Assembly: GCA_030041005.1 (NCBI GenBank)
Contig: JASHOR010000104.1
Location: 1 to 55,219, forward strand
Direction of reading: 5' to 3'
From: Xanthobacteraceae bacterium
Lineage (GTDB): Bacteria; Pseudomonadota; Alphaproteobacteria; Rhizobiales; Xanthobacteraceae
DNA: 55,219 nucleotides
The number at the start of each line of letters is the position of its first letter. Position 1 is the stretch's first letter. Shown in pieces: positions 1 to 55,219 of the stretch. The notes under the pieces are model-generated. The model worked only from the letters and a program-made list of their open reading frames with translations, ran no database searches and was not told the origin of the DNA. The translations under genes and the position numbers were made by a program.

Positions 1-1
1 C

Positions 2-298
2 TATCTCGGCCACACCGACTACCGCATCCACGGCACCAACGATCCGAGTTCGATCGGCAAGCACATGTCGAGCGGCTGCATCCGCCTGCTCAACGCCGAC
101 GTGATCGACCTCTACAATCGCGTCAATGTCGGCACCAAAGTGGTCGTGCTCCCCGATACGCAGTCCCGGCAGATCAGCGCCACACAGACCGACGTCAGCT
201 TGCCGCCGCCTACACCGGCCTCGGCGTCGCACGTCTCCGCTCGGTTGCTGGCGCGGATTGTAGCGCGCCATGATGACGCGCTGACCGGCCTCTATTGA
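2..298 (+). CDS. L,D-transpeptidase (YkuD domain), C-terminal part
   Basis: The reading frame enters from the left edge without a start, so only the last 98 residues are present. The visible part carries the end of a YkuD catalytic domain: the His motif YRIHGTND, followed by SSGCIRLLN holding the catalytic Cys, then the usual helix and a closing strand (KVVVLP). Enzymes of this family act in the periplasm and form 3-3 peptidoglycan cross-links or attach proteins to peptidoglycan. The last 40 residues after the domain are a low-complexity Ala/Pro/Ser tail. The 153 bases that follow, up to the kinase gene, hold nothing I recognise. Family call firm; substrate unknown. Confidence 0.87.
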   Translation, partial: YLGHTDYRIHGTNDPSSIGKHMSSGCIRLLNADVIDLYNRVNVGTKVVVLPDTQSRQISATQTDVSLPPPTPASASHVSARLLARIVARHDDALTGLY

Positions 299-451
299 GT
301 TGAAGCTGGAACTGACGCGGCGCGATCCGGCCGCGTCCATGCTGGCAGAACGACAATACCGGCTTCGGCCGAAGCGCAACCCGTGCGAACTTCGGCCGTT
401 TTCATATTGGAGAATCGCTTTCGGGTGCAACCCGATAAAAAGCGTATAAAA

Positions 452-2041
452 ATGGATCCACTCAAGCGAATGAACGCTCCTGCACCCGGATCGCATCGCG
501 CGACAGACAACGGCGGACGAGAATTCTTCGCCGATTTTACGGTCGTCCAGGACGTACTGCAGGCCGCGCGAATCGGTATCTGGTGTTGGGATATGAGCTC
601 CGGCGGGCTGACGTGGTCGAACAATCTGGAGGCCATTCATCGAATGCCCGAAGGAAGGTTCGACGGCACCTACGCCGGCTTCGAGCAACAGATCGACCGC
701 GAAGACTTGCCGAAGATCGAGGCCGCCATCGGCGTGGCGCTGCGCACGCACGACACCTATCGGGTGCGCTATCGGCTTTCCCGGAGCGAGGGACGCGAGG
801 AACGCTGGCTCGAAGCGTGTGGCACGGTGGCGCTGCACGACGGAGTGCCCGAGCGCATGCTCGGCCTTTGCTACGACGTGACCGAGCGAGTCAATCTCGA
901 GGCGGAGTTGCGCAGCCGGATCAAGCAGCAGGAAGCGCTCGCCCAGCTTGGCGAGCGGGCATTGGCGGAGCCCGATCTGGAGCGGCTCCTCAACGATGCC
1001 GTCAGTACGGTCGCCGTCATCCTTTCGCTCGATTTCGTTCAAATCCTCGAACTCCTTCCCGGCAATACCGACCTGCTGCTGCGCGCTGGCTTTGGCTGGA
1101 AGCCGGACGACGTCGGCGCAATCACCGCGTCGATGGCGCCCGGCAGCTATGGCCGCTTTACCTTGGATTCGCGGCTCCCGGTCATCACCACGGATTTTAC
1201 CAGCGAGACCAGATACAGCGTCGATTCCTACTTGCGCGACCACGGCTGCGTCAGCGGCGTCAGCGTGACGATTGCCGGCCGAGACGACCGTTCTTACGGT
1301 ACGCTCGGCGTCTGCACCAAAGCCGAGCGGCGCTTCAACGCGCAAGAAATCGCGTTTTTGGCGGCGACCGCCAACCTGCTTGCGGGCGCCATCGCGCGCC
1401 GCCAGCTCGAGCAACGCCACGAATTGATGATCCGCGACATGCGTCATCGCTCGGGAAATTTATTCTCGCAGTTGCTGGCGCTGTTCTCGCAAACGGCACG
1501 AACTTCAAAAAGCGTCAATGATCTGGCCAACAAGTACCGGGCTCGCGTCCTTGCCTTGGCGAATGCGCAACGGCTGGTCACCGAAGGTGGCGGGAGATCA
1601 ATACCGCTTACCGATCTGTTGAATGTCCTGCTCGGACCCTACCTCGATCGCGTGTCTTTCACCGGCCCGAACGTGGAGCTCGAGCCCGACCCGGTGTTCA
1701 ACTTGAGCGCGGCACTGCACGAGCTTGCGGACAATGCGATCAAGCATGGCAGTCTGTCACGCTCCAAAGGCCGTCTTGATCTTAGTTGGTCGGTGAGCCG
1801 CACCGATCGGGGCATGACGCTTCTGCTCGATTGGATGGAACGCAACGGACCGGCCGCGCGCCGACCGAAACGTCTCGGTTTCGGTTCGCGCCTGATTGCT
1901 CTCGTTATCGAGCGGCAACTGAACGGCGAGGTGACCCGCTCGTTCACCTCCAAGGGGCTTACGGTGCACATGGTCGTCCCGCTCACCCATGAACGTTGGC
2001 CGACGGCACCGGCTTCGGCGCGCCAGTCGGAAAACGGGTAG
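452..2041 (+). CDS. HWE/HisKA_2-type sensor histidine kinase (PAS-GAF)
   Basis: A soluble sensor kinase of 529 residues from the ATG at 452; the frame stays open back to a GTG at 383, so the start is uncertain. A PAS fold lies at about 37-147, a GAF domain at about 163-318, and then the kinase core. The phospho-acceptor His is in MRHRSGN (about 332), the N-box is HELADNAIKHG (423-433), and a W-x-E signature (W461, E463) and a GFGSRL glycine box follow, as in the HWE family. There is no membrane segment, so the signal is probably cytoplasmic. No response regulator lies next to it, which is common for orphan HWE kinases of Hyphomicrobiales. The input signal is not readable. Confidence 0.86.
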   Translation: MDPLKRMNAPAPGSHRATDNGGREFFADFTVVQDVLQAARIGIWCWDMSSGGLTWSNNLEAIHRMPEGRFDGTYAGFEQQIDREDLPKIEAAIGVALRTHDTYRVRYRLSRSEGREERWLEACGTVALHDGVPERMLGLCYDVTERVNLEAELRSRIKQQEALAQLGERALAEPDLERLLNDAVSTVAVILSLDFVQILELLPGNTDLLLRAGFGWKPDDVGAITASMAPGSYGRFTLDSRLPVITTDFTSETRYSVDSYLRDHGCVSGVSVTIAGRDDRSYGTLGVCTKAERRFNAQEIAFLAATANLLAGAIARRQLEQRHELMIRDMRHRSGNLFSQLLALFSQTARTSKSVNDLANKYRARVLALANAQRLVTEGGGRSIPLTDLLNVLLGPYLDRVSFTGPNVELEPDPVFNLSAALHELADNAIKHGSLSRSKGRLDLSWSVSRTDRGMTLLLDWMERNGPAARRPKRLGFGSRLIALVIERQLNGEVTRSFTSKGLTVHMVVPLTHERWPTAPASARQSENG

Positions 2042-2064
2042 AGCGGGATGTCGCGGCAACCGAC

Positions 2065-2111
2065 CGCGCCCCGCCGGCGGCATCTGCCCCTCCGCGCCCC
2101 GCCGGCGGCAT
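2065..2111. repeat. two 19-bp direct repeats between convergent genes
   Basis: Identical 19-bp copies at 2065-2083 and 2093-2111, each containing the self-complementary core CCGCCGGCGG. They fill the gap between the convergent kinase and ornithine-cyclodeaminase-like genes. The second copy ends right at the stop of the minus-strand gene. They could fold into GC-rich hairpins and act as a bidirectional terminator; no T-tract is present. Confidence 0.6.
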
Positions 2112-2112
2112 A

Positions 2113-3186
2113 CTACGGATGCACCTCTTCGGTGAACCAATCGGTGGGCAGATCGCGGCCAGCGCAGCTTTCTTTGGCCTTACGGTAGAGCAGCGCGCCC
2201 ACTGCCGCGAATTGATAGCCGAGTCCGAGATTATTGATAAAGCAGGTGACCTCTTGATCGGATGCGCGGCCCCGCGCGCGGCCAAGGATCAGGTCCGGCA
2301 ACGTCGGAAGCTTATCGAAGTCCAAGCCGCCGGCGGATTCCCAGCCGCGACCGTCGGCTCTCTCGGGGACAACCAGGTCCTTGGTCACGACGTGGATCGG
2401 ACGCGCATCATGGGTATGAATGACGACTCGGTCCGCGCGCTTCACGGCATGCGCATCGATTTCCGGACGCTTGATCGAGCTTAAATGCATGCCGGGCTCG
2501 ATCCAATGCGCGAAGAAGATCGGATCGAGCGTATTGGTGGCGCACATCACGATATCGGCACCTCTGATGGCATCCTCCGGCGTTGCCACAGCCGTCACCG
2601 GCACGTCGAGCAACTCGCTCATCGCTTGCGCGAATGCGCCACAATTGTTCGCGTTGGGGGAAAAACAGCGGATCGAACTGATTGCGCGAACCGCGCACAC
2701 CGCCATGAGCTGAGCGCCCGCCTGCCACCCCGACCCCAGAATCCCGACCGTATTTGCAGCCTCCCGCGCCAGATACTTGGCGCCTAATCCATTGGCGGCC
2801 CCAACCCGCATGCGCTGCATGACGCCATCGGGAAAGATCGCCAGCGGCTCGCCCGTGTCGGTCGAGAACAGCAGCACCAGCCCAACGTAGCGGTTGCCCG
2901 GGGCCGCACGTATTTTCTCGCGACGGATATTGTTGCCCCTCTGCGGCCAGGTAACGATATCGGAGTTGATCCGGATCGCGCCGACGCCAAGCTTGGGAAT
3001 GACGCCGTCCATCGATTTGAGGCTGTAGAGTGCGTCCTGGCGCGCGGTAGGGGTCATGCAATCGGAGCGTGTTCGCGAAACTCCGCGTCCTTCGGCCAAT
3101 TCCCGATACGCCTCCTCCAATATCGCAATGCACTCAGGCATCGTGAGCAGATTGCTGACGTCGTCATTCGAGAGAAGCAGGGTCAT
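2113..3186 (-). CDS. ornithine cyclodeaminase / mu-crystallin family protein
   Basis: A 357-residue cytosolic NAD(P)-dependent protein of normal family length. The N-terminal half has the family dimerisation/substrate fold. The Rossmann motif GSGWQAGAQ is at 151-159, followed by the usual ADIVMCATNT stretch. Members include ornithine cyclodeaminase, alanine dehydrogenase, ketimine reductases and opine-type enzymes, and sequence alone does not separate them. The gene faces away from a NitT/TauT-type binding protein and a deacetylase-like hydrolase, so a role in using an imported amino or keto acid is possible but inferred. Confidence 0.86.
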   Translation of the reverse strand: MTLLLSNDDVSNLLTMPECIAILEEAYRELAEGRGVSRTRSDCMTPTARQDALYSLKSMDGVIPKLGVGAIRINSDIVTWPQRGNNIRREKIRAAPGNRYVGLVLLFSTDTGEPLAIFPDGVMQRMRVGAANGLGAKYLAREAANTVGILGSGWQAGAQLMAVCAVRAISSIRCFSPNANNCGAFAQAMSELLDVPVTAVATPEDAIRGADIVMCATNTLDPIFFAHWIEPGMHLSSIKRPEIDAHAVKRADRVVIHTHDARPIHVVTKDLVVPERADGRGWESAGGLDFDKLPTLPDLILGRARGRASDQEVTCFINNLGLGYQFAAVGALLYRKAKESCAGRDLPTDWFTEEVHP

Positions 3187-3553
3187 GATTCCCCACTATG
3201 TCGCCGCGGCCGCACTGAGCTTCGGATAGCCGACCGACAATGATGGCGTCAATTCTCTCGTCGCCGTTGACGACTTCCGCGAGAAATACCGCCGATCAAA
3301 GAAGGAGCAAGGACGCAATGAGCGCAAGACGACGTTATCATCGTTGGCCAAAAGCCAGGGCGAATGGTATCCGCATCGTGCTGGCGACAAAATGGTGGCA
3401 GGGCCGGGAGACGCGTTGGGCAACCATAGGCCGCTTGCGTCCGTCTGCCACGTCCAACATTATCGATTGCGCTTTGAGGCCGGCGGGCCGCTTGCGCAAT
3501 CCGCTTGATTGGCTGAGGATTTCAACGCGGCAGTCGGCAATCAGGCGGGTGCG
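3187..3553. other. divergent intergenic region
   Basis: This 367-base stretch separates two divergent genes and should carry both promoters. I see no convincing gene, RNA or operator in it. The short open frames have no family resemblance. A TTG-initiated extension of the downstream binding protein back to 3509 is possible but would place extra residues in front of a complete signal peptide. Confidence 0.5.
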
Positions 3554-4537
3554 ATGCGATTGAGCTTGTGGAGACTGGTCGGCTTTGTGGCGGCGGTCGC
3601 GGTCATCGGGCCGAGCGTGCGGCCGGCTAGGGCAGCCGACACCATAACAATGGTTACGACCGGCAAAGGATCGGCGCAGCAATGGCCGATTTTTATTGCC
3701 ATCACAAACGGTTACATGGCCGAGAACGGGGTCGCGCTGGATCTGGTCGCGGCGCCGTCATCGGCCGCGGCCGTTCAGCAGCTTGCGGCCGGCTCCGCCA
3801 ACCTCGAGTCTGGCGGTCTGGTCGATCCGCTGCTCGCCATCGACAAGGGGGCCAAAATCGCGGTGCTGCGCGTCGAGACCCAAGTCGCGCCGTATTCGCT
3901 GTGGGCGAAGCCCGCGATCAAATCGATTGCCGAGTTGCGCGGCAAGCTGATCAGCATCGGCGGCGCGAAGGACATTACCCGCATCTACCTCGAACGCACC
4001 TTGATCCCGAACGGGGTCAAGCCCGGCGAATACGACTTGATTTTCGCCGGCACCACGGCGGCACGGTTTGCGGCCTTGTCGTCGGGCGCCGTCGATGCGT
4101 CGCTTTTGGTCCCGCCGTTCAGCTTCGCGGCAAAGAAAATCGGATTGTCGCATCTTGCCGACGTGGCGAGCTATGCGCGCGATCTGCCCTTTACCGGATA
4201 TGCGACGAACATCGCCTGGGGCTCGACGCACAAGTCCTTGTTGCTTGGCTTTCTCAAGGCCATGGCCGAGGGCGCCGACTGGTTTAACGACGATGCCAAC
4301 CGGAACGAGGCGATCGACATCCTGGTCAAGCGATCCGGCATGAGCCGGGCCGACGTGGCGGCCACCTACGCTTATTATCGCCAACTTCATATCTTCGATC
4401 ACCGAGGTTCGATCGAATCGGCGACGGTGGCCAACCTCATCAAGGCGATGCAGCAGATGCACGATTTCGACGGGCCGCGCGACATCGGCCGGTTTATCGA
4501 TCCCGAGATTACCGGCCTGGCGGCGCAAGTGAAGTAG
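3554..4537 (+). CDS. NitT/TauT-type ABC transporter substrate-binding protein
   Basis: A 327-residue periplasmic solute-binding protein of the NMT1/THI5-like fold. The ATG at 3554 was chosen because it directly begins a Sec signal peptide (residues 1-27, ending in ARA). Typical family segments follow: GKGSAQQWPIFIA, a stretch about residues 50-80 scoring presence/absence of ligand, and DASLLVPP. These proteins capture small organic anions or aromatic acids for an ABC importer. No permease or ATPase gene is adjacent, and the only complete importer core in the window is at 44033-45754. The gene sits 13 bases ahead of the deacetylase-like gene and probably shares its transcript. Confidence 0.82.
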   Translation: MRLSLWRLVGFVAAVAVIGPSVRPARAADTITMVTTGKGSAQQWPIFIAITNGYMAENGVALDLVAAPSSAAAVQQLAAGSANLESGGLVDPLLAIDKGAKIAVLRVETQVAPYSLWAKPAIKSIAELRGKLISIGGAKDITRIYLERTLIPNGVKPGEYDLIFAGTTAARFAALSSGAVDASLLVPPFSFAAKKIGLSHLADVASYARDLPFTGYATNIAWGSTHKSLLLGFLKAMAEGADWFNDDANRNEAIDILVKRSGMSRADVAATYAYYRQLHIFDHRGSIESATVANLIKAMQQMHDFDGPRDIGRFIDPEITGLAAQVK

Positions 4538-4550
4538 GCAAGGAGGATCA

Positions 4551-5396
4551 ATGAGCGCGCAGGACGCCGATCCGTTTGGACTCTTTCCCTTTCAGGCGAT
4601 CGTCGATCGTCCGCCGATCGTGTGGCCGAACGGCGCGCGCGTGGCCGTCTGGGTGATTCCCAACGTCGAACACTTCCACGTCGAGATCGGCGCCGAGGCT
4701 CCCGACATTCGCAACCATTCGCGCCGCGACTACGGCAATCGGGTCGGCGTGTGGCGGATCATGGAGGTGCTGGCGAAGCACGGGGTGCGCGGCACCGTCG
4801 CCCTCAACGGCGAGGTCTCGCGCTTCTATCCGCGCATCATGGAAGAGATGACGCGGATGAAATGGGAACTGATGGGTCACGGGCTGACCAATTCGGTGCG
4901 GCTCACCGGCCTCACCAGGGAGCAAGAGGCCAATGTCATCGGCGAAGCGCGCGCCGCGATCGAGCAGTGGGGACAGAAAATGCGCGGCTGGCTTGGGCCG
5001 GGGTTGAGCGAGACCTGGAATACGCTCGACCTTCTGCGCGCCAATGGCGTCGAATACGTCTGCGATTTCATCAACGATGACTTGCCCTATCGGATGAATA
5101 ACGGCCTGTATTCGATACCGTATTCTATTGAGCTCAACGACATGCCGTTGTTCAATATGCCGAGCATCGGCATCGACGAATTTTATCGCCGCATCTGCGA
5201 AACGTTCGACGTACTCTACGAAGAAGGCGCCCGGAACGGCCGCGTCATGGCCGTCGCGCTGCATCCATTCCTGATCGGCGCCCCGCACCGCATCCGAACG
5301 CTCGATCGCGCGCTCTCTTATGTCGCCTCGCACGGCAACGTCTGGTTCGCGACCGGATCGGAGATCATCGATACCTATCGGCAGCAGGAACGCTGA
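4551..5396 (+). CDS. polysaccharide deacetylase / PuuE-allantoinase-like hydrolase
   Basis: A 281-residue NodB-fold protein of the subgroup related to PuuE-type allantoinases, not a secreted cell-wall deacetylase: there is no signal peptide and an extended N-terminus (RPPIVWPNGARVAVWV) typical of the cytosolic branch. A likely metal-site segment is MGHGLTN at about residues 105-111. A strong Shine-Dalgarno (AAGGAGG) lies 5 bases ahead of the ATG at 4551. The gene follows the binding protein closely, which suggests hydrolysis of an imported C-N or ester compound. Exact substrate unknown. Confidence 0.84.
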   Translation: MSAQDADPFGLFPFQAIVDRPPIVWPNGARVAVWVIPNVEHFHVEIGAEAPDIRNHSRRDYGNRVGVWRIMEVLAKHGVRGTVALNGEVSRFYPRIMEEMTRMKWELMGHGLTNSVRLTGLTREQEANVIGEARAAIEQWGQKMRGWLGPGLSETWNTLDLLRANGVEYVCDFINDDLPYRMNNGLYSIPYSIELNDMPLFNMPSIGIDEFYRRICETFDVLYEEGARNGRVMAVALHPFLIGAPHRIRTLDRALSYVASHGNVWFATGSEIIDTYRQQER

Positions 5397-5490
5397 CCGG
5401 CTCACGAGCAAAAAGCTGCGGAGGCCGTCGGCTGCAACGACTGGTTCGTGCGGTTGCCCCGCTCTCCACTGCCCGCGGCCCGGCACCGCA

Positions 5491-5763
5491 TTAATCGCGC
5501 GTATCGTGCGCCTTGCGGATGCGTTCAGTATAGACGATCGGCTTGAGGCCGAACAGTTCCCAGCGCGTCAGATACGACATCAGGAACGGATGGCAGCCGT
5601 GCTCGTAGAGCCACGCCACGTCCCCGGCGAGCAGCGCGCTGCGCTCGTCGTCGCTGAGATCACGCCCGACGATCGCCGTGACGGGATCGCGCTTGACGGC
5701 TTCACGAAAAACAAGGTCGTGCAGTGCATCGCGGCAGATCCTGTTGACAGCGTAGACGCTCAT
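5491..5763 (-). CDS. LigA-like small subunit of class III extradiol dioxygenase
   Basis: A 90-residue all-helical protein matching the alpha subunit family of protocatechuate 4,5-dioxygenase (LigA domain). Visible family traits are the N-terminal NRICRDALHD stretch, the centre LLAGDVAWLYEHGCHPFLM and RWELFG. It has no catalytic residues itself; in LigAB it caps the active site of the beta subunit. It lies 16 bases downstream of the LigB-type gene on the same strand, so the two form one transcript and one enzyme. The C-terminus is close to the usual length. Confidence 0.82.
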   Translation of the reverse strand: MSVYAVNRICRDALHDLVFREAVKRDPVTAIVGRDLSDDERSALLAGDVAWLYEHGCHPFLMSYLTRWELFGLKPIVYTERIRKAHDTRD

Positions 5764-5779
5764 GTTCGGGCTCGCCGGC

Positions 5780-6607
5780 TCAGTTCAGCCGCCATGCCGC
5801 AAAGGCTTGGCCGTGATCGTTCTGCGGCAGGATGGTCAGCGGCTTGCGCGCCCCGATGACGCCGAGCAGCGCAATCCAGTTGAGCAATTCGCCGCCGATA
5901 TTGCCGGCGCGCAGCATCCGCGCCGTGGTCGCCTCGGCTACCAGGTCGTCGATCCGCATGGCGGCGAGCCTATCCTGCACGTGCTGCGACCATTGTGGAT
6001 CCGGCGTGCAGGCGGCGCGGTCACCGATCGGAATTTTCGGTCCACCGATCTCCAGTGAAAAGCTGCCGCTGCCGATGACGGCAACACGCAAGCGCTCGGG
6101 CCACTCGCCGACCGCCGCGCGCACCGCCTCGCCGAGCGCGAAACAGCGCCTTGCCGTCGGCAACGGCGGGGCCAAGCAATTGATGAAGATCGGCAGCACC
6201 GGGATGCTCATGTCCGGAGTCACAAAATGTAGCGGCACCATCACGGCGTGATCGACTTCGAAGTCCTGCACCAGCGCAATGTCGAAGCCGCGCTCAATGG
6301 CGGCCTGGCGGATGTGCGCCGCCAGCGCTCCCGGCACCGCAACCCTGTAGCGCGGCATCGGCGTTTGATCGTTCGGCCCGGCCGTTGCTTCCGCAATGCC
6401 GATCGCGAAGGTGGGAAAATTATCGAGGAAAAAGGTGTTGAAATGATCGTCGGTGAAGATCAGCAGTACATCGGGGGCGGCCTCCTCGATGTGCCTTGCC
6501 ATCTCGGCATAAAAGCGGGCGGTCTCGCATTGCGGTCCGTGGCGCAGCACCAGTGCCGGAGAGCCCGGATTGTGCGGCATGCCGAACCCGGCAACGATTT
6601 CGGCCAT
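5780..6607 (-). CDS. LigB-like catalytic subunit of class III extradiol dioxygenase
   Basis: A 275-residue cytosolic Fe(II) dioxygenase subunit. The expected iron ligands are present: His12 (GMPHNPG), His55 (DDHFN) and Glu240 (GGELLNW), matching His12, His61 and Glu242 of LigB. The segment that in LigB holds the acid/base His195 (GTGGMSH) reads GSGSFSLEIGG here, so that His is Leu. This points to a LigB subgroup with another substrate or mechanism rather than a plain protocatechuate or gallate dioxygenase. The gene is paired with a LigA-type gene. Ring cleavage of a catechol-type acid is the family function; the true substrate is not readable. Confidence 0.84.
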   Translation of the reverse strand: MAEIVAGFGMPHNPGSPALVLRHGPQCETARFYAEMARHIEEAAPDVLLIFTDDHFNTFFLDNFPTFAIGIAEATAGPNDQTPMPRYRVAVPGALAAHIRQAAIERGFDIALVQDFEVDHAVMVPLHFVTPDMSIPVLPIFINCLAPPLPTARRCFALGEAVRAAVGEWPERLRVAVIGSGSFSLEIGGPKIPIGDRAACTPDPQWSQHVQDRLAAMRIDDLVAEATTARMLRAGNIGGELLNWIALLGVIGARKPLTILPQNDHGQAFAAWRLN

Positions 6608-6849
6608 CGGCTATCCTTCTTGAGAACCTGGAAGAACTTACGACCGCCCGGTCGATTTGTTAAAAACATTCGGCAGCCGGCAACGCCGGGGCTTTCGGCT
6701 TGTCTTCCTGCGCGGGAAGACGCTGTTTCTAACACGCATCGACCGCGGCTGTCGAACGTCCGCGGCAAGCAAGACAACGCGCAACGCGGCCGATGCCGAC
6801 CCGGCACCGACTGCGCCGCTGCGTAACCTAGAATCGGTTGCTGGTAAGG

Positions 6850-7026
6850 TCAGGACCGAGAATCGAGCGACAGCCCAATGCTGAACGCTTTCTGCCGAGT
6901 GGCACCTTCGGTTCTTTTCAGTTTCTTGGCGATCTTCGAAGCCGGAGTTTTCCTCTTCGCCATGGTCTTGAGCTCGCGGACCTCGCTCGAAGTCCAGGCG
7001 CGCCGTTTCTTTGTCCTCGTAGCCAT
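6850..7026 (-). CDS. small basic SANT/HTH-like protein, 58 residues
   Basis: A short gene of 58 residues, very rich in Lys and Arg. It starts at the ATG at 7026 with a strong Shine-Dalgarno (AAAGGGAGG) just upstream. The protein has the pattern of a single Myb/SANT-like helix-turn-helix: RAWTSSEVRELKTMAK, then KIAKKLKRTEGATRQKAF and a GLSLDSR end. I recognise it as a type of short protein found widely in Hyphomicrobiales and annotated as hypothetical. DNA or RNA binding is inferred from charge and the helix pattern. It stands alone between the dioxygenase pair and a 457-base gap. Confidence 0.75.
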   Translation of the reverse strand: MATRTKKRRAWTSSEVRELKTMAKRKTPASKIAKKLKRTEGATRQKAFSIGLSLDSRS

Positions 7027-7483
7027 AAAACCTCCCTTTCAAGTGCGGAGACTTGTACTCCTTGCAGGAGCAAAAGAAAAGCCGAGAGAAAGCATGATAA
7101 ACATGTTTGCTTCAGTCAATCACCCCGGCGATTCGGCCAACCATACAATCTTGTTAGGTCCTCCTTAACAAGATATGAGCGACGAAGCAAACAATTCTTG
7201 CGCACCTCGGCCGGATAGTTTTGCCGCAGCCCAGCCTACATCCGACTCCAGGCTTATCAACAGGTCGATCAGATAACAGAGAGAAGGACGAGCGCCGCTT
7301 CTCCTCGTCCCACAATCCGACGTCAAGCAAAACCATCGTGACAACACGTACGCGCCGCTTCTACGATGATGGTTGCGCACGAGCAAGCGGGAGACGATCG
7401 CTCCAGCGATTTTCAACTATTGCTCGCGGTCGGCTACTGACGACAGCCAAAATGGCCGCTCTGATGACAAAGGAGCTGGAGTG
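7027..7483. other. gene-free stretch with one hairpin
   Basis: This 457-base region has visibly lower GC than its neighbours. It contains the Shine-Dalgarno and presumably the promoter of the small basic protein at its left end, an inverted repeat at 7150-7172, and the leader of the DUF3574 gene at its right end. I see no coding frame with family resemblance. Confidence 0.5.
7150..7172. repeat. 23-bp inverted repeat, possible operator or hairpin
   Basis: The left arm CTTGTTAGG and right arm CCTTAACAAG pair around a TCCT centre with a single bulge. It lies in the divergent gap between the small basic protein and the DUF3574 gene. An operator and a short RNA hairpin are equally possible. Confidence 0.4.
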
Positions 7484-8041
7484 ATGGGGACCGCTCTCTT
7501 CATCCCGCAACTCATCAGCGACGGCGGCTCGCGATTACCGGCTGCCGTCTCGACGCCGGAGCCGGAGGGAGCAGCGGCCGAAGCTCGGCGCACGCATCAT
7601 CGCAAGCGGCCTTCGAGCGCCATGGGGGCGGCCTTCATTTCGGTTCTCAGCGTCGCGCTGGTGGCCGCCAGTGTCGCCCGTGCCCAGGCTCCTGCGTCGG
7701 CCTGCCGGGGAACCCAGCATCCCCAGATTGTCGCCGAGCTCCTTTTTGGCCGCGACATCGATAAGCACCTTGGGGTAAGCGAGGCCGCATGGGCGCGATT
7801 CATGGCGCGGGAAGTGACTCCGCGATTCCCTGACGGTCTGACCGTTACCGATGCGTTCGGCCAGTGGCGCGCTCATCGCGGCGGCAGGATAGTGCGCGAG
7901 CCCAGCAAGGTCGTCACCATCGTGCTGCCCGGCCATCAGGATGATCAATCCCGCCTCGATGCCGTCGTGGAGGCTTACAAGCGGCAATTTCATCAACGCT
8001 CCGTGGCCGTGATCGAGCAATTCGCCTGCGTTTCGTTCTAG
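7484..8041 (+). CDS. DUF3574 domain protein, secreted
   Basis: A 185-residue protein beginning at the ATG at 7484, preceded by AAAGGAG. Residues 1-46 are polar and low in complexity. A hydrophobic export segment follows at about 47-68 (AAFISVLSVALVAASVARA), then the DUF3574 domain with ELLFGRD and FPDGLTV(T)DAFGQWR and a terminal Cys-containing strand. A shorter protein from the ATG at 7622 would begin exactly at the signal peptide, but that ATG lacks a ribosome binding site. The stop codon TAG is part of the CTAG end of the palindromic repeat at 8038-8110. The function of DUF3574 is unknown. Confidence 0.76.
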   Translation: MGTALFIPQLISDGGSRLPAAVSTPEPEGAAAEARRTHHRKRPSSAMGAAFISVLSVALVAASVARAQAPASACRGTQHPQIVAELLFGRDIDKHLGVSEAAWARFMAREVTPRFPDGLTVTDAFGQWRAHRGGRIVREPSKVVTIVLPGHQDDQSRLDAVVEAYKRQFHQRSVAVIEQFACVSF

Positions 8042-8110
8042 TGGCCCGATTCCGAAGTTCGTCAAACGAGGGACCGCATAATGATGCGAACTTCGGAATC
8101 GGGACACTAG
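8038..8110. repeat. CTAG-ended palindromic repeat, family A copy 1
   Basis: A 73-bp element with near-perfect 24-bp terminal inverted repeats (CTAGTG-K-CCCGATTCCGAAG..., one mismatch) and CTAG at both ends. A second copy is at 25094-25167. The CTAG ends fit a YTAR-type 4-bp target duplication as made by some IS5-family transposases, so this may be a MITE; that is inference. Its left CTAG provides the stop of the DUF3574 gene. Confidence 0.8.
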
Positions 8111-8228
8111 CTTGGTTCGCGCGCATTCCGCTTGCCGTCGCCCGAAAACGGGGACACGGGGGTTGCAGCGGTTGAACCCCGTGCCTAGCTTTGTTTCAGG
8201 GAAACGACCGGATCGGGAGCGGCCTCGG

Positions 8229-8702
8229 ATGAACGCGAGCAATGATGAATTAAAGCTCGTTGCGCTCGATCGCGACGACATCGAAGTGATTTCGGCGCAC
8301 GTCCAGGATGCACTGGTGCGCATCGGCGAAGTTTTCTGGCAGCCGCACGAGCATCGGTTCGTCATGGCGCTAAGCCGCTTCGACTGGACCACAACCGCCG
8401 ACGCCTACGCGGAAACCAGGCGGGATTACCGCCGCTGCCGGACCGCGCTCCGCTTCGAGCGCGTGCTCAACTGCAAATGTCGCAATCTCGATCAGTCCAA
8501 CAAGGATGCGCGGCTTAATCTTCTTGCGGTTGAGTTTGCGGAGCACGATCCGCCGGGAGGAATTGTAACGATGACATTCTCGGGCGGAGGGGTCATTCGC
8601 CTGGAGGTCGAATGTCTCGAAGCCGAACTCGCCGACCTCGGCGAGGTCTTCGCGGCCGACATGTGCCCCAATCATTTCACCGCCGGCCCAGTGCCGGTCT
8701 GA
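8229..8702 (+). CDS. DUF2948 family protein
   Basis: A 157-residue cytosolic protein of the DUF2948 family. It begins LKLVALDRDDIEVISAHVQDA, which is typical of the family, and ends with an acidic LEAELADLGE segment. The ATG at 8229 gives the family's usual length; the open frame extends further upstream without support. In Alphaproteobacteria this gene sits directly ahead of hisD, as here, so co-transcription with hisD is likely. No biochemical role is established to my knowledge. Confidence 0.82.
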   Translation: MNASNDELKLVALDRDDIEVISAHVQDALVRIGEVFWQPHEHRFVMALSRFDWTTTADAYAETRRDYRRCRTALRFERVLNCKCRNLDQSNKDARLNLLAVEFAEHDPPGGIVTMTFSGGGVIRLEVECLEAELADLGEVFAADMCPNHFTAGPVPV

Positions 8703-8895
8703 TCGTCGGCCTCCTCAATCGAGGGCCGAGATTCCGCGATACGTGATCGCTGATCAGGCGTCTTGACCGCAACCGCGGGGCCGGTCCACTGCAATCGCAG
8801 CCGCCAAAGCGCCTCTCTGTCGCCGCTCAGCGCCCAGTGCCAGATGTGGTAAGCATGTCCTGACCGGCTTCTATCTTGCCTAACGGGACCACACG

Positions 8896-10188
8896 ATGCC
8901 GATTCGCCTCGACACGCGATCCAGCGATTTTACCCTGCAATTTCGCGCCTTTCTCGATACCAAGCGCGAGGCCTCGGCTGATGTCGAGGCAACGGTGCGC
9001 GCCATCGTCGCCGATGTCGCCGCACGCGGGGACGCAGCCGTCGCAGACTATACGAAAAGGTTCGACCGCCTCGATCTCGATCATGTTGGGTTGAAAGTGA
9101 CACCGCAGGAAATCACGGCGGCGCTTGAGACCTCCTCGCCTGAAACGCTCGCCGCCCTCGAATTGGCGCACGAGCGAATCGAGGCCTTCCATCGCCGACA
9201 ATTGCCGCTCGAAGATCGATTTACCGATGCGCTCGGGGTCGAACTCGGCTCGCGGTGGACGGCAATCGAGGCCGTAGGCCTCTACGTGCCGGGCGGCACT
9301 GCAGCCTATCCCTCGTCGGTATTGATGAACGCGGTACCGGCGAAGGTCGCCGGCGTGCCGCGGATCGTGATGGTGGTGCCGACGCCCGACGGCAAACTCA
9401 ATCCGCTGGTGCTGGCCGCGGCCAAACTGGCCGGCGTCGATGAGATATTTCGTTTGGGCGGAGCGCAGGCGATCGCGGCGCTCGCCTACGGCACGCAGTC
9501 GATCACTCCTGTCGCCAAGATCGTCGGGCCAGGCAATGCCTTCGTGGCGGCGGCCAAGCGGATCGTTTTCGGCAGGGTCGGCATCGACATGATCGCGGGG
9601 CCGTCTGAGGTCCTGATCGTCGCCGACAAGGATGGCAATCCGGATTGGATTGCCGCCGATCTTCTGGCGCAGGCGGAACACGATACCAGCGCGCAGGCAA
9701 TCCTTATCACCGACAGCCGGGAACTTGCCGGCGAGGTTGAGCGCGCGCTCCAAATTCAGTTGGCCGGGTTGCCGCGCGGAAAGGTGGCCGGCGCCTCATG
9801 GCACGATTTCGGCGCCGTCATTCTGGTCCGTGATTTCGACGAGGCGTTGCCGCTGATCGATGCCATTGCACCGGAGCATCTCGAGATCGCTGCCGCCGAC
9901 GCTGAGACGCTTGCGCGTCGCATCCGTAATGCCGGGGCTATTTTCATCGGCCAACACACGCCGGAAGCGATCGGCGATTACGTTGCCGGCCCCAATCACG
10001 TGCTGCCGACCGCGCGGTCGGCGCGCTTTTCTTCAGGCCTCGGCGTGCTCGATTTTATGAAGCGGACCTCGATAATCAAATGCGGACCGGCGCAACTGCG
10101 CGTGCTCGGTGACGCGGCGATGACGCTTGGCACGGCGGAAGGATTGCAAGCCCATGCCCGCTCCATTGCGATTCGGCTCAATCGATAA
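8896..10188 (+). CDS. hisD: histidinol dehydrogenase
   Basis: HisD catalyses the last two steps of histidine synthesis, L-histidinol to L-histidine with two NAD+, using Zn. The 430-residue length is standard. Recognisable blocks are [38 protein letters not shown], the AEHDTSAQA metal-site region, APEHLEI with the catalytic Glu-His pair, and GPNHVLPT. Start at the ATG at 8896. It lies in the conserved DUF2948 - hisD - UPF0262 order. The other his genes are not in the window, which is normal for this group because hisD is unlinked. Confidence 0.97.
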
Positions 10189-10251
10189 GCCCGGCGACCG
10201 GAGGCTGGTCCGATCGAAAAACCGGCCTCCCGAAGTCCGGATCTTTCTCTG

Positions 10252-10743
10252 ATGGCGAAGGCAACCCATAAAGATCAGGCCGCGCGGCTCGTGTCCGTCA
10301 CCCTTGACGAGACCTCGATCGGCCGATCGGGCCCTGAAGTGGAGCACGAGCGCGCCGTCGCCATCTACGATCTTATCGCCGACAACAAATTCAGGCCCGC
10401 GGGGCATGACGGCGGACCTTACGCGCTGCAGCTTGGCATGACCGGGAACCGTCTGGTTTTCGACGTTCGCCAGAGCGACGGCACACCGGTCATCGCCCAC
10501 CTGCTATCGCTGGCGCCGTTTCGCCGCATCGTGAAGGATTATTTCACGGTCTGCGACAGCTATTACGCCGCTATTCGCAATGCAACGCCGGACCGCATCG
10601 AGGCACTCGATATGGGGCGGCGCGCGCTGCACGACGAGGGCTCCCGCATCGTCATAGAGCGGCTCAAGCGCAAGGTCGATCTCGATTTCGATACGGCGCG
10701 ACGTCTATTCACGCTTATCACGGTGCTGCATTGGAAGGGCTGA
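10252..10743 (+). CDS. UPF0262 family protein
   Basis: A 163-residue cytosolic protein of the UPF0262 family, which is restricted mainly to Alphaproteobacteria. Diagnostic stretches are [31 protein letters not shown] and FRRIVKDYF, followed by [18 protein letters not shown]. The gene follows hisD by 63 bases and its last 13 bases overlap the next gene, so the three are probably translated from one message. Function unknown; the position is strongly conserved next to hisD. Confidence 0.92.
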
Positions 10744-11225
10744 GCAGCCCGATCCCGGGGGCGTCGGCGCGATCGACGCGGCAGCCGCTGGCGGTGCTGT
10801 TCGCCTGCGGACTGAACGCGGTGCGCTCGCCGATGGCTGCCGGGCTTTTCTCGCAAATGTTCGGGCGCAGCATCTATGTGGGATCGGCGGGCGTACGCAA
10901 GGGTGACCTCGACCCGTTTGCCGTCGCTGTCATGGCGGAGATCGACGTCGACATTTCACGGCACAAGCCGGTCACTTTCGAGGAGTTGGACGAATGGGAG
11001 GGGCTTAACTTCGACCTGATCGTATCGCTTTCGCCCGAAGCCCATCACCGTGCGCTGGAACTCACGCGCACCAACGCGGTCGACGTCGAGTATTGGGCGA
11101 CCCCGGATCCGACAGGCCTCGAAGGCAACCGCACGCAGCAGCTCAATGCCTACCGCGAGCTGCGCGATCAATTATTGACTCGCATCCGCGAGCGCTTCGC
11201 CGGGCCGAGTGTGGGAAACGAGTGA
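10731..11225 (+). CDS. low-molecular-weight phosphatase family protein
   Basis: A 164-residue protein with the C-x5-R phosphate-binding loop [10 protein letters not shown] near residue 26, of the arsenate reductase / low-molecular-weight tyrosine phosphatase fold. The general-acid Asp is probably in WATPDPTG. The only practical start is the TTG at 10731, giving a 13-base overlap with the UPF0262 gene. The gene occupies its conserved position after hisD and UPF0262. In related genomes infA normally follows; here it does not. Whether the protein acts on phosphotyrosine, arsenate or something else cannot be told. Confidence 0.82.
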
Positions 11226-11414
11226 CCGCCGGCGCGACGTTGGCCGACGCCGACAAGCGGCGAACAGGTCGCCGTCCTCAATCCGGCCAAAACGGATTCC
11301 GATCGGATCGAACCAATGCTGCGCATTCCCCGAGCGCGCGAGTCGTTCAGACCGCTGGGCGAAACGTTTGCTCGTGCGAATCGGATCGGCCCCCTTCGCG
11401 GAGAATGACAATCA

Positions 11415-12251
11415 TCACAGCCGAATCTCACCGAGACTGACGCTGGCTCCGAGATTCGCTTCCAGCGTCTTCGACCGCCCGCTGGAAAAAATCTGCACTG
11501 TATAGCGCCCGGAGTTCTCCTCGAGCTTATCGAACTTGAAGTCGCCGTAATTGTCGGTCGTGGTCACCCCGACCGACGTGCCCTCCCTGAGGAGCTGGAC
11601 GCTGGCTCCTTCCACGCAATCGACCACGCCGTTCCTTTCCTCTGAGACGGTGCCGCCGATGAAACATTTCGAATAGCGCCACAGGTTGCGATAATAAATG
11701 CGCGGCTTGGCTCCAAGCTCCGGCTTCATGACTTCGAGGCCTTGGTCCCGCGCGAGGCGCGCCATGTCCTCGTCCTCGACCTTGATCGCACGCATGGCGC
11801 CTGTCGGACAGGATTGCTGCCCGCGCGTCTGCTGCCAGCCCTGATCGAGCAGGTGGGCGTCGAAGGTCCAGGCTTGCGGCACTTGCAACTCTTCGTTCCA
11901 CCAGATGTGACCGTACGGACAGGCATCGACGAGCCGCTTCTGGCCCTTCGCCTTCACCGGGTCGATGAGCACGATGCCGTCCGGCCGCTTCTTGATGGCG
12001 CCGCCCGTGTCGGCCTTCATGCAGGGGGCGTCATCGCAATGGTTACACATCGTGGGAACGTAGGCGATGTCGATCATCGGCATCTGTCCGCGCTCCTTCT
12101 GCAGAATGTTGATCCACTTGTGCCCGTGCCGCGGCATCGGCGCCGAATAGCCGGGCCAGTCGTTGCCGACATATTCGTCCATCGCGGCGAGCGTACACAG
12201 ATTGCAATTAGTGCACTCGGCCACGTCGATGATCAGGTTCCATTTTTGCAT
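11415..12251 (-). CDS. iron-sulfur subunit of transhydroxylase/hydroxylase-type Mo enzyme
   Basis: A 278-residue electron-transfer subunit, partner of the Mo subunit encoded upstream. The ferredoxin part (1-155) holds Cys13, 16, 19, then 69, 72, 77, 111 and 148. One usual cluster Cys is Asp81 and another is Ala, so fewer cubanes than in NrfC-type proteins are expected. The last 70 residues (EGASVQLL...TDNYGDFKFDKL) form a transthyretin-like beta domain. This layout, ferredoxin plus transthyretin-like domain, is that of the small subunit of pyrogallol-phloroglucinol transhydroxylase as I remember it. The start at 12251 gives MQKWNLIIDV. The frame upstream runs into a repeat element and is not coding. 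Confidence 0.88.
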   Translation of the reverse strand: MQKWNLIIDVAECTNCNLCTLAAMDEYVGNDWPGYSAPMPRHGHKWINILQKERGQMPMIDIAYVPTMCNHCDDAPCMKADTGGAIKKRPDGIVLIDPVKAKGQKRLVDACPYGHIWWNEELQVPQAWTFDAHLLDQGWQQTRGQQSCPTGAMRAIKVEDEDMARLARDQGLEVMKPELGAKPRIYYRNLWRYSKCFIGGTVSEERNGVVDCVEGASVQLLREGTSVGVTTTDNYGDFKFDKLEENSGRYTVQIFSSGRSKTLEANLGASVSLGEIRL

Positions 12252-12274
12252 TGTTCTTTTACTCCGCCTCTTAC

Positions 12275-12378
12275 CGTCACCCTGAGGTGCGAGCGCAGCG
12301 AGCCTCGAAGGGCGACGGCCCCTGCGCCTGAGCAGCATCCTTCGAGAGCCGCGCTATGCGCGGCCGCCTCAGGATGAC
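12275..12378. repeat. palindromic intergenic repeat, family D copy 1
   Basis: About 104 bp with outer arms CCTGAGG / CCTCAGG and inner arms GCCTCGAAGG / CCTTCGAGAGC. Related elements are at 32444-32546, 16820-16880 and, partly, 51402-51449. It sits between the large and small subunit genes of the Mo enzyme, where it could fold in the message and set the ratio of the two subunits. Confidence 0.7.
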
Positions 12379-12385
12379 GATGCTG

Positions 12386-15300
12386 TCACTTCGCCGGCAC
12401 AAGCTGCGCTTCCTTCAGTGTACGCCTGATCTCCTGGTCCTTCTCCATGGCGGCAAACGCGGCGGAAACGTGCTCAATACGGCCATCCCACAGCTCGATC
12501 TGCACGAGCGAGTTCGACCCGGCGATCGAATGGGTCGTCTTGGTCTGGGTGCGGTGGGGCGTGAGCAGATTGAGACAACCGCCCCGGTCCACCGATTTTC
12601 CCGGCTCGCCCATCGGATCGTAGACCGCCGAGGATTCGTAGCCGTGCGCAACGCCGCGCGGCAACCGCTGCGTCGGCAGCGCCGCGCAGATCACCGCACC
12701 GCGCTCGTTGAATACCTTGACCAGATCGTGCTTGTTGATGCCGCGCTGTCTGGCGTCCTCGGCGTTGAGCCGCACGATCCAGTAATAGTAGCCGTTCACC
12801 TTGACGCGGTGATCCTCGATATTGAGCAGGAACGAATCCTTGCCGTCGCCCTGGGTGTGGAACGAATATTTGCAGTGCGGGGTGAGCAGTTGCAGCGGGT
12901 AGCGTTCGAACAACTCGCCAGAATGCGCGCCCTCCCATGACGGCTCGTATTTGACGATCGGCGGCCGTTCCACATCGTTGAAGCGCTTAAGCGAGCTGCA
13001 TTCGAACTCGAGCTTGCCGGATTGCGTCTGCAGCCCGCGCAAATATTCTTCCGTGTAGTCGGAGGGAAGCGGCTGCGCCTCGGGCACGTCCTTCTTGCGG
13101 TTCTCGAAGAACCAGCGGAACGACACCGGGGCGCGCAGCTTCTCTTTTTCCGCCGGGATCGCGAAGTAGCCGCGCCGCAAGAACTTTTTCCACGAAATGC
13201 GCTTGGGCAGGTCGGACGCCAGGAACACGCGCTTGACCCAGTCAATCTCGTTGACGCCTTCGGAGAAATAATTGGCGAGCCCGAGCGGCTTGCACAGCTC
13301 GTTGAAGATCCAGAAATCCGATTTCGATTCGCCGAGCGGCTCGATCGCCGGCGCCTGGAAAACAACGACGCGGTGATTGAGCTGCTGCTGGCCGTGATGG
13401 CCGTAGCCGCCGAGCCCGGCCCATTCGGAAATGTCGGTGCGCTCGAAATTGGTGCAGGCGGGCAGGATCACATCGGCGAACTTGGCTTCGCCCTCGAACC
13501 AGATCGACTGGTTGACGACGAATTCAAGATTCGGCGACTGATACATCCGCACCCAGCGGTTGGTGTTGTTCATCGTCGCGAGGATCGAGCCGCCGTATTT
13601 GTACAGCATGTGCACCGGCGAATGGCCCGGCGCCGGGTAGGCGAAACGCGCGAACTGGTGCTCGATCGACTTGCCGACCCACGGATAGCCCTCGGCTTTT
13701 CCGTCGATGATCGCCTCGGGCACGAAGATACGCGGGATGCGCTGGCCGTTCGAATTCATGCTCGGCAATTGCGGCATGCGCTGATAGAGCTCGACCGGCA
13801 TGGCCGTGTTTTCCAGATCGCCCGACATGCCGCCGTCGGCGTAGCCGGGGAAATAGAAATTAAAGTCGAGCGGCGTACCCCATTGCAGATTGCCCATGTT
13901 GACGCCGGGCTTGCCCAGCCCCTGCATGCCGACAAGGCAGACCATAACCCGCGCCCATTGGATGCCGGTCTGGTTGCGGCAGGCGCCGCCGTGCCCGTTG
14001 CCCCAGCCGCCGGGCGCCAGATAGACGCGCTTGCGCCCCCATTCGCGCGCCAGCGCGCGCACGTCCTTGGCGGGGACGCCGGTTTCTTTCTCTTGCCACT
14101 CCGGCGTCTTCGCGATCCCGTCTTCCTCGCCGAGCAGATAAGCTTTCCACTTGTCGAAGCCGACGGTGTGGGTCTTCACATAATCCTTGTCGTAGAGGTC
14201 TTCCTTGATCCACACGTAGGCGATCGCCATCGCCATCGCGACCGAGGTGGTCGGCTTCGGCGCAAACCATTTGCCGGGCAGGAATTGCGCCGAGGCGTTG
14301 TAGTAGGGGTCGACGTGAACAATCTTGATACCGAGCTTGGGATTCTTCAGCCATTGCCGGCGTGTGGTGCCTTCCTGCGCCCCGTACGATCCTGACGTCG
14401 ATTCCGGATCGGCCGCCCAGTGCACGATCATGTCGCAGTTCTGCAGGCAATCCTCAACCGTACCATAGGTTTCCGATTGGCCGACGCGCAGCGTATAGCC
14501 CCAATGGTGCACAGCGCCCCAATACCAGCCTTCCCATGAATCCGGATTGTGGTGGATGCGGGTCATGCCGACCGCGTTGGCAAAGCGGAACAGCGCCGAG
14601 AGGTAATAGCCGATATTGCCCCAGGTATGATGCGAGCCGTGCGAGAAGGTGATGGCGCCAGGACCGTATTCGCGCTTCTGCCGCTTGATCTCGTCGGTGA
14701 CGAGCTTGATCGCCTCCTCCCAGGAGATACGCACGTAGCCGGACTTGCCGCGGTTCTGCGGATTGCGCTCCCCGTTCGGATCGAAGTCGACGCGCTTCAT
14801 CGGATGGAGCAGGCGGTCCGGGGAGTAGATCATCGACTTCACGTTCTGGCCGTGCGGCGCCAGCGTGGTCTTGCGCGGCGGCGTCAACTTCACGCCCCTG
14901 GCCTCGATGGTCCACGATGCCCCGTCCTCTTCGGTCAGATCGATCGGCGTCATCCGTACGATCTTGCCGTCGCGCACATAGACGAAGACCGGACCGCCGC
15001 TCGTCATGTTGCAATAGCGCATCATGCCGTCGGGCATTTTGGTGCCGTATTTGAGGCTGGCCGATTGTGCCGCCATCAGCGTCTGCGCAAACCAGTTGGT
15101 CAGCCACTCTTCGCCCTCGACGGTGAGCACAAAGTCCTTCTGCGCGTTGATCTGGTCGAGCCAGTTGATCGGCGGCGTCAGCAGCGCGGCGCCGATTTCG
15201 GCGTTTTTGAACATCAGCTTGATGTCGGGCTTTTGATGCAGCCCGGCGCGCGAGGTGATTTTGCCGTCGCGCAGTTCGATCCAGCGGCCGATCTCCTCGT

Positions 15301-15436
15301 CCCGCGCCAGTATCTGGGCGACCAGATTGTGCTCGCGCAGGCGCGCCTTGAAAGCCGGATTGCGGCGAGCAGCCACTCGCAGGAGTTGCGCCGCGCCGAA
15401 AATGATGAGCGGAAATCTGACCTGGGCGAGCGCCAT
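12386..15436 (-). CDS. Mo-bisMGD large subunit, pyrogallol transhydroxylase / resorcinol hydroxylase type, with SCP2-like N-terminus
   Basis: A 1016-residue DMSO-reductase-family subunit. The ATG at 15436 was chosen for its AGGAG site. Residues about 130-1016 follow pyrogallol transhydroxylase: His269 (GSHHTWGN), Asp299-Ser300 (NPDSWEGW) and Tyr528 (NFYFPG) match, from memory, catalytic His144, Asp174, Mo ligand Ser175 and Tyr404 of the Pelobacter enzyme, with constant spacing. There is no N-terminal Fe-S motif, as in that family. Residues about 35-125 are an extra domain resembling SCP2 lipid-binding proteins ([26 protein letters not shown]). There is no Tat signal, so it should be cytoplasmic. 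The reaction could be hydroxyl transfer to pyrogallol or hydroxylation of resorcinol; sequence alone does not decide. Confidence 0.9.
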
Positions 15437-15686
15437 GGCGTCCTCCTGCATTTCATGTGTCGCAACGCGCGCGGGACCTCGCCATCAGCGGGCGAGTTCG
15501 CCACCGCGCAGGCCGTGCGCAACGGCCGATTTTGCAACAATTCCGCTGTGATTGAAACCACTTCCATCCACCGTGCGGCGAGCGGTGTCTTATGCCGCGA
15601 CACGTGGCCATTGCCTCGGTCTGGCCACGGACTCCCACACATATCGGGGCTATTCGTGCTTCGGGTTCCTGCCCAGAGGTGTCGCG

Positions 15687-15833
15687 GTCAAACTTAGGCA
15701 CGTCGCCATCGTGGTTCCGGACCTCGAAAAGGCCGCGGCCTTCGGTGAAGGCGACTTCGGGCTTCGTGACCGAGCGCGGCTGGAGCTCGACGGATTGATC
15801 GAAGGCGCCAAAGGCGCCCTCGCGGTACGCCGC
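15687..15833 (+). pseudogene. remnant of a VOC (glyoxalase-like) gene
   Basis: A start-less fragment reading KLRHVAIVVPDLEKAAAF, which is the classical first beta-alpha unit of a vicinal-oxygen-chelate domain, followed by DFGLRD. The similarity then fades and no second metal-binding half follows. There is GTC where a start codon would be. It lies in the 405-base gap between the Mo enzyme gene and the convergent hydroxyacid dehydrogenase gene. I take it as a decayed gene or recombination scar. The rest of the gap (15437-15686) holds only the Mo enzyme leader. Confidence 0.5.
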
Positions 15834-15841
15834 CTGCGCGG

Positions 15842-16783
15842 CTACCGCGTAACGATATTGCGCATCTCGCTCCGGCGGCCCGCCAGAAAAAGCCGCATGT
15901 TGCCGATCACGAGCGGCATGATCAGTTCTTCGTATTCGACGATGTAGCCACCGACGTTGGGGGTGATGAACACGTTCGGGAGCTCCCACAACGGGTTGCT
16001 CGGCGGCAATGGCGTTTGTTGAAACACGTCGAGTCCGGCGCCGCTGATCCGCTGCTCACGCAGAGCGGCGACCAGTGCGGCCTCGTCGACCGTCTGACCG
16101 CGTCCGCCGTTGATGAAATAAGCGGTCGGCTTCATGGCAGCAAAGACGTCGGCGTCGAACAGGCCGAAGTTTTCCGCGCTCGCCGGCAACACGTTGATCA
16201 GATAATCGGCGCGGCGCGCGGCGTCGACGAGCCGATCGGTCGGCATCATGTCGTCGAACCCGGCGACGGCGCGCGGCGTGCGGGTGACGCCGATGACGCG
16301 CATGCCGAGCGCCTGCAAAAGTTCGCCGATGGCGATGCCGACAACGCCGATACCCACGATCACCGCCGTCTTGCCGTCAAGCGTGCTCCACAGCCGCCGC
16401 TCCCAGACATGCGCCTTCTTGTCCGCGACGTGGCGTGCCGCATCGCGACTTACCGCCATCATCAGATACACGATCTCCTCCCGCATCGCCGGTCCATGAA
16501 TGCCGCGCCCGCTGGTGAGGAGCGTTTCCGGCCCGAGCGACGGGCAGTGCAGAAAATGATCGACGCCGGTCGCCAGCGATTGAATCCATTGCAGCCGCGT
16601 CGCGCGCCGAAGTATCGAGTCTTCGACCGCGATACCGAAGCAGATCAGCACGTCGATGTCAGACAGATTGCCGGCTGCCTCGACGGCGCTGTGAAACAGC
16701 GCGAATTCCAGTGCGGGAAATTCCGCACGCAACCGGTCGCGGTATGTCTCGGCGTGAATATCAACGATGAGGACTTTGGTCAT
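15842..16783 (-). CDS. D-2-hydroxyacid dehydrogenase family protein with altered active site
   Basis: A 313-residue protein with the family's two-domain layout and dinucleotide motif GIGVVG at 144-149. Of the catalytic triad, Arg228 (NGGRGQ) is present, but the Glu of the usual DVFxxEP motif is Thr257 (DVFQQTP) and the His of TPH-x-GG is Asn276 (TPNVGG). Normal hydride transfer from a 2-hydroxyacid is therefore doubtful. The coding frame is intact and of normal length, so this is not simple decay. The gene lies ahead of the Mo enzyme genes on the same strand and after the decarboxylase-like gene; a shared catabolic role is inferred. Confidence 0.83.
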   Translation of the reverse strand: MTKVLIVDIHAETYRDRLRAEFPALEFALFHSAVEAAGNLSDIDVLICFGIAVEDSILRRATRLQWIQSLATGVDHFLHCPSLGPETLLTSGRGIHGPAMREEIVYLMMAVSRDAARHVADKKAHVWERRLWSTLDGKTAVIVGIGVVGIAIGELLQALGMRVIGVTRTPRAVAGFDDMMPTDRLVDAARRADYLINVLPASAENFGLFDADVFAAMKPTAYFINGGRGQTVDEAALVAALREQRISGAGLDVFQQTPLPPSNPLWELPNVFITPNVGGYIVEYEELIMPLVIGNMRLFLAGRRSEMRNIVTR

Positions 16784-16819
16784 GGAAACTTCCGTTCCTT
16801 CGGCCGCGCGAAGCGCCGC

Positions 16820-16880
16820 GCCCTCGAAGAACCGTCATTCCTTCGAGGCGCGCTGCTGGCACGCTCCTCAGCATGAGGCA
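16820..16880. repeat. palindromic intergenic repeat, family D (short copy)
   Basis: Contains CCCTCGAAG / CTTCGAGGCGCG and a right end GCTCCTCAGCATGAGG like the other D copies, but is shortened. It overlaps the last codons of the amidohydrolase gene, so the element end is part of that coding sequence. Confidence 0.5.
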
Positions 16881-17830
16881 TTGAGGCCGAGATATCTCGC
16901 CGCGTTGTTGAACGCGATATTGGTCCGCAGCGACTCAGTGAGTGGCGCGTGATCAAGAAATTCGCCGGCCTCCGGCGCGGACTCGAACGGATAGTCGGCG
17001 GCGAACATCACTCGCTCCGACCCAAGCGCGGCGAGCGCGCAATTGAGGGGCTCGGCCGAGCACATGCCGGACGTGGTCACCATGATGTTTTGCTTGATGT
17101 AGTCGGAAGGCGCCTTGGCGAGCTTGATGCCATAAAGCTTGGCGCGGCTGTCGAAACGCCAGAGCAGAAAAGGCAGCGTTTCGCCGAGATGGCCGAGCAT
17201 TACCTTGGCCCCAGGAAAGCGGTCGAAATGTCCGCTGAACACGAGCCGCAGCGCATGCGAACCGGTCTCGAAGCCCCATTCCCAGGTGGCGCGGCGCAGA
17301 CCGGCGACGCCTTCGAGTGCTGGCGAGGGCGCGACCGGATCGGTCGGGTGAATATAGATCGGCGCGCTCAGCGCCTCGGCGCGCTCCCAGAATGCATAAA
17401 GCGAGGGGTGATCGAGATACTGGCCGTTGGTATGGCCGTTGACCATGGCGCCGCAGAACTTGAGCTCGCGGATGCAGCGCTCCAGTTCGTCGGCAGCGCC
17501 GCGCGCGTCCTGCATCGCCAGATGGGCGAAGCCGGAATAGCGATCGGGACGCTTCTGCACTTCACCGGCCAGATAATCGTTCGCGGCCCGCGCCGCGCGG
17601 GTAGCAGTCGCCACATCGCGTTCGCTCTGCACGCCAGGGCCGGCTATGGCGAGCACCGAGCGGGCGATGCCGGCTTCATCCATCGACTTGAGCCGCATTT
17701 CGCCGAAATCGGTGAGGCGAGCGAGCAAATCGCTTGCCAGCTCGGGGGCGACGTTGCCGACCGTCGACCGCCAATAGCCCTCATAGCCGGGAGCCAGAAA
17801 ATGTTCCTCGAGCGCAATTTTTTGCACCAT
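16868..17830 (-). CDS. amidohydrolase, gamma-resorcylate / dihydroxybenzoate decarboxylase-like
   Basis: A 320-residue TIM-barrel metal enzyme of the amidohydrolase-2 (ACMSD) family. The closest look-alike I know is gamma-resorcylate (2,6-dihydroxybenzoate) decarboxylase: it begins with KIALEEHF, and Glu8, His10, His161, His214 and Asp279 (AADYPFE) fit its Zn ligands and catalytic His. Such enzymes remove the carboxyl group from hydroxylated benzoates without a redox cofactor. The start at 17830 was chosen for GGGGA seven bases upstream. It is near the Mo enzyme genes on the same strand, so decarboxylation of a hydroxybenzoate to the Mo enzyme's phenol substrate is a reasonable inference. Confidence 0.86.
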   Translation of the reverse strand: MVQKIALEEHFLAPGYEGYWRSTVGNVAPELASDLLARLTDFGEMRLKSMDEAGIARSVLAIAGPGVQSERDVATATRAARAANDYLAGEVQKRPDRYSGFAHLAMQDARGAADELERCIRELKFCGAMVNGHTNGQYLDHPSLYAFWERAEALSAPIYIHPTDPVAPSPALEGVAGLRRATWEWGFETGSHALRLVFSGHFDRFPGAKVMLGHLGETLPFLLWRFDSRAKLYGIKLAKAPSDYIKQNIMVTTSGMCSAEPLNCALAALGSERVMFAADYPFESAPEAGEFLDHAPLTESLRTNIAFNNAARYLGLNASC

Positions 17831-17995
17831 GTGTTTCCCCATTGCATGCATTGCCGTATGCGACGCGGCGCGCGGCGGCGGACGGCTCGATCCGGATTGC
17901 CGCCCATCGAGAGAGACGGTGCGCCACTCCCTCTTCAACCGCGCGGCGCCGATACCGGAGACACAAAACGTCGATTGGTCTATAGCCGATATCCG

Positions 17996-18025
17996 GTTCA
18001 ATGGTATACCGCTCAATGCTATAAG
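17996..18025 (+). promoter_or_regulatory. possible promoter with tandem direct repeat
   Basis: In the AT-rich centre of the divergent gap 17831-18060 there are two 13-base near-repeats, GTTCAATGGTATA (17996) and GCTCAATGCTATA (18011), 15 bases apart. The second runs into TATAAG (18020-18025), a good -10 box; TTCAAT sits 17 bases upstream as a weak -35. The tandem spacing would suit a regulator binding site overlapping the promoter of the cyclase operon. Visual call only. Confidence 0.3.
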
Positions 18026-18060
18026 AATTGCAGCACTTGGCGTGCGAAGGGAGATTGCGC

Positions 18061-18906
18061 GTGGTCAAGAAAATCCGCGGCGTCGCGATGGAGGAAAACC
18101 TCAACAATTCGATGGGGCTTGAATTCTACAACCTGTCCCATCGGTTCGGTTATCAGTCGCCGAACTGGCCTTATTTCGAAGACGTCAAGATCGAGCGCAT
18201 CCACTACATGGCGAAGTCGGGCGTATTGTCGCAGCGCATCACCACCTCCATGCACAATACGACGCACATCGATGCTCCCGCGCACGTCGTGCAGGGCCTG
18301 CCCTTCATCGACGAGGTGCCGTTGCCGCATTTCTTCGGTTCCGGCATCGTGGTGTCGATCCCGAAAAAGAAATGGGAGCAGATCACCTATGACGATCTGG
18401 AGAAAGCCGCCGGCAAAATCGTGCAGCCGCGCGACGTGGTGATCGTCAATACCGGCTGGCACAAGCTCTACGAAGACAGCGAGGACTATTTCTGCTACGC
18501 GCCCGGCTTCGTGCCTTCGGCCGGCGAGTGGTTCGTCGAGAAGAAGGTGAAGGTGGTGGGCCACGACACCCAGGCGAACGATCACCCGCTCGCCACCGCC
18601 ATCGGTCCGCAACGCAATGGTCCGCTCCATCCGCACCTCGCCGCCGAATACAAAAAATGGTCCGGTGGACGCGATTGGAAGGAGGACTTTCCGGACTGGG
18701 AACCGGTCCATCGCATCCTGTTCAAGAACGGCATTCTGGGCATTGAGAACGTCGGCGGCGACATCGACAAGGTGACCGGAAGGCGTTGCACGTTTGCGCT
18801 GTTTCCGTGGAATTGGGAACGCGGCGACGGCTGCATCATTCGCCTGGTGGCGATCATCGACCCGAAGGGGGCCTATCGGATCGAGAAAGGGGAGAAGTTT
18901 GCATGA
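18061..18906 (+). CDS. cyclase-family metal-dependent hydrolase
   Basis: A 281-residue protein of the cyclase / kynurenine-formamidase-like family (Mn or Zn hydrolases, including isatin hydrolase). The metal motif is MHNTTHIDAPAHV at about residues 72-84, a variant of H-x-G-T-H-x-D-x-P-x-H. The GTG at 18061 was chosen because AAGGGAGA precedes it; the ATG at 18088 is possible. It is the first gene of a four-gene operon: its stop overlaps the cupin start (ATGA), and an SDR and a hydroxyacyl-CoA-dehydrogenase-like gene follow. Hydrolytic opening of a reduced ring or lactone/amide is the family chemistry; a dihydrophloroglucinol-type substrate is my hypothesis. Confidence 0.86.
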   Translation: MVKKIRGVAMEENLNNSMGLEFYNLSHRFGYQSPNWPYFEDVKIERIHYMAKSGVLSQRITTSMHNTTHIDAPAHVVQGLPFIDEVPLPHFFGSGIVVSIPKKKWEQITYDDLEKAAGKIVQPRDVVIVNTGWHKLYEDSEDYFCYAPGFVPSAGEWFVEKKVKVVGHDTQANDHPLATAIGPQRNGPLHPHLAAEYKKWSGGRDWKEDFPDWEPVHRILFKNGILGIENVGGDIDKVTGRRCTFALFPWNWERGDGCIIRLVAIIDPKGAYRIEKGEKFA

Positions 18907-19241
18907 TCGTGCGGAGATTCTCGGAAGCAAAGCCATACGAAGCGCCCAACCACCGCGACTACAAGTCGTTTCGCGTGTACGGCGCCGAGATGGGCGGCTC
19001 GCAGACTCTGGTGTTCGGTATTTCGCATTTTCTCCCCGGCGGCGGCGCCGGTCCCGATGCCTCCCCGCCTGAGAAGATCTACTACGTGCTCGCCGGCGAA
19101 CTCACGGTGATAGTCGGCGGCAAGGAGACGGTCGCGCGCGCCGGCGACAGCGTCTATATCGGCCCCAATGAGAGCCGGGAGATCATCAACCGATCGAACG
19201 AGGTTTGCACCATCGCGGTGGCGGTGGCGCCGGTGAAATGA
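18903..19241 (+). CDS. cupin domain protein
   Basis: A single-domain beta-barrel protein of 112 residues. It has both cupin motifs in shortened form, around LPGGGAGPDASPPEKIYYVLAGE and GDSVYIGPNESREIIN. The usual motif-1 histidines are largely absent (PGGGAGPDA instead of H-x-H), so metal binding is uncertain. The ATG at 18903 overlaps the stop of the cyclase gene by four bases, which implies coupled translation and a related role, perhaps as an isomerase or small accessory protein of the hydrolase. Confidence 0.84.
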   Translation: MIVRRFSEAKPYEAPNHRDYKSFRVYGAEMGGSQTLVFGISHFLPGGGAGPDASPPEKIYYVLAGELTVIVGGKETVARAGDSVYIGPNESREIINRSNEVCTIAVAVAPVK

Positions 19242-19246
19242 ATTCA

Positions 19247-19270
19247 CCTCTCCCCGCGAGCGGGGAGAGG
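19247..19270. repeat. intercistronic hairpin
   Basis: A perfect 10-bp stem, CCTCTCCCCG / CGGGGAGAGG, around the loop CGAG. It lies between the cupin and SDR genes, 15 bases ahead of the SDR start, and could stabilise or attenuate the operon message. Similar hairpins occur at 20185-20205 and 47809-47827. Confidence 0.65.
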
Positions 19271-19285
19271 CAGTAGAGGCCCATC

Positions 19286-20092
19286 ATGCCCGACGAAGAC
19301 TTCCTGAAAAACCCGCTGTCCCTGTTCGACGTGCGCGGGAAAACAGCGATCATCACCGGAGCGACCGGCGCCTTCGGTGCGCTCGCGGCGCGAGTGCTGG
19401 CCGGCGCGGGCTGCAACCTCGTGCTCTCAGCAGGCGGCACCGAGTCTTTGAAGAAGATCGCGACCGAATGCGAAGAACTTGGCGCCAAAGTCGAGGCGGT
19501 CAATATGCGCCCAACCTCCGCGGCGGTCTGCGACAAGATCGTCGAGACGGCAGTCAAGCGGTTTGGCGGCGTCGATATTTTGGTGTGCGCGTCGGGCATC
19601 AACAAGGTGCAGAAAATCGTCGATCAGGCGCCGGAAGCGTTTTCCGAAGTGATGGATGTGAACGTCACTCAATCCTGGCTGATTGCGCGCGCCGCGGGCA
19701 AGCAGATGCTGGCGCAAGGCCGCGGCGGCAAGGTGATCCTGATGTCGTCAGCGCGCGGGCTCCTTGGCCATCCGGCCGGCTACACCGCATACTGCTCCTC
19801 CAAGTCGGCGATCGACGGCATGACCAAGGCGCTCGGCTGTGAATGGGGCGATACAGGCATCACCGTCAATGCCATCGGCCCAACGGTATTTCGTTCTCCG
19901 CTCACCGCCTGGATGTACGAAGACAACGAACGCTCGACCGCAGTGCGCAAGGGCTTTCTCTCGCGTGTGCCGAAAGGCCGGCTTGGCGAGCCATCGGACC
20001 TTGCCGGCCCCCTGCTCTTTCTCGCTTCCAAAGCATCGGACTTTTATACCGGCCACGTTCTCTACGCGGACGGCGGCTACACGGCAGGGTGA
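19286..20092 (+). CDS. short-chain dehydrogenase/reductase
   Basis: A 268-residue classical SDR. The cofactor motif is TGATGAFG (about 29-36), followed by an ASG motif in place of NNAG, and an intact active site with Ser (MSSARG) and Tyr-x3-Lys (YCSSK, about 172-176). The C-terminal YADGGYTAG is typical. The protein reduces or oxidises a ketone/alcohol with NAD(P)H in the cytosol. Operon position between the cyclase/cupin pair and a hydroxyacyl-CoA-dehydrogenase-like gene suggests action on a cyclic or linear beta-keto intermediate. A phloroglucinol-reductase-like role is conceivable, not shown. Confidence 0.88.
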   Translation: MPDEDFLKNPLSLFDVRGKTAIITGATGAFGALAARVLAGAGCNLVLSAGGTESLKKIATECEELGAKVEAVNMRPTSAAVCDKIVETAVKRFGGVDILVCASGINKVQKIVDQAPEAFSEVMDVNVTQSWLIARAAGKQMLAQGRGGKVILMSSARGLLGHPAGYTAYCSSKSAIDGMTKALGCEWGDTGITVNAIGPTVFRSPLTAWMYEDNERSTAVRKGFLSRVPKGRLGEPSDLAGPLLFLASKASDFYTGHVLYADGGYTAG

Positions 20093-20140
20093 CTCCGTTC
20101 CGGCGCAATTCATGATGAGTGGATCGACTCTCACCTTGAT

Positions 20141-20205
20141 CCTCCGTCTTTCTGGAGGAGGAAAGAGCAAGCGACTTGCATTTTCCTCTCCCTGGAGGGG
20201 AGAGG
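20141..20205. repeat. two short hairpins between SDR and dehydrogenase genes
   Basis: CCTCC / GGAGG at 20141-20158 and CCTCTCCC / GGGAGAGG at 20185-20205 (loop TGGAG). They occupy the 134-base intercistronic space and belong to the same loose family as the hairpin at 19247-19270. Confidence 0.55.
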
Positions 20206-20226
20206 ATCATTGTATTTTGGCCAGTC

Positions 20227-21132
20227 ATGTCCGCCAAGGCTGAGATCGCCGTCATCGGCGCCGGCTTGATGGGCCACGGCATCGCCCAGGTATTTGCGCT
20301 TGCCGGCCACCAAGTGACGATCACCGATACCCTGGTCCAGAATCTTGATACGGCGAAATCGCGCATTGCCGCCAACCTGCGCGATCTCGGTGACGACGAG
20401 GGCGCCGTCGAGCGCGTGCAGCCATGCTTCGATCTCGGCGACGCCGTCCATCACGCCGACTATGTTGTCGAAGCGGTATCGGAGAATTTGCCGCTGAAGC
20501 AGAAGCTGTTCGGCGAGATCGAACGCCACGTGCGGCCCGATACGATTCTTGCAAGCAACACCTCAGTGATCCCGATCACTGCAATCATGCAGGGACTGCA
20601 AAGACGCGAGCGCGCGCTCGGGACCCACTGGTGGAACCCGCCATTCCTGGTGCCGTTGGTCGAGGTCATCGAGACGCAATGGACGTCGCCGCAAGCGGTG
20701 GCCTGGACCATGGACCTGCATCGCGCCGCCGGAAAAAAGCCTGCGCACGTAAAAAAGGACGTGCCGGGCTTCATCGGCAATCGGTTGCAGCATGCGCTTT
20801 GGCGCGAAGCGATTGCGCTGGTGGAAAACGGCATCTGCGATGCCGAAACGGTCGATGCCGTGATCAAGGCCTCATTCGGCCGCCGCATCGCCGTGCTTGG
20901 TCCGCTTGAGAATGCGGACCTCGTCGGCACCGATCTCACGCTTGCCATCCATGAGACGGTACTGCCGGCGATCGACAGCCGGCCGGGCCCTTCACCGTAT
21001 CTGAAAAAACTGGTGGCCGACGGCAAGCTTGGTTTCAAGTCCGGCGAGGGCTTCCGCAGGTGGAGCGCCGAAGAGCAGGCCGCCTTGCGCGCCAAGGTGT
21101 TCGCGCACCTCAAGGCAACGCGGAACGCCTGA
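20227..21132 (+). CDS. 3-hydroxyacyl-CoA dehydrogenase family protein
   Basis: A 301-residue NAD-dependent dehydrogenase. The Rossmann motif is GAGLMGHG (11-18); an SNTS segment, the catalytic His in GTHWWNPP and the KDVPGFIGNR hinge follow, and the C-terminal helical dimerisation domain is complete. The usual HFFNPP reads HWWNPP, as in subgroups acting on non-CoA acids (lambda-crystallin or carnitine dehydrogenase-like). The start at 20227 gives MSAKAEIAVIG. It is the last gene of the cyclase operon. Oxidation of a 3-hydroxy acid made by ring opening would fit this position; that is inference. Confidence 0.88.
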   Translation: MSAKAEIAVIGAGLMGHGIAQVFALAGHQVTITDTLVQNLDTAKSRIAANLRDLGDDEGAVERVQPCFDLGDAVHHADYVVEAVSENLPLKQKLFGEIERHVRPDTILASNTSVIPITAIMQGLQRRERALGTHWWNPPFLVPLVEVIETQWTSPQAVAWTMDLHRAAGKKPAHVKKDVPGFIGNRLQHALWREAIALVENGICDAETVDAVIKASFGRRIAVLGPLENADLVGTDLTLAIHETVLPAIDSRPGPSPYLKKLVADGKLGFKSGEGFRRWSAEEQAALRAKVFAHLKATRNA

Positions 21133-21223
21133 TCCAATTCAACTGAATCGGATCAGGATCTGGATTTTTCATTTGAGCATGATCTTGTCCGAAAATCGGT
21201 TTCCGCTTTTCGGGATCATGCTC
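21131..21223. repeat. double palindrome of the GAGCATGATC type
   Basis: Two adjacent inverted repeats: GATCCAATTCA / TGAATCGGATC at 21131-21154 and GAGCATGATC / GATCATGCTC at 21175-21223, the latter around TTGTCCGAAAATCGG. The second is a repeat I know as very common in Bradyrhizobium/Rhodopseudomonas-type genomes. It lies between convergent genes and its right end touches the stop of the minus-strand monooxygenase. It probably works as a bidirectional terminator. Confidence 0.8.
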
Positions 21224-22248
21224 TAAACGACGGCCGGCTCGCCGATCGTGCGCAGCGCCGGCATGACTTCGCTGGCGAACAGCTCGATGGAATGCAGCGC
21301 CTCGTCGAGCGTCATGTCGCCGAACGCGAATTGGCCGACGACGTAATTGCAGCCGGTTTCGGCAAGCTGCGCAGCCAGTAGATCCCGCACCGTCGCCGGC
21401 GAACCGGCAAGGCCTTGCCCGCGCGCCATCAGCGGTTCGAACTCCTCCGGACGCGGATGCGTCTGCGCGCGCCCACTCAGTCGCGACAGATAAATGAAGC
21501 TGTCAAACCAAGGTCGGTAGGCGCGCCTGGCGAGCCGCATCGCCTGCGCATCGGTCTCGCCCACGACGATGAAACGCCCAAGGCCGATCTTTGGCGACGG
21601 AGCGTCTCCGTGCGTCTCTCGCCAGGTCTTGCGGTAGCTGGCGACGGTGCCGCGAATGTGGTCGGTCGGATCGAGATTGATGATGTTGAGCGCTTTCCGC
21701 GCGGCCCGTGCCGCGCTGTCCGGCGCGTGGGCGCCGTACCAGATCGGCGGATGCGGCTTTTGCAGCGGCGAAAGCTCCATCGGTACGTTGTCGAAGGAAA
21801 AATGCTTGCCGTGAAAATCGAGCGTCTTGTGCGTGAGACCATTTAGGATCACTTCGACGGCCTCGTTGTATATCTCCTGCGCTGTCGTTGGGTCGGCGCC
21901 GAAAAAAGCAAGCTCGACCGGCGAAGCACCACGGCCGAAGCTGAGCTCGAGCCTGCCGCCGCTCATCTGGTCGAGCATGCAGATTTCGGAGATCAGCCGC
22001 AGCGGATGATAAAGCGGTACGACGAACACCATCGGGCCGAAGCGCAGCCGGCGCGTGCGCTGCGCCAAGGCGGCGAGAAACACGTTCGGCGACGGCGCCA
22101 TGCCGAGCGGTGTCGAATGGTGTTCGGCGAGGTGATAGGCGTAGAAGCCGGCGCGGTCGTAGGCTTCGGCGATTTTCAGGCGGTCTTCGTAGAACTCCGG
22201 CAGCGGTCTGCCGGCGCAGTCGAGGTGATCGAAGATGCCGAAGTCCAT
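21223..22248 (-). CDS. LLM-class flavin-dependent monooxygenase
   Basis: A 341-residue luciferase-like TIM-barrel oxidoreductase. Family traits are AYHLAEHHSTP near residue 40, FGPMVFVVPLYHPLR, MSGGRLELSFGRG and KPHPPIWYGAH. These enzymes use reduced FMN supplied by a separate reductase to hydroxylate or cleave C-S, C-N or aromatic substrates. The start at 22248 (MDFGIFDHLD) matches the family N-terminus. It is the last gene of a three-gene minus-strand run with MmgE/PrpD and a BphC-type dioxygenase. A second, only distantly similar LLM protein is at 50365. Substrate unknown. Confidence 0.87.
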   Translation of the reverse strand: MDFGIFDHLDCAGRPLPEFYEDRLKIAEAYDRAGFYAYHLAEHHSTPLGMAPSPNVFLAALAQRTRRLRFGPMVFVVPLYHPLRLISEICMLDQMSGGRLELSFGRGASPVELAFFGADPTTAQEIYNEAVEVILNGLTHKTLDFHGKHFSFDNVPMELSPLQKPHPPIWYGAHAPDSAARAARKALNIINLDPTDHIRGTVASYRKTWRETHGDAPSPKIGLGRFIVVGETDAQAMRLARRAYRPWFDSFIYLSRLSGRAQTHPRPEEFEPLMARGQGLAGSPATVRDLLAAQLAETGCNYVVGQFAFGDMTLDEALHSIELFASEVMPALRTIGEPAVV

Positions 22249-22315
22249 TTTGTCCGTCCTTGTGGGCGAACGACTGTAGCCGGGATAAAGCGAAGCGCAA
22301 TGACGTCGTCGCTGG

Positions 22316-23713
22316 TCAGGCGCGCAATAACGCAATCAGCTCGCGGCTGTCGGCCAGCTTTTCGAGCCCGATTACCGCGCCGACCAGCGCATCCTGACGC
22401 TTCTTCCCCATGACGCCGCCCGTCAGCTTGCGGAATTTCCCGACAACGTCGTCGGCGCTGGCGAAGGATCGTTCGCTGCCGCGGGGAGCTTCCCGCGTCT
22501 CGGTTTCGACCGAGCCGCCTCGGAAATGGATGTCGACCCGCACCTTGTGGCGATAAGCGGCGCCGAGCGCAGTGATCGCCGGATCGTGTACGACTTTCAC
22601 TTTTCGCGAAAGCTCGATGCGCGCCTCGTCGTTGACGCAATCCGGCGTGAACTCGTCGACGAACACGTCGCCCTTGAGCAAGAGCGTGGCAACGCAAAAC
22701 GGCATGTTGAGCTGCGCCGCCGTCAGTCCCTGCGGCTCATAGGGCCAGCCGACGTGATCGACGGTGACCTGCGAGCCGTGTACGACGATCTCTTCGATCT
22801 CGTCGAGCGCGAACGGCCGGCGCTTGCGGATGTCGCGTATGGCGTCGAGCGTGGTGTGATTGGAACCTACGCAGGAATAGAATTTCAGCGCAATACCCAT
22901 GGTCTCGAAGCGCTCGCCGAGGCCGGCGCTCAGTTCGGCCAGATTGAAGCGGTCCTGCGAGCGTGAGAACGTCGTGCAGAAGCCGCCATAAGGCGCCTCG
23001 AACACATCGACGATGCCGGTAAATCCGTTTTGCGCCAAAAGCGCAGCGTAAAGCCCGCTCTGCGCCGCGCGGCCGGCATGCATTCGCTTGACCATGGCGC
23101 CGTATTGCGCAGCCATCAGACCGCAGGACTGGGTGCCGGCGATACCGAGCGCGTGCACGGTTTTCTCCGCGTCGAGCGACAGTGCACGCGCCGCGGCGGC
23201 TGCAGCGGAGAAAACTCCGACGGTCGCGCCCGAATGCCAGCCTTGGCCGATGTGCTCCTGGCCCATGCACAACCCGACGCGCGGGCCGATCTCGTAGCCC
23301 GCGATGGCAGCGGCGAGGAAATCGCGGCCGGAGAGCTGAGCGTGGCTTTCCGCCACCGCGATCAGCGCCGGCAGCGTCACGGCGCCGACATGCAGCACCG
23401 CCTTGCGGTGCACGTCGTCGAGCTCGAAGCCCTGCACCTGCGTGCCGTTGACGAGCGCCGCATGCGACGAGGACAGTCGAGCGTTACTGCCCCAGATCGA
23501 GGTGGTGCGCGTCGTATCGAGTTTTTCCAATGTGCCGCGCAGGATGCGACACCATTGCAGATCGGCCCCGTAGATGGCGCAGCCGAGCGAATCGAGCATG
23601 AGGAGCTTTATCCGCTCGCGGACTTCAGCGGGTATCCGCTCGTAGGTCAGATGCGATACGAACTGGGCAATCGCGCGCGTGTGGGGATTGTCGGTCTTGG
23701 CGTGCGCGTCCAT
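22316..23713 (-). CDS. MmgE/PrpD family protein
   Basis: A 465-residue protein of the 2-methylcitrate dehydratase / cis-aconitate decarboxylase fold. Typical blocks are HAALVNGTQVQGFELDD, the SGRDFLAAAIAGYE segment, HSGATVGVF, KRMHAGRAAQSGL and KFYSCVGSNHT. The start at 23713 was chosen over 23731 because GAAGGCGAG precedes it. Members dehydrate or decarboxylate tricarboxylic or similar acids; many catabolic islands carry one of unknown substrate. It lies between the dioxygenase and LLM genes, so it may act on a ring-cleavage product. Confidence 0.87.
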   Translation of the reverse strand: MDAHAKTDNPHTRAIAQFVSHLTYERIPAEVRERIKLLMLDSLGCAIYGADLQWCRILRGTLEKLDTTRTTSIWGSNARLSSSHAALVNGTQVQGFELDDVHRKAVLHVGAVTLPALIAVAESHAQLSGRDFLAAAIAGYEIGPRVGLCMGQEHIGQGWHSGATVGVFSAAAAAARALSLDAEKTVHALGIAGTQSCGLMAAQYGAMVKRMHAGRAAQSGLYAALLAQNGFTGIVDVFEAPYGGFCTTFSRSQDRFNLAELSAGLGERFETMGIALKFYSCVGSNHTTLDAIRDIRKRRPFALDEIEEIVVHGSQVTVDHVGWPYEPQGLTAAQLNMPFCVATLLLKGDVFVDEFTPDCVNDEARIELSRKVKVVHDPAITALGAAYRHKVRVDIHFRGGSVETETREAPRGSERSFASADDVVGKFRKLTGGVMGKKRQDALVGAVIGLEKLADSRELIALLRA

Positions 23714-23847
23714 GGCTCGCCTTCGCTTCATGCAGCAGTCTGGACGATCTGTTCAAATCTTTTAGAACTGCACATCCGAGCGGATGATCCAATAACCCTA
23801 CAGCGCACGATCTCACGAGATTGAGGTCGGAATAACCGAGATCGGGG

Positions 23848-24882
23848 TCACTGCGCGGCAATCTTCGCCTTGGTAGCATCCCACCACGGGCAGACACCGG
23901 CCATGACCTGATAATTGCCCTCCATCACCTGCACCGGGCGGCGGTAGCCTTCTGCGGCATTCTTCAGCCGCAGCGCGCGCGCCTTCTCATTGTCCTCCTT
24001 CGATAACCAGACGCGATCGTGGCCCCACATGCTGGGACCCTCCTTGCGCTCGGTTGCTCTCCAAGTGTCGACATCGATCGAGCGCGCGCCCCAGCCGTAC
24101 TCGACCATAAAGCCGGACGGCGTAAAGCTGTAGAACGAGGTGATGAAGTCGCTGGTGTGACGGCCGAGCGTCACGCCCACCCTGCCCTCTTCTCCAAGCG
24201 CGAGATCGTAGGCCTGTCCCACATCGTCGAAGCTGTAAAGCTCCATCATGATGTGGTGCACCGCATTCTTGCCCGTCTGAATAAAGGCGAGGCTGTGATG
24301 TCGGGCATTGACATGTAAAAAGCGGGCGACGAAGGGGTGATCGTAATAGTCCGTGAGGCGGAAGCCGAGCGTGTCACGATAAAACGCCATTAGGCGTTCG
24401 ATGGTTTCCCGGCTGTCAACGTTGAGAACGACGTGGCCGAGGCCAAGCGGGCCGGTGCGGAAGCCGGAGATCGAGCGACCGGGCCTGAACGGCTCGTTCG
24501 CGGTTTCGGCGCCGTAAAAGAATTCCAGCCGATTGCCGACCGGATCGATAAGCATGATCAAAGCCTTGACGCGGCGCTCGTCGGCGAGCGCACCGGAGCC
24601 GCGCACAACGCTGATCTGCGCGGCCTCCAGACGGGCAGCCAGCGCATCGAGTGCTGCCGCATCGGCGACCTCCCAACCGAAGAACGAAATGCCGTCACCG
24701 CCGTCGGCTTCGACGATAATGCGCTGCCGGCGGTCGTCCATGCGAAAGGCGAGCGCCGATCGGGATTTATCGACTCGTTGCAGGCCGAGAAGGCCCGAGC
24801 CATAGCTCGCCCAGTCGCCCAAATCCTTGGCGCGAACTCCGATGTAGCCCAAGGCTCGCGGGGCCAAAGCCGGCATTGTCAT
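23848..24882 (-). CDS. class I (VOC) extradiol dioxygenase, BphC-like
   Basis: A 344-residue two-domain vicinal-oxygen-chelate dioxygenase. The iron ligands are intact at almost BphC numbering: His150 (GLGHVVLN), His210 (VHHIMMEL) and Glu261 (MVEYGWG). The second-sphere histidines (RHH at 195-196, GRHTSDF at 242) are also there. It should be an active Fe(II) meta-cleavage enzyme for a catechol-type ring. The start at 24882 has GAGG upstream. The MmgE/PrpD and LLM genes follow on the same strand. An unusually long C-terminal tail of about 65 residues follows the second domain. Confidence 0.88.
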   Translation of the reverse strand: MTMPALAPRALGYIGVRAKDLGDWASYGSGLLGLQRVDKSRSALAFRMDDRRQRIIVEADGGDGISFFGWEVADAAALDALAARLEAAQISVVRGSGALADERRVKALIMLIDPVGNRLEFFYGAETANEPFRPGRSISGFRTGPLGLGHVVLNVDSRETIERLMAFYRDTLGFRLTDYYDHPFVARFLHVNARHHSLAFIQTGKNAVHHIMMELYSFDDVGQAYDLALGEEGRVGVTLGRHTSDFITSFYSFTPSGFMVEYGWGARSIDVDTWRATERKEGPSMWGHDRVWLSKEDNEKARALRLKNAAEGYRRPVQVMEGNYQVMAGVCPWWDATKAKIAAQ

Positions 24883-25003
24883 CACCAACCTCGTTGCCGT
24901 CGTTGCCGGCTTATTTACACGAGCGGCGCCGTCGTTGGAACGGCCCCGTCTCAAACGGGCCCGGTTTCATCGCCTTGACAGCGTCATTTTGCGCTTTCTA
25001 CCT

Positions 25004-25080
25004 TAGTGTGGCGGTTCTGAAATCCGCATCATTTCTGCCGCGACCTCGTCATGCGGAGTTCTGAACCAAAGCCACACGAG
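25004..25080. repeat. palindromic repeat, family B copy 1
   Basis: About 77 bp. Arms GTGTGGCGGTTCTGAA.TCCGCAT and ATGCGGA.TTCTGAACC...CCACAC flank the core TTTCTGCCGCGACCTCG. It is the inverse orientation of the two copies at 35723-35913. It lies in the 295-base gap between the dioxygenase and MetE-like genes, next to a family A copy. Confidence 0.75.
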
Positions 25081-25093
25081 ATCAATAAGTTGC

Positions 25094-25167
25094 CAGTGTC
25101 CTTCGATTCCGAAGTTCGCAAACGAGGGCGCCGCGTAATGATGCGAACTTCGGAATCGGGACACTAG
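25094..25167. repeat. CTAG-ended palindromic repeat, family A copy 2
   Basis: Arms GATTCCGAAGTTCG / CGAACTTCGGAATC with the right end GGGACACTAG, nearly identical to the copy at 8038-8110. Its left CTAG has become CCAG. The right end is 10 bases ahead of the MetE-like gene start, so the element probably carries or has replaced part of that gene's leader. Confidence 0.78.
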
Positions 25168-25177
25168 CCGAACAGCC

Positions 25178-26305
25178 ATGCACGAGCGTTCGAAACCGCC
25201 CTTCCGCGCCGACCATGTCGGCAGCCTCATTCGGCCCGATGCGCTGATCCGGGCCCGCGACGCCGCCGAAAAAGGCGAGATGGCGCGTTCCGAGCTTCTG
25301 CGCATCCAGCATGACGCCATCCGCCAAGTGGTCCGCGTGCAGGAGGAACTCGGGCTCAAGCTTGTCACCGACGGAGAGTTCAACCGCCATTCCTGGCAAC
25401 GCGATTTTTTGCTCAAAATCGGCAACGTCAAGCCAACCGCTTCGCGGCTCACGGTGCGGTTCCATTCTGCCGCCGGAACGCGCGATCACACTCCGCCATC
25501 GCTGCAGGTCATCGGCAAGCTGTCCCGGCCGCAAGCGATCTTCGTCGATGATTTCAAATTCCTCAAATCCGTCGCTGCCGGGAACGTTACCCCCAAGGTT
25601 ACGATTCCATCGCCCAGTATTGTGCATTTTCGCGGCGGGCGCCGGGCGATTGACGAGCGCTCCTACCCGCAAATGGAGGCTTTCTACGACGACTTGGCGG
25701 CGGTTTATCGCGCCGAGATCGCCGACCTCGGAGCCGCGGGATGCCGTTATCTGCAGATCGACGAGGTCAACCTAGCCTATCTGTGCGATCCGGAGCTGCG
25801 CCGGCAGGTCGCCAATCTCGGCGAGAATCCCGAGACGCTGCCGCGGACATATGCGGCACTGCTCAACGCGGCAATCGCCAGCAGGTCGGCCGACATGACC
25901 GTATGCATGCATCTCTGCCGCGGCAATTTCGCGGGCGCCTGGATCGCGGAAGGCGGATACGAGCCCATCGCCGAGCTGCTGTTCAACGAGATCGGCGTCG
26001 ACGGCTATTTTCTCGAATACGATACGGAACGCGCGGGCAGCTTCGCCCCGCTGCGGTTCTTGCCGAAGGGAAAGATCGCAGTGCTCGGCCTGATCACCAC
26101 GAAGAGTCAAAAAATGGAAAGCAAGGATGAGCTGAAACGGCGGATCGAGGAAGCCAGCCGCTACGCCCCGCTCGAACAGCTCGCGCTCTCGCCACAATGC
26201 GGGTTCTCCAGCGGCATCGGTGGCAACGCCATGACAGCCGAGGATGAGATTGCCAAGCTGAAGCTCGTGGTCGAGACGGCGCACGAGGTCTGGGGGTCGG
26301 CATAA
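25178..26305 (+). CDS. cobalamin-independent methionine synthase (MetE C-terminal domain)-like methyltransferase
   Basis: A 375-residue single-barrel protein equal to the catalytic half of MetE. All four zinc ligands are visible: His245, Cys247 (MHLCRGN), Glu280 and Cys341 (SPQCGFSS). The folate-binding N-terminal half of full MetE is absent, as in the YxjG/MesD-like short forms that use other methyl donors. Start at the ATG at 25178. It lies in an aromatic catabolic block and a second short form lies at 35910. A role in moving methyl groups from methoxylated or methylated substrates is a hypothesis; simple methionine synthesis is the alternative. Confidence 0.86.
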   Translation: MHERSKPPFRADHVGSLIRPDALIRARDAAEKGEMARSELLRIQHDAIRQVVRVQEELGLKLVTDGEFNRHSWQRDFLLKIGNVKPTASRLTVRFHSAAGTRDHTPPSLQVIGKLSRPQAIFVDDFKFLKSVAAGNVTPKVTIPSPSIVHFRGGRRAIDERSYPQMEAFYDDLAAVYRAEIADLGAAGCRYLQIDEVNLAYLCDPELRRQVANLGENPETLPRTYAALLNAAIASRSADMTVCMHLCRGNFAGAWIAEGGYEPIAELLFNEIGVDGYFLEYDTERAGSFAPLRFLPKGKIAVLGLITTKSQKMESKDELKRRIEEASRYAPLEQLALSPQCGFSSGIGGNAMTAEDEIAKLKLVVETAHEVWGSA

Positions 26306-26687
26306 TTCTCGGACCGAGGCCTCGTCCGCAGTGAACCGGCCTCGCTCACGCGTCGAAGCGCTCATCCAGATGCGAATTTGCGGGCGGCTTGCGGCCGCGA
26401 GCCGGGAGCGCGCGCTGCCTTTGGCAATGGGATAATGCCGCGGGTCGCGATGGGCGCAGAATGGCGAACCGCGCGATCAAACGATGCCGAGGGCAGCCAG
26501 ACGAGTGCAAGACACATCAGCGCAGCCAGGAGGGCCACACCTAATACGTCGGCAGGCAACGTCAGTCCCTCGGCGGCCTCGCGCCTGTCGTACTCGGAGA
26601 GTTCAGCCGTCCCGCGCCGCATCGCGTCTCAGCAACGCGCCGGCTGCCATCCGGTTCCAGCAAGGAAATGGCGGACCGCGGTCTCGC
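26306..26687. other. intergenic region with one doubtful small ORF
   Basis: This 382-base gap lies between the convergent MetE-like and AI-2E transporter genes. Apart from the weak frame listed at 26362-26622 I see nothing in it: no clear hairpin terminator and no copy of the window's repeat families. Confidence 0.4.
26362..26622 (-). CDS. hypothetical small membrane protein (doubtful)
   Basis: A possible 86-residue protein with one hydrophobic stretch (VLGVALLAALMCLALVWLP, about 26-44) and a basic C-terminal tail. It begins at an ATG and is downstream of the AI-2E transporter gene on the same strand. I recognise no family. The single membrane segment argues for reality; the short length and lack of a clear ribosome binding site argue against it. 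Confidence 0.33.
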   Translation of the reverse strand: MRRGTAELSEYDRREAAEGLTLPADVLGVALLAALMCLALVWLPSASFDRAVRHSAPIATRGIIPLPKAARAPGSRPQAARKFASG

Positions 26688-27728
26688 TCAAGCGGCGTTC
26701 GCGCGCGAGGCGGCGCCTTCGCGCCAGATGGCGATCAGGATCGAGATGATCGCGGGACCGAGGAACAATCCGACGAGGCCGAAACTCTCCAGACCGCCGA
26801 AGATGCTCAGCAGCACCCACAAAAACGGCAGCCGCGTCGAACTGCCGATCAATAACGGCCGCACGAAATGATCGGCAACGAAGGTCACCAGCACGCCGAA
26901 GACGAACAGCGCGATCGCTGCCGTGGTATGCGATTGTACAAGCAGATAAAGCGCGCAGGCGCCGAAGATCACCGGCGCGCCAAATGGGACGGTGGCCAGC
27001 ATGGCGGTCAACAAACCGAGCAAGGCGGCGTGGCTGAGCCCGGTCGCCACGTAGGCGATGCCGAGCAGCACGCCTTCTGCCAGACCGACCAGGACAAGCC
27101 CGTTGACCGCGCCGCGCACCGCGGCAACAGCGTCCTTGCCGAGTTGGCTGCCGGGCGGTCCGAACAGGCGTTCGGCGATCGCGCTCGCTTCCTCCGTCAG
27201 CCGTCCGCCGTCACGGTAGAGAAAGAACAGGGCAAGCAGGGTGAACACCAGAATGGTCAGCCGGTGTACCACCTGGACACCAAGCGTGCGCGTGAGCGTG
27301 AACACTCCGCTGGTTTCTGCGTGGCCGAGCAGCGCGCCCGGCGGGGCCAGATTCGCCTGCCACCACCCGCTAACAGCGCCGCCGACCAGGGGCAAGTGCG
27401 CGAGCCATCCCGGCGTGCCGAGTCCATTCTGACGGACCTCGCCCACCCACTGCATGATCGCACCGCTTTCGCGAGCAGCCCGGATACCGAAGGCGATCAA
27501 CGGCAGTATCAGCAGAAAAGCGAGAAGCAGCGTGAGCAGGCTGGCGATGGCGGTTTTGCCCAATCCGCGCCGGGCAAGCGCCTCTCGCAACGGCCACGTG
27601 GCAATGGCCAGCACGCCCGCCCACGCCAGCGCCGGCAGGAAGCGCCACAGCATCCACACGCTGACCACCGCAATGGCGATAATCAACGCGACCCGAGCAA
27701 CCCGCTGCGTATCCCAGGGCACGGGCAA
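26688..27728 (-). CDS. AI-2E family (PerM/TqsA-type) membrane transporter
   Basis: A 346-residue inner-membrane protein with about seven to eight hydrophobic segments and the family's large loop between the third and fourth segments. Characteristic stretches are FVADHFVRPLLIGSSTRLPFLWV-type (split by the family's DHxxRP signature) and the C-terminal FGGLESFGLVGLFLGP. Members export autoinducer-2, ions or unknown small molecules; the ligand cannot be inferred. The start is a TTG at 27728 or a GTG at 27722. It follows the binding protein gene by 13 bases on the same strand and probably shares its transcript. Confidence 0.86.
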   Translation of the reverse strand: MPVPWDTQRVARVALIIAIAVVSVWMLWRFLPALAWAGVLAIATWPLREALARRGLGKTAIASLLTLLLAFLLILPLIAFGIRAARESGAIMQWVGEVRQNGLGTPGWLAHLPLVGGAVSGWWQANLAPPGALLGHAETSGVFTLTRTLGVQVVHRLTILVFTLLALFFLYRDGGRLTEEASAIAERLFGPPGSQLGKDAVAAVRGAVNGLVLVGLAEGVLLGIAYVATGLSHAALLGLLTAMLATVPFGAPVIFGACALYLLVQSHTTAAIALFVFGVLVTFVADHFVRPLLIGSSTRLPFLWVLLSIFGGLESFGLVGLFLGPAIISILIAIWREGAASRANAA

Positions 27729-27741
27729 ATCCGCGAGGCGC

Positions 27742-28725
27742 CTAGCTGACCTTCACCGGCACGAACTGTGTCGTAAACAACGCGCTGTCGGGAGGAACCT
27801 TCTTCAATAAGCCCATCTGAGTAAACGACTTCCGCAAGGTCTTAACAGCGAGCGGATCGAACGTGCCATCGGTCGAGAAGCCACCCATCTGTTCGTCATA
27901 GGCGCGCGCAGCAACTGCGGGGCTGACGTTGATCACTTTCGCCGATATCGCGACCGATTGCTGCTTATGCGTTTTCATGTACGCGATGGTCTCGAACCAT
28001 CCGTCGAGAAAAGCGCGCACGGTATCCGGCTGCTTCGCGATCAACTCATCGCGCGCGAAAATGACGTGGGTTATGAAATGACCGACGAATGGCATCGCCG
28101 TGGTGATGACACGCCACTCCTTGGCCGCTTCGAGCATGTACCCGACTTCCAGTGCCCCGATATAGCCGTCGATCTCGTGGGTCTTGATCGCTGCCCGCGC
28201 CGGCGACATGCCGCCGATCGGGACAACCTGGATGCCGTTTCCGCCCCAGCCTTCCTTTTCGTTGATGCGCTGGCCGATCCAGGCCGTCAGCGAGCCAACG
28301 GTGGTGCAACCGATCTTCCTGCCCTTGAGATCGGCAACCGTCTTGATCGGCGAATCATAGCCGACCATCACCGCCATGTTGCGGGGCGCGCCGTACATTT
28401 CGGCGACCGCCTTGGCCGGGACTCCCTTTGCAGCGAACGCCATGCCAGGTCCCGAGCCGATGCCGATATCGACGCTGTCGGCGGTTAGAATCTGCTGCAG
28501 CTTGGCATCGCCGGCCGAGGAGGATTCTTCGATGGCGAGACCGTGCTTGGCAAAGATTCCTTCCTGAATACCGATGTCGAGCGGCGTGAACGTCCAGGCG
28601 AACGGCACGACCTTGGCGACTCGCAGCTTTTCCGCAGCGCGCGCGGGCGCGCGGCGCGCGGCAAGCGGCAGGATCGCGCTGCATGTCAGTCCTGATACGA
28701 GAACTCTGCGCGACAATTGTCTCAT
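27742..28725 (-). CDS. NitT/TauT-type ABC transporter substrate-binding protein
   Basis: A 327-residue periplasmic binding protein with a Tat/Sec-like leader (LSRRVLVSG, cut after ARA near residue 31). The start at 28725 was chosen because GGAGA lies 6 bases upstream. The family segment AWTFTPLDIGIQEGIFAKHGL is at the N-terminus of the mature protein, then GMAFAAKG and GRKIGCTTVGS. No permease or ATPase gene is adjacent. It sits between an AI-2E transporter gene and an amidohydrolase gene. The ligand is probably a small aromatic or organic acid, by context only. Confidence 0.84.
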   Translation of the reverse strand: MRQLSRRVLVSGLTCSAILPLAARRAPARAAEKLRVAKVVPFAWTFTPLDIGIQEGIFAKHGLAIEESSSAGDAKLQQILTADSVDIGIGSGPGMAFAAKGVPAKAVAEMYGAPRNMAVMVGYDSPIKTVADLKGRKIGCTTVGSLTAWIGQRINEKEGWGGNGIQVVPIGGMSPARAAIKTHEIDGYIGALEVGYMLEAAKEWRVITTAMPFVGHFITHVIFARDELIAKQPDTVRAFLDGWFETIAYMKTHKQQSVAISAKVINVSPAVAARAYDEQMGGFSTDGTFDPLAVKTLRKSFTQMGLLKKVPPDSALFTTQFVPVKVS

Positions 28726-28849
28726 CGGTTTCTCCACGGAGGTTGGTATGGCGACGGCTACCGCCTCGATCATCGCAGAAAGGGGCGCCATGCGCCATGT
28801 GGCATGCGCCATCGGCCCTGCGCCAAGAATGGCGCTCGGTGCCCGGAGT

Positions 28850-29773
28850 TCAAATCTTCAACAGCCGCCTGGCGTTCCCGGCATAGACCTTGGCTTCGTC
28901 CGCAGGCGACAGGCCAATCCGTTTGATGACTTCGACACCTTGTTTTTTCAGCACTTTAAGCGGCGGGGCGTCGGTGCCGAAGATGAAGCGATCGGCGCCA
29001 ACCGTTTCAAAGGCGCAGCGCGCCGCCGGCGGATGATAGCAGGTCGATTCCAGATACATCATCTTCAAATAATGGCTCGGCGGATGCTTGATCAGCATCG
29101 GCTCATAGGAGCCGAGGAAGTAGGCCTCATCCTGCAAATTGTAAGCGTAGTCCATGCGCCCGATCATCTCGCAGATGCCGCCCCCCAGATGCGTGCCGAC
29201 GAGCTTCAGGGTGGGAAACTTTTCGAAAATTCCGCGCACGATCAGACGCGCCAGCGCCAGCGCATTATCCATCGGGCGACCGACACTGGAGGCGAGCCGG
29301 TAGTCCTTCATCCGCTCTTCGCCGAACCCGATGGACGGCGGATGAATCACCACCGGCACGTCAAGCTCGGTGGCGAGCTGAAAAAACGGCAGGCATTCGT
29401 CGTCGTCGGGGTAATGGTCCGGCAGACTCGACAGGATCCAGGCGCCCCTGAGGCCATCCTCCTTCACCGCGCGCTCCCACTCACGCAGGAAATCGTCGCC
29501 GCCATGGGGGACGGTGGTGCCGATGCCATAGATCGTCGGGTATTTGTCCTGCAGCGAGGCGATGTAGCGGTTTACCTTCCTCACGGTTTCAAGCTGTTGA
29601 TTCCGATCCATGTTGCGCAGTTCGTGGATCGGCTGGCTGACGAGCGTGGCATCGACGCCCGCTTGCTGCTGCGCTTCAAGCACGTTCTCGATCGTCATTG
29701 GGCAGCGGCCTTGCCAGAACGGCGCCGCTTGCTGCTCGGGCGTCTGTACGTGGGTGTGAAAGTCGATGATCAT
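28850..29773 (-). CDS. amidohydrolase-2 family protein
   Basis: A 307-residue TIM-barrel metal enzyme. Metal ligands are visible as DFHTH near the N-terminus, VVIHPPS in the middle, THLGGG and GTDAPP near the C-terminus. The family includes decarboxylases (ACMSD, dihydroxybenzoate) and lactonases or hydratases of ring-cleavage products. The ATG at 29773 begins MIIDFHTH; a TTG at 29788 would add five residues. The MFS transporter gene lies 30 bases upstream on the same strand, suggesting uptake and processing of one compound. Confidence 0.85.
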   Translation of the reverse strand: MIIDFHTHVQTPEQQAAPFWQGRCPMTIENVLEAQQQAGVDATLVSQPIHELRNMDRNQQLETVRKVNRYIASLQDKYPTIYGIGTTVPHGGDDFLREWERAVKEDGLRGAWILSSLPDHYPDDDECLPFFQLATELDVPVVIHPPSIGFGEERMKDYRLASSVGRPMDNALALARLIVRGIFEKFPTLKLVGTHLGGGICEMIGRMDYAYNLQDEAYFLGSYEPMLIKHPPSHYLKMMYLESTCYHPPAARCAFETVGADRFIFGTDAPPLKVLKKQGVEVIKRIGLSPADEAKVYAGNARRLLKI

Positions 29774-29803
29774 CCTGGGGCTCTGCAAGGGTTGAGGATC
29801 GGA

Positions 29804-31207
29804 TTAATGACTTGTGGCTGACTCGGCCGCAGGCGAAAGCTGCTCGAGCGTCTTGCCGGCGGTTTCTACCGAGAACAGGGCACAGGTGACACCGCCAACC
29901 ACGGCGAGCAGGGCGAACATGCCGTAAACCCCTGCCACGCCGTGAGCCGGCAGAATGATGCCGACCAGATACGGGCTGACGACGGAGGAGAGCCGCTGCA
30001 GGACGCTCGAGGTGCCGCTGCCAAGCGCGCGCAAATGGTTGGGATAATTCTCCGCCGTATACATGCCGAGCGAGCCGGGGATCATGCCCATCGCGGCGAA
30101 CGCCAACGTCGCCATAGCCGCGAGCACGAACGGACCCAAATTCGGCACGAACACGACGATCAGGAGCGGCACGGCGGCGAGCAGGAAGCCCACCGTATAG
30201 GCAGGCTTGCGGCCGATCCGGTCGATGGTGAATGCGGCCAGCAGGAGAACGAGCAAGCCCGTGATGTTCACCACGAAGCCGTAGAGGTTCGATTGGCCCA
30301 CGGGGAGGTGATAGACGGTGCGCATGATGCTCGGCAGCCAGCCGGTCAGCGCGTATGTGATACCGTAGGCGCAGAACCAGAGAACCCAGAGCGACAGCGT
30401 GCGCTTGCGGTAAATACCGGCAAATAGCTCCCCGAAGCGTGCACGCGCGATGACGATCGACACGGTATCGGCCGGGACCGGCGGCAACGGGCGCGCGGTC
30501 TGTGCCGATACCAGGGTTTCGATCCGTGACAGCACGCGGTCGGCATCTTCGGCGCGGCCGCGGCTCGCGAGCCAGCGTGGCGATTCCGGCAGCACCAGGA
30601 TCATCGGCAAGGCGAACAAAGCGGGCAGCGCGCCAAGCACGAACATCCATTGCCATCCCCAGTGCGGCACCACGAATACGCCGACCAGCGCGACTGTCGT
30701 CAGCCCGATGGGAAACATCGACTGTTGCACCAGGACAAAACGTCCGCGCCGCGTCGATTGCGCAAACTCGCTGATGTAGGTGTTGGCGATCGGTACCTCG
30801 CCACCTAGCCCGATCCCTTGCAGGAAGCGCAGCGCCAGCAGCGTCGGATAATTATGAGCGAGGATGCAGGCGAGACTCATCAGCGAGAACAGAAGGAGGT
30901 TCGCCACCATGAGCGGAACCCGGCCGTATCTCTCGGCCAGCGCGCCCGATGCCACCGCGCCGATTACCTGGCCGGCATAGCCGATCGAGATGAGCAGGCC
31001 GATCTCGGCCGGGACGATGTGCCAGAGCGGAATCAGCGCCGGCAGCACATAGGCGATGGTAAGAGCATCGAAAGCGTCGGAAAAATTCGCGGCACCGATG
31101 ATGAGGCGGAGCCTGTTGTGCCAAGGCGAGTGCGGCAGCCGCTCCATACGTGCGGCGATACGGTAGGAATCGGCGATGCGGTAGGAATCGATGTCGCCGG
31201 CGCTCAT
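29804..31207 (-). CDS. MFS transporter, aromatic acid / sugar porter type
   Basis: A 467-residue inner-membrane transporter with twelve hydrophobic segments. Family signatures are ALAERYGRVPL after the second segment, GIGLGGEVP(I)ANTYISE in the fourth, LPESPRWL before the central loop and DRIGRKPAY in the second half. This is the layout of the aromatic acid:H+ symporter and sugar porter families. The start at 31207 has GGGGA upstream. Residues 6-17 repeat the hexapeptide DSYRIA twice because of an 18-base tandem duplication. An aromatic acid is the likely cargo because an amidohydrolase gene follows in the same transcript. Confidence 0.88.
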   Translation of the reverse strand: MSAGDIDSYRIADSYRIAARMERLPHSPWHNRLRLIIGAANFSDAFDALTIAYVLPALIPLWHIVPAEIGLLISIGYAGQVIGAVASGALAERYGRVPLMVANLLLFSLMSLACILAHNYPTLLALRFLQGIGLGGEVPIANTYISEFAQSTRRGRFVLVQQSMFPIGLTTVALVGVFVVPHWGWQWMFVLGALPALFALPMILVLPESPRWLASRGRAEDADRVLSRIETLVSAQTARPLPPVPADTVSIVIARARFGELFAGIYRKRTLSLWVLWFCAYGITYALTGWLPSIMRTVYHLPVGQSNLYGFVVNITGLLVLLLAAFTIDRIGRKPAYTVGFLLAAVPLLIVVFVPNLGPFVLAAMATLAFAAMGMIPGSLGMYTAENYPNHLRALGSGTSSVLQRLSSVVSPYLVGIILPAHGVAGVYGMFALLAVVGGVTCALFSVETAGKTLEQLSPAAESATSH

Positions 31208-31398
31208 GACCTTCCCCATGCGAATGATCCAGCCGAGGCGAAACGGATCGTGGCGCAGTTCGGCTGCCGAGACAACCTGCAAAGCCGTGCCGCACGAGCG
31301 ACGCGGAGCCACGCGCGTTGACGGGGAACGGAGCCCCCACTAAAATCATTCAATCGCAAGGCATTCGGCTTATCCGGTGCGGCCGGCAGGAGGCCCTC

Positions 31399-32433
31399 GT
31401 GCACATCATCGATTCGCATTTTCACTGGTGGCCCAGGTCGGTCTTCGACAAGCTGTGCAAGCGTAAGGGCTTTCCGCAGGCGAGCGTCAACGACAAGGGC
31501 GGCTACAAGTACGAGCGCCGGGCGGGCAGCGGCTGCCATCTCAACTCCTGGGCCGAATGGTTCGATCTCGACAAACAGCTTGAGTACATGGACTCGCTCG
31601 GCCACCAGGTCGACGTGGTCTGCTCGATCGGCCCGTTCTCGGTATTTTTCTCCGATCTGCCGCTGTCCGAAGGACGCGACTATGCGCTGATGTGGAACGA
31701 AGAAATGGCCGGGGCGGTCAGGAAATATCCCGGTCGACTGTGGGCAAGCGCGGCGGTGCCGTTGCAGGACACGCGCGCCGCTATCGAGGTGGTCGATGAC
31801 GCGGTCAATCGCCTCGGGCTCATTGGCGTCAATCTCCCCGGCAGCATCGGCGAGGACGCGCGCATCGATGCCGAGCGACTGGAGCCGTTCTACGCTCATT
31901 GCGAAAAGCTTGGCCTGCCGCTGTTCCTGCATCCAACCGACGTGATCTTCCAGGACATGCTCGACGGCTACGACGGCGCGCTGCATTTGAGCCTTGGCCG
32001 GGTCGTCGAGGTCAGCGTTGCGGCCATGCGGCTCATCCTTTCCGGCCTGATGCAACGGCACCCGAAATTGAAGGTCGTGATGTCGCATACCGGCGGCGCG
32101 CTGCCGTATCAGGCCGGGCGCATGGACAAGAATTCCAAGGCGGCGAAGCTGCCGCGGCCGGTGACCGACTACATGAAACGAATGTACACCGACACGGTAT
32201 CTCCACACTCCGCCGGCATCAAATTCGCGATCGATTATTACGGCATCGATCACGTCATGTATGGCACCGATTACCCATGCTGGGACCCGGCGCCGTGCCT
32301 GAAGCTGATCGAGGAGATTCCGCTCTCGGCCGCCAACAAGCAGAAGCTGTTCTACGACAACGCGCGGCGGATTCTTGGTCTGAAAGACCCGGTGAAAGCG
32401 CAGCCGGCCAAGCGCGAGCCGGCGCTGGCGTAG
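31399..32433 (+). CDS. amidohydrolase-2 family protein (ACMSD-like)
   Basis: A 344-residue TIM-barrel metal enzyme. The start is the GTG at 31399, with AGGAGG five bases upstream; the frame runs further back to a TTG but without a site. Metal ligands are IIDSHFHWW, LFLHPTD, the MSHTGG loop and GTDYPCWD. The family covers non-oxidative decarboxylases and hydrolases of aromatic catabolism. It is transcribed away from the MFS gene and its product may work on the same imported compound. Substrate unknown. Confidence 0.86.
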   Translation: MHIIDSHFHWWPRSVFDKLCKRKGFPQASVNDKGGYKYERRAGSGCHLNSWAEWFDLDKQLEYMDSLGHQVDVVCSIGPFSVFFSDLPLSEGRDYALMWNEEMAGAVRKYPGRLWASAAVPLQDTRAAIEVVDDAVNRLGLIGVNLPGSIGEDARIDAERLEPFYAHCEKLGLPLFLHPTDVIFQDMLDGYDGALHLSLGRVVEVSVAAMRLILSGLMQRHPKLKVVMSHTGGALPYQAGRMDKNSKAAKLPRPVTDYMKRMYTDTVSPHSAGIKFAIDYYGIDHVMYGTDYPCWDPAPCLKLIEEIPLSAANKQKLFYDNARRILGLKDPVKAQPAKREPALA

Positions 32434-32443
32434 CCGTCTTCCT

Positions 32444-32546
32444 TACCCTCAGGTGCCCGGCGCGCAGCGCCGAGCCTCGAAGGGCGACGGCCACGGCGGG
32501 ACCTTCATCCTTCGAGGCTCGCTTCGCTTGCTCCTCAGGATGAGGA
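32444..32546. repeat. palindromic intergenic repeat, family D copy 2
   Basis: About 103 bp with outer arms ACCCTCAGG / CCTCAGGATGAGG and inner arms GAGCCTCGAAGG / CCTTCGAGGCTCG. It fills the gap between two convergent genes, where it probably terminates both transcripts. It closely resembles the copy at 12275-12378. Confidence 0.75.
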
Positions 32547-32565
32547 ATCGAGAGCTTGCGGTCGT

Positions 32566-33435
32566 TTATTGCCGCGGCGCAAAGCGCTCGTCGATGCTTT
32601 CCCATTTGTCGTAGCCGACAAGCTTCTTGTAGCTCTCGAAATCCATGCCGTCGTTGCGGCGGGCGAATTTGCCGGATTTCATGTCGACAAGCACAGTCTC
32701 GATCGCCTTGGCGGCGTGCATCAGCGTGTCGAGGCCGAGCACAGCGCAATTGAAACCGAGATCGCGCAGTTGCTCCATCGACAGGATCGGCGTGTGGCCG
32801 CCCATCAGCGGATTGCAGATTTGCGGCACATCGAAGGCCTCGCCGATGCGTTTGAGTTCCTCGACCGAGCGCGGCGCCTCGATGAAAATGCCGTCGGCGC
32901 CGGCGCGGATGAACTTTTCGGCGCGGCGCATGGCCTCATCGAGATCATAGACCGCGCGCGCGTCGGTGCGGGCGAGAATCCAGGTCTCGGGATTGAGCCG
33001 TTCCGCACAGGCGGCCTTGATCTTGGCTTCGGCAAGCTCAGCGGGCACGACCTTCTTGCCCACCATGTGGCCGCAGCGCTTGGGCCATTGTTGGTCCTCG
33101 ATCAGGATGGCGGAGACGCCCATGCGCTCGTAGCTCTGCACAGTGTGCACGACGTTCTTCACGTCGCCGTAGCCGTCGTCGCCGTCAACAAACACCGGCA
33201 GGTCGCAAGCCGCCATGATGTCGCGCACGGCGGCGGCGATTTCGCCAAAACCTTTCAGCCCGACATCGGGTACGCCGTAGCGAGCGCCGACCGCGGGGAA
33301 GCCGCCGATAAAATAGGTCTCGAAGCCGATCTGCTGGATGAGCCGGGCGCTCAACGCGTCATGCGCGCCGGGCACCACCAGGAAGCGCTTTTCGGCGACG
33401 GCCTCGTTGATGATCTGCCGGAAGCTCGAGGGCAT
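32566..33435 (-). CDS. isocitrate lyase / PEP mutase family protein
   Basis: A 289-residue alpha/beta-barrel lyase. Visible family motifs are PGAHDALSARL near the N-terminus, the Mg-binding FVDGDDGYG, and KRCGH, the catalytic Cys loop of isocitrate and methylisocitrate lyases, plus ARTDAR. The start at 33435 gives MPSSFRQI. Members cleave C-C bonds of 2-methylisocitrate, oxaloacetate or 2,3-dimethylmalate; the sequence most resembles the broad oxaloacetate decarboxylase/methylisocitrate lyase-like group. It would release pyruvate or succinate from a catabolic acid. Confidence 0.86.
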   Translation of the reverse strand: MPSSFRQIINEAVAEKRFLVVPGAHDALSARLIQQIGFETYFIGGFPAVGARYGVPDVGLKGFGEIAAAVRDIMAACDLPVFVDGDDGYGDVKNVVHTVQSYERMGVSAILIEDQQWPKRCGHMVGKKVVPAELAEAKIKAACAERLNPETWILARTDARAVYDLDEAMRRAEKFIRAGADGIFIEAPRSVEELKRIGEAFDVPQICNPLMGGHTPILSMEQLRDLGFNCAVLGLDTLMHAAKAIETVLVDMKSGKFARRNDGMDFESYKKLVGYDKWESIDERFAPRQ

Positions 33436-33459
33436 TGGGTGATCCGTACGCAATGTAGC

Positions 33460-33542
33460 GATGTAGGGTGGACTAACGAAGCGTAATCCGCTGCCCTCGT
33501 CAAACGGCAGGTTACGGGCTGCGCGCGAACCCGCCCTACATC
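33460..33542. repeat. palindromic repeat, family F copy 1
   Basis: The ends GATGTAGGG / CCCTACATC are inverted, with AACGAAGCGTAATCCGC and GGTTACGGGC inside. The right end overlaps the stop codon of the molybdopterin oxidoreductase gene. A related copy in the same orientation is at 35647-35719, on the other side of that gene. Confidence 0.7.
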
Positions 33543-35631
33543 ACCCCTTCCGCACCCACACTCGATTGTCGTGGAACGCCGCGCCACCAAAAGGTGCTAT
33601 GGCATCGGCGCCGGTCAGCGTGTTGATGCCGCGGCCATCCACATAGGCGGAATTGGGCCAAATCGATTCGGCAATGAGCACACCGCGGCGCACGCCGTCG
33701 AACAGCCGCGCATGGATGCGTACTTGGCCGCGCTTGTTGCCAAGAGTGACGATATCGCCATCGGCGACGCTCAACGGCGCGGCATCGTCCGGATGCATCA
33801 TCACCGTGGGCCGCCGCTCGCGGGAAAGCGAGGTCGGCGTTTCGGTAAAGGTTGAGTTGAGAAAGCCGCGGGACGGCGAGGTAGCAAGCCGGAACGGATG
33901 CTCGGTGTCGGCCTCTTCGATCACCTCCCAGTGGTCGGGCAATGCCGGAATTGGCGCGGGGCGAGGCACGTTACGATGCCAGCGGCCGAACGGCACGTTG
34001 GACCAATCCGGCTTGAAGCGGAATTTCTTGTCCGGATAGGCGAAGCCGTCGAGATAATGGGAGGCGGCGAAATCCGGCTGGCAGTCGATCCAGCGGCTTT
34101 TCTCGATTTCGGCGAGCGTACCCCAGCCGGATTTTTGCAACGTCACGTCAATCAGATCGCGCGCGCTCATGGCAAAGCCGGGATGCTCGGCGCCCAGTCT
34201 TTTTGCCAGGGCGCAGATCACCTCATGATTGGAGCGGCACTCGCCGGGCGGCTCGATCAGTTTCGGGCCGAGCAAAATGTATTGGCTGCCGCCGGCCGTG
34301 TAGAAATCGTCGTGCTCGACGAACATGGTGGCGGGCAGGATCACGTCGGCGACCTGGGCGGTGTCGGTCATGAACTGCTCGTGCACGCAGACAAACAGAT
34401 CGTCACGGGCAAAGCCGCGCTTGACCACTTGCTGGTCGGGCGCGACCGAAACCGGATTGGTGTTCTGGATCAGGAGTGCGGTGACCGGACCGCCGCCCTG
34501 CAATGCTTCCGGATCGCCCGTGAGCACCGGGCCGATGCGCGACTGATCGAGCATGCGGATCTCCGGATCGCGCATGTCCTCGCCCTCGATCAGGCGCTTG
34601 TTGAGGTGGAAAATGCCGTTGCTGTGGTGGAAGGCGCCGCCGCCTTCGTAACGCCAGGCGCCGGTGACCGCGGCGATGCAGCTTGCTGCATGCATGTTGA
34701 AGGCGCCGTTGCGCGAGCGAGAAAAACCATAGCCGAGGCGGAAAAAGGTCCGCTTGGTCTCGCCGACGAGACGGGCAAATTCTTCGATGATCTCGATCGG
34801 ACAGCCGGTGATGCGCGACGCCCAGGCCGGACTGCGCGTGCGCAAATGGTCTTCAAGTTCTCGCGGCGCATCGGTATAGCGATCAAGATAATCCCAGTCT
34901 GCTTTGCCGTCGCGGAACAGGCAATGCATCACCGCGCAGGCGAGCGCACCGTCGGTGCCGGGGCGGATCAGCACCGGCAGATCGGCCTGCTGCATCGTCG
35001 CATTCATGTAGACGTCGACAACGACAAGCTTGGCGCCGCGCTCCTTGCGGGCGCGCGTCGCGTGCGTCATGACGTTGACCTGGGTGTTGGCCGCATTGGT
35101 GCCCCAGATCACCACGAGATCCGACTTTGCCATCTCGCGCGGATCGGCGCCGGCCAGTTTTCCGGTGCCGGCGATGAAGCCGGTCCAGGCCGAGTTGACG
35201 CAGATGGTGGAGAAAAAGCCGGAATATTTCTTGGCGTGGCGGAGCCGGTTGATGCCGTCGCGCATCAGATGGCCCATCGTGCCGGCATAGTAATAGGGCC
35301 ATACCGCTTCCGAGCCGTGCGCCTGCTCGGCGCGCACGAATTGCTCGGCGACGAGATCGAGCGCGTCGTCCCAGGAAATTGGCGCGAATTCGCCGGAACC
35401 CTTGGCGCCAACGCGCCGTAGCGGGCGGAGCAGGCGGTCAGGATGATGCACGCGCTCGGCGTAGCGCGCCACCTTGGCGCAGACCACGCCCGCGGTATAG
35501 GCGTTCTCCGCGGCGCCGCGGACGCGGCCCATGGTGTGCCTGTCGAAGACCTCGACCTCGAGCGCACAGGTCGACGGGCAGTCGTGCGGGCAGGCGGAGG
35601 CGAGAATTTGTGGGCGAATGGTCTGATTCAC
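33541..35631 (-). CDS. molybdopterin-dependent oxidoreductase with N-terminal [4Fe-4S] cluster
   Basis: A 696-residue DMSO-reductase-superfamily protein. Cys14, 18, 22 and 51 (CPHDCPSTC...VVCAKV) bind the N-terminal Fe-S cluster. The molybdopterin-binding body is complete, with WDDALDLVAEQF, DLVVIWGTNAANTQ, and a C-terminal dinucleotide domain (SVADGDIVTLGNKRGQV). There is no Tat signal and no neighbouring electron-transfer subunit, so it is probably a soluble cytoplasmic enzyme of the BisC-like orphan group. It differs clearly from the Mo enzyme at 12386, which lacks the Cys motif. Substrate not readable. The gene is bracketed by two family F repeats. Confidence 0.88.
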   Translation of the reverse strand: MNQTIRPQILASACPHDCPSTCALEVEVFDRHTMGRVRGAAENAYTAGVVCAKVARYAERVHHPDRLLRPLRRVGAKGSGEFAPISWDDALDLVAEQFVRAEQAHGSEAVWPYYYAGTMGHLMRDGINRLRHAKKYSGFFSTICVNSAWTGFIAGTGKLAGADPREMAKSDLVVIWGTNAANTQVNVMTHATRARKERGAKLVVVDVYMNATMQQADLPVLIRPGTDGALACAVMHCLFRDGKADWDYLDRYTDAPRELEDHLRTRSPAWASRITGCPIEIIEEFARLVGETKRTFFRLGYGFSRSRNGAFNMHAASCIAAVTGAWRYEGGGAFHHSNGIFHLNKRLIEGEDMRDPEIRMLDQSRIGPVLTGDPEALQGGGPVTALLIQNTNPVSVAPDQQVVKRGFARDDLFVCVHEQFMTDTAQVADVILPATMFVEHDDFYTAGGSQYILLGPKLIEPPGECRSNHEVICALAKRLGAEHPGFAMSARDLIDVTLQKSGWGTLAEIEKSRWIDCQPDFAASHYLDGFAYPDKKFRFKPDWSNVPFGRWHRNVPRPAPIPALPDHWEVIEEADTEHPFRLATSPSRGFLNSTFTETPTSLSRERRPTVMMHPDDAAPLSVADGDIVTLGNKRGQVRIHARLFDGVRRGVLIAESIWPNSAYVDGRGINTLTGADAIAPFGGAAFHDNRVWVRKG

Positions 35632-35646
35632 GGCTCTATCGTAACA

Positions 35647-35719
35647 GCGAATAACGGATTAGCGAAGCGGTAATCCGCCATTCGCACAGCGGGTTACGCC
35701 TGCGGCTACCCGCCCTGCA
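35647..35719. repeat. palindromic repeat, family F copy 2
   Basis: Shares TTAGCGAAGCGGTAATCCGCC and GGGTTACGCC with the copy at 33460-33542, in the same orientation. It lies just upstream of the molybdopterin oxidoreductase start, so that gene is framed by two direct copies. Confidence 0.65.
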
Positions 35720-35722
35720 GCT

Positions 35723-35913
35723 CTAGTGTCCCGATTAATCTCGTGTGGTTTTGGTTCAGAAATCCGCATGACGAGCCCGCGGCAGGAATGATGCGGACTT
35801 CTGAACCACCACACGAGTGTCCCGATTGATCCAGTGTGGCTTTGCTTCAGAAGTCCGCATTACGAGGTCGCGGCAGGAATGATGCGGACTTCTGAACCGC
35901 CACACCACACTAG
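35723..35913. repeat. two tandem palindromic repeats, family B copies 2 and 3
   Basis: Two head-to-tail units (35723-35815 and 35816-35913), each built as GTGTGG-TTCAGAA-TCCGCAT, a GAGGTCGCGGCAGGAATG core, then ATGCGGACTTCTGAACC-CCACAC. Each begins with GTGTCCCGATT, the same terminal sequence as family A; the pair starts and ends with CTAG. The right CTAG supplies the stop codon of the MetE-like gene that follows. Together with the family F copy they fill the whole 278-base gap. Confidence 0.8.
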
Positions 35914-36920
35914 ATAGTCGCCCGCAGCCGTTTTGCCGCCGCCACCATGACGGCGAGCTTTTGCCGCGCCAGTTCCCGGCTGATCGTCATCAGGCCGCAA
36001 TCGGGCGCGAGCCACACCTGTTGCGGATCGACGACCTCGAGCGCTTCGCCGATGCGGCGCTCCACGGCGTCGACTGTCGGCACCGGCGAATCTCCCGGAT
36101 CGACGCAGCCGAACATGACGATGCGGTCGGCGCAGTTTCGCAGCACCTCGGGATTGAAGGCACTGCGGCCGAACTCGACGTGAAAGCCGCCGATGCGCGT
36201 CTGCGTCAGCGACGGCAGAATCCCTTCGTATCGGTATTGATGCTGGAGCCCGCCGCCGCCCGGGTAGCCGTAACAAAGATGCACGACGGTCGGCACCGTA
36301 ATGCCGTCGAGACAGCGGTCGAGCGCTTTGGCACCGTAACGTGCGACTTTGTCGTGGTAGCGCGTCATCGCCGGCTCGTCGATCTGCAGCACGTCGGCTC
36401 CGGCCGCCTGCAGATCGCGCAGTTCGCCGTTAAGCGCGGCTGCGATATCGAAAGCGAGTTCCTCTTCGTCCTCATAAAACTCATTGGCGGAACTGTCGAT
36501 CACCGTCATCGGCCCGGGAACCGCCATTTTGACCGGTTGCCTGGTCTGTGATTTGGCAGCGCGCAGATCGTCTACCGCCGCCGGCGCCCGCCGGACGATT
36601 TTGCCGGTGACGCGCGGGACCAATCGATCGGCCTCGCGATTGCGATAAATCTTCTTGGGAACGAGGTTGTCGATGTCGACGCCGTCCCACCGTCCGGCGA
36701 TGTGGAAGATGAAAGTCGCCCGCCGCATCTCGCCGTCGGTCACAATGTCCAGGCCGAGCTGCTCCTGCTCGCGAATGACGAGCGCCATGGCGTCGTCCAT
36801 CGCCTCCCTCAACGCTTCGCCTTCCAACCGGTAGGTGAGCTGATTGCGCTTGGTATTGGCGAGCCATGTCGGTCGCGGAAAGCTGCCAACGCTCGTCGTG
36901 GTAAGGGGACCGAATTGCAT
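35910..36920 (-). CDS. MetE C-terminal-domain-like zinc methyltransferase
   Basis: A 336-residue single-barrel protein of the cobalamin-independent methionine synthase family. Zinc ligands are His214 and Cys216 (VVHLCYG), Glu249 (FHVEFGR) and Cys308 (APDCGLM). The N-terminus TTSVGSFPRP is the family's start of the catalytic half; the folate-binding half is missing. The start at 36920 gives MQFGPL. It is only distantly similar to the protein at 25178. It diverges from a zinc-independent alcohol-dehydrogenase-like gene. Its TAG stop is formed by the end of a repeat element. The methyl donor and acceptor are unknown. Confidence 0.86.
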   Translation of the reverse strand: MQFGPLTTTSVGSFPRPTWLANTKRNQLTYRLEGEALREAMDDAMALVIREQEQLGLDIVTDGEMRRATFIFHIAGRWDGVDIDNLVPKKIYRNREADRLVPRVTGKIVRRAPAAVDDLRAAKSQTRQPVKMAVPGPMTVIDSSANEFYEDEEELAFDIAAALNGELRDLQAAGADVLQIDEPAMTRYHDKVARYGAKALDRCLDGITVPTVVHLCYGYPGGGGLQHQYRYEGILPSLTQTRIGGFHVEFGRSAFNPEVLRNCADRIVMFGCVDPGDSPVPTVDAVERRIGEALEVVDPQQVWLAPDCGLMTISRELARQKLAVMVAAAKRLRATI

Positions 36921-37013
36921 CGCTGGATCGTCACCTGTTCGCTGTTCTACCCGCAACAGCATGGACGATTGCCGGACGCGGGTCTACCAGAAGGCAAAAC
37001 CGAGGAGGAAGCC

Positions 37014-37988
37014 ATGAAGGCAGCAGTCTTGGGCGAAGGCGGCATCGAGATCCGCGAGGTCGCAAAGCCAACCCCCGGGCCCAACGAAGTGTCAATCAGG
37101 GTGCGGGCATCGAGCCTCAACCGCGCCGATCTGCTGGTGGCCTCGGGCCATCAGCATGGTCGGGTTGGCGGCGTCGGGGCGCGAATTGGGCTCGAATGCG
37201 CCGGGGAGGTGGAGGACGTCGGCCGCGAAGTCACGAACTTCAAACCCGGCGACCGTGTCATGGGTTCGGCGCCGGGCGGTTTTGCCGAATACGCCGTAAC
37301 TGATGTCGGGCGGGTGCATCGCATCCCCGGCAACAACATGACCTACGAGCAGGCGGCTTGTCTTCCCGTTGCCTTGCAGACGATGCACAACGCCGTGGTA
37401 ACCGCCGGGCGGCTCAAACGCGGCGAAACGCTGCTTATCCAGGGCGCAAGCTCGGGCGTCGGGTTGATGGGTATGCAGATCGGCAAGCTGATGGGCGCCG
37501 CGCTGGTCATGGGCACGTCGACTAACGCGGCGCGCCGCGCGCGGCTTAACGAATACGGCTGCGACATCGCCATCGACACCAGCAAGCCTGATTGGCCGGA
37601 GGACGTCAAAAAAGCAACCGACGGCAAGGGCGTCGACCTGATCGTCGATATGGTCTCCGCGCCGGTCGCCAACGGCAACCTGGAAGCGGCAAAAATCCTC
37701 GGCCGCATCGTCAACGTCGGTCGCCTCGGCGGCATGAAGGGCGAGTTCGATTTCGACAAGCACGCGCTCAAGCGCATCGACTATATCGGCGTCACCTTTC
37801 GTACCCGCACGCCGGAGGAAGTACGCGAGATCGTACGCGCGTTGCGCGCCGACCTGTGGCCGGCCGTGGAAAGCGGCAAGCTCAGCCTGCCGATCTACAA
37901 GACCTATAAGCTTGCCGACATCGGCGAGGCGCTCGCGGTGATGCGCGCCAATCAGCACTTCGGCAAAATCGTCATCGCCGTCGCATGA
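37014..37988 (+). CDS. quinone oxidoreductase-like MDR family dehydrogenase
   Basis: A 324-residue medium-chain dehydrogenase/reductase. The start at 37014 has GAGGAGG six bases upstream. GHR(H)-type zinc ligands are absent, and the substrate domain carries RASSLNRADLL and GLECAGEVEDVG. The NADPH motif is ASSGVGLMG. This is the layout of quinone oxidoreductases and enoyl reductases that reduce activated C=C bonds. It stands between divergent and convergent genes, so it is a single-gene unit. Its role in the catabolic block could be reduction of a quinone or enone intermediate. Confidence 0.87.
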   Translation: MKAAVLGEGGIEIREVAKPTPGPNEVSIRVRASSLNRADLLVASGHQHGRVGGVGARIGLECAGEVEDVGREVTNFKPGDRVMGSAPGGFAEYAVTDVGRVHRIPGNNMTYEQAACLPVALQTMHNAVVTAGRLKRGETLLIQGASSGVGLMGMQIGKLMGAALVMGTSTNAARRARLNEYGCDIAIDTSKPDWPEDVKKATDGKGVDLIVDMVSAPVANGNLEAAKILGRIVNVGRLGGMKGEFDFDKHALKRIDYIGVTFRTRTPEEVREIVRALRADLWPAVESGKLSLPIYKTYKLADIGEALAVMRANQHFGKIVIAVA

Positions 37989-37992
37989 ACGA

Positions 37993-38892
37993 CTACGTCC
38001 CGTCCGGGACCACGTCATGGAACTTGGTGTAGTCGAGCAAGAGGCGTCCTCTCTCGGAAAGGCCGGTGATATCCCGATAGCGATGCTGCCAACGGATGTC
38101 CTGCCGCGAATAGATTCGGCGGGCGTAAAGCGGCTGGGCGGAATTGTCATCGACGCCGTCAAGGTTGAGGATCAGCGCCCCCTCGGCCTCGGCAAAATCC
38201 TCAGGCGTCATGTCATGGAATGCGCTCGCTTTGTCGATGACGTGCAGCAGCGTCCAGCTCAGCGAGAACATCGGATGTTCGCGGCGCTCGAGCTTGAGTT
38301 CGTAATACCGGCGGAATTGCTCGCGCTCCTTTGTGTTCTCCAACCGGAACAGCCATAGCCGAGCGGTCGCCTGTGAAATCGTGTTGTGCCGGGCGTTGGC
38401 GACGCGGATCATCAGCGTCCGCTCGCCTTGATAGGTCGTGACGACCGGGTGCCGGGCGAACACGAAGCGCGCTCGCGGCCGCGAGAAGCGAGCAAAAATC
38501 AATCCCGTCATCACCGCGAGGAAGGACATTCCGGTAAAGATTTCGACGGTGGCGACAAGATGTCCGTAATTGGTTTGCGGATGCATGTCGCCGTAGCCGA
38601 CCGTGGCCAGCGTTTCGATCGAAAAGTAGAACAGGCTGAACGGCAGCGGCAGATCGGGAGAAACGTTGGCAATCGGCTTGTCGCCAAGCCAATACACGCA
38701 GGCGAACACGGCATTGAGAACGATGAAAATCAGCGCGGCGCTGCCGAAAAACACCGGCCAGTGCACGGTCATCGAACGATGATAGAGGTCCGTCCAAAAT
38801 CCGGTGCCCAAGCCGCGGGTCTCGATCTCGCGCTGACCGATACTGACGAGATGGGATTGAACTCTTTGACGAGTCCTGAGTTTTTTTGCCAA
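37993..38892 (-). CDS. KirBac-type inward-rectifier potassium channel
   Basis: A 299-residue membrane protein. It has a slide-helix region (FWTDLYHRSM), two membrane helices (about 46-68 and 110-133) flanking the pore loop with the selectivity filter TVGYGDM, and a C-terminal beta-rich Kir cytoplasmic domain with the typical RTLMIRVANARHN and HPMFSLSWTLLHVID segments. It should form a tetrameric K+ channel in the inner membrane. It overlaps nothing and ends 5 bases from the convergent MDR gene. The gene looks unrelated to the catabolic genes around it. Confidence 0.93.
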   Translation of the reverse strand: MAKKLRTRQRVQSHLVSIGQREIETRGLGTGFWTDLYHRSMTVHWPVFFGSAALIFIVLNAVFACVYWLGDKPIANVSPDLPLPFSLFYFSIETLATVGYGDMHPQTNYGHLVATVEIFTGMSFLAVMTGLIFARFSRPRARFVFARHPVVTTYQGERTLMIRVANARHNTISQATARLWLFRLENTKEREQFRRYYELKLERREHPMFSLSWTLLHVIDKASAFHDMTPEDFAEAEGALILNLDGVDDNSAQPLYARRIYSRQDIRWQHRYRDITGLSERGRLLLDYTKFHDVVPDGT

Positions 38893-38928
38893 TGCGGGTT
38901 CGCCTCGTGCGAAAGTCCGGACGACGAT

Positions 38929-39954
38929 CTACGCCGTAGCCCGAGCCCTGGCCTTGAGCCGCGGGTAGACGCGCAACGCGTTCTCTTCGAATATCTTTCT
39001 CCGATCGCTGTCGCTGATCGGCGCCTTGTCGATATAGCGTTTGGTGTCGTCGAAGCCGAAGCCGGTCTTCGGGTCGTTGCCTTTCACCGCCCCGACCATT
39101 TCCGAAGCGAACAGGATGTTGTCGATCGGCACCACCTTGGCGAGCAGATCGATGCCCGGCTGATGATAGACGCACGTGTCGAAGAAAATATTGTCGCCCA
39201 TGACCTCGGCAAGCTCGGGCCTGCCGTTGTTGAGCGCGATTCCGCGGAAGCGACCCCAATGGAACGGTACGGCGCCGCCGCCATGCGGAATGATGAATTT
39301 CAGTTTCGGAAAAGTCTTGAACAGGTCGGAGAGAATCACCTGCATGAACACCATGGTGTCGGCGTTGAGATAATATGAGCCCGTGGTGTGCATTGCCGGA
39401 TTGCAGCAGCCGGAAACGTGGATCATGCACGGTACGTCAAGCTCGATCATCTTCTCGTAGAGCGGGAACCAGGATTTGTCGGTCATCGGCGGCGAGTTGA
39501 AATAGCCGCCGGACGGATCCGGATTGAGGTTGCAGCCGACGAAACCCATTTTCACACAACGCTCCAGCTCGACGGCGCAATTCTTCGGGTCGACGCCGGG
39601 CGATTGCGGCAACTGACACACGCCGATGAAGTTCTGCGGAAACAGCGCGACCACACGCGCAATCAGGTCATTGCAGATCTGCGACCATTCGATGCTCACG
39701 CTTTCGTCGCCGATGTGATGGCCCATGCCGGAGGCACGCGGCGAGAAGATGGTCAGGTCGGTGCCGCGCTCGCGCTGCAGCCGCAACTGGTTCTGCTCGA
39801 TGCTTTCGCGAATCTCGTCATCCGACATTTTCAGCGCGGCACGCGACGGCATCGCCGCCTTGTCCTTGGCATTGGCGGCCGCGGTTTGTTCCTTGCGGAA
39901 GCGGTGCAAATCCTTCGGTTCAGTGGTGTAGTGGCCGTGGCAATCGATAATCAT
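38929..39954 (-). CDS. ligJ: 4-oxalomesaconate hydratase-like amidohydrolase
   Basis: A 341-residue amidohydrolase-2 member that closely follows LigJ of the protocatechuate/gallate 4,5-cleavage pathway: MIIDCHGHY, then DLTIFSPRASGMGHHIGD, LPQSPGVDPK, LNLNPDPSGG-type segment, IPHGGGAVPFHWGRFRG and LFASEMVGAVKG. The metal ligands His6, His8, the MIHVSG His and the Glu of ASEMVGA are kept. LigJ hydrates 4-oxalomesaconate to 4-carboxy-4-hydroxy-2-oxoadipate. The ATG at 39954 gives the exact LigJ N-terminus. A divergent HpaI-type aldolase gene could supply the next step. The LigAB pair is 33 kb away. Confidence 0.87.
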   Translation of the reverse strand: MIIDCHGHYTTEPKDLHRFRKEQTAAANAKDKAAMPSRAALKMSDDEIRESIEQNQLRLQRERGTDLTIFSPRASGMGHHIGDESVSIEWSQICNDLIARVVALFPQNFIGVCQLPQSPGVDPKNCAVELERCVKMGFVGCNLNPDPSGGYFNSPPMTDKSWFPLYEKMIELDVPCMIHVSGCCNPAMHTTGSYYLNADTMVFMQVILSDLFKTFPKLKFIIPHGGGAVPFHWGRFRGIALNNGRPELAEVMGDNIFFDTCVYHQPGIDLLAKVVPIDNILFASEMVGAVKGNDPKTGFGFDDTKRYIDKAPISDSDRRKIFEENALRVYPRLKARARATA

Positions 39955-40168
39955 GGCACCATCGTTAGTGGGTTTTCGGCTCGGCCGGATGCTACGGCGC
40001 GCGGCGCGATTGTCAAACCCGCCGCACGTTCTGCTAGGATGAGATGCCATCGCTCCGGCCCGATGGGTAAAGGGCGGCGGCCAAGACTGCCAAACTACAT
40101 CCTTCGCGGTTCCGCTTTTCGGGCGACCGCCTCGAGGGGCCGACTATCTGTTTTGGGGAGATCGAAGA

Positions 40169-41032
40169 ATGGCTGAACTACCGCGGCTCAATGGTGTCAT
40201 CCGCGCGCTCGAATCGGGCCAGCATGCCCTGACATGCTTCGCGCCGGCCGAGATCGGCAGTGCGATTGCGATGAGCGCATCGAAATACGACGGTTGCGTG
40301 TTCGAGATGGAGCACAATCCGTGGGATGGCAGGCTGCTGCGCGATTGTCTGCAATACATGCTCAACCGCGCCCAGATCGCCAAGGCCGCTTCGGTGGTTC
40401 CGGCGGTGACGCCGATGGTGCGCATCCCCGTGAACGGGGTCGAGATGGCGCAATGGCACGCCAAACAGGCGCTCGACATAGGCTGCTACGGCATCGTATT
40501 TCCGCATATTTCGACGGTAGAAGAGGCCGCCAACGCGGTTGGCGCCTGCCGCTATCCGCGGCTGAAAAGCGCGGCCAATTACGAGCCTTCCGGCATCCGG
40601 GGCGATGGCCCGACCGCCGCCGCCCGCTATTGGGGCCTCACCCAGCAGGAATATTACCGGAAGGCCGATGTCTGGCCGCTTGATCCGCAGGGCGAGATTT
40701 TCTGCATCTTGCAGATCGAGGACACGCGCGGCGTCGAGAACCTCGACGATATCCTGAAAAACGTACCGGGTATCGGCTGCATCCTGATCGGTGAGGGCGA
40801 CCTGTCACAGGAATTGGGCTACCCGCGGCAATACGAACACAAGGTCGTGCTTGAGTGGATGAAACGCATCGTCGACACCTGCAGGAAACATAACGTTGTG
40901 GTCGGCCATCCGCACGTGGAGCAGGGCAACGCCGAGCGGCTTGTCAAGGAGGGCTATCGCTTCCTCATGTGCGCGGCGGTGCAGAGCTTTGGTCACCTCG
41001 AAGCGGCGCGCAAGCATACCGGACGGACGTGA
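40169..41032 (+). CDS. HpcH/HpaI family class II aldolase
   Basis: A 287-residue cytosolic barrel aldolase. The catalytic His is in FEMEHNPW, the Arg in MVRIPV, and the metal ligands are the Glu of LQIEDT and the Asp of GEGDLS, all as in HpaI. Members cleave 2-oxo-4-hydroxy acids to pyruvate plus an aldehyde or oxoacid. Start at the ATG at 40169 with GGGGAGAT upstream. It is divergent from the LigJ-like gene, so cleavage of 4-carboxy-4-hydroxy-2-oxoadipate, normally done by LigK, is a plausible inference. A close relative of vanillin/trans-feruloyl or other aldolases cannot be excluded. Confidence 0.87.
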   Translation: MAELPRLNGVIRALESGQHALTCFAPAEIGSAIAMSASKYDGCVFEMEHNPWDGRLLRDCLQYMLNRAQIAKAASVVPAVTPMVRIPVNGVEMAQWHAKQALDIGCYGIVFPHISTVEEAANAVGACRYPRLKSAANYEPSGIRGDGPTAAARYWGLTQQEYYRKADVWPLDPQGEIFCILQIEDTRGVENLDDILKNVPGIGCILIGEGDLSQELGYPRQYEHKVVLEWMKRIVDTCRKHNVVVGHPHVEQGNAERLVKEGYRFLMCAAVQSFGHLEAARKHTGRT

Positions 41033-41064
41033 CTTGCGGCGCGGCTCCCCTTCCCGCGCGGATT

Positions 41065-41991
41065 TCAGGAGCCCGAGCCACGTCCGGCCGCCTTTGCCTT
41101 CGGCGCATTCGCGCGCTGTTCGGACTCCTGCTGCAGATAGGCGACGATATCCCGGCGCGCGATCGGATCGGGGACGCTGACCGGCATTTTCACGCCGGGA
41201 ATGAATTTCCGCGGATCGGCGAGCCAGCGGTTCAGACTGTCGGCCGACCAAGCGAACCCGGCTTTCTTCAGGGCCGCCGAATAATCGTAGCCGGGCGCCG
41301 AGCCGGCGCGGCGGCCGAACACGCCGCCGAGCTTCGGACCGTACTTGTTGGCGTCAAGCGCGTGGCAGGCGGTGCATTGCTCGTTGAAGAACTGGCGGCC
41401 GTAGGCCGGATCCGGCGGATTGGTCGCGAGAAAACGCGAGAGATCCCTCGCATTCTTCGGATCGGCCGATCGGAAGAAGGTATAGCCGAGGGTAATCTGG
41501 GCGATGTCACGCATGTCGGGGTCTTTGCCGAAAGCCGGATCGACGTAGAACACGACCGGCATATCCACTTTCTGGTGTGCGTCGAGCCGCTCCTCGGTAA
41601 AGCAAAAGCACTGGATCTTGTTGAAATAGATACCGGTGCGTAGCGGCGTGACGTTGAACGTGGCGTGGCCGACGATGGATTGGTCGCTCAGGTTCTCGGC
41701 GGTGAAATAAACCAGCTTTTGCTCCCCGAGATGCACGGTGACAGCGTTCTGGTCGGGATCGAAGCGCCAGGGCAGGCCGGGCGCGACACTGGTGTCGAAC
41801 GCCACCCTGATGGTCTGCTTGGATACCGTGGCGAGATCGTCCGCCACCCGCTGCGTCGTGCCGGCAAGACCGGTTGCTGCGCAGAACATGCGGTAAAGGG
41901 TCGGCGAATAGGCGACCAGGACGCACATGATGCCGATCGCGACGATGCACGGCGCGACCACCATCAGATTTCTGCGTTGCCGAGGCTGCAT
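41065..41991 (-). CDS. Cox11/CtaG copper chaperone fused to cytochrome c
   Basis: A 308-residue protein made of two recognisable parts. Residues 11-29 are a membrane anchor, followed by SPTLYRMFC and GLAGTTQR and the copper-binding CFCF motif at 128-131 (IQCFCFTEE), ending near residue 180. This is a complete Cox11, which delivers Cu to the CuB site of cytochrome oxidase. Residues 193-290 are a class I cytochrome c with CTACH (206-210) and Met269 (GVKMP) as heme ligands. Both domains would face the periplasm. The last 20 residues are Ala/Lys/Gly-rich. No oxidase gene is nearby. The gene lies downstream of an isochorismatase gene on the same strand. Confidence 0.9.
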   Translation of the reverse strand: MQPRQRRNLMVVAPCIVAIGIMCVLVAYSPTLYRMFCAATGLAGTTQRVADDLATVSKQTIRVAFDTSVAPGLPWRFDPDQNAVTVHLGEQKLVYFTAENLSDQSIVGHATFNVTPLRTGIYFNKIQCFCFTEERLDAHQKVDMPVVFYVDPAFGKDPDMRDIAQITLGYTFFRSADPKNARDLSRFLATNPPDPAYGRQFFNEQCTACHALDANKYGPKLGGVFGRRAGSAPGYDYSAALKKAGFAWSADSLNRWLADPRKFIPGVKMPVSVPDPIARRDIVAYLQQESEQRANAPKAKAAGRGSGS

Positions 41992-42129
41992 CGCCGCCGT
42001 CTCAAGTCCTACTCATGTTCACGCCGATCGCGGGCGTATTCGCACGCTTGCCCCGCATCGTGTCGGCAAAATGACGGCATGTGTCGTTTTGTCCAACACG
42101 CCGCCTCCGCCGCGATTGACCCGGAGCGG

Positions 42130-42903
42130 TCAAAAATTCGCCGCGCGCTTTTGTTCGTAGCGCGCCGGCGCCGTGCCTTTCGGCAGATCGTACATGCCGT
42201 TCGGCAGCGTATCGAGGAAAGCGACAACCTCGGCGGTTTTCACCACGTCGGCATATTTGGCGTTCATGTCGCACAGATTGATGGCGTGGCTCGCCTGCGA
42301 GCGGTCGAAGCAGCCTTCCTCGGCAAGCGCGATCCGGTAGTTGAGCGAGAACGCGTCGAGCACCGTGGCGCGCACGCAACCCGAGGTCGTAGTGCCGGTG
42401 ACGATGACGCTGTCGCAGCCGAGCAGCGTCAAATAGCTCGCCATATTGGTGCCGAAGAAACCCGACGGTTTTTGCTTAAGCACCACGATATCCCGTGGGC
42501 CCGGCGCGATCGGGGTGACGATCTCGTTGCCGTCGAGATTGCTCACGATGGTGTGGCGGTCCTCTTCGTTGCGCGAATTCTTCCAGGCCCAGGAGCCGGT
42601 ATCCCAATTATCCTCGCGCCGAACGCCGGTGGTGTACATCACCGGAACGCCCTTCTCGTGGCATTTGTCAATCAGCGAGCGGATGTAGGGCAACGCGGTC
42701 CAGGCATCCTCGCCGCAGGAATTGCGCCAGCGCTTGATCGATTCGACGATCGGCTCCGGGCGGTCGCCGCAGAACGCCCAGTTCACGTCGATGATGAGCA
42801 ACGCCGGTCTTTTGCCGAAGCCGCCGCGCGCACCGTAACCAGAAGCGGCGAACACCGCCTTGTCTCGTTCGGTGAGGAACTTGTTCCAGATCGGTTCCGA
42901 CAT
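42130..42903 (-). CDS. isochorismatase-like cysteine hydrolase
   Basis: A 257-residue alpha/beta hydrolase of the isochorismatase superfamily. The catalytic triad is visible: Asp in LIIDVNWAF, Lys in VLKQKPSGF and the nucleophilic Cys in TTTSGCVRAT. The cis-peptide region is intact. It resembles the N-carbamoylsarcosine amidase and maleamate amidohydrolase branch, so hydrolysis of an amide or carbamoyl compound is the most probable reaction. The start at 42903 gives MSEPIWNKF. It lies directly downstream of the binding protein gene of an ABC importer, so its substrate is probably imported by that system. Confidence 0.87.
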   Translation of the reverse strand: MSEPIWNKFLTERDKAVFAASGYGARGGFGKRPALLIIDVNWAFCGDRPEPIVESIKRWRNSCGEDAWTALPYIRSLIDKCHEKGVPVMYTTGVRREDNWDTGSWAWKNSRNEEDRHTIVSNLDGNEIVTPIAPGPRDIVVLKQKPSGFFGTNMASYLTLLGCDSVIVTGTTTSGCVRATVLDAFSLNYRIALAEEGCFDRSQASHAINLCDMNAKYADVVKTAEVVAFLDTLPNGMYDLPKGTAPARYEQKRAANF

Positions 42904-42976
42904 GGTTCTGCGTCCTATGCTGCTCATGCCGCGATATCGTCATTCCGCACGTGTCGCTGCGGCTGATCGGCGAATA

Positions 42977-43984
42977 CTACAAACTCGCCTTGAGCTTGTC
43001 GACGAAGCTCATGTCAATGATCTCGTCGTATTTGACGTCGGTCTTGAGGATGCCGGCGCCCATGACAACGGCCTTCGCCGTATCCCACGAGGCGCGGCTG
43101 ATTGTGCCGTCCTTGCTCCACATGTCGTCGGCAAACGAGCGGCCGAGCGTCGCCTTGAGATCGTCGAGCGGCATGGTGGGAAACTGCTGCCTCGCAAGCT
43201 CGGCCGATTCGTCGTGATGGGCGTCGACGAACTTCAACGACCTCATCATGCCGCGCACAAACCCCTCCACCAGCTCCGGCGTCTTCTGGATCGAGTCGAG
43301 GCGGAGATTGAAGGTCGAATAGGCATAGGGTCCCATCATCCTGGGAATATTGATGAACGGCTCGCCCCAGATGCCGGCGCGAACCCCCTGGCTAACGAAA
43401 GGCTCCGTCGAGCAACCGATCACCGCTCGCTTCGCCCTGACCGCCGGCAGAATCGCGGAATTCGCCGTTTCAATGAGAGTCACGTCGCGTGTGGCGTCGA
43501 GCTTCCATTTCTTGAGCAGATAGCGGGTAATGGAATTGGGAGTTCCGCCATAGCCGCTGGTGGCCACGGTCTTGCCTTTGAAATAGCCCGCCCAATCCTC
43601 GTTGGTCGGCTCGTCCCCCTTGGCCGCGCAATAATAGACGTTGCCGCGGTCGACGCAGTTGACCACGGCGCGCAACTCGGCGCCTTTCGCCTTGGCGAAA
43701 GCGCAGTGCTCCGGTCCGCCGATGAAGGCAAACGCCTGGCCGGACAGCACCGCATTGGCATGGCCGGCGCCGGTTTCGATGGTCACGATGTTGACCGTGA
43801 CATCCTCGAAAAGGTTCTTGGCCATCCCGATGTAGAGCGGCAGATAGCCGGTGCCGTGGACCGGCTCGGCAATGAGGACCTTCTTGACGTCGGCGCGGGC
43901 GATGAACGGGCGAGCGACAACGGCGAGTCCGGCCGCCGCCGTCGATGCGAAGAGCCCTCGCCGGGTGAGTGTTCGTGTCTTCAT
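42977..43984 (-). CDS. NitT/TauT-type ABC transporter substrate-binding protein
   Basis: A 335-residue periplasmic binding protein with a Tat-like leader (LTRRGLFAS, processing near residue 31). Family features include GTGYLPLYIGMAKNLF, a ligand-gate segment with IGGPEHCAF and GKTVATSGYGG. Permease and ATPase genes lie immediately upstream on the same strand, making a complete importer. The isochorismatase-like gene follows after 73 bases. The ligand is probably an amide or small organic acid. Start at the ATG at 43984. Confidence 0.88.
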   Translation of the reverse strand: MKTRTLTRRGLFASTAAAGLAVVARPFIARADVKKVLIAEPVHGTGYLPLYIGMAKNLFEDVTVNIVTIETGAGHANAVLSGQAFAFIGGPEHCAFAKAKGAELRAVVNCVDRGNVYYCAAKGDEPTNEDWAGYFKGKTVATSGYGGTPNSITRYLLKKWKLDATRDVTLIETANSAILPAVRAKRAVIGCSTEPFVSQGVRAGIWGEPFINIPRMMGPYAYSTFNLRLDSIQKTPELVEGFVRGMMRSLKFVDAHHDESAELARQQFPTMPLDDLKATLGRSFADDMWSKDGTISRASWDTAKAVVMGAGILKTDVKYDEIIDMSFVDKLKASL

Positions 43985-44032
43985 GACGACCTCCGCGGAG
44001 TTGAATGCGTCTCTATTGATGTTGCATTGCGT

Positions 44033-44932
44033 CTATTGCTTCATGCCTTTGCGCAGGACGCGCTCGACCCAGGAGACCGCGCCATACATGGCAACGGCCA
44101 GCGTCGAAAGAACCAGCGAGGCCACCCACACCAAGGCGATGTCATAAGTATTACCGGCGTAAAGAATGGCACGGCCGAGACCGTGCTGCGCGGCGATGAA
44201 TTCCCCGACGATGGCTCCGGTGAGCGCAAGTCCGATATTGACCCGCAACACCGAGATGATCCAGGGCAGGCAGAACGGCACCACCAGTTTGCGAAAGACC
44301 TGCATGCGGCTGGCGCCGAGCGAATAGAACAGCCGCTCCTGGTCCGGATCGAGCGTTTTCACCCCGGCATAAGTCGTCAGCGCCGAGACGATGATCGTCA
44401 ACGCGGTCGCAATCGCCACCTTGGAGGCAAGACCGATCCCGAAGATCAAGATGACCAGCGGCGCCAGCGCCAGCTTCGGCAGCGAATGAAAACAGATGAG
44501 ATAGGGCTGCGCGATTGCCGCATAATTACGCGACCACCAGAACGACAGGCCGATCAACGAGCCGGACGCCGTGCCGAGGAAAAATCCGAAGATGGTCGAG
44601 CGGAAGGTATAGCCGATATCGGTCCAGGCCTGGCCCCCGGCGAAAAACTTTATCAGCGTGGCGTAAACGGCGCTCGGTTTCGACCAGAAGAAGCCGTCGA
44701 TCCATCCATGGTCGGCGCCCCACTGCCATAACGCGATCGCCGCCAGGAGAATGCCGATTTGAACGGTGACGATGAGCCAGAGCGGCCAGTCCTTTTGCAC
44801 CGGCAGGCGGCGAACCGTCTTCACCGCGCGCGTGTCTGGCGGCGTCGAGGCTTGCGCCCGATCCGGGTCGGCGGTGGCGCGAGGCGCGTTTTTGGCAGTC
44901 ACGTCTTGGGTCGTCACGTTCTGGACAATCAC
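44033..44932 (-). CDS. ABC transporter permease, NitT/TauT type
   Basis: A 299-residue inner-membrane subunit with about six hydrophobic segments after a polar 45-residue N-terminus. The EAA loop that contacts the ATPase is visible around YSLGASRMQVFRKLVVP. SLPKLALAPLVI and GAIVGEFIAAQHGLG are typical of SsuC/TauC-like permeases. The gene lies between its ATPase and binding protein genes, 30 and 48 bases apart, so the three form one operon. The ATG at 44932 was used; ATGs further in would shorten only the non-conserved tail. Confidence 0.9.
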   Translation of the reverse strand: MIVQNVTTQDVTAKNAPRATADPDRAQASTPPDTRAVKTVRRLPVQKDWPLWLIVTVQIGILLAAIALWQWGADHGWIDGFFWSKPSAVYATLIKFFAGGQAWTDIGYTFRSTIFGFFLGTASGSLIGLSFWWSRNYAAIAQPYLICFHSLPKLALAPLVILIFGIGLASKVAIATALTIIVSALTTYAGVKTLDPDQERLFYSLGASRMQVFRKLVVPFCLPWIISVLRVNIGLALTGAIVGEFIAAQHGLGRAILYAGNTYDIALVWVASLVLSTLAVAMYGAVSWVERVLRKGMKQ

Positions 44933-44962
44933 CTCTGGGGCAGCCGTACCGGCTTCGCCATC

Positions 44963-45754
44963 TTATGCGGCCTCGTCCAGCGCGGCGTTGTGGGCAGCCG
45001 TTAGAAGCTGCATGCAGCGCTCCTTGATGTCGATGAATTCGCGTGTCAGCGTCACGCTGCGGTGACGCGGCCGCTGAATGGCAATAGGTATGGTTTCAAC
45101 GATGCGTCCCGGCCGCGTCGCCATCACGTGCATCTCGTCGGAGAGATAGATTGCCTCCTCGACATCGTGCGTGACAAAAACCACGGTCTTTCCGAAGTCC
45201 CCCCACAACTGCAAGAGCCATTCCTGCATGGTGAGCTTGGTTTGGGCGTCGAGGGCGCCGAACGGTTCGTCCAGCAAGATGACGTCGGTATCAAACAGAA
45301 GCGTCCGCAGCAGCGCCGCGCGCTGTCGCATGCCGCCGGAAAGCGCACTGGGATAGAGATGCTCAAAGCCGGCAAGTCCGTAGCGCCGCAACAGCGGCAA
45401 CGCGCGCTCGCGTGCCTGCCGCAGCGGCAGACGTTGAATCTCCATGCCAAGGATCACATTGTCGAGCACCGTGCGCCAGGGCAGCAGCAAATCCTTCTGC
45501 AACATGTAGCCGACGCGCCCGATCGTCCCGGTAGCGTCGATCCCGTCGATGAAGACGCGGCCGTCGCTTGGCTGCAACAGCCCGGCGACGATATTGAAGA
45601 TCGTGCTCTTGCCGCAGCCGGAAGGCCCGATCACGCTGACGAAGCGACCTGTCGGGATGGAAAGCGTCACCGGCGCAAGCGCCTGAAACGATCCCGTTGG
45701 CGTCTTGAACGTCATGCTCAGGTGCTCGAGGCGAAGCTTGGCTGCTGGGGGCAT
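44963..45754 (-). CDS. ABC transporter ATP-binding protein, NitT/TauT type
   Basis: A 263-residue cytosolic ATPase. It has Walker A GPSGCGKST, the Q-loop MLQKDLLLPW, signature LSGGMRQR, Walker B VILLDEPFG and the switch His in VFVTHDVEEA. It belongs to the TauB/SsuB group. The start at 45754 gives MPPAAKLRLEHLS; the longer open frame upstream has no family similarity. It is the first gene of the importer operon. The 275 bases upstream (45755-46029), up to the next gene's stop, hold no gene I recognise and should contain the operon promoter. Confidence 0.91.
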   Translation of the reverse strand: MPPAAKLRLEHLSMTFKTPTGSFQALAPVTLSIPTGRFVSVIGPSGCGKSTIFNIVAGLLQPSDGRVFIDGIDATGTIGRVGYMLQKDLLLPWRTVLDNVILGMEIQRLPLRQARERALPLLRRYGLAGFEHLYPSALSGGMRQRAALLRTLLFDTDVILLDEPFGALDAQTKLTMQEWLLQLWGDFGKTVVFVTHDVEEAIYLSDEMHVMATRPGRIVETIPIAIQRPRHRSVTLTREFIDIKERCMQLLTAAHNAALDEAA

Positions 45755-46029
45755 GACGTTGTCTCCGCGCGGCACCTGCCAATTGCAACGATCGCGAATG
45801 TTACCGCAAGAACCATGCCCGCGAATAGCGGCCACAACAGCGCAGAACGCTTGCCACGGCGAGGACACCCCGACCGAAAGCCCGGGAACCAGAAAGACGA
45901 TCTTGCAACCGCAGCGTTCGCTTCGATGTTGCGCGATTGCGGCATTCCTGCCAAGCAGCCGTGCCAAGGGACAATGATGATTGACCGCTCAACCGGCGAT
46001 CCAGCGCGAGCCCAGCCTCCCGCCCCCCG

Positions 46030-47760
46030 TCAAATGGCTGCGATGGATGCGCTGCCCCTGCCGAGCAGTGCCGCTTCGAAAGCGCTGCCGATCGCCTGCT
46101 TGCTCTTGCCGGCGCGTACTGCATCGCCGATGACGACCACGGCCTGACCGGGCCGCGCAAGCTGCTTGAGGCCCGCGGCCTCGCCATGCCGCGCCCGGAA
46201 ATAGAACCAGTTGCGCACGCGCGCGGATGCGAACAGACGCGAAAGGCCCGGTGCGCGGGAAATCCCGTGATCCAGGGCCCACGCGACGATCGGGCCGAGA
46301 CCGAAGCGGTAGGCGGCACCGCTCGCGATGACAATGCGATCGAACGGCGCCAGCAGTTGGGGCGCATCGGCCACATCGGCGGCGAAACGGAACACGACTT
46401 TCTTCATTTCACATGCGGCCACGAGGTCGGCGATGTAGCGATCGAGGCTTTTCTGGTTCGCTTCGACTTCCTGAAACATGGGCGCCTTGCCGGCATAGCG
46501 GAACGATCCGCCGGCGCAGGCTTCCTTTTCGAATACCGTAACCTCGTTGTGGTCGGCGACGAGCGACGCATAGGTCAAACCCGCCGGACCGGCCCCGATC
46601 ACCGCGATGCGTTCGCCGCGCGGCGGTTGAGAATCGGCGAACAGCTTTTCCCGGCCTGAAGCGCCGTTGACCACGCAACCGATGCGGGCGCCGCCGCGCA
46701 TCTCGTTGATGCAGGTGTTGCAGGCGAGACAGCGCCGCACCGGCTCGCCGCGCTGCACTTTTTCGACCCATTGCGGATCGGCAACCAGCGTGCGGCCGAG
46801 CGCAATGAAATCCGCTTTGCCGCTCGCGACCGCGGCTTGCGCAAGTGCGGGATCGCCAAGTCGGCCGACTGCAATCACCGGCACGCTGACGCGCTTTTTT
46901 ACTTCCGCGGCAAAGTCGAGAAACGGCGCGTCAGGCATGCTCATCGGCGGCAATACGATCTGCGCCGACGGCAGCGAGCGGTAATGCCCGGCGCTGATGT
47001 GCAGGGCGTCGGCACCGGCGGTCGCGGCCCACGCCGCAATCTGCCGACCCTCGTCGAAAGGAAGGCCGCCGGGAAAAAAATCTTCCACCGAAAGCCGGTA
47101 GATGACCCCCGTTGCCGGCAGTGCCGACTTTACGGCGCGCAGGATGTCCAGGCCGAACCGCGCCCGGTTTTCCAGCGCGCCGCCATATTCGTCGGTGCGC
47201 CGGTTTTCAAACGGCGCGTGGAATTGAGAAATCAGGTAGCCATGCGCGGCATGAATCTCGACGCAATCGAAGCCGGCCTTTTGTGCGCGAAGCGCCGCCG
47301 CCACATGCGCGGCGATCGTTTCGGCAATGCGCGTTTTCGTCATCGCCAGCGGCACGATGGTCTCGAAAGTCGTTTCGTAAACCGGGTGGGGAACGGCCGA
47401 GGGGGCGATCGGCGTCTCGCCGCATATGTCGAGGCGGGTGTGACCGCCGCCATGGCCGAGCTGGATCGAAGCCCTGGCGCCGGCGCGATGGATCTCATCG
47501 ACGAGACGAGTCAGTCCGGGGACAAAACAATCATCATAGATGCCGACCTCGTGCCGGCGATGGCGACCGCACTTTTCCGGGGAGGCCATTTCGACGGTAA
47601 TGAGCCCGACTCCGCCGCGCGCCCGCGCCATGTAATAGGCGACCGTATCGTCGGTAACGAATCCGTCCGCATCGGCCGTGCGCGTAGTCATCGGCGGCAT
47701 GACGACACGGTTCTTGATTTCGATCGGCCCGATACGCGCGGGCGTCAGGAGCATGTTCAT
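46030..47760 (-). CDS. old-yellow-enzyme / 2,4-dienoyl-CoA reductase-like flavoprotein
   Basis: A 576-residue protein with an N-terminal FMN barrel (about 1-345; RVVMPPMTT, HAAHGYLISQF, RRTDEYGG), a Cys cluster CLACNTCINE for one [4Fe-4S] centre, and a C-terminal FAD/NAD domain starting with AVIGAGPAGL. That final domain is short (about 200 residues) compared with the 280 of FadH, and its second dinucleotide motif reads VVVIGDAVRAGK, which suggests reduced or altered pyridine nucleotide binding. It reduces activated double bonds or demethylates tertiary amines in its family. A single-gene unit here. Confidence 0.87.
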   Translation of the reverse strand: MNMLLTPARIGPIEIKNRVVMPPMTTRTADADGFVTDDTVAYYMARARGGVGLITVEMASPEKCGRHRRHEVGIYDDCFVPGLTRLVDEIHRAGARASIQLGHGGGHTRLDICGETPIAPSAVPHPVYETTFETIVPLAMTKTRIAETIAAHVAAALRAQKAGFDCVEIHAAHGYLISQFHAPFENRRTDEYGGALENRARFGLDILRAVKSALPATGVIYRLSVEDFFPGGLPFDEGRQIAAWAATAGADALHISAGHYRSLPSAQIVLPPMSMPDAPFLDFAAEVKKRVSVPVIAVGRLGDPALAQAAVASGKADFIALGRTLVADPQWVEKVQRGEPVRRCLACNTCINEMRGGARIGCVVNGASGREKLFADSQPPRGERIAVIGAGPAGLTYASLVADHNEVTVFEKEACAGGSFRYAGKAPMFQEVEANQKSLDRYIADLVAACEMKKVVFRFAADVADAPQLLAPFDRIVIASGAAYRFGLGPIVAWALDHGISRAPGLSRLFASARVRNWFYFRARHGEAAGLKQLARPGQAVVVIGDAVRAGKSKQAIGSAFEAALLGRGSASIAAI

Positions 47761-47808
47761 ATCAGTGGCACTCGGAACCGCGGTAAACGCGGCGCATCTT
47801 ATGGTGCT

Positions 47809-47943
47809 CTCTCCCCTCGCGGGAGAGGGCGGCGCCGGAGATGCAGCAATCGGAGTCGGGTGAGAGGTTAGGGGCTCGACCCCTCACCCATTCTTCTTTT
47901 TCAATCTCGACCTGTCCCGCAAGGGGAGAGGGCACACGCCAAT
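47809..47943. repeat. cluster of short hairpins upstream of the flavoprotein gene
   Basis: CTCTCCC / GGGAGAG at 47809-47827, GGGTGAG / CTCACCC around 47858-47889, and further GGGGAGAGG-type sequence to 47935. Together they make a mosaic of the same hairpin family as at 19247 and 20185, occupying most of the gap between two genes on the minus strand. Confidence 0.6.
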
Positions 47944-47961
47944 CGCCGCGCAATCGTGCAA

Positions 47962-48744
47962 TCACAGTACCGGAATCTCGCCGCCGTCGATGTCGATGGT
48001 CGCCCCATGCAGCCAGGTGGCACGCGCTGAGACGACGAAAGTGACGAGGTCGGCGATATCCTCCACGGTGCCGTAACGGATGATGCCGGTCTCGCGGCAA
48101 AACTGCGCGCGGACCTCTTCCTCCGAGAGGCCACTGCGCGCGATTTCAGCGCGGATGCGCCGCCATTGCCGCTCGGTCTCCACCAGGCTCGGGTGAATGC
48201 AGTTGACCCGCACGCCATCTCTCTTTCCGCGATCGGCAAGGCACTTGGTAAAGGCGGCGACAGCGGCATTGACCGAGCTGCCGATGGTGAAGTCGGCGTG
48301 CGGCTTGCGCCCGCTGGTCCCGCCCATGGCGATGAGCGCGCCGCGTCGCTCTTTAAGCAGCGGCCAGGCCAGGCGGGTGAGCCGCACATGAGCGAAAAAC
48401 TTGAGCGCATAACCCTCTTCCCAATCGGCGTCGGTGAGCGCAAAAAAATCGCCGCGTTTGGTCGTGCCGGCGTTGTTGAAGAGAATATCGAGTGCGCCGA
48501 ATTCGCGCCGTACCGCGGCGATGAGATTTTCCGGCGCGTCCTTCTCGCGCAAATCGAGCACCGCGACGGCGGCGCGGCGGCCCATGTCGCGGATTTTCGC
48601 TGCGACCTCATCGAGAGCCGCCCGGTCGCGTCCGGTGAGCATCACGTCGCAACCTTCCGCCGCCAGCGCCAGCGCGGTGCCGCGGCCAATGCCGCGGCTC
48701 GATCCGGTCACGAGCGCGACTTTGCCCTTCAGTCCCAGCTCCAT
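47962..48744 (-). CDS. SDR family protein lacking the Tyr-x3-Lys active site
   Basis: A 260-residue protein with the SDR fold: TGSSRGIGRG (12-21), FNNAG, and a C-terminal DIDGGEI. The segment that should hold Ser, Tyr and Lys reads GGTSGRKPHADFTIGSSVNAAV; there is neither Tyr nor Lys at the active-site spacing, although the following helix is normal. I recall such SSVNAA variants elsewhere among proteins annotated as SDR, so this is a subgroup rather than a sequencing error. Redox activity is doubtful. The start at 48744 has AAGGAGG upstream. The role is unknown. Confidence 0.84.
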   Translation of the reverse strand: MELGLKGKVALVTGSSRGIGRGTALALAAEGCDVMLTGRDRAALDEVAAKIRDMGRRAAVAVLDLREKDAPENLIAAVRREFGALDILFNNAGTTKRGDFFALTDADWEEGYALKFFAHVRLTRLAWPLLKERRGALIAMGGTSGRKPHADFTIGSSVNAAVAAFTKCLADRGKRDGVRVNCIHPSLVETERQWRRIRAEIARSGLSEEEVRAQFCRETGIIRYGTVEDIADLVTFVVSARATWLHGATIDIDGGEIPVL

Positions 48745-49023
48745 CGTCGGTCCTCCTTGGCGATGGACACGTTGTAACCCCGGATTTCGTTGCCGCTCAA
48801 TCCAGACTGCGATTGGGCCTTTCAGCACAAGTAACAAGAAGGGTCGGCCGGCGTCCGCGTTCGGACCAACCAGGCCGGGCATGCCAAGCCCGGCTTGACC
48901 GCAAGCCTCTGCTTTGAAGATTTGTTCACGATAGTTTCGGCTTATGATTCAGTTTGCACAAATTAAGCTTTTAGTCGAAGTGCCGTTGGAGCTTGGGCAA
49001 GATTCATAGCGCAGCATGGGACC

Positions 49024-49338
49024 ATGCAAGAACGCAGACGAGCACGGCGCATCCAAACGTTCAAATGCGCCAAAATCTCCCTCGACGGATCGCTTCGCGA
49101 CTGCGTCGTTCGGGACCTTTCGCCGCTCGGCGCTCGCTTGGCGCTGGTGAGTACGGCGTATATCCCGGACAACGTCTCCTTGACGTTCGACAATGCGCAC
49201 ACGCTGCGTGCCTGCCGCGTCGCCTGGCGTTCTCCCACGGAAATCGGCATCGAATTTCGTGAGGCCTCCTTTCACCCCGCGGCGCGCAGGATGACCCGGT
49301 CGGGCGCGACTACTCGATCTTCAGCCCCAGCTTCTTGA
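49024..49338 (+). CDS. PilZ domain protein
   Basis: A 104-residue single-domain protein. The cyclic-di-GMP site is recognisable as RRRARR at residues 4-9 and the D/N-x-S-x-x-G motif as DLSPLGARL (about 31-39); CRVAWR and IGIEF close the barrel. It probably binds c-di-GMP in the cytosol. The last 20 residues beyond the barrel are coded by sequence that overlaps the 3' end of the convergent TctC-type gene by 29 bases. Short stand-alone PilZ proteins of this type are common in Bradyrhizobium relatives. Confidence 0.86.
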   Translation: MQERRRARRIQTFKCAKISLDGSLRDCVVRDLSPLGARLALVSTAYIPDNVSLTFDNAHTLRACRVAWRSPTEIGIEFREASFHPAARRMTRSGATTRSSAPAS

Positions 49339-50284
49339 TCAGCGCAGCCCACTTCCCCTCTTCGCGCTTGATATTGGCGGCGTATTCTTCGGGCGTGCTC
49401 GGCGCCGGATCGTCGCCCGCAGCGATGAGCCGTTTTTTGAAGTCGTCGGACGCTAGAATCGCGCGCAATTCCTTGTTGAGCCGATCGACGATCGGGCGCG
49501 GCACTCCGGCCGGCGCCGTGAGACCGTAATACTGCACCGCATCGAATCCCGGCAGTCCCGATTCGGCGGCGGTCGGCACGTCCGGCAGCGTCGCCGAACG
49601 TTGCGGGCCGGTCACCGCAATGGCGCGGAGTTCGCCACCCTCGACATTACTTACAGCCGCCGGAATGGTATCGAAGCCGAGCGGCACATGGTTGCCGAGC
49701 AGGTCATTGGTCAACGGCGCGGTGCCGCGGTAGCTGACGACCGTGATGTTGACGCCCGCCATAAGGTTGAACAGCCGGGCTGCGAAGTAATTGATCGTCG
49801 GCGCCGGCGGCGTGCCCTCCGCAAGTTTGCCGGGCCGCTTCTTTGCCACCGCAATGACGTCGGCCAGCGACCTCGCGGGAAACGAGGGATTTGCCACGAT
49901 GAAAATCGGGGTCGATGCAATCAGACCAATCGGCGAAAAATCACGGTTGACGTCATAGCCGGCATTGGGGCTGAGACTGATACCGGTCAGCATGATTCCC
50001 AGCGTGTAACCGTCGGGCGCAGCCTTGGCGAGATCGCGCGTTCCGATCATCCCGCCTGCTCCGCCACGGTTCTCGATCACAACTTGCTGGCCGAGCACCG
50101 CTGACAGCCTTTGCCCGACCAGGCGGCCGACGAGATCGACCCCGCCGCCGGGCGGATAGGGCACGATCAGCGTAATCGGACGGGCGGGATAAGGTTGCGC
50201 CATGGCCTGGTCGAGGGGTGCGCCGGCAACGACCGTAACCAGCGCACTCGTCAGGACGACGGCGCGCATCGCAGCATCAAGCAT
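49310..50284 (-). CDS. TctC/Bug family tripartite tricarboxylate transporter binding protein
   Basis: A 324-residue periplasmic binding protein. The signal peptide is at 1-29 (AMAQP cleavage region). Bug-family hallmarks are TLIVPYPPGGGVDLVGR, VIENRGGAGGMIG and AAPDGYTLG. The start at 50284 was chosen because GGAGGA lies seven bases upstream. No TctA or TctB membrane gene is in the window, so it is an orphan, as many Bug proteins are. Such proteins bind carboxylates, including aromatic acids. It diverges from an LLM monooxygenase gene that starts 80 bases away. Confidence 0.88.
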   Translation of the reverse strand: MLDAAMRAVVLTSALVTVVAGAPLDQAMAQPYPARPITLIVPYPPGGGVDLVGRLVGQRLSAVLGQQVVIENRGGAGGMIGTRDLAKAAPDGYTLGIMLTGISLSPNAGYDVNRDFSPIGLIASTPIFIVANPSFPARSLADVIAVAKKRPGKLAEGTPPAPTINYFAARLFNLMAGVNITVVSYRGTAPLTNDLLGNHVPLGFDTIPAAVSNVEGGELRAIAVTGPQRSATLPDVPTAAESGLPGFDAVQYYGLTAPAGVPRPIVDRLNKELRAILASDDFKKRLIAAGDDPAPSTPEEYAANIKREEGKWAALIKKLGLKIE

Positions 50285-50364
50285 GATGATGTCCTCCCCG
50301 CGCAACTATAGCTCCGCCGCCGACGTATGCGCTACATTGGCGGCGCAAGTCAGGGAGCGCCCGC

Positions 50365-51396
50365 ATGCGGTTCGGCTTATTCGGCAGCGCCACGGCCCGC
50401 CACGGCGGCCCCGACGTCGATTCCGGACAGGGCTACAGGCAGTTCATCGACTACAATATCGAAGCCGAAGCGCTCGGATATTACTCCACGTTCCTGGTCG
50501 AGCATCACTTCACCGGCCTCGGCCAGGTCTCGGCGAGTCTTGCGCTGCTTACATGGGTGGCGGCGAAAACGCGTACGTTGCGCGTGGGGACCGCCGTGCT
50601 CGTTTTGCCCTGGCACAACCCGGTGCTGCTCGCCGAGCAGGCCGCCACCATCGATCTGCTCTCCGGCGGCCGGCTCGATTTCGGCGTCGGCAAAGGCTAT
50701 CGCCACGGCGAGTTCTCCGGCTTCTGCGTGCCGATTGAGGAAGCGGATGCGCGTTTCAACGAGTCGCTTGATGTGATCACGAAGGCCTGGACTGCCAAGC
50801 AGCGTTTCTCCCATCACGGCCGGTACTGGCACTTCGACGATATCATTGTCGAGCCGCCGACTGCGCAAAAGCCGCACCCGCCGATGTGGATGGCTGCCGG
50901 CAGCCCGGACTCGATCCGCCAAGTAGCCGAGCGCGGCTACAATCTACTGCTCGATCAATTCGCCTCATTCGAGGCGATCGCCGAGCGTATCGCAATCTTC
51001 AAATCCGAAGTGGAAAGGCGCGGGCGCGCTTACGACCCAATGGAGGTCGGCGTCGCGAGAGCCTTCTTCGTCGCCAAGGACGAAACGGACAAACAGGCGG
51101 CGTTGGAGCGACGGCTCGAAGCGCAGCGCCGCCTCGCCGCCGCTTCCAGCGCCCCAGGAATGAAGAATACCGCCAGCATCATGGCCTTTTCGGACACCCG
51201 CGAAGCGAGCGAAGAGAGCGCGCTGTACGGCACGCCCGACGAGATCGCCAGAAAGCTGGAAAACCTGCGCGCACTTGGCGTCGAATACGTCCTCCTCAAC
51301 GGCGGCGGCGGCCTTGCACACGACAGCCTTTCCCGCTTCGCGCGCGAACTGATGCCGGCGTTTGCCGACACCACCAGGATGCGCGGCGTCGGATGA
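50365..51396 (+). CDS. LLM-class flavin-dependent oxidoreductase
   Basis: A 343-residue luciferase-like enzyme. Visible blocks are STFLVEHHFTG, a RVGTAVLVLPWHNPV strand, LLSGGRLDFGVGKGY and KPHPPMWMAAGSP. It needs FMNH2 from a separate reductase, which is not encoded nearby. It is followed by the two CoA-transferase subunit genes on the same strand with 61 bases between, partly filled by a repeat end. The order suggests oxygenation and later CoA activation of one carbon source. Start at the ATG at 50365. Distant from the LLM protein at 21223. Confidence 0.88.
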   Translation: MRFGLFGSATARHGGPDVDSGQGYRQFIDYNIEAEALGYYSTFLVEHHFTGLGQVSASLALLTWVAAKTRTLRVGTAVLVLPWHNPVLLAEQAATIDLLSGGRLDFGVGKGYRHGEFSGFCVPIEEADARFNESLDVITKAWTAKQRFSHHGRYWHFDDIIVEPPTAQKPHPPMWMAAGSPDSIRQVAERGYNLLLDQFASFEAIAERIAIFKSEVERRGRAYDPMEVGVARAFFVAKDETDKQAALERRLEAQRRLAAASSAPGMKNTASIMAFSDTREASEESALYGTPDEIARKLENLRALGVEYVLLNGGGGLAHDSLSRFARELMPAFADTTRMRGVG

Positions 51397-51401
51397 AGGT
51401 G

Positions 51402-51449
51402 TCGCCCGTCACCCTTCGAGGCTCGCTGCGTTCGCACGGCAGTATGACG
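51402..51449. repeat. partial family D repeat
   Basis: Contains GTCACCCTTCGAGGCTCGCTGCG and an imperfect right part (CAGTATGACGG), a reduced version of the elements at 12275 and 32444. It lies between the LLM and CoA-transferase genes. Confidence 0.45.
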
Positions 51450-51457
51450 GATCGGGC

Positions 51458-52141
51458 ATGATCGACAAAATCGTAAAATCGATGGCCGAGGCGATGGCCG
51501 GCATTCGCGACGGCGCGGTTGTGCTGATCGGCGGGTTCGGTTCGATCGGGCAGCCTAATGCGCTGATCCAAGGCTTGATCGAACAGGGCGCCAAGGACTT
51601 GACAGTGGTCGCCAACAATTCAGGCGTCGGCCATGTCGGCCTCGCCGCGCTGCTCGAAACCGGTCGGGTGCGCAAGATCATCTGCTCATTTCCGCGCACT
51701 GCGGATCCGGTGGTATTTGAAAAGCTGTGGCGCGAAGGCCGCATCGAGCTGGAATGCGTCCCACAGGGCACGATGGCGGAACGCATGCGGGCGGCCGGTG
51801 CCGGAATTCCGGCGTTCTTCACGCCAACCGCGGTCGGCACCAAGCTCGCCGCCGGCAAGGAGGAGCGCGAGATCAACGGCCGCCGCTACATTCTCGAGCA
51901 GGCGTTGCCGGGCGATGTGGCGCTGGTCGAGGCCTGGGAGGCCGACCGCTGGGGCAATCTCACCTACCAGTCCTCGGCGCGCAACTTCAATCCGGTCATG
52001 GCAACGGCGGCAACGTTGACGATCGTGCAGACGCAGCACATTGTCGAACTGGGCGCACTCGATCCGGAGAAGATCGTCACACCCGGCATTTACGTGAACC
52101 GCGTGCTGCACGTACCCTACGGCGAGCCGACGGTGACGTGA
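51458..52141 (+). CDS. 3-oxoacid CoA-transferase subunit A
   Basis: A 227-residue subunit of a class I CoA-transferase (ScoA/PcaI/AtoD type). Family signature GGFGSIGQPNALI is near residue 24, followed by ANNSGVGHVGL and the VPQGTMAERMRAAGAGIPAF block. The start at 51458 gives MIDKIVKS. With the B subunit it moves CoA from succinyl-CoA or acetyl-CoA to a 3-oxo acid such as 3-oxoadipate or acetoacetate, linking ring degradation to thiolysis. No thiolase gene is in the window. Confidence 0.92.
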   Translation: MIDKIVKSMAEAMAGIRDGAVVLIGGFGSIGQPNALIQGLIEQGAKDLTVVANNSGVGHVGLAALLETGRVRKIICSFPRTADPVVFEKLWREGRIELECVPQGTMAERMRAAGAGIPAFFTPTAVGTKLAAGKEEREINGRRYILEQALPGDVALVEAWEADRWGNLTYQSSARNFNPVMATAATLTIVQTQHIVELGALDPEKIVTPGIYVNRVLHVPYGEPTVT

Positions 52142-52151
52142 GGAAGACATC

Positions 52152-52832
52152 GTGAACACGGCGGCGGAGATTTTGGCCGGCTGCAAGCCGCTGACGCGGC
52201 GCGAGATCGCCAAGCGGCTCGCGGACGACATTCCCGAGGGCTGGTACGTCAATCTCGGCATCGGCGCGCCGCTGCAGGTCGCCGACTACGTGCCGACGGA
52301 ACGCGAAGTGATCTTCCAATCCGAGAATGGCATTTTGGGCATGGGGCCGGCACCCGAGCCCGACAAGATCAACCGATGGCTGATCAATGCCGGCAAGCAA
52401 TATGTCACGCTGCGCACCGGCGGCTCCTATATGCATCACGCCGACAGTTTTGCGCTCATCCGCGGCGGCCATCTCGACCTGTGCGTGCTCGGCGCCTTTC
52501 AGGTAGCCGAGAACGGCGACATCGCCAACTGGTCGACCTCCGACAATGAAAGCGCGCCGGCTGTCGGCGGCGCAATGGACCTCGCCGCGGGCACGCCGCG
52601 GCTGTGGGTGTTGATGGAGCACACGACCAAAACCGGCGAGAGCCGGCTGGTGCGCCGCTGCAGCTATCCGCTCACCGCCATAGGCGTCGTCAAGCGCGTC
52701 TACACTAACCTCGCGGTGATCGACGTAACCGATGAAGGATTCGCGGTGCGCGACATGGTGCCGGGCCTCACGCTCGAAGCGTTGCAGGATGTGACCGACG
52801 CGCCGCTGCGCATGGCGAGCGCATCTCGCTGA
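52152..52832 (+). CDS. 3-oxoacid CoA-transferase subunit B
   Basis: A 226-residue partner of subunit A, 10 bases downstream, starting at a GTG with AGGAAG upstream. The catalytic Glu that forms the glutamyl-CoA thioester is in QSENGILGMGP at about residue 57. DIANWS and the KRVYTNLAVIDVT segment are typical of ScoB/PcaJ. The heterotetramer is cytosolic. Substrate preference between 3-oxoadipate and acetoacetate cannot be decided from sequence. Confidence 0.93.
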   Translation: MNTAAEILAGCKPLTRREIAKRLADDIPEGWYVNLGIGAPLQVADYVPTEREVIFQSENGILGMGPAPEPDKINRWLINAGKQYVTLRTGGSYMHHADSFALIRGGHLDLCVLGAFQVAENGDIANWSTSDNESAPAVGGAMDLAAGTPRLWVLMEHTTKTGESRLVRRCSYPLTAIGVVKRVYTNLAVIDVTDEGFAVRDMVPGLTLEALQDVTDAPLRMASASR

Positions 52833-52868
52833 TCCAACTCGCAATACCGGCGCCGCGCTCCGCGGCGA

Positions 52869-53723
52869 TCAGGTGCCGGTCTTTGCCAAGAAATCCATGA
52901 TGCGCGTCGGCACGTTGTCCTGTCCCTGCCGGTCCACGGCCAGGTCCCAGTATTCCGCGCGGGGCAAGCATTCTTCCAGGTAGCGCGCGGCCGACGTGGC
53001 GTGCGCCGCGTCGTGGCCGGGTACGATAAGCGCCGGAACCTCAAGGCGCATCAGGTCCTCGGGCTCGGCGCCGGGCGCGGTGTCGCGGTCGAACAGCGCC
53101 CGACACATGCCGGCGCAGATCAGCTTGTATCGCTCGGGATTCTGCTCGGCGAAAGCCGAAGCAAACGCGGCGTCGCGCTTGATCGCCGAAGCCCACGGGC
53201 CGCCACGCGGATCGGCGCCGAAATGCTTGCCCTCTTTGGCGACAAGCGCAACGACGCCGTCGAGCCCGTGGCTCTGCACGAAGCCGAGATGATCGGCAAA
53301 ACGCTGATGGCTTGAGAGGCGGTATTTGGCGCCGCCGACCGGCCAGTACAGCACGAGGGCGGAAACCATTGCCGGGTGCGCCACCGCGAACGCCGTCACC
53401 GGCGCGCAGCCCATGCAGCCGCCCAACAGAAAAGCGCGCTCGACGCCAAGATGATCGAGCAGAGCCTTGCCCTGCGCGACGTAATGCGCCCAGGTGATGC
53501 GCTCGATGCGGCCGCCGGATTGTCCGCATTCGCGGCGATCGAAGGCGATGCAGGAAAAGTGCTTCGGCAAATGATCGAGCAATCCGATCCTGGCATAGAC
53601 GCTTTGCGTCGACCATGTTTCGATCGTCGCGTTGAAGCCGCCGGGCGCATACATCAGGAGCGGCGGCCCGGAGCCGAGAATCTCATAGCGCGTGGCAATG
53701 CCGTCGATGACCGCATTCGGCAT
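52869..53723 (-). CDS. alpha/beta hydrolase with cysteine at the nucleophile elbow
   Basis: A 284-residue alpha/beta hydrolase of normal length. The oxyanion region is MYAPGGF and the strand-5 elbow reads GGCMGC where G-x-S-x-G is usual, so the nucleophile would be Cys, as in dienelactone hydrolase, rather than Ser. An Asp/His pair is less clear: candidate Asp is in VPGHDAAH. The gene starts four bases after the PanB-like gene ends, on the same strand, so the two are co-translated. It may open a lactone or cleave a C-C bond in ring degradation; the substrate is unknown. Confidence 0.84.
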   Translation of the reverse strand: MPNAVIDGIATRYEILGSGPPLLMYAPGGFNATIETWSTQSVYARIGLLDHLPKHFSCIAFDRRECGQSGGRIERITWAHYVAQGKALLDHLGVERAFLLGGCMGCAPVTAFAVAHPAMVSALVLYWPVGGAKYRLSSHQRFADHLGFVQSHGLDGVVALVAKEGKHFGADPRGGPWASAIKRDAAFASAFAEQNPERYKLICAGMCRALFDRDTAPGAEPEDLMRLEVPALIVPGHDAAHATSAARYLEECLPRAEYWDLAVDRQGQDNVPTRIMDFLAKTGT

Positions 53724-53727
53724 TGCC

Positions 53728-54537
53728 TCACCCTTTGATCTGACGGCCGGCGCGAGCGTCGGCGATCAAAGCATTGAAGGCGTCAAGCGCGGCCTTTGCC
53801 GTATTCACGTAGGTGTCGGTCTTTGAGTCGATCCATTTTTCCGCATAGCCAATTGCGGTATGGGCGAGCCGCACGCGGCCGTCGAGCCACGGTCCGCCGC
53901 CGAAGCCGCCGATCACCGGGATCGCCACCGCATTGACCACGGCGGCGCCGGCAATCGGACCCGAATTGGTGAAGTCGAGGAGCGACGCGCCGGCCGCTTC
54001 CAGGAGTTTTGCCTCGGCGACGAGCTTTTCCGCCGCTTCTGCACTCGCCTGCGCCGCGGGCGAGTTCTGCGCGCTGTAGGGAATGCCGTATTTGATCGCA
54101 GTCTGCGGCGTCAGCCCGAACTGCGCAAACACCGGAATACCGGCGTGCGCCAAGGCCGTGACGACGGCCGGAAACTCGGCCGCGGCATCGACTTTGATCA
54201 TATCGGCGCCGCCCTCCTCCACCAGAAGGCATGCCGCGGTGATCGCAGCCGGGATGCCTTCCTGCACTGGGCCATAAGGCATGTCGCAGCTGACGAGCGC
54301 GCGCTCGACGCCGGCGCGCACCGCCTTACAGCAGATCAGCATCTCGTCCATGTTCACTTCGGAGATTTCCGAGCGGCCCCAGAGGTTGACGCCGACGGAA
54401 TCGCCGACGGAAACGAAATCGACGCCGGCGCGATCGGCGATGCGTGCGATCTGATAATCCCAGGCGACGACGCCGATGCTCTTTTTGCCGTCGCGCTTCA
54501 TTTGTTGAAGCGCCGGGATGGTCATCTTGTCGGCCAT
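53728..54537 (-). CDS. PanB-like (ketopantoate hydroxymethyltransferase family) paralogue
   Basis: A 269-residue barrel enzyme of the PanB / PEP-mutase superfamily. The metal ligands Asp46 (VGDSVG) and Asp85 (CDMPYG) and Lys115 are kept. Three residues important in PanB differ: the metal-site Glu is Asp117 (IKVDAA), the His before GLTPQ is Gln139 (AQFGLTPQ) and the catalytic Glu is Asp188. It is thus probably a catabolic aldolase or lyase rather than the pantothenate enzyme. The start at 54537 gives MADKMTIPAL. It forms a two-gene unit with the alpha/beta hydrolase. Confidence 0.82.
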   Translation of the reverse strand: MADKMTIPALQQMKRDGKKSIGVVAWDYQIARIADRAGVDFVSVGDSVGVNLWGRSEISEVNMDEMLICCKAVRAGVERALVSCDMPYGPVQEGIPAAITAACLLVEEGGADMIKVDAAAEFPAVVTALAHAGIPVFAQFGLTPQTAIKYGIPYSAQNSPAAQASAEAAEKLVAEAKLLEAAGASLLDFTNSGPIAGAAVVNAVAIPVIGGFGGGPWLDGRVRLAHTAIGYAEKWIDSKTDTYVNTAKAALDAFNALIADARAGRQIKG

Positions 54538-54657
54538 GCCGTTTCTCTTTGTTGCCTCGTCACCGCGCATGAAGCATGTGCGCAATCATCCACGCGTGTG
54601 GATGATGACACTGAACCAAGCCTTTGCTCAACGGTAGTGGGATAGACGCCGCGGACG

Positions 54658-55219
54658 TTACTGCGTCTCTTTCTGCTTCGTCCCAGCCTTGGCCTTTGGC
54701 CGCGCGTGGGCCGCGACCTTGAGCTTGGGGGTCGGCTCCACGGGCACAGGCGCACCGGGAGCGCGCGTCGGACCGGTATAGACCACGATCGGCGTTACCG
54801 GCGTATCGACGGCAAGCAGGTTCGCATTCTTTGGCGAGGGTGCACGCAACGCCGACAGAAGCACCGAGAAGTGCGGCGTCGCCTCGCTGACAGTGACGTT
54901 GCTGCTGGTGCCGCTGGTGGCGTCGCCTCCTTCGGTCGCGGCAGCGCCCTCGGCAGGGGTGGGGTTGCCCTGGGCGGCGCCGGCTTCCTCATCATCGTCA
55001 TCCGAGGCCGGCCGCTTGCGATGGCCTCCGCACATCTCATCCTTGAGATTGGGCGGGTCGGTATGGATGGGCTTGAGTTGGTCGACGGTGCCAAGCGAGG
55101 GCATCAGCCAGGCCAGCGGATTTGACCTGAAACCGCCTTCGAGCATCTCAGCAGCCTTCACGGCGCGTGCCGCGCCGGATGGGGCGCCGAGGACGACCGC
55201 GATCAGGTGTTTTTTGTCG
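54658..55219 (-). CDS. D-alanyl-D-alanine carboxypeptidase, C-terminal part
   Basis: The gene enters from the right edge, so its N-terminal catalytic domain is missing. In frame from the edge the protein reads KKHLIAVVLGAPSGAARAV, followed by KAAEMLEGGF, the end of the penicillin-binding fold of alphaproteobacterial DacC/DacF proteins. The GTG seen as a start inside it is only an internal valine. After the domain comes a 110-residue low-complexity region with an acidic run (SDDDDEE) and Ala/Pro-rich stretches, ending in a basic tail, as often seen in Bradyrhizobium relatives. It is a periplasmic peptidoglycan hydrolase in its family. Confidence 0.85.
   Translation of the reverse strand, partial: DKKHLIAVVLGAPSGAARAVKAAEMLEGGFRSNPLAWLMPSLGTVDQLKPIHTDPPNLKDEMCGGHRKRPASDDDDEEAGAAQGNPTPAEGAAATEGGDATSGTSSNVTVSEATPHFSVLLSALRAPSPKNANLLAVDTPVTPIVVYTGPTRAPGAPVPVEPTPKLKVAAHARPKAKAGTKQKETQ

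Follow-up and report, generated by a model that had tools for sequence, protein, structure and literature searches.

Gut anaerobes are known to carry a gene set for the reductive degradation of phloroglucinol, a plant phenol. In the described pathway, the substrate pocket of dihydrophloroglucinol cyclohydrolase (DPGC) holds Trp20 and Tyr22, an arginine motif, TR(S/N), in phloroglucinol reductase (PGR) binds the 2′-phosphate of NADPH, and the triacetate lyase (TAL) is a BKACE protein with tryptophan in place of Glu14 (PMC10470551). The same 2023 study places the cluster in marine alphaproteobacteria, Mesorhizobium loti and Bradyrhizobium sp. (PMC10470551), so the ring-opening module is not novel in alphaproteobacteria, and the expectation of an earlier note on this DNA that the route would be new to them has to be given up. 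Transhydroxylase-type Mo enzymes have been described from fermenting anaerobes and inferred fermenters; here, in the 55,219-nucleotide stretch of Xanthobacteraceae DNA analysed (the window), one lies beside a PGR operon in a genome that carries COX1-family genes. It is this linkage of the reductive phloroglucinol operon to a transhydroxylase-type Mo enzyme which is new: a scan of 109 further PGR loci (80 clostridial, and 29 in proteobacterial, mycobacterial and other records) did not reveal the Mo enzyme at any of them.

The locus consists of two divergent units, the first comprising decarboxylase, D-2-hydroxyacid dehydrogenase and Mo subunit genes on the minus strand, and the second comprising cyclase, cupin, short-chain dehydrogenase (SDR) and 3-hydroxyacyl-CoA dehydrogenase-like (HCDH) genes on the plus strand, with 2.6 kb between the Mo enzyme and the PGR operon. 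Gene starts were set inside the longest open reading frames, after the starts of relatives. From the gene layout, the intergenic stretch between decarboxylase and cyclase (positions 17831-18060) is likely to be a promoter region shared by both units. A single transcript of the left-hand genes is not assured, owing to a gap of approximately 400 bp between the Mo large subunit gene and that of the D-isomer-specific 2-hydroxyacid dehydrogenase (15842-16783, minus strand; Pfam 2-Hacid_dh_C, 1e-47). The decarboxylase, the two-subunit Mo enzyme, the SDR, the cyclase and the 3HCDH-family protein all lie where the earlier note had put them; its inventory was correct for the genes it named and had overlooked the cupin and the 2-hydroxyacid dehydrogenase. 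The contig is rich in other aromatic-type genes, as judged by eye from translations.

We consider it fairly probable that the locus represents a reductive phloroglucinol operon which is fed by both the decarboxylase and the Mo enzyme, the divergent left-hand genes serving phloroglucinol supply and the right-hand operon its reductive degradation. PGR would reduce phloroglucinol to dihydrophloroglucinol, DPGC would open the ring of the latter to yield 3-hydroxy-5-oxohexanoate, TfD would oxidise this to triacetate, and TAL, a BKACE-family lyase specified by another contig, would convert triacetate and acetyl-CoA to acetoacetate and acetoacetyl-CoA. The decarboxylase would most likely produce phloroglucinol from 2,4,6-trihydroxybenzoate, derived from flavonoid A-rings, while the Mo enzyme would most likely form it from pyrogallol by transhydroxylation. 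Gene identities, clades, synteny and conserved residues make up the sequence-based part of this scheme, and we infer all of the substrates, the roles of the cupin and the D-2-hydroxyacid dehydrogenase, and the place of the Mo enzyme in the pathway. Counted against the scheme were the scarcity of DPGC among Mo-enzyme genomes, the changed Mo pocket, the Mo-free state of the 109 other loci, of which a single one has the decarboxylase, the different neighbours of the Mo genes elsewhere, the gap within the left-hand unit, the absence of TGRN from the reductase, and a TAL candidate that carries isoleucine and is encoded outside the operon.

The cyclase (18061-18906, plus strand; Pfam Cyclase, 114.9 bits) possesses the cyclase-family metal motif HNTTHIDAPAHV together with WPYF, which holds the tryptophan and tyrosine of the DPGC pocket and which was present in 26/26 orthologs and 10/10 clostridial rows and in none of six tandem paralogs. 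It falls in one clade with the clostridial operon cyclases, split from five paralogs at an SH-aLRT support of 100, in a tree which was built without isatin hydrolase and in which tandem paralogs land on the DPGC side. By clade, synteny and residues the cyclase is assigned as DPGC, with ring opening as its predicted activity. The HCDH (20227-21132, plus strand; 3HCDH family) is 41-46% identical to its counterparts at seven of nine clostridial loci and 35-36% to those at the other two, and it displays the QHALWREA motif of TfD as well as the serine, histidine and asparagine of 3HCDH catalysis (NTS, THWWNP and GNRLQHALWREA). The operon HCDHs are separated from three of the four own-genome paralogs at 98 SH-aLRT, the fourth (L192) grouping inside with the tandem-cyclase type; seven of the nine clostridial rows belong to the same 92-supported group, with L079 and L114 outside. 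The same three lines, clade, synteny and residues, identify this protein as the (S)-3-hydroxy-5-oxohexanoate (triacetate-forming) dehydrogenase TfD, triacetate formation being predicted.

The SDR (19286-20092, plus strand) has 5g4k as its best PDB match at 170 bits, the next protein scoring 141, and shares a clade with clostridial PGR at 98 SH-aLRT (89 when Acetoanaerobium is added) in a quick tree of 32 rows, the window counted, and 12 clostridial or 5g4k rows, in which several outgroup branches are very long. This clade takes in 5g4k and a 99%-identical Flavonifractor plautii locus, and the motif FRSx(L/V)(T/S)xWM is found in 11/12 clostridial and 31/31 other SDR rows. The window reductase reads SAGGTES, without arginine, at the place of TGRNEKK in 5g4k; TGRN itself occurs in 7/12 clostridial and 0/31 other PGR rows. 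The pattern (T/S/A)R(S/N) was met in none of the 12 clostridial rows, which suggests that the published TR(S/N) position may be misplaced in our alignment. The SDR is accordingly placed by clade, synteny and residues as a phloroglucinol reductase, its reduction of phloroglucinol being predicted. In these comparisons, rows were dropped if they contained an in-frame stop, covered less than 60% of the query or fell below 30-34% identity, depending on the gene; L049 (cyclase and HCDH), L042 (HCDH) and the cut cyclase of L178 are missing, and the clostridial rows derive from 11 of the 80 loci plus Acetoanaerobium (L051). The assignment of SDR, cyclase and HCDH to PGR, DPGC and TfD, already put forward in the earlier note, is thus borne out by trees that set them apart from the paralogs tested.

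Conservation of gene order argues in the same direction. Homologs of the cyclase, cupin, SDR and HCDH occur together in 21/21 loci read in further genomes of this order or class (drawn from 23 genomes with a cyclase match of at least 76%, G423 and G496 being left out), the HCDH being a 33-40% relative in four of them, and in 8/8 plasmid-collection records (H41-H47 and H49, of 108 with a cyclase match). In clostridia, 64/80 PGR loci, and 28/33 among those holding at least 20 kb, likewise combine cyclase, SDR and HCDH; since the genes are conserved together across these loci, their grouping on the plus strand is more than chance. In E. ramulus, whose genome is named in the biochemical paper, the three homologs lie side by side. 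Compared with the Clostridium scatologenes/Eubacterium ramulus cluster (PMC10470551), the window has in common the adjoining PGR, DPGC and TfD homologs and the WPYF, FRS and QHALWREA motifs, whereas its proteins are 34-46% identical, its operon contains no TAL gene, its PGR is without TGRN, the TAL candidate of its genome has isoleucine for tryptophan, and its host possesses COX1-family genes. The closest named cyclase orthologs (75-79%) are alphaproteobacterial. Aminobacter MSH1, Pacificitalea, Sinorhizobium BG8, Novosphingobium US6-1 and Rhizorhabdus RW1 share the gene order of the window, with identities of 64-79% for the cyclase, 61-71% for the SDR, 54-64% for the HCDH and 38-55% for the cupin; a BKACE gene is nearby in all five and the Mo enzyme in none within the stretch read, while an annotated IclR regulator precedes the cyclase in three of the five and none was recognised in the window.

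The small cupin (18903-19241, plus strand; 112 residues, Cupin_2, 3.7e-14) is kept at all 21 same-order or same-class loci and in all eight plasmid-collection records, and also at 50/80 clostridial PGR loci (24/33 of those holding at least 20 kb). Phloroglucinol operons from several phyla thus contain this cupin repeatedly, and a putative accessory role may be suggested for it. The fourth enzyme of the pathway is likely to be a BKACE protein encoded on another contig (G000:C106, 364 bits), which shares 74% identity with the BKACE that Aminobacter MSH1 and Sinorhizobium BG8 encode downstream of their PGR genes. The position of the TAL tryptophan is occupied by isoleucine in this protein and in 13/13 copies more than 60% identical to the query, and by tryptophan in 9/9 clostridial copies. 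A possible second PGR-type cluster of the same genome, marked by a 51% HCDH paralog on C126, was rejected, as no SDR, cyclase or cupin matches were present in 14.8 kb. A search of the genome for DAPG/phloretin hydrolase, which would offer an entry for flavonoids, gave no match, but the controls were equally silent.

The amidohydrolase-family decarboxylase (16868-17830, minus strand; Amidohydro_2, 120.6 bits) finds its best PDB match in gamma-resorcylate decarboxylase (3s4t/4qro), with 230.6 bits and 41% identity (128/312), and retains E8, H10, H164, H218, R229 and D287, which we take to be the metal-site and catalytic residues of that enzyme; its activity is, as such, a prediction. As 5-carboxyvanillate decarboxylase (208.5 bits) and 2,3-dihydroxybenzoate decarboxylase (189.4 bits) score not much lower, gamma-resorcylate is no more than a candidate substrate. 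The decarboxylase was detected at one of the 109 other PGR loci, that of G376, where a 52%-identical protein directly follows the HCDH of the PGR operon; G376 is not among the class-draw genomes in which the Mo enzyme was found (the Mo and cyclase lists being assumed to come from one draw). Owing to this operon, direct supply of phloroglucinol by the decarboxylase is the more likely role, and two parallel entries to phloroglucinol offer the simpler arrangement. The earlier note had proposed that the decarboxylase yields pyrogallol for the transhydroxylase; both genes are present, and it is the order which G376 renders doubtful.

The Mo-bisMGD large subunit (12386-15436, minus strand; AhtL-like_1st, 94.6 bits; Molybdopterin, 100.6 bits) is the sole PF21423 match of the whole genome, and is accompanied by a transhydroxylase beta-like small Fe-S subunit (11415-12251, minus strand; Fer4_11, 66.3 bits, 3.1e-18), a homolog of which adjoins the large subunit in 17/17 clustered loci, the window counted. 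As the earlier note had recognised, the large subunit represents the transhydroxylase type: it matches the Pelobacter enzyme 4v4c with 963 bits across residues 143-991 of its reading frame, at 52% identity over 843 aligned positions, and keeps His144, Tyr152, Asp174, Ser175, Trp176, Tyr404 and Tyr560, of which we take His144, Asp174 and Tyr404 to be catalytic and Ser175 to be the Mo ligand. The two systems share a two-subunit composition, and differ in that the window enzyme carries an N-terminal domain of approximately 140 residues and has Tyr, His and Leu for Arg153, Trp354 and Cys557, presumably further pocket residues. It belongs to an N-terminally extended, pocket-changed clade of this type, for which hydroxyl transfer is predicted.

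The distribution of this clade bears on its place in the pathway. The class draw contained the Mo enzyme in 9/385 genomes and a cyclase ortholog (at least 77%) in 4/385, with both in the own genome only, while the order draw contained them in 4/397 and 22/397 (at least 76%), with both in the own genome and G483; with the own genome included in all of these counts, the two draws together show no association of the Mo enzyme with DPGC. A DPGC ortholog was not found in 10/11 other Mo-enzyme genomes (G298 having a partial match of 36%), and for this reason both the substrate of the Mo enzyme and its step in the pathway are putative. It may be, as a distinctly less probable reading, that PGR, DPGC, TfD and the decarboxylase form one pathway, leading from 2,4,6-trihydroxybenzoate through phloroglucinol to acetyl units, with the Mo enzyme serving a different aromatic pathway, for example one ending in extradiol cleavage by the BphC-like VOC dioxygenase at 23848-24954, 8.4 kb from the Mo enzyme on a contig with many aromatic-type genes. 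Besides the missing DPGC orthologs, this separation would agree with the neighbours at 16 other clustered Mo loci, which include a FAH-type hydrolase at nine, an acyl-CoA synthetase at five and a PGR-clade SDR at one, and with the recurrence of Glyoxalase/dioxygenase-superfamily (VOC) proteins near the Mo enzyme elsewhere. Of the eight best plasmid-collection records for the Mo enzyme, six (H1-H4, H7 and H8) were read. Against the separation, the Mo genes closely neighbour the divergent PGR operon, the transhydroxylase catalytic residues are retained, and G298 has a PGR-clade SDR gene on the same strand as its Mo large subunit gene, 30 bp upstream of it.

It is improbable that the Mo enzyme acts instead as a water-using hydroxylase, making phloroglucinol for the PGR operon out of resorcinol that the decarboxylase releases from gamma-resorcylate. 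Such a route would employ every gene in a single line and would suit both the altered Mo pocket and the best PDB match of the decarboxylase, but we know of no resorcinol enzyme that hydroxylates at the 5-position, and G376 has a decarboxylase relative while not being among the Mo-enzyme genomes. The product of the known resorcinol hydroxylase is, moreover, hydroxyhydroquinone (PMC10100899). The alternative raised in the earlier note, in which a resorcinol-hydroxylase-type Mo enzyme takes gamma-resorcylate via resorcinol to hydroxyhydroquinone, suits the decarboxylase type and G483, where 2-oxoacid dehydrogenase E1 and E2 genes come after the Mo genes and a second Mo enzyme is close by, but is the least credible of all, as it leaves the adjoining PGR/DPGC/TfD operon unexplained and no E1/E2 genes were seen among the window reading frames translated and read by eye. 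The G483 arrangement is reminiscent of the Azoarcus anaerobius cluster.

Returning to the operon fed by both decarboxylase and Mo enzyme, a true link would imply that the carbon of tannins and flavonoids could be mobilised reductively by bacteria of this kind, a point of relevance to the enzyme-latch idea for peat. A more far-reaching version, which we regard as speculative and rather unlikely, is that pyrogallol- or resorcinol-type phenols are opened without O2 acting on the ring, in a bacterium that possesses respiratory oxidases, the extended, pocket-changed transhydroxylase branch making phloroglucinol, possibly by C5 hydroxylation of resorcinol, and feeding a PGR/DPGC/TfD operon with an undescribed cupin. 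The locus also draws attention to the recurrent cupin of phloroglucinol operons and, within the transhydroxylase family, to a proteobacterial branch with a putative substrate.

The N-terminal extension of the Mo large subunit (15026-15436, minus strand; alignments A1 and A4, the latter without row L169) is absent from 4v4c and common to all aligned relatives. Pfam searches at E≤1 returned no family for the window copy or the L005 copy, and for L011 a single match under the cut-off (PcrA_UvrD_tudor, E=0.0022), while a 13-row profile run against PDB sequences reached at best E=0.11 (8c18, a fasciclin-family protein). An SCP2 identity was considered and set aside, as neither the Pfam nor the PDB-profile searches supported it; the own genome is without any SCP2 match for comparison. 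The more distant L013 and L014 (34% to 4v4c) are devoid of His144 and lie in a different gene context. At its C-terminus the small subunit shows a weak Ig-like CarboxypepD_reg match (1.2e-6, under the family cut-off).

All genes claimed in the earlier note for a reductive polyhydroxybenzene route were found in the window, which is one entire contig (C149) of a 4.9 Mb genome in 188 contigs. The plus strand carries genes for a cyclase (18061-18906), a cupin of 112 residues (18903-19241), an SDR (19286-20092) and a 3HCDH-like dehydrogenase (HCDH; 20227-21132), and a divergent minus-strand set specifies a Mo enzyme (large subunit 12386-15436, small subunit 11415-12251), a D-2-hydroxyacid dehydrogenase (15842-16783) and a decarboxylase-like amidohydrolase (16868-17830); the cupin and the 2-hydroxyacid dehydrogenase were absent from the earlier gene list. 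Sequence comparison gives good support for reading the plus-strand genes as a reductive phloroglucinol operon. Among PDB sequences the SDR matched best, at 170 bits, to 5g4k (labelled SDR family protein), which we take to be the phloroglucinol reductase (PGR) structure, the next protein scoring 141 bits, and homologs of the SDR, cyclase and HCDH were grouped in 64 of 80 clostridial PGR loci (28 of the 33 holding at least 20 kb). In quick trees all three window proteins grouped with operon proteins, separate from the paralogs tested, and this, together with a WPYF motif kept in the cyclase, favours the phloroglucinol-route types proposed earlier; in the HCDH tree, though, the operon group also took in the tandem-cyclase type and one paralog of the own genome (L192), and two clostridial HCDHs fell in another branch with four rows from same-order PGR operons. 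WPYF was present in the window cyclase, 26/26 orthologs and 10/10 clostridial rows, and in 0/6 tandem paralogs; it contains both the Trp and the Tyr named for dihydrophloroglucinol cyclohydrolase (DPGC) in PMC10470551.

The nearest named orthologs of the window cyclase come from alphaproteobacteria, which supports the alphaproteobacterial origin given in the earlier note. Besides the own genome, a cyclase ortholog was detected in 3 of 384 genomes in the class draw (at least 77% identity) and 21 of 396 in the order draw (at least 76%). From these 23 genomes (G070 being in both draws) 21 loci were read, G423 and G496 being left out, and matches to cyclase, cupin, SDR and HCDH were all present in every one, the HCDH of L177, L178, L181 and L184 being a relative at only 33-40%; the stretches read also held a BKACE match in 12, the decarboxylase in one and the Mo enzyme in none. 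In the plasmid-collection records read, the same four genes occurred in 8/8 and BKACE in 7/8. As judged from these counts the module is not rare in such bacteria, and the reductive ring-opening route, considered new for an alphaproteobacterium in the earlier note, was already published in 2023, when PMC10470551 reported it from Mycobacterium, from marine alpha- and gammaproteobacteria, and from Mesorhizobium loti and Bradyrhizobium sp. The main text of that paper nowhere uses the word 'cupin'; the small cupin accompanies phloroglucinol operons in all 21 same-order or same-class loci, all eight plasmid records and 50 of the 80 clostridial loci. By locus, it was seen in the window, in L042-L052 and L172-L189, and close to PGR in L053, L114 and L122.

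The new part is the linkage of the phloroglucinol operon with a transhydroxylase-type enzyme, for which a functional connection is a reasonable hypothesis. The large subunit scored 963 bits against Pelobacter transhydroxylase (4v4c; 52% identity over 843 aligned positions), keeping the catalytic residues His144, Asp174 and Tyr404 and the Mo ligand Ser175; Arg153, Trp354 and Cys557 are altered. An N-terminal extension of approximately 140 residues is common to its aligned relatives, and neither Pfam nor a profile search of PDB sequences gave a convincing family for it. The Mo enzyme was carried by 9/385 class and 4/397 order genomes (own genome counted in both) and by eight plasmid records at 52% identity or more. 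Among the 11 other Mo-enzyme genomes only G483 had a DPGC ortholog, on a different contig. At the 16 other Mo-enzyme loci clustered, an FAH-type hydrolase was present in nine and an acyl-CoA synthetase in five (every one a plasmid record), and VOC-family proteins recurred. This broader pattern indicates that pathways within the clade differ. In one of the 16 (G298) a PGR-clade SDR lies directly upstream of the large subunit, and this, with the adjacency in the window, supports a phloroglucinol role. Downstream of the G483 Mo genes (L168, 5170-18150) come genes for 2-oxoacid dehydrogenase E1 and E2, and a further Mo enzyme lies close by on the opposite strand, an arrangement resembling the anaerobic hydroxyhydroquinone cluster of Azoarcus. 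A second, distant transhydroxylase-like pair (34% to 4v4c), lacking the extension and His144, occurs in L023 (8891-12300) and L024 (8708-12117) beside FAD monooxygenase, luciferase-like and MmgE/PrpD genes, as read by eye. The Mo-enzyme copy on a Sinorhizobium terangae plasmid (L031, 12001-16415) looks interrupted, as its large subunit gives two separate matches some 1.5 kb from each other.

The abstracts and passages covered describe no transhydroxylase gene beside a PGR operon for an alphaproteobacterium; an earlier report may exist. A Rhodopseudomonas palustris strain is reported to have no homologs of the pyrogallol pathways documented so far (PMC12366328), and two transhydroxylase operons are reported in sediment Chloroflexi genomes (PMC3971608).

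The decarboxylase is 41% identical to gamma-resorcylate decarboxylase and retains its metal-site residues. A 52% relative follows the HCDH in G376, a genome that does not appear among those found to carry the Mo enzyme in the class draw (at 1e-100, this draw being taken as the one searched for the cyclase, from its matching handles). If this decarboxylase feeds the operon, its product in G376 should be phloroglucinol itself. The simplest substrate would then be phloroglucinol carboxylic acid (2,4,6-trihydroxybenzoate), which according to PMC3877349 occurs as an intermediate when bacteria break down catechin; the window and G376 enzymes may differ in substrate.

Both BKACE genes of the own genome lie outside the window contig. 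The one on C106, 74% identical to BKACEs of Aminobacter MSH1 and Sinorhizobium BG8, is a candidate triacetate acetoacetate-lyase (TAL), albeit with Ile where clostridial TAL has Trp. Oxygen respiration is likely, as two of the three own-genome genes passing the COX1 Pfam cut-off score high (560, 449 and 149 bits); the COX1 family also contains nitric oxide reductases.

A sister operon with SDR and HCDH genes was observed in L184 (4600-8348), L178 (1-2330), L190 (6362-10093) and L050 (7153-10526), with a cupin alongside in the first three, and adjoins a true phloroglucinol operon in G690 and G662. Its cyclases lack WPYF and are tandem in L184, L190 and L050, that of L178 being cut; it perhaps represents a reductive route for another phenol. 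The stretch directly 3' of the window operon holds, on the minus strand at 21223-24954, genes for a luciferase-like protein, an MmgE/PrpD protein and a BphC-like extradiol dioxygenase. Translations read by eye indicated many further catabolic-type genes at 25178-55219 and 2113-6607, including several amidohydrolases, one MFS transporter, a second Mo oxidoreductase (33541-35631), a CoA-transferase pair (51362-52832) and a LigB-like dioxygenase (5780-6607).
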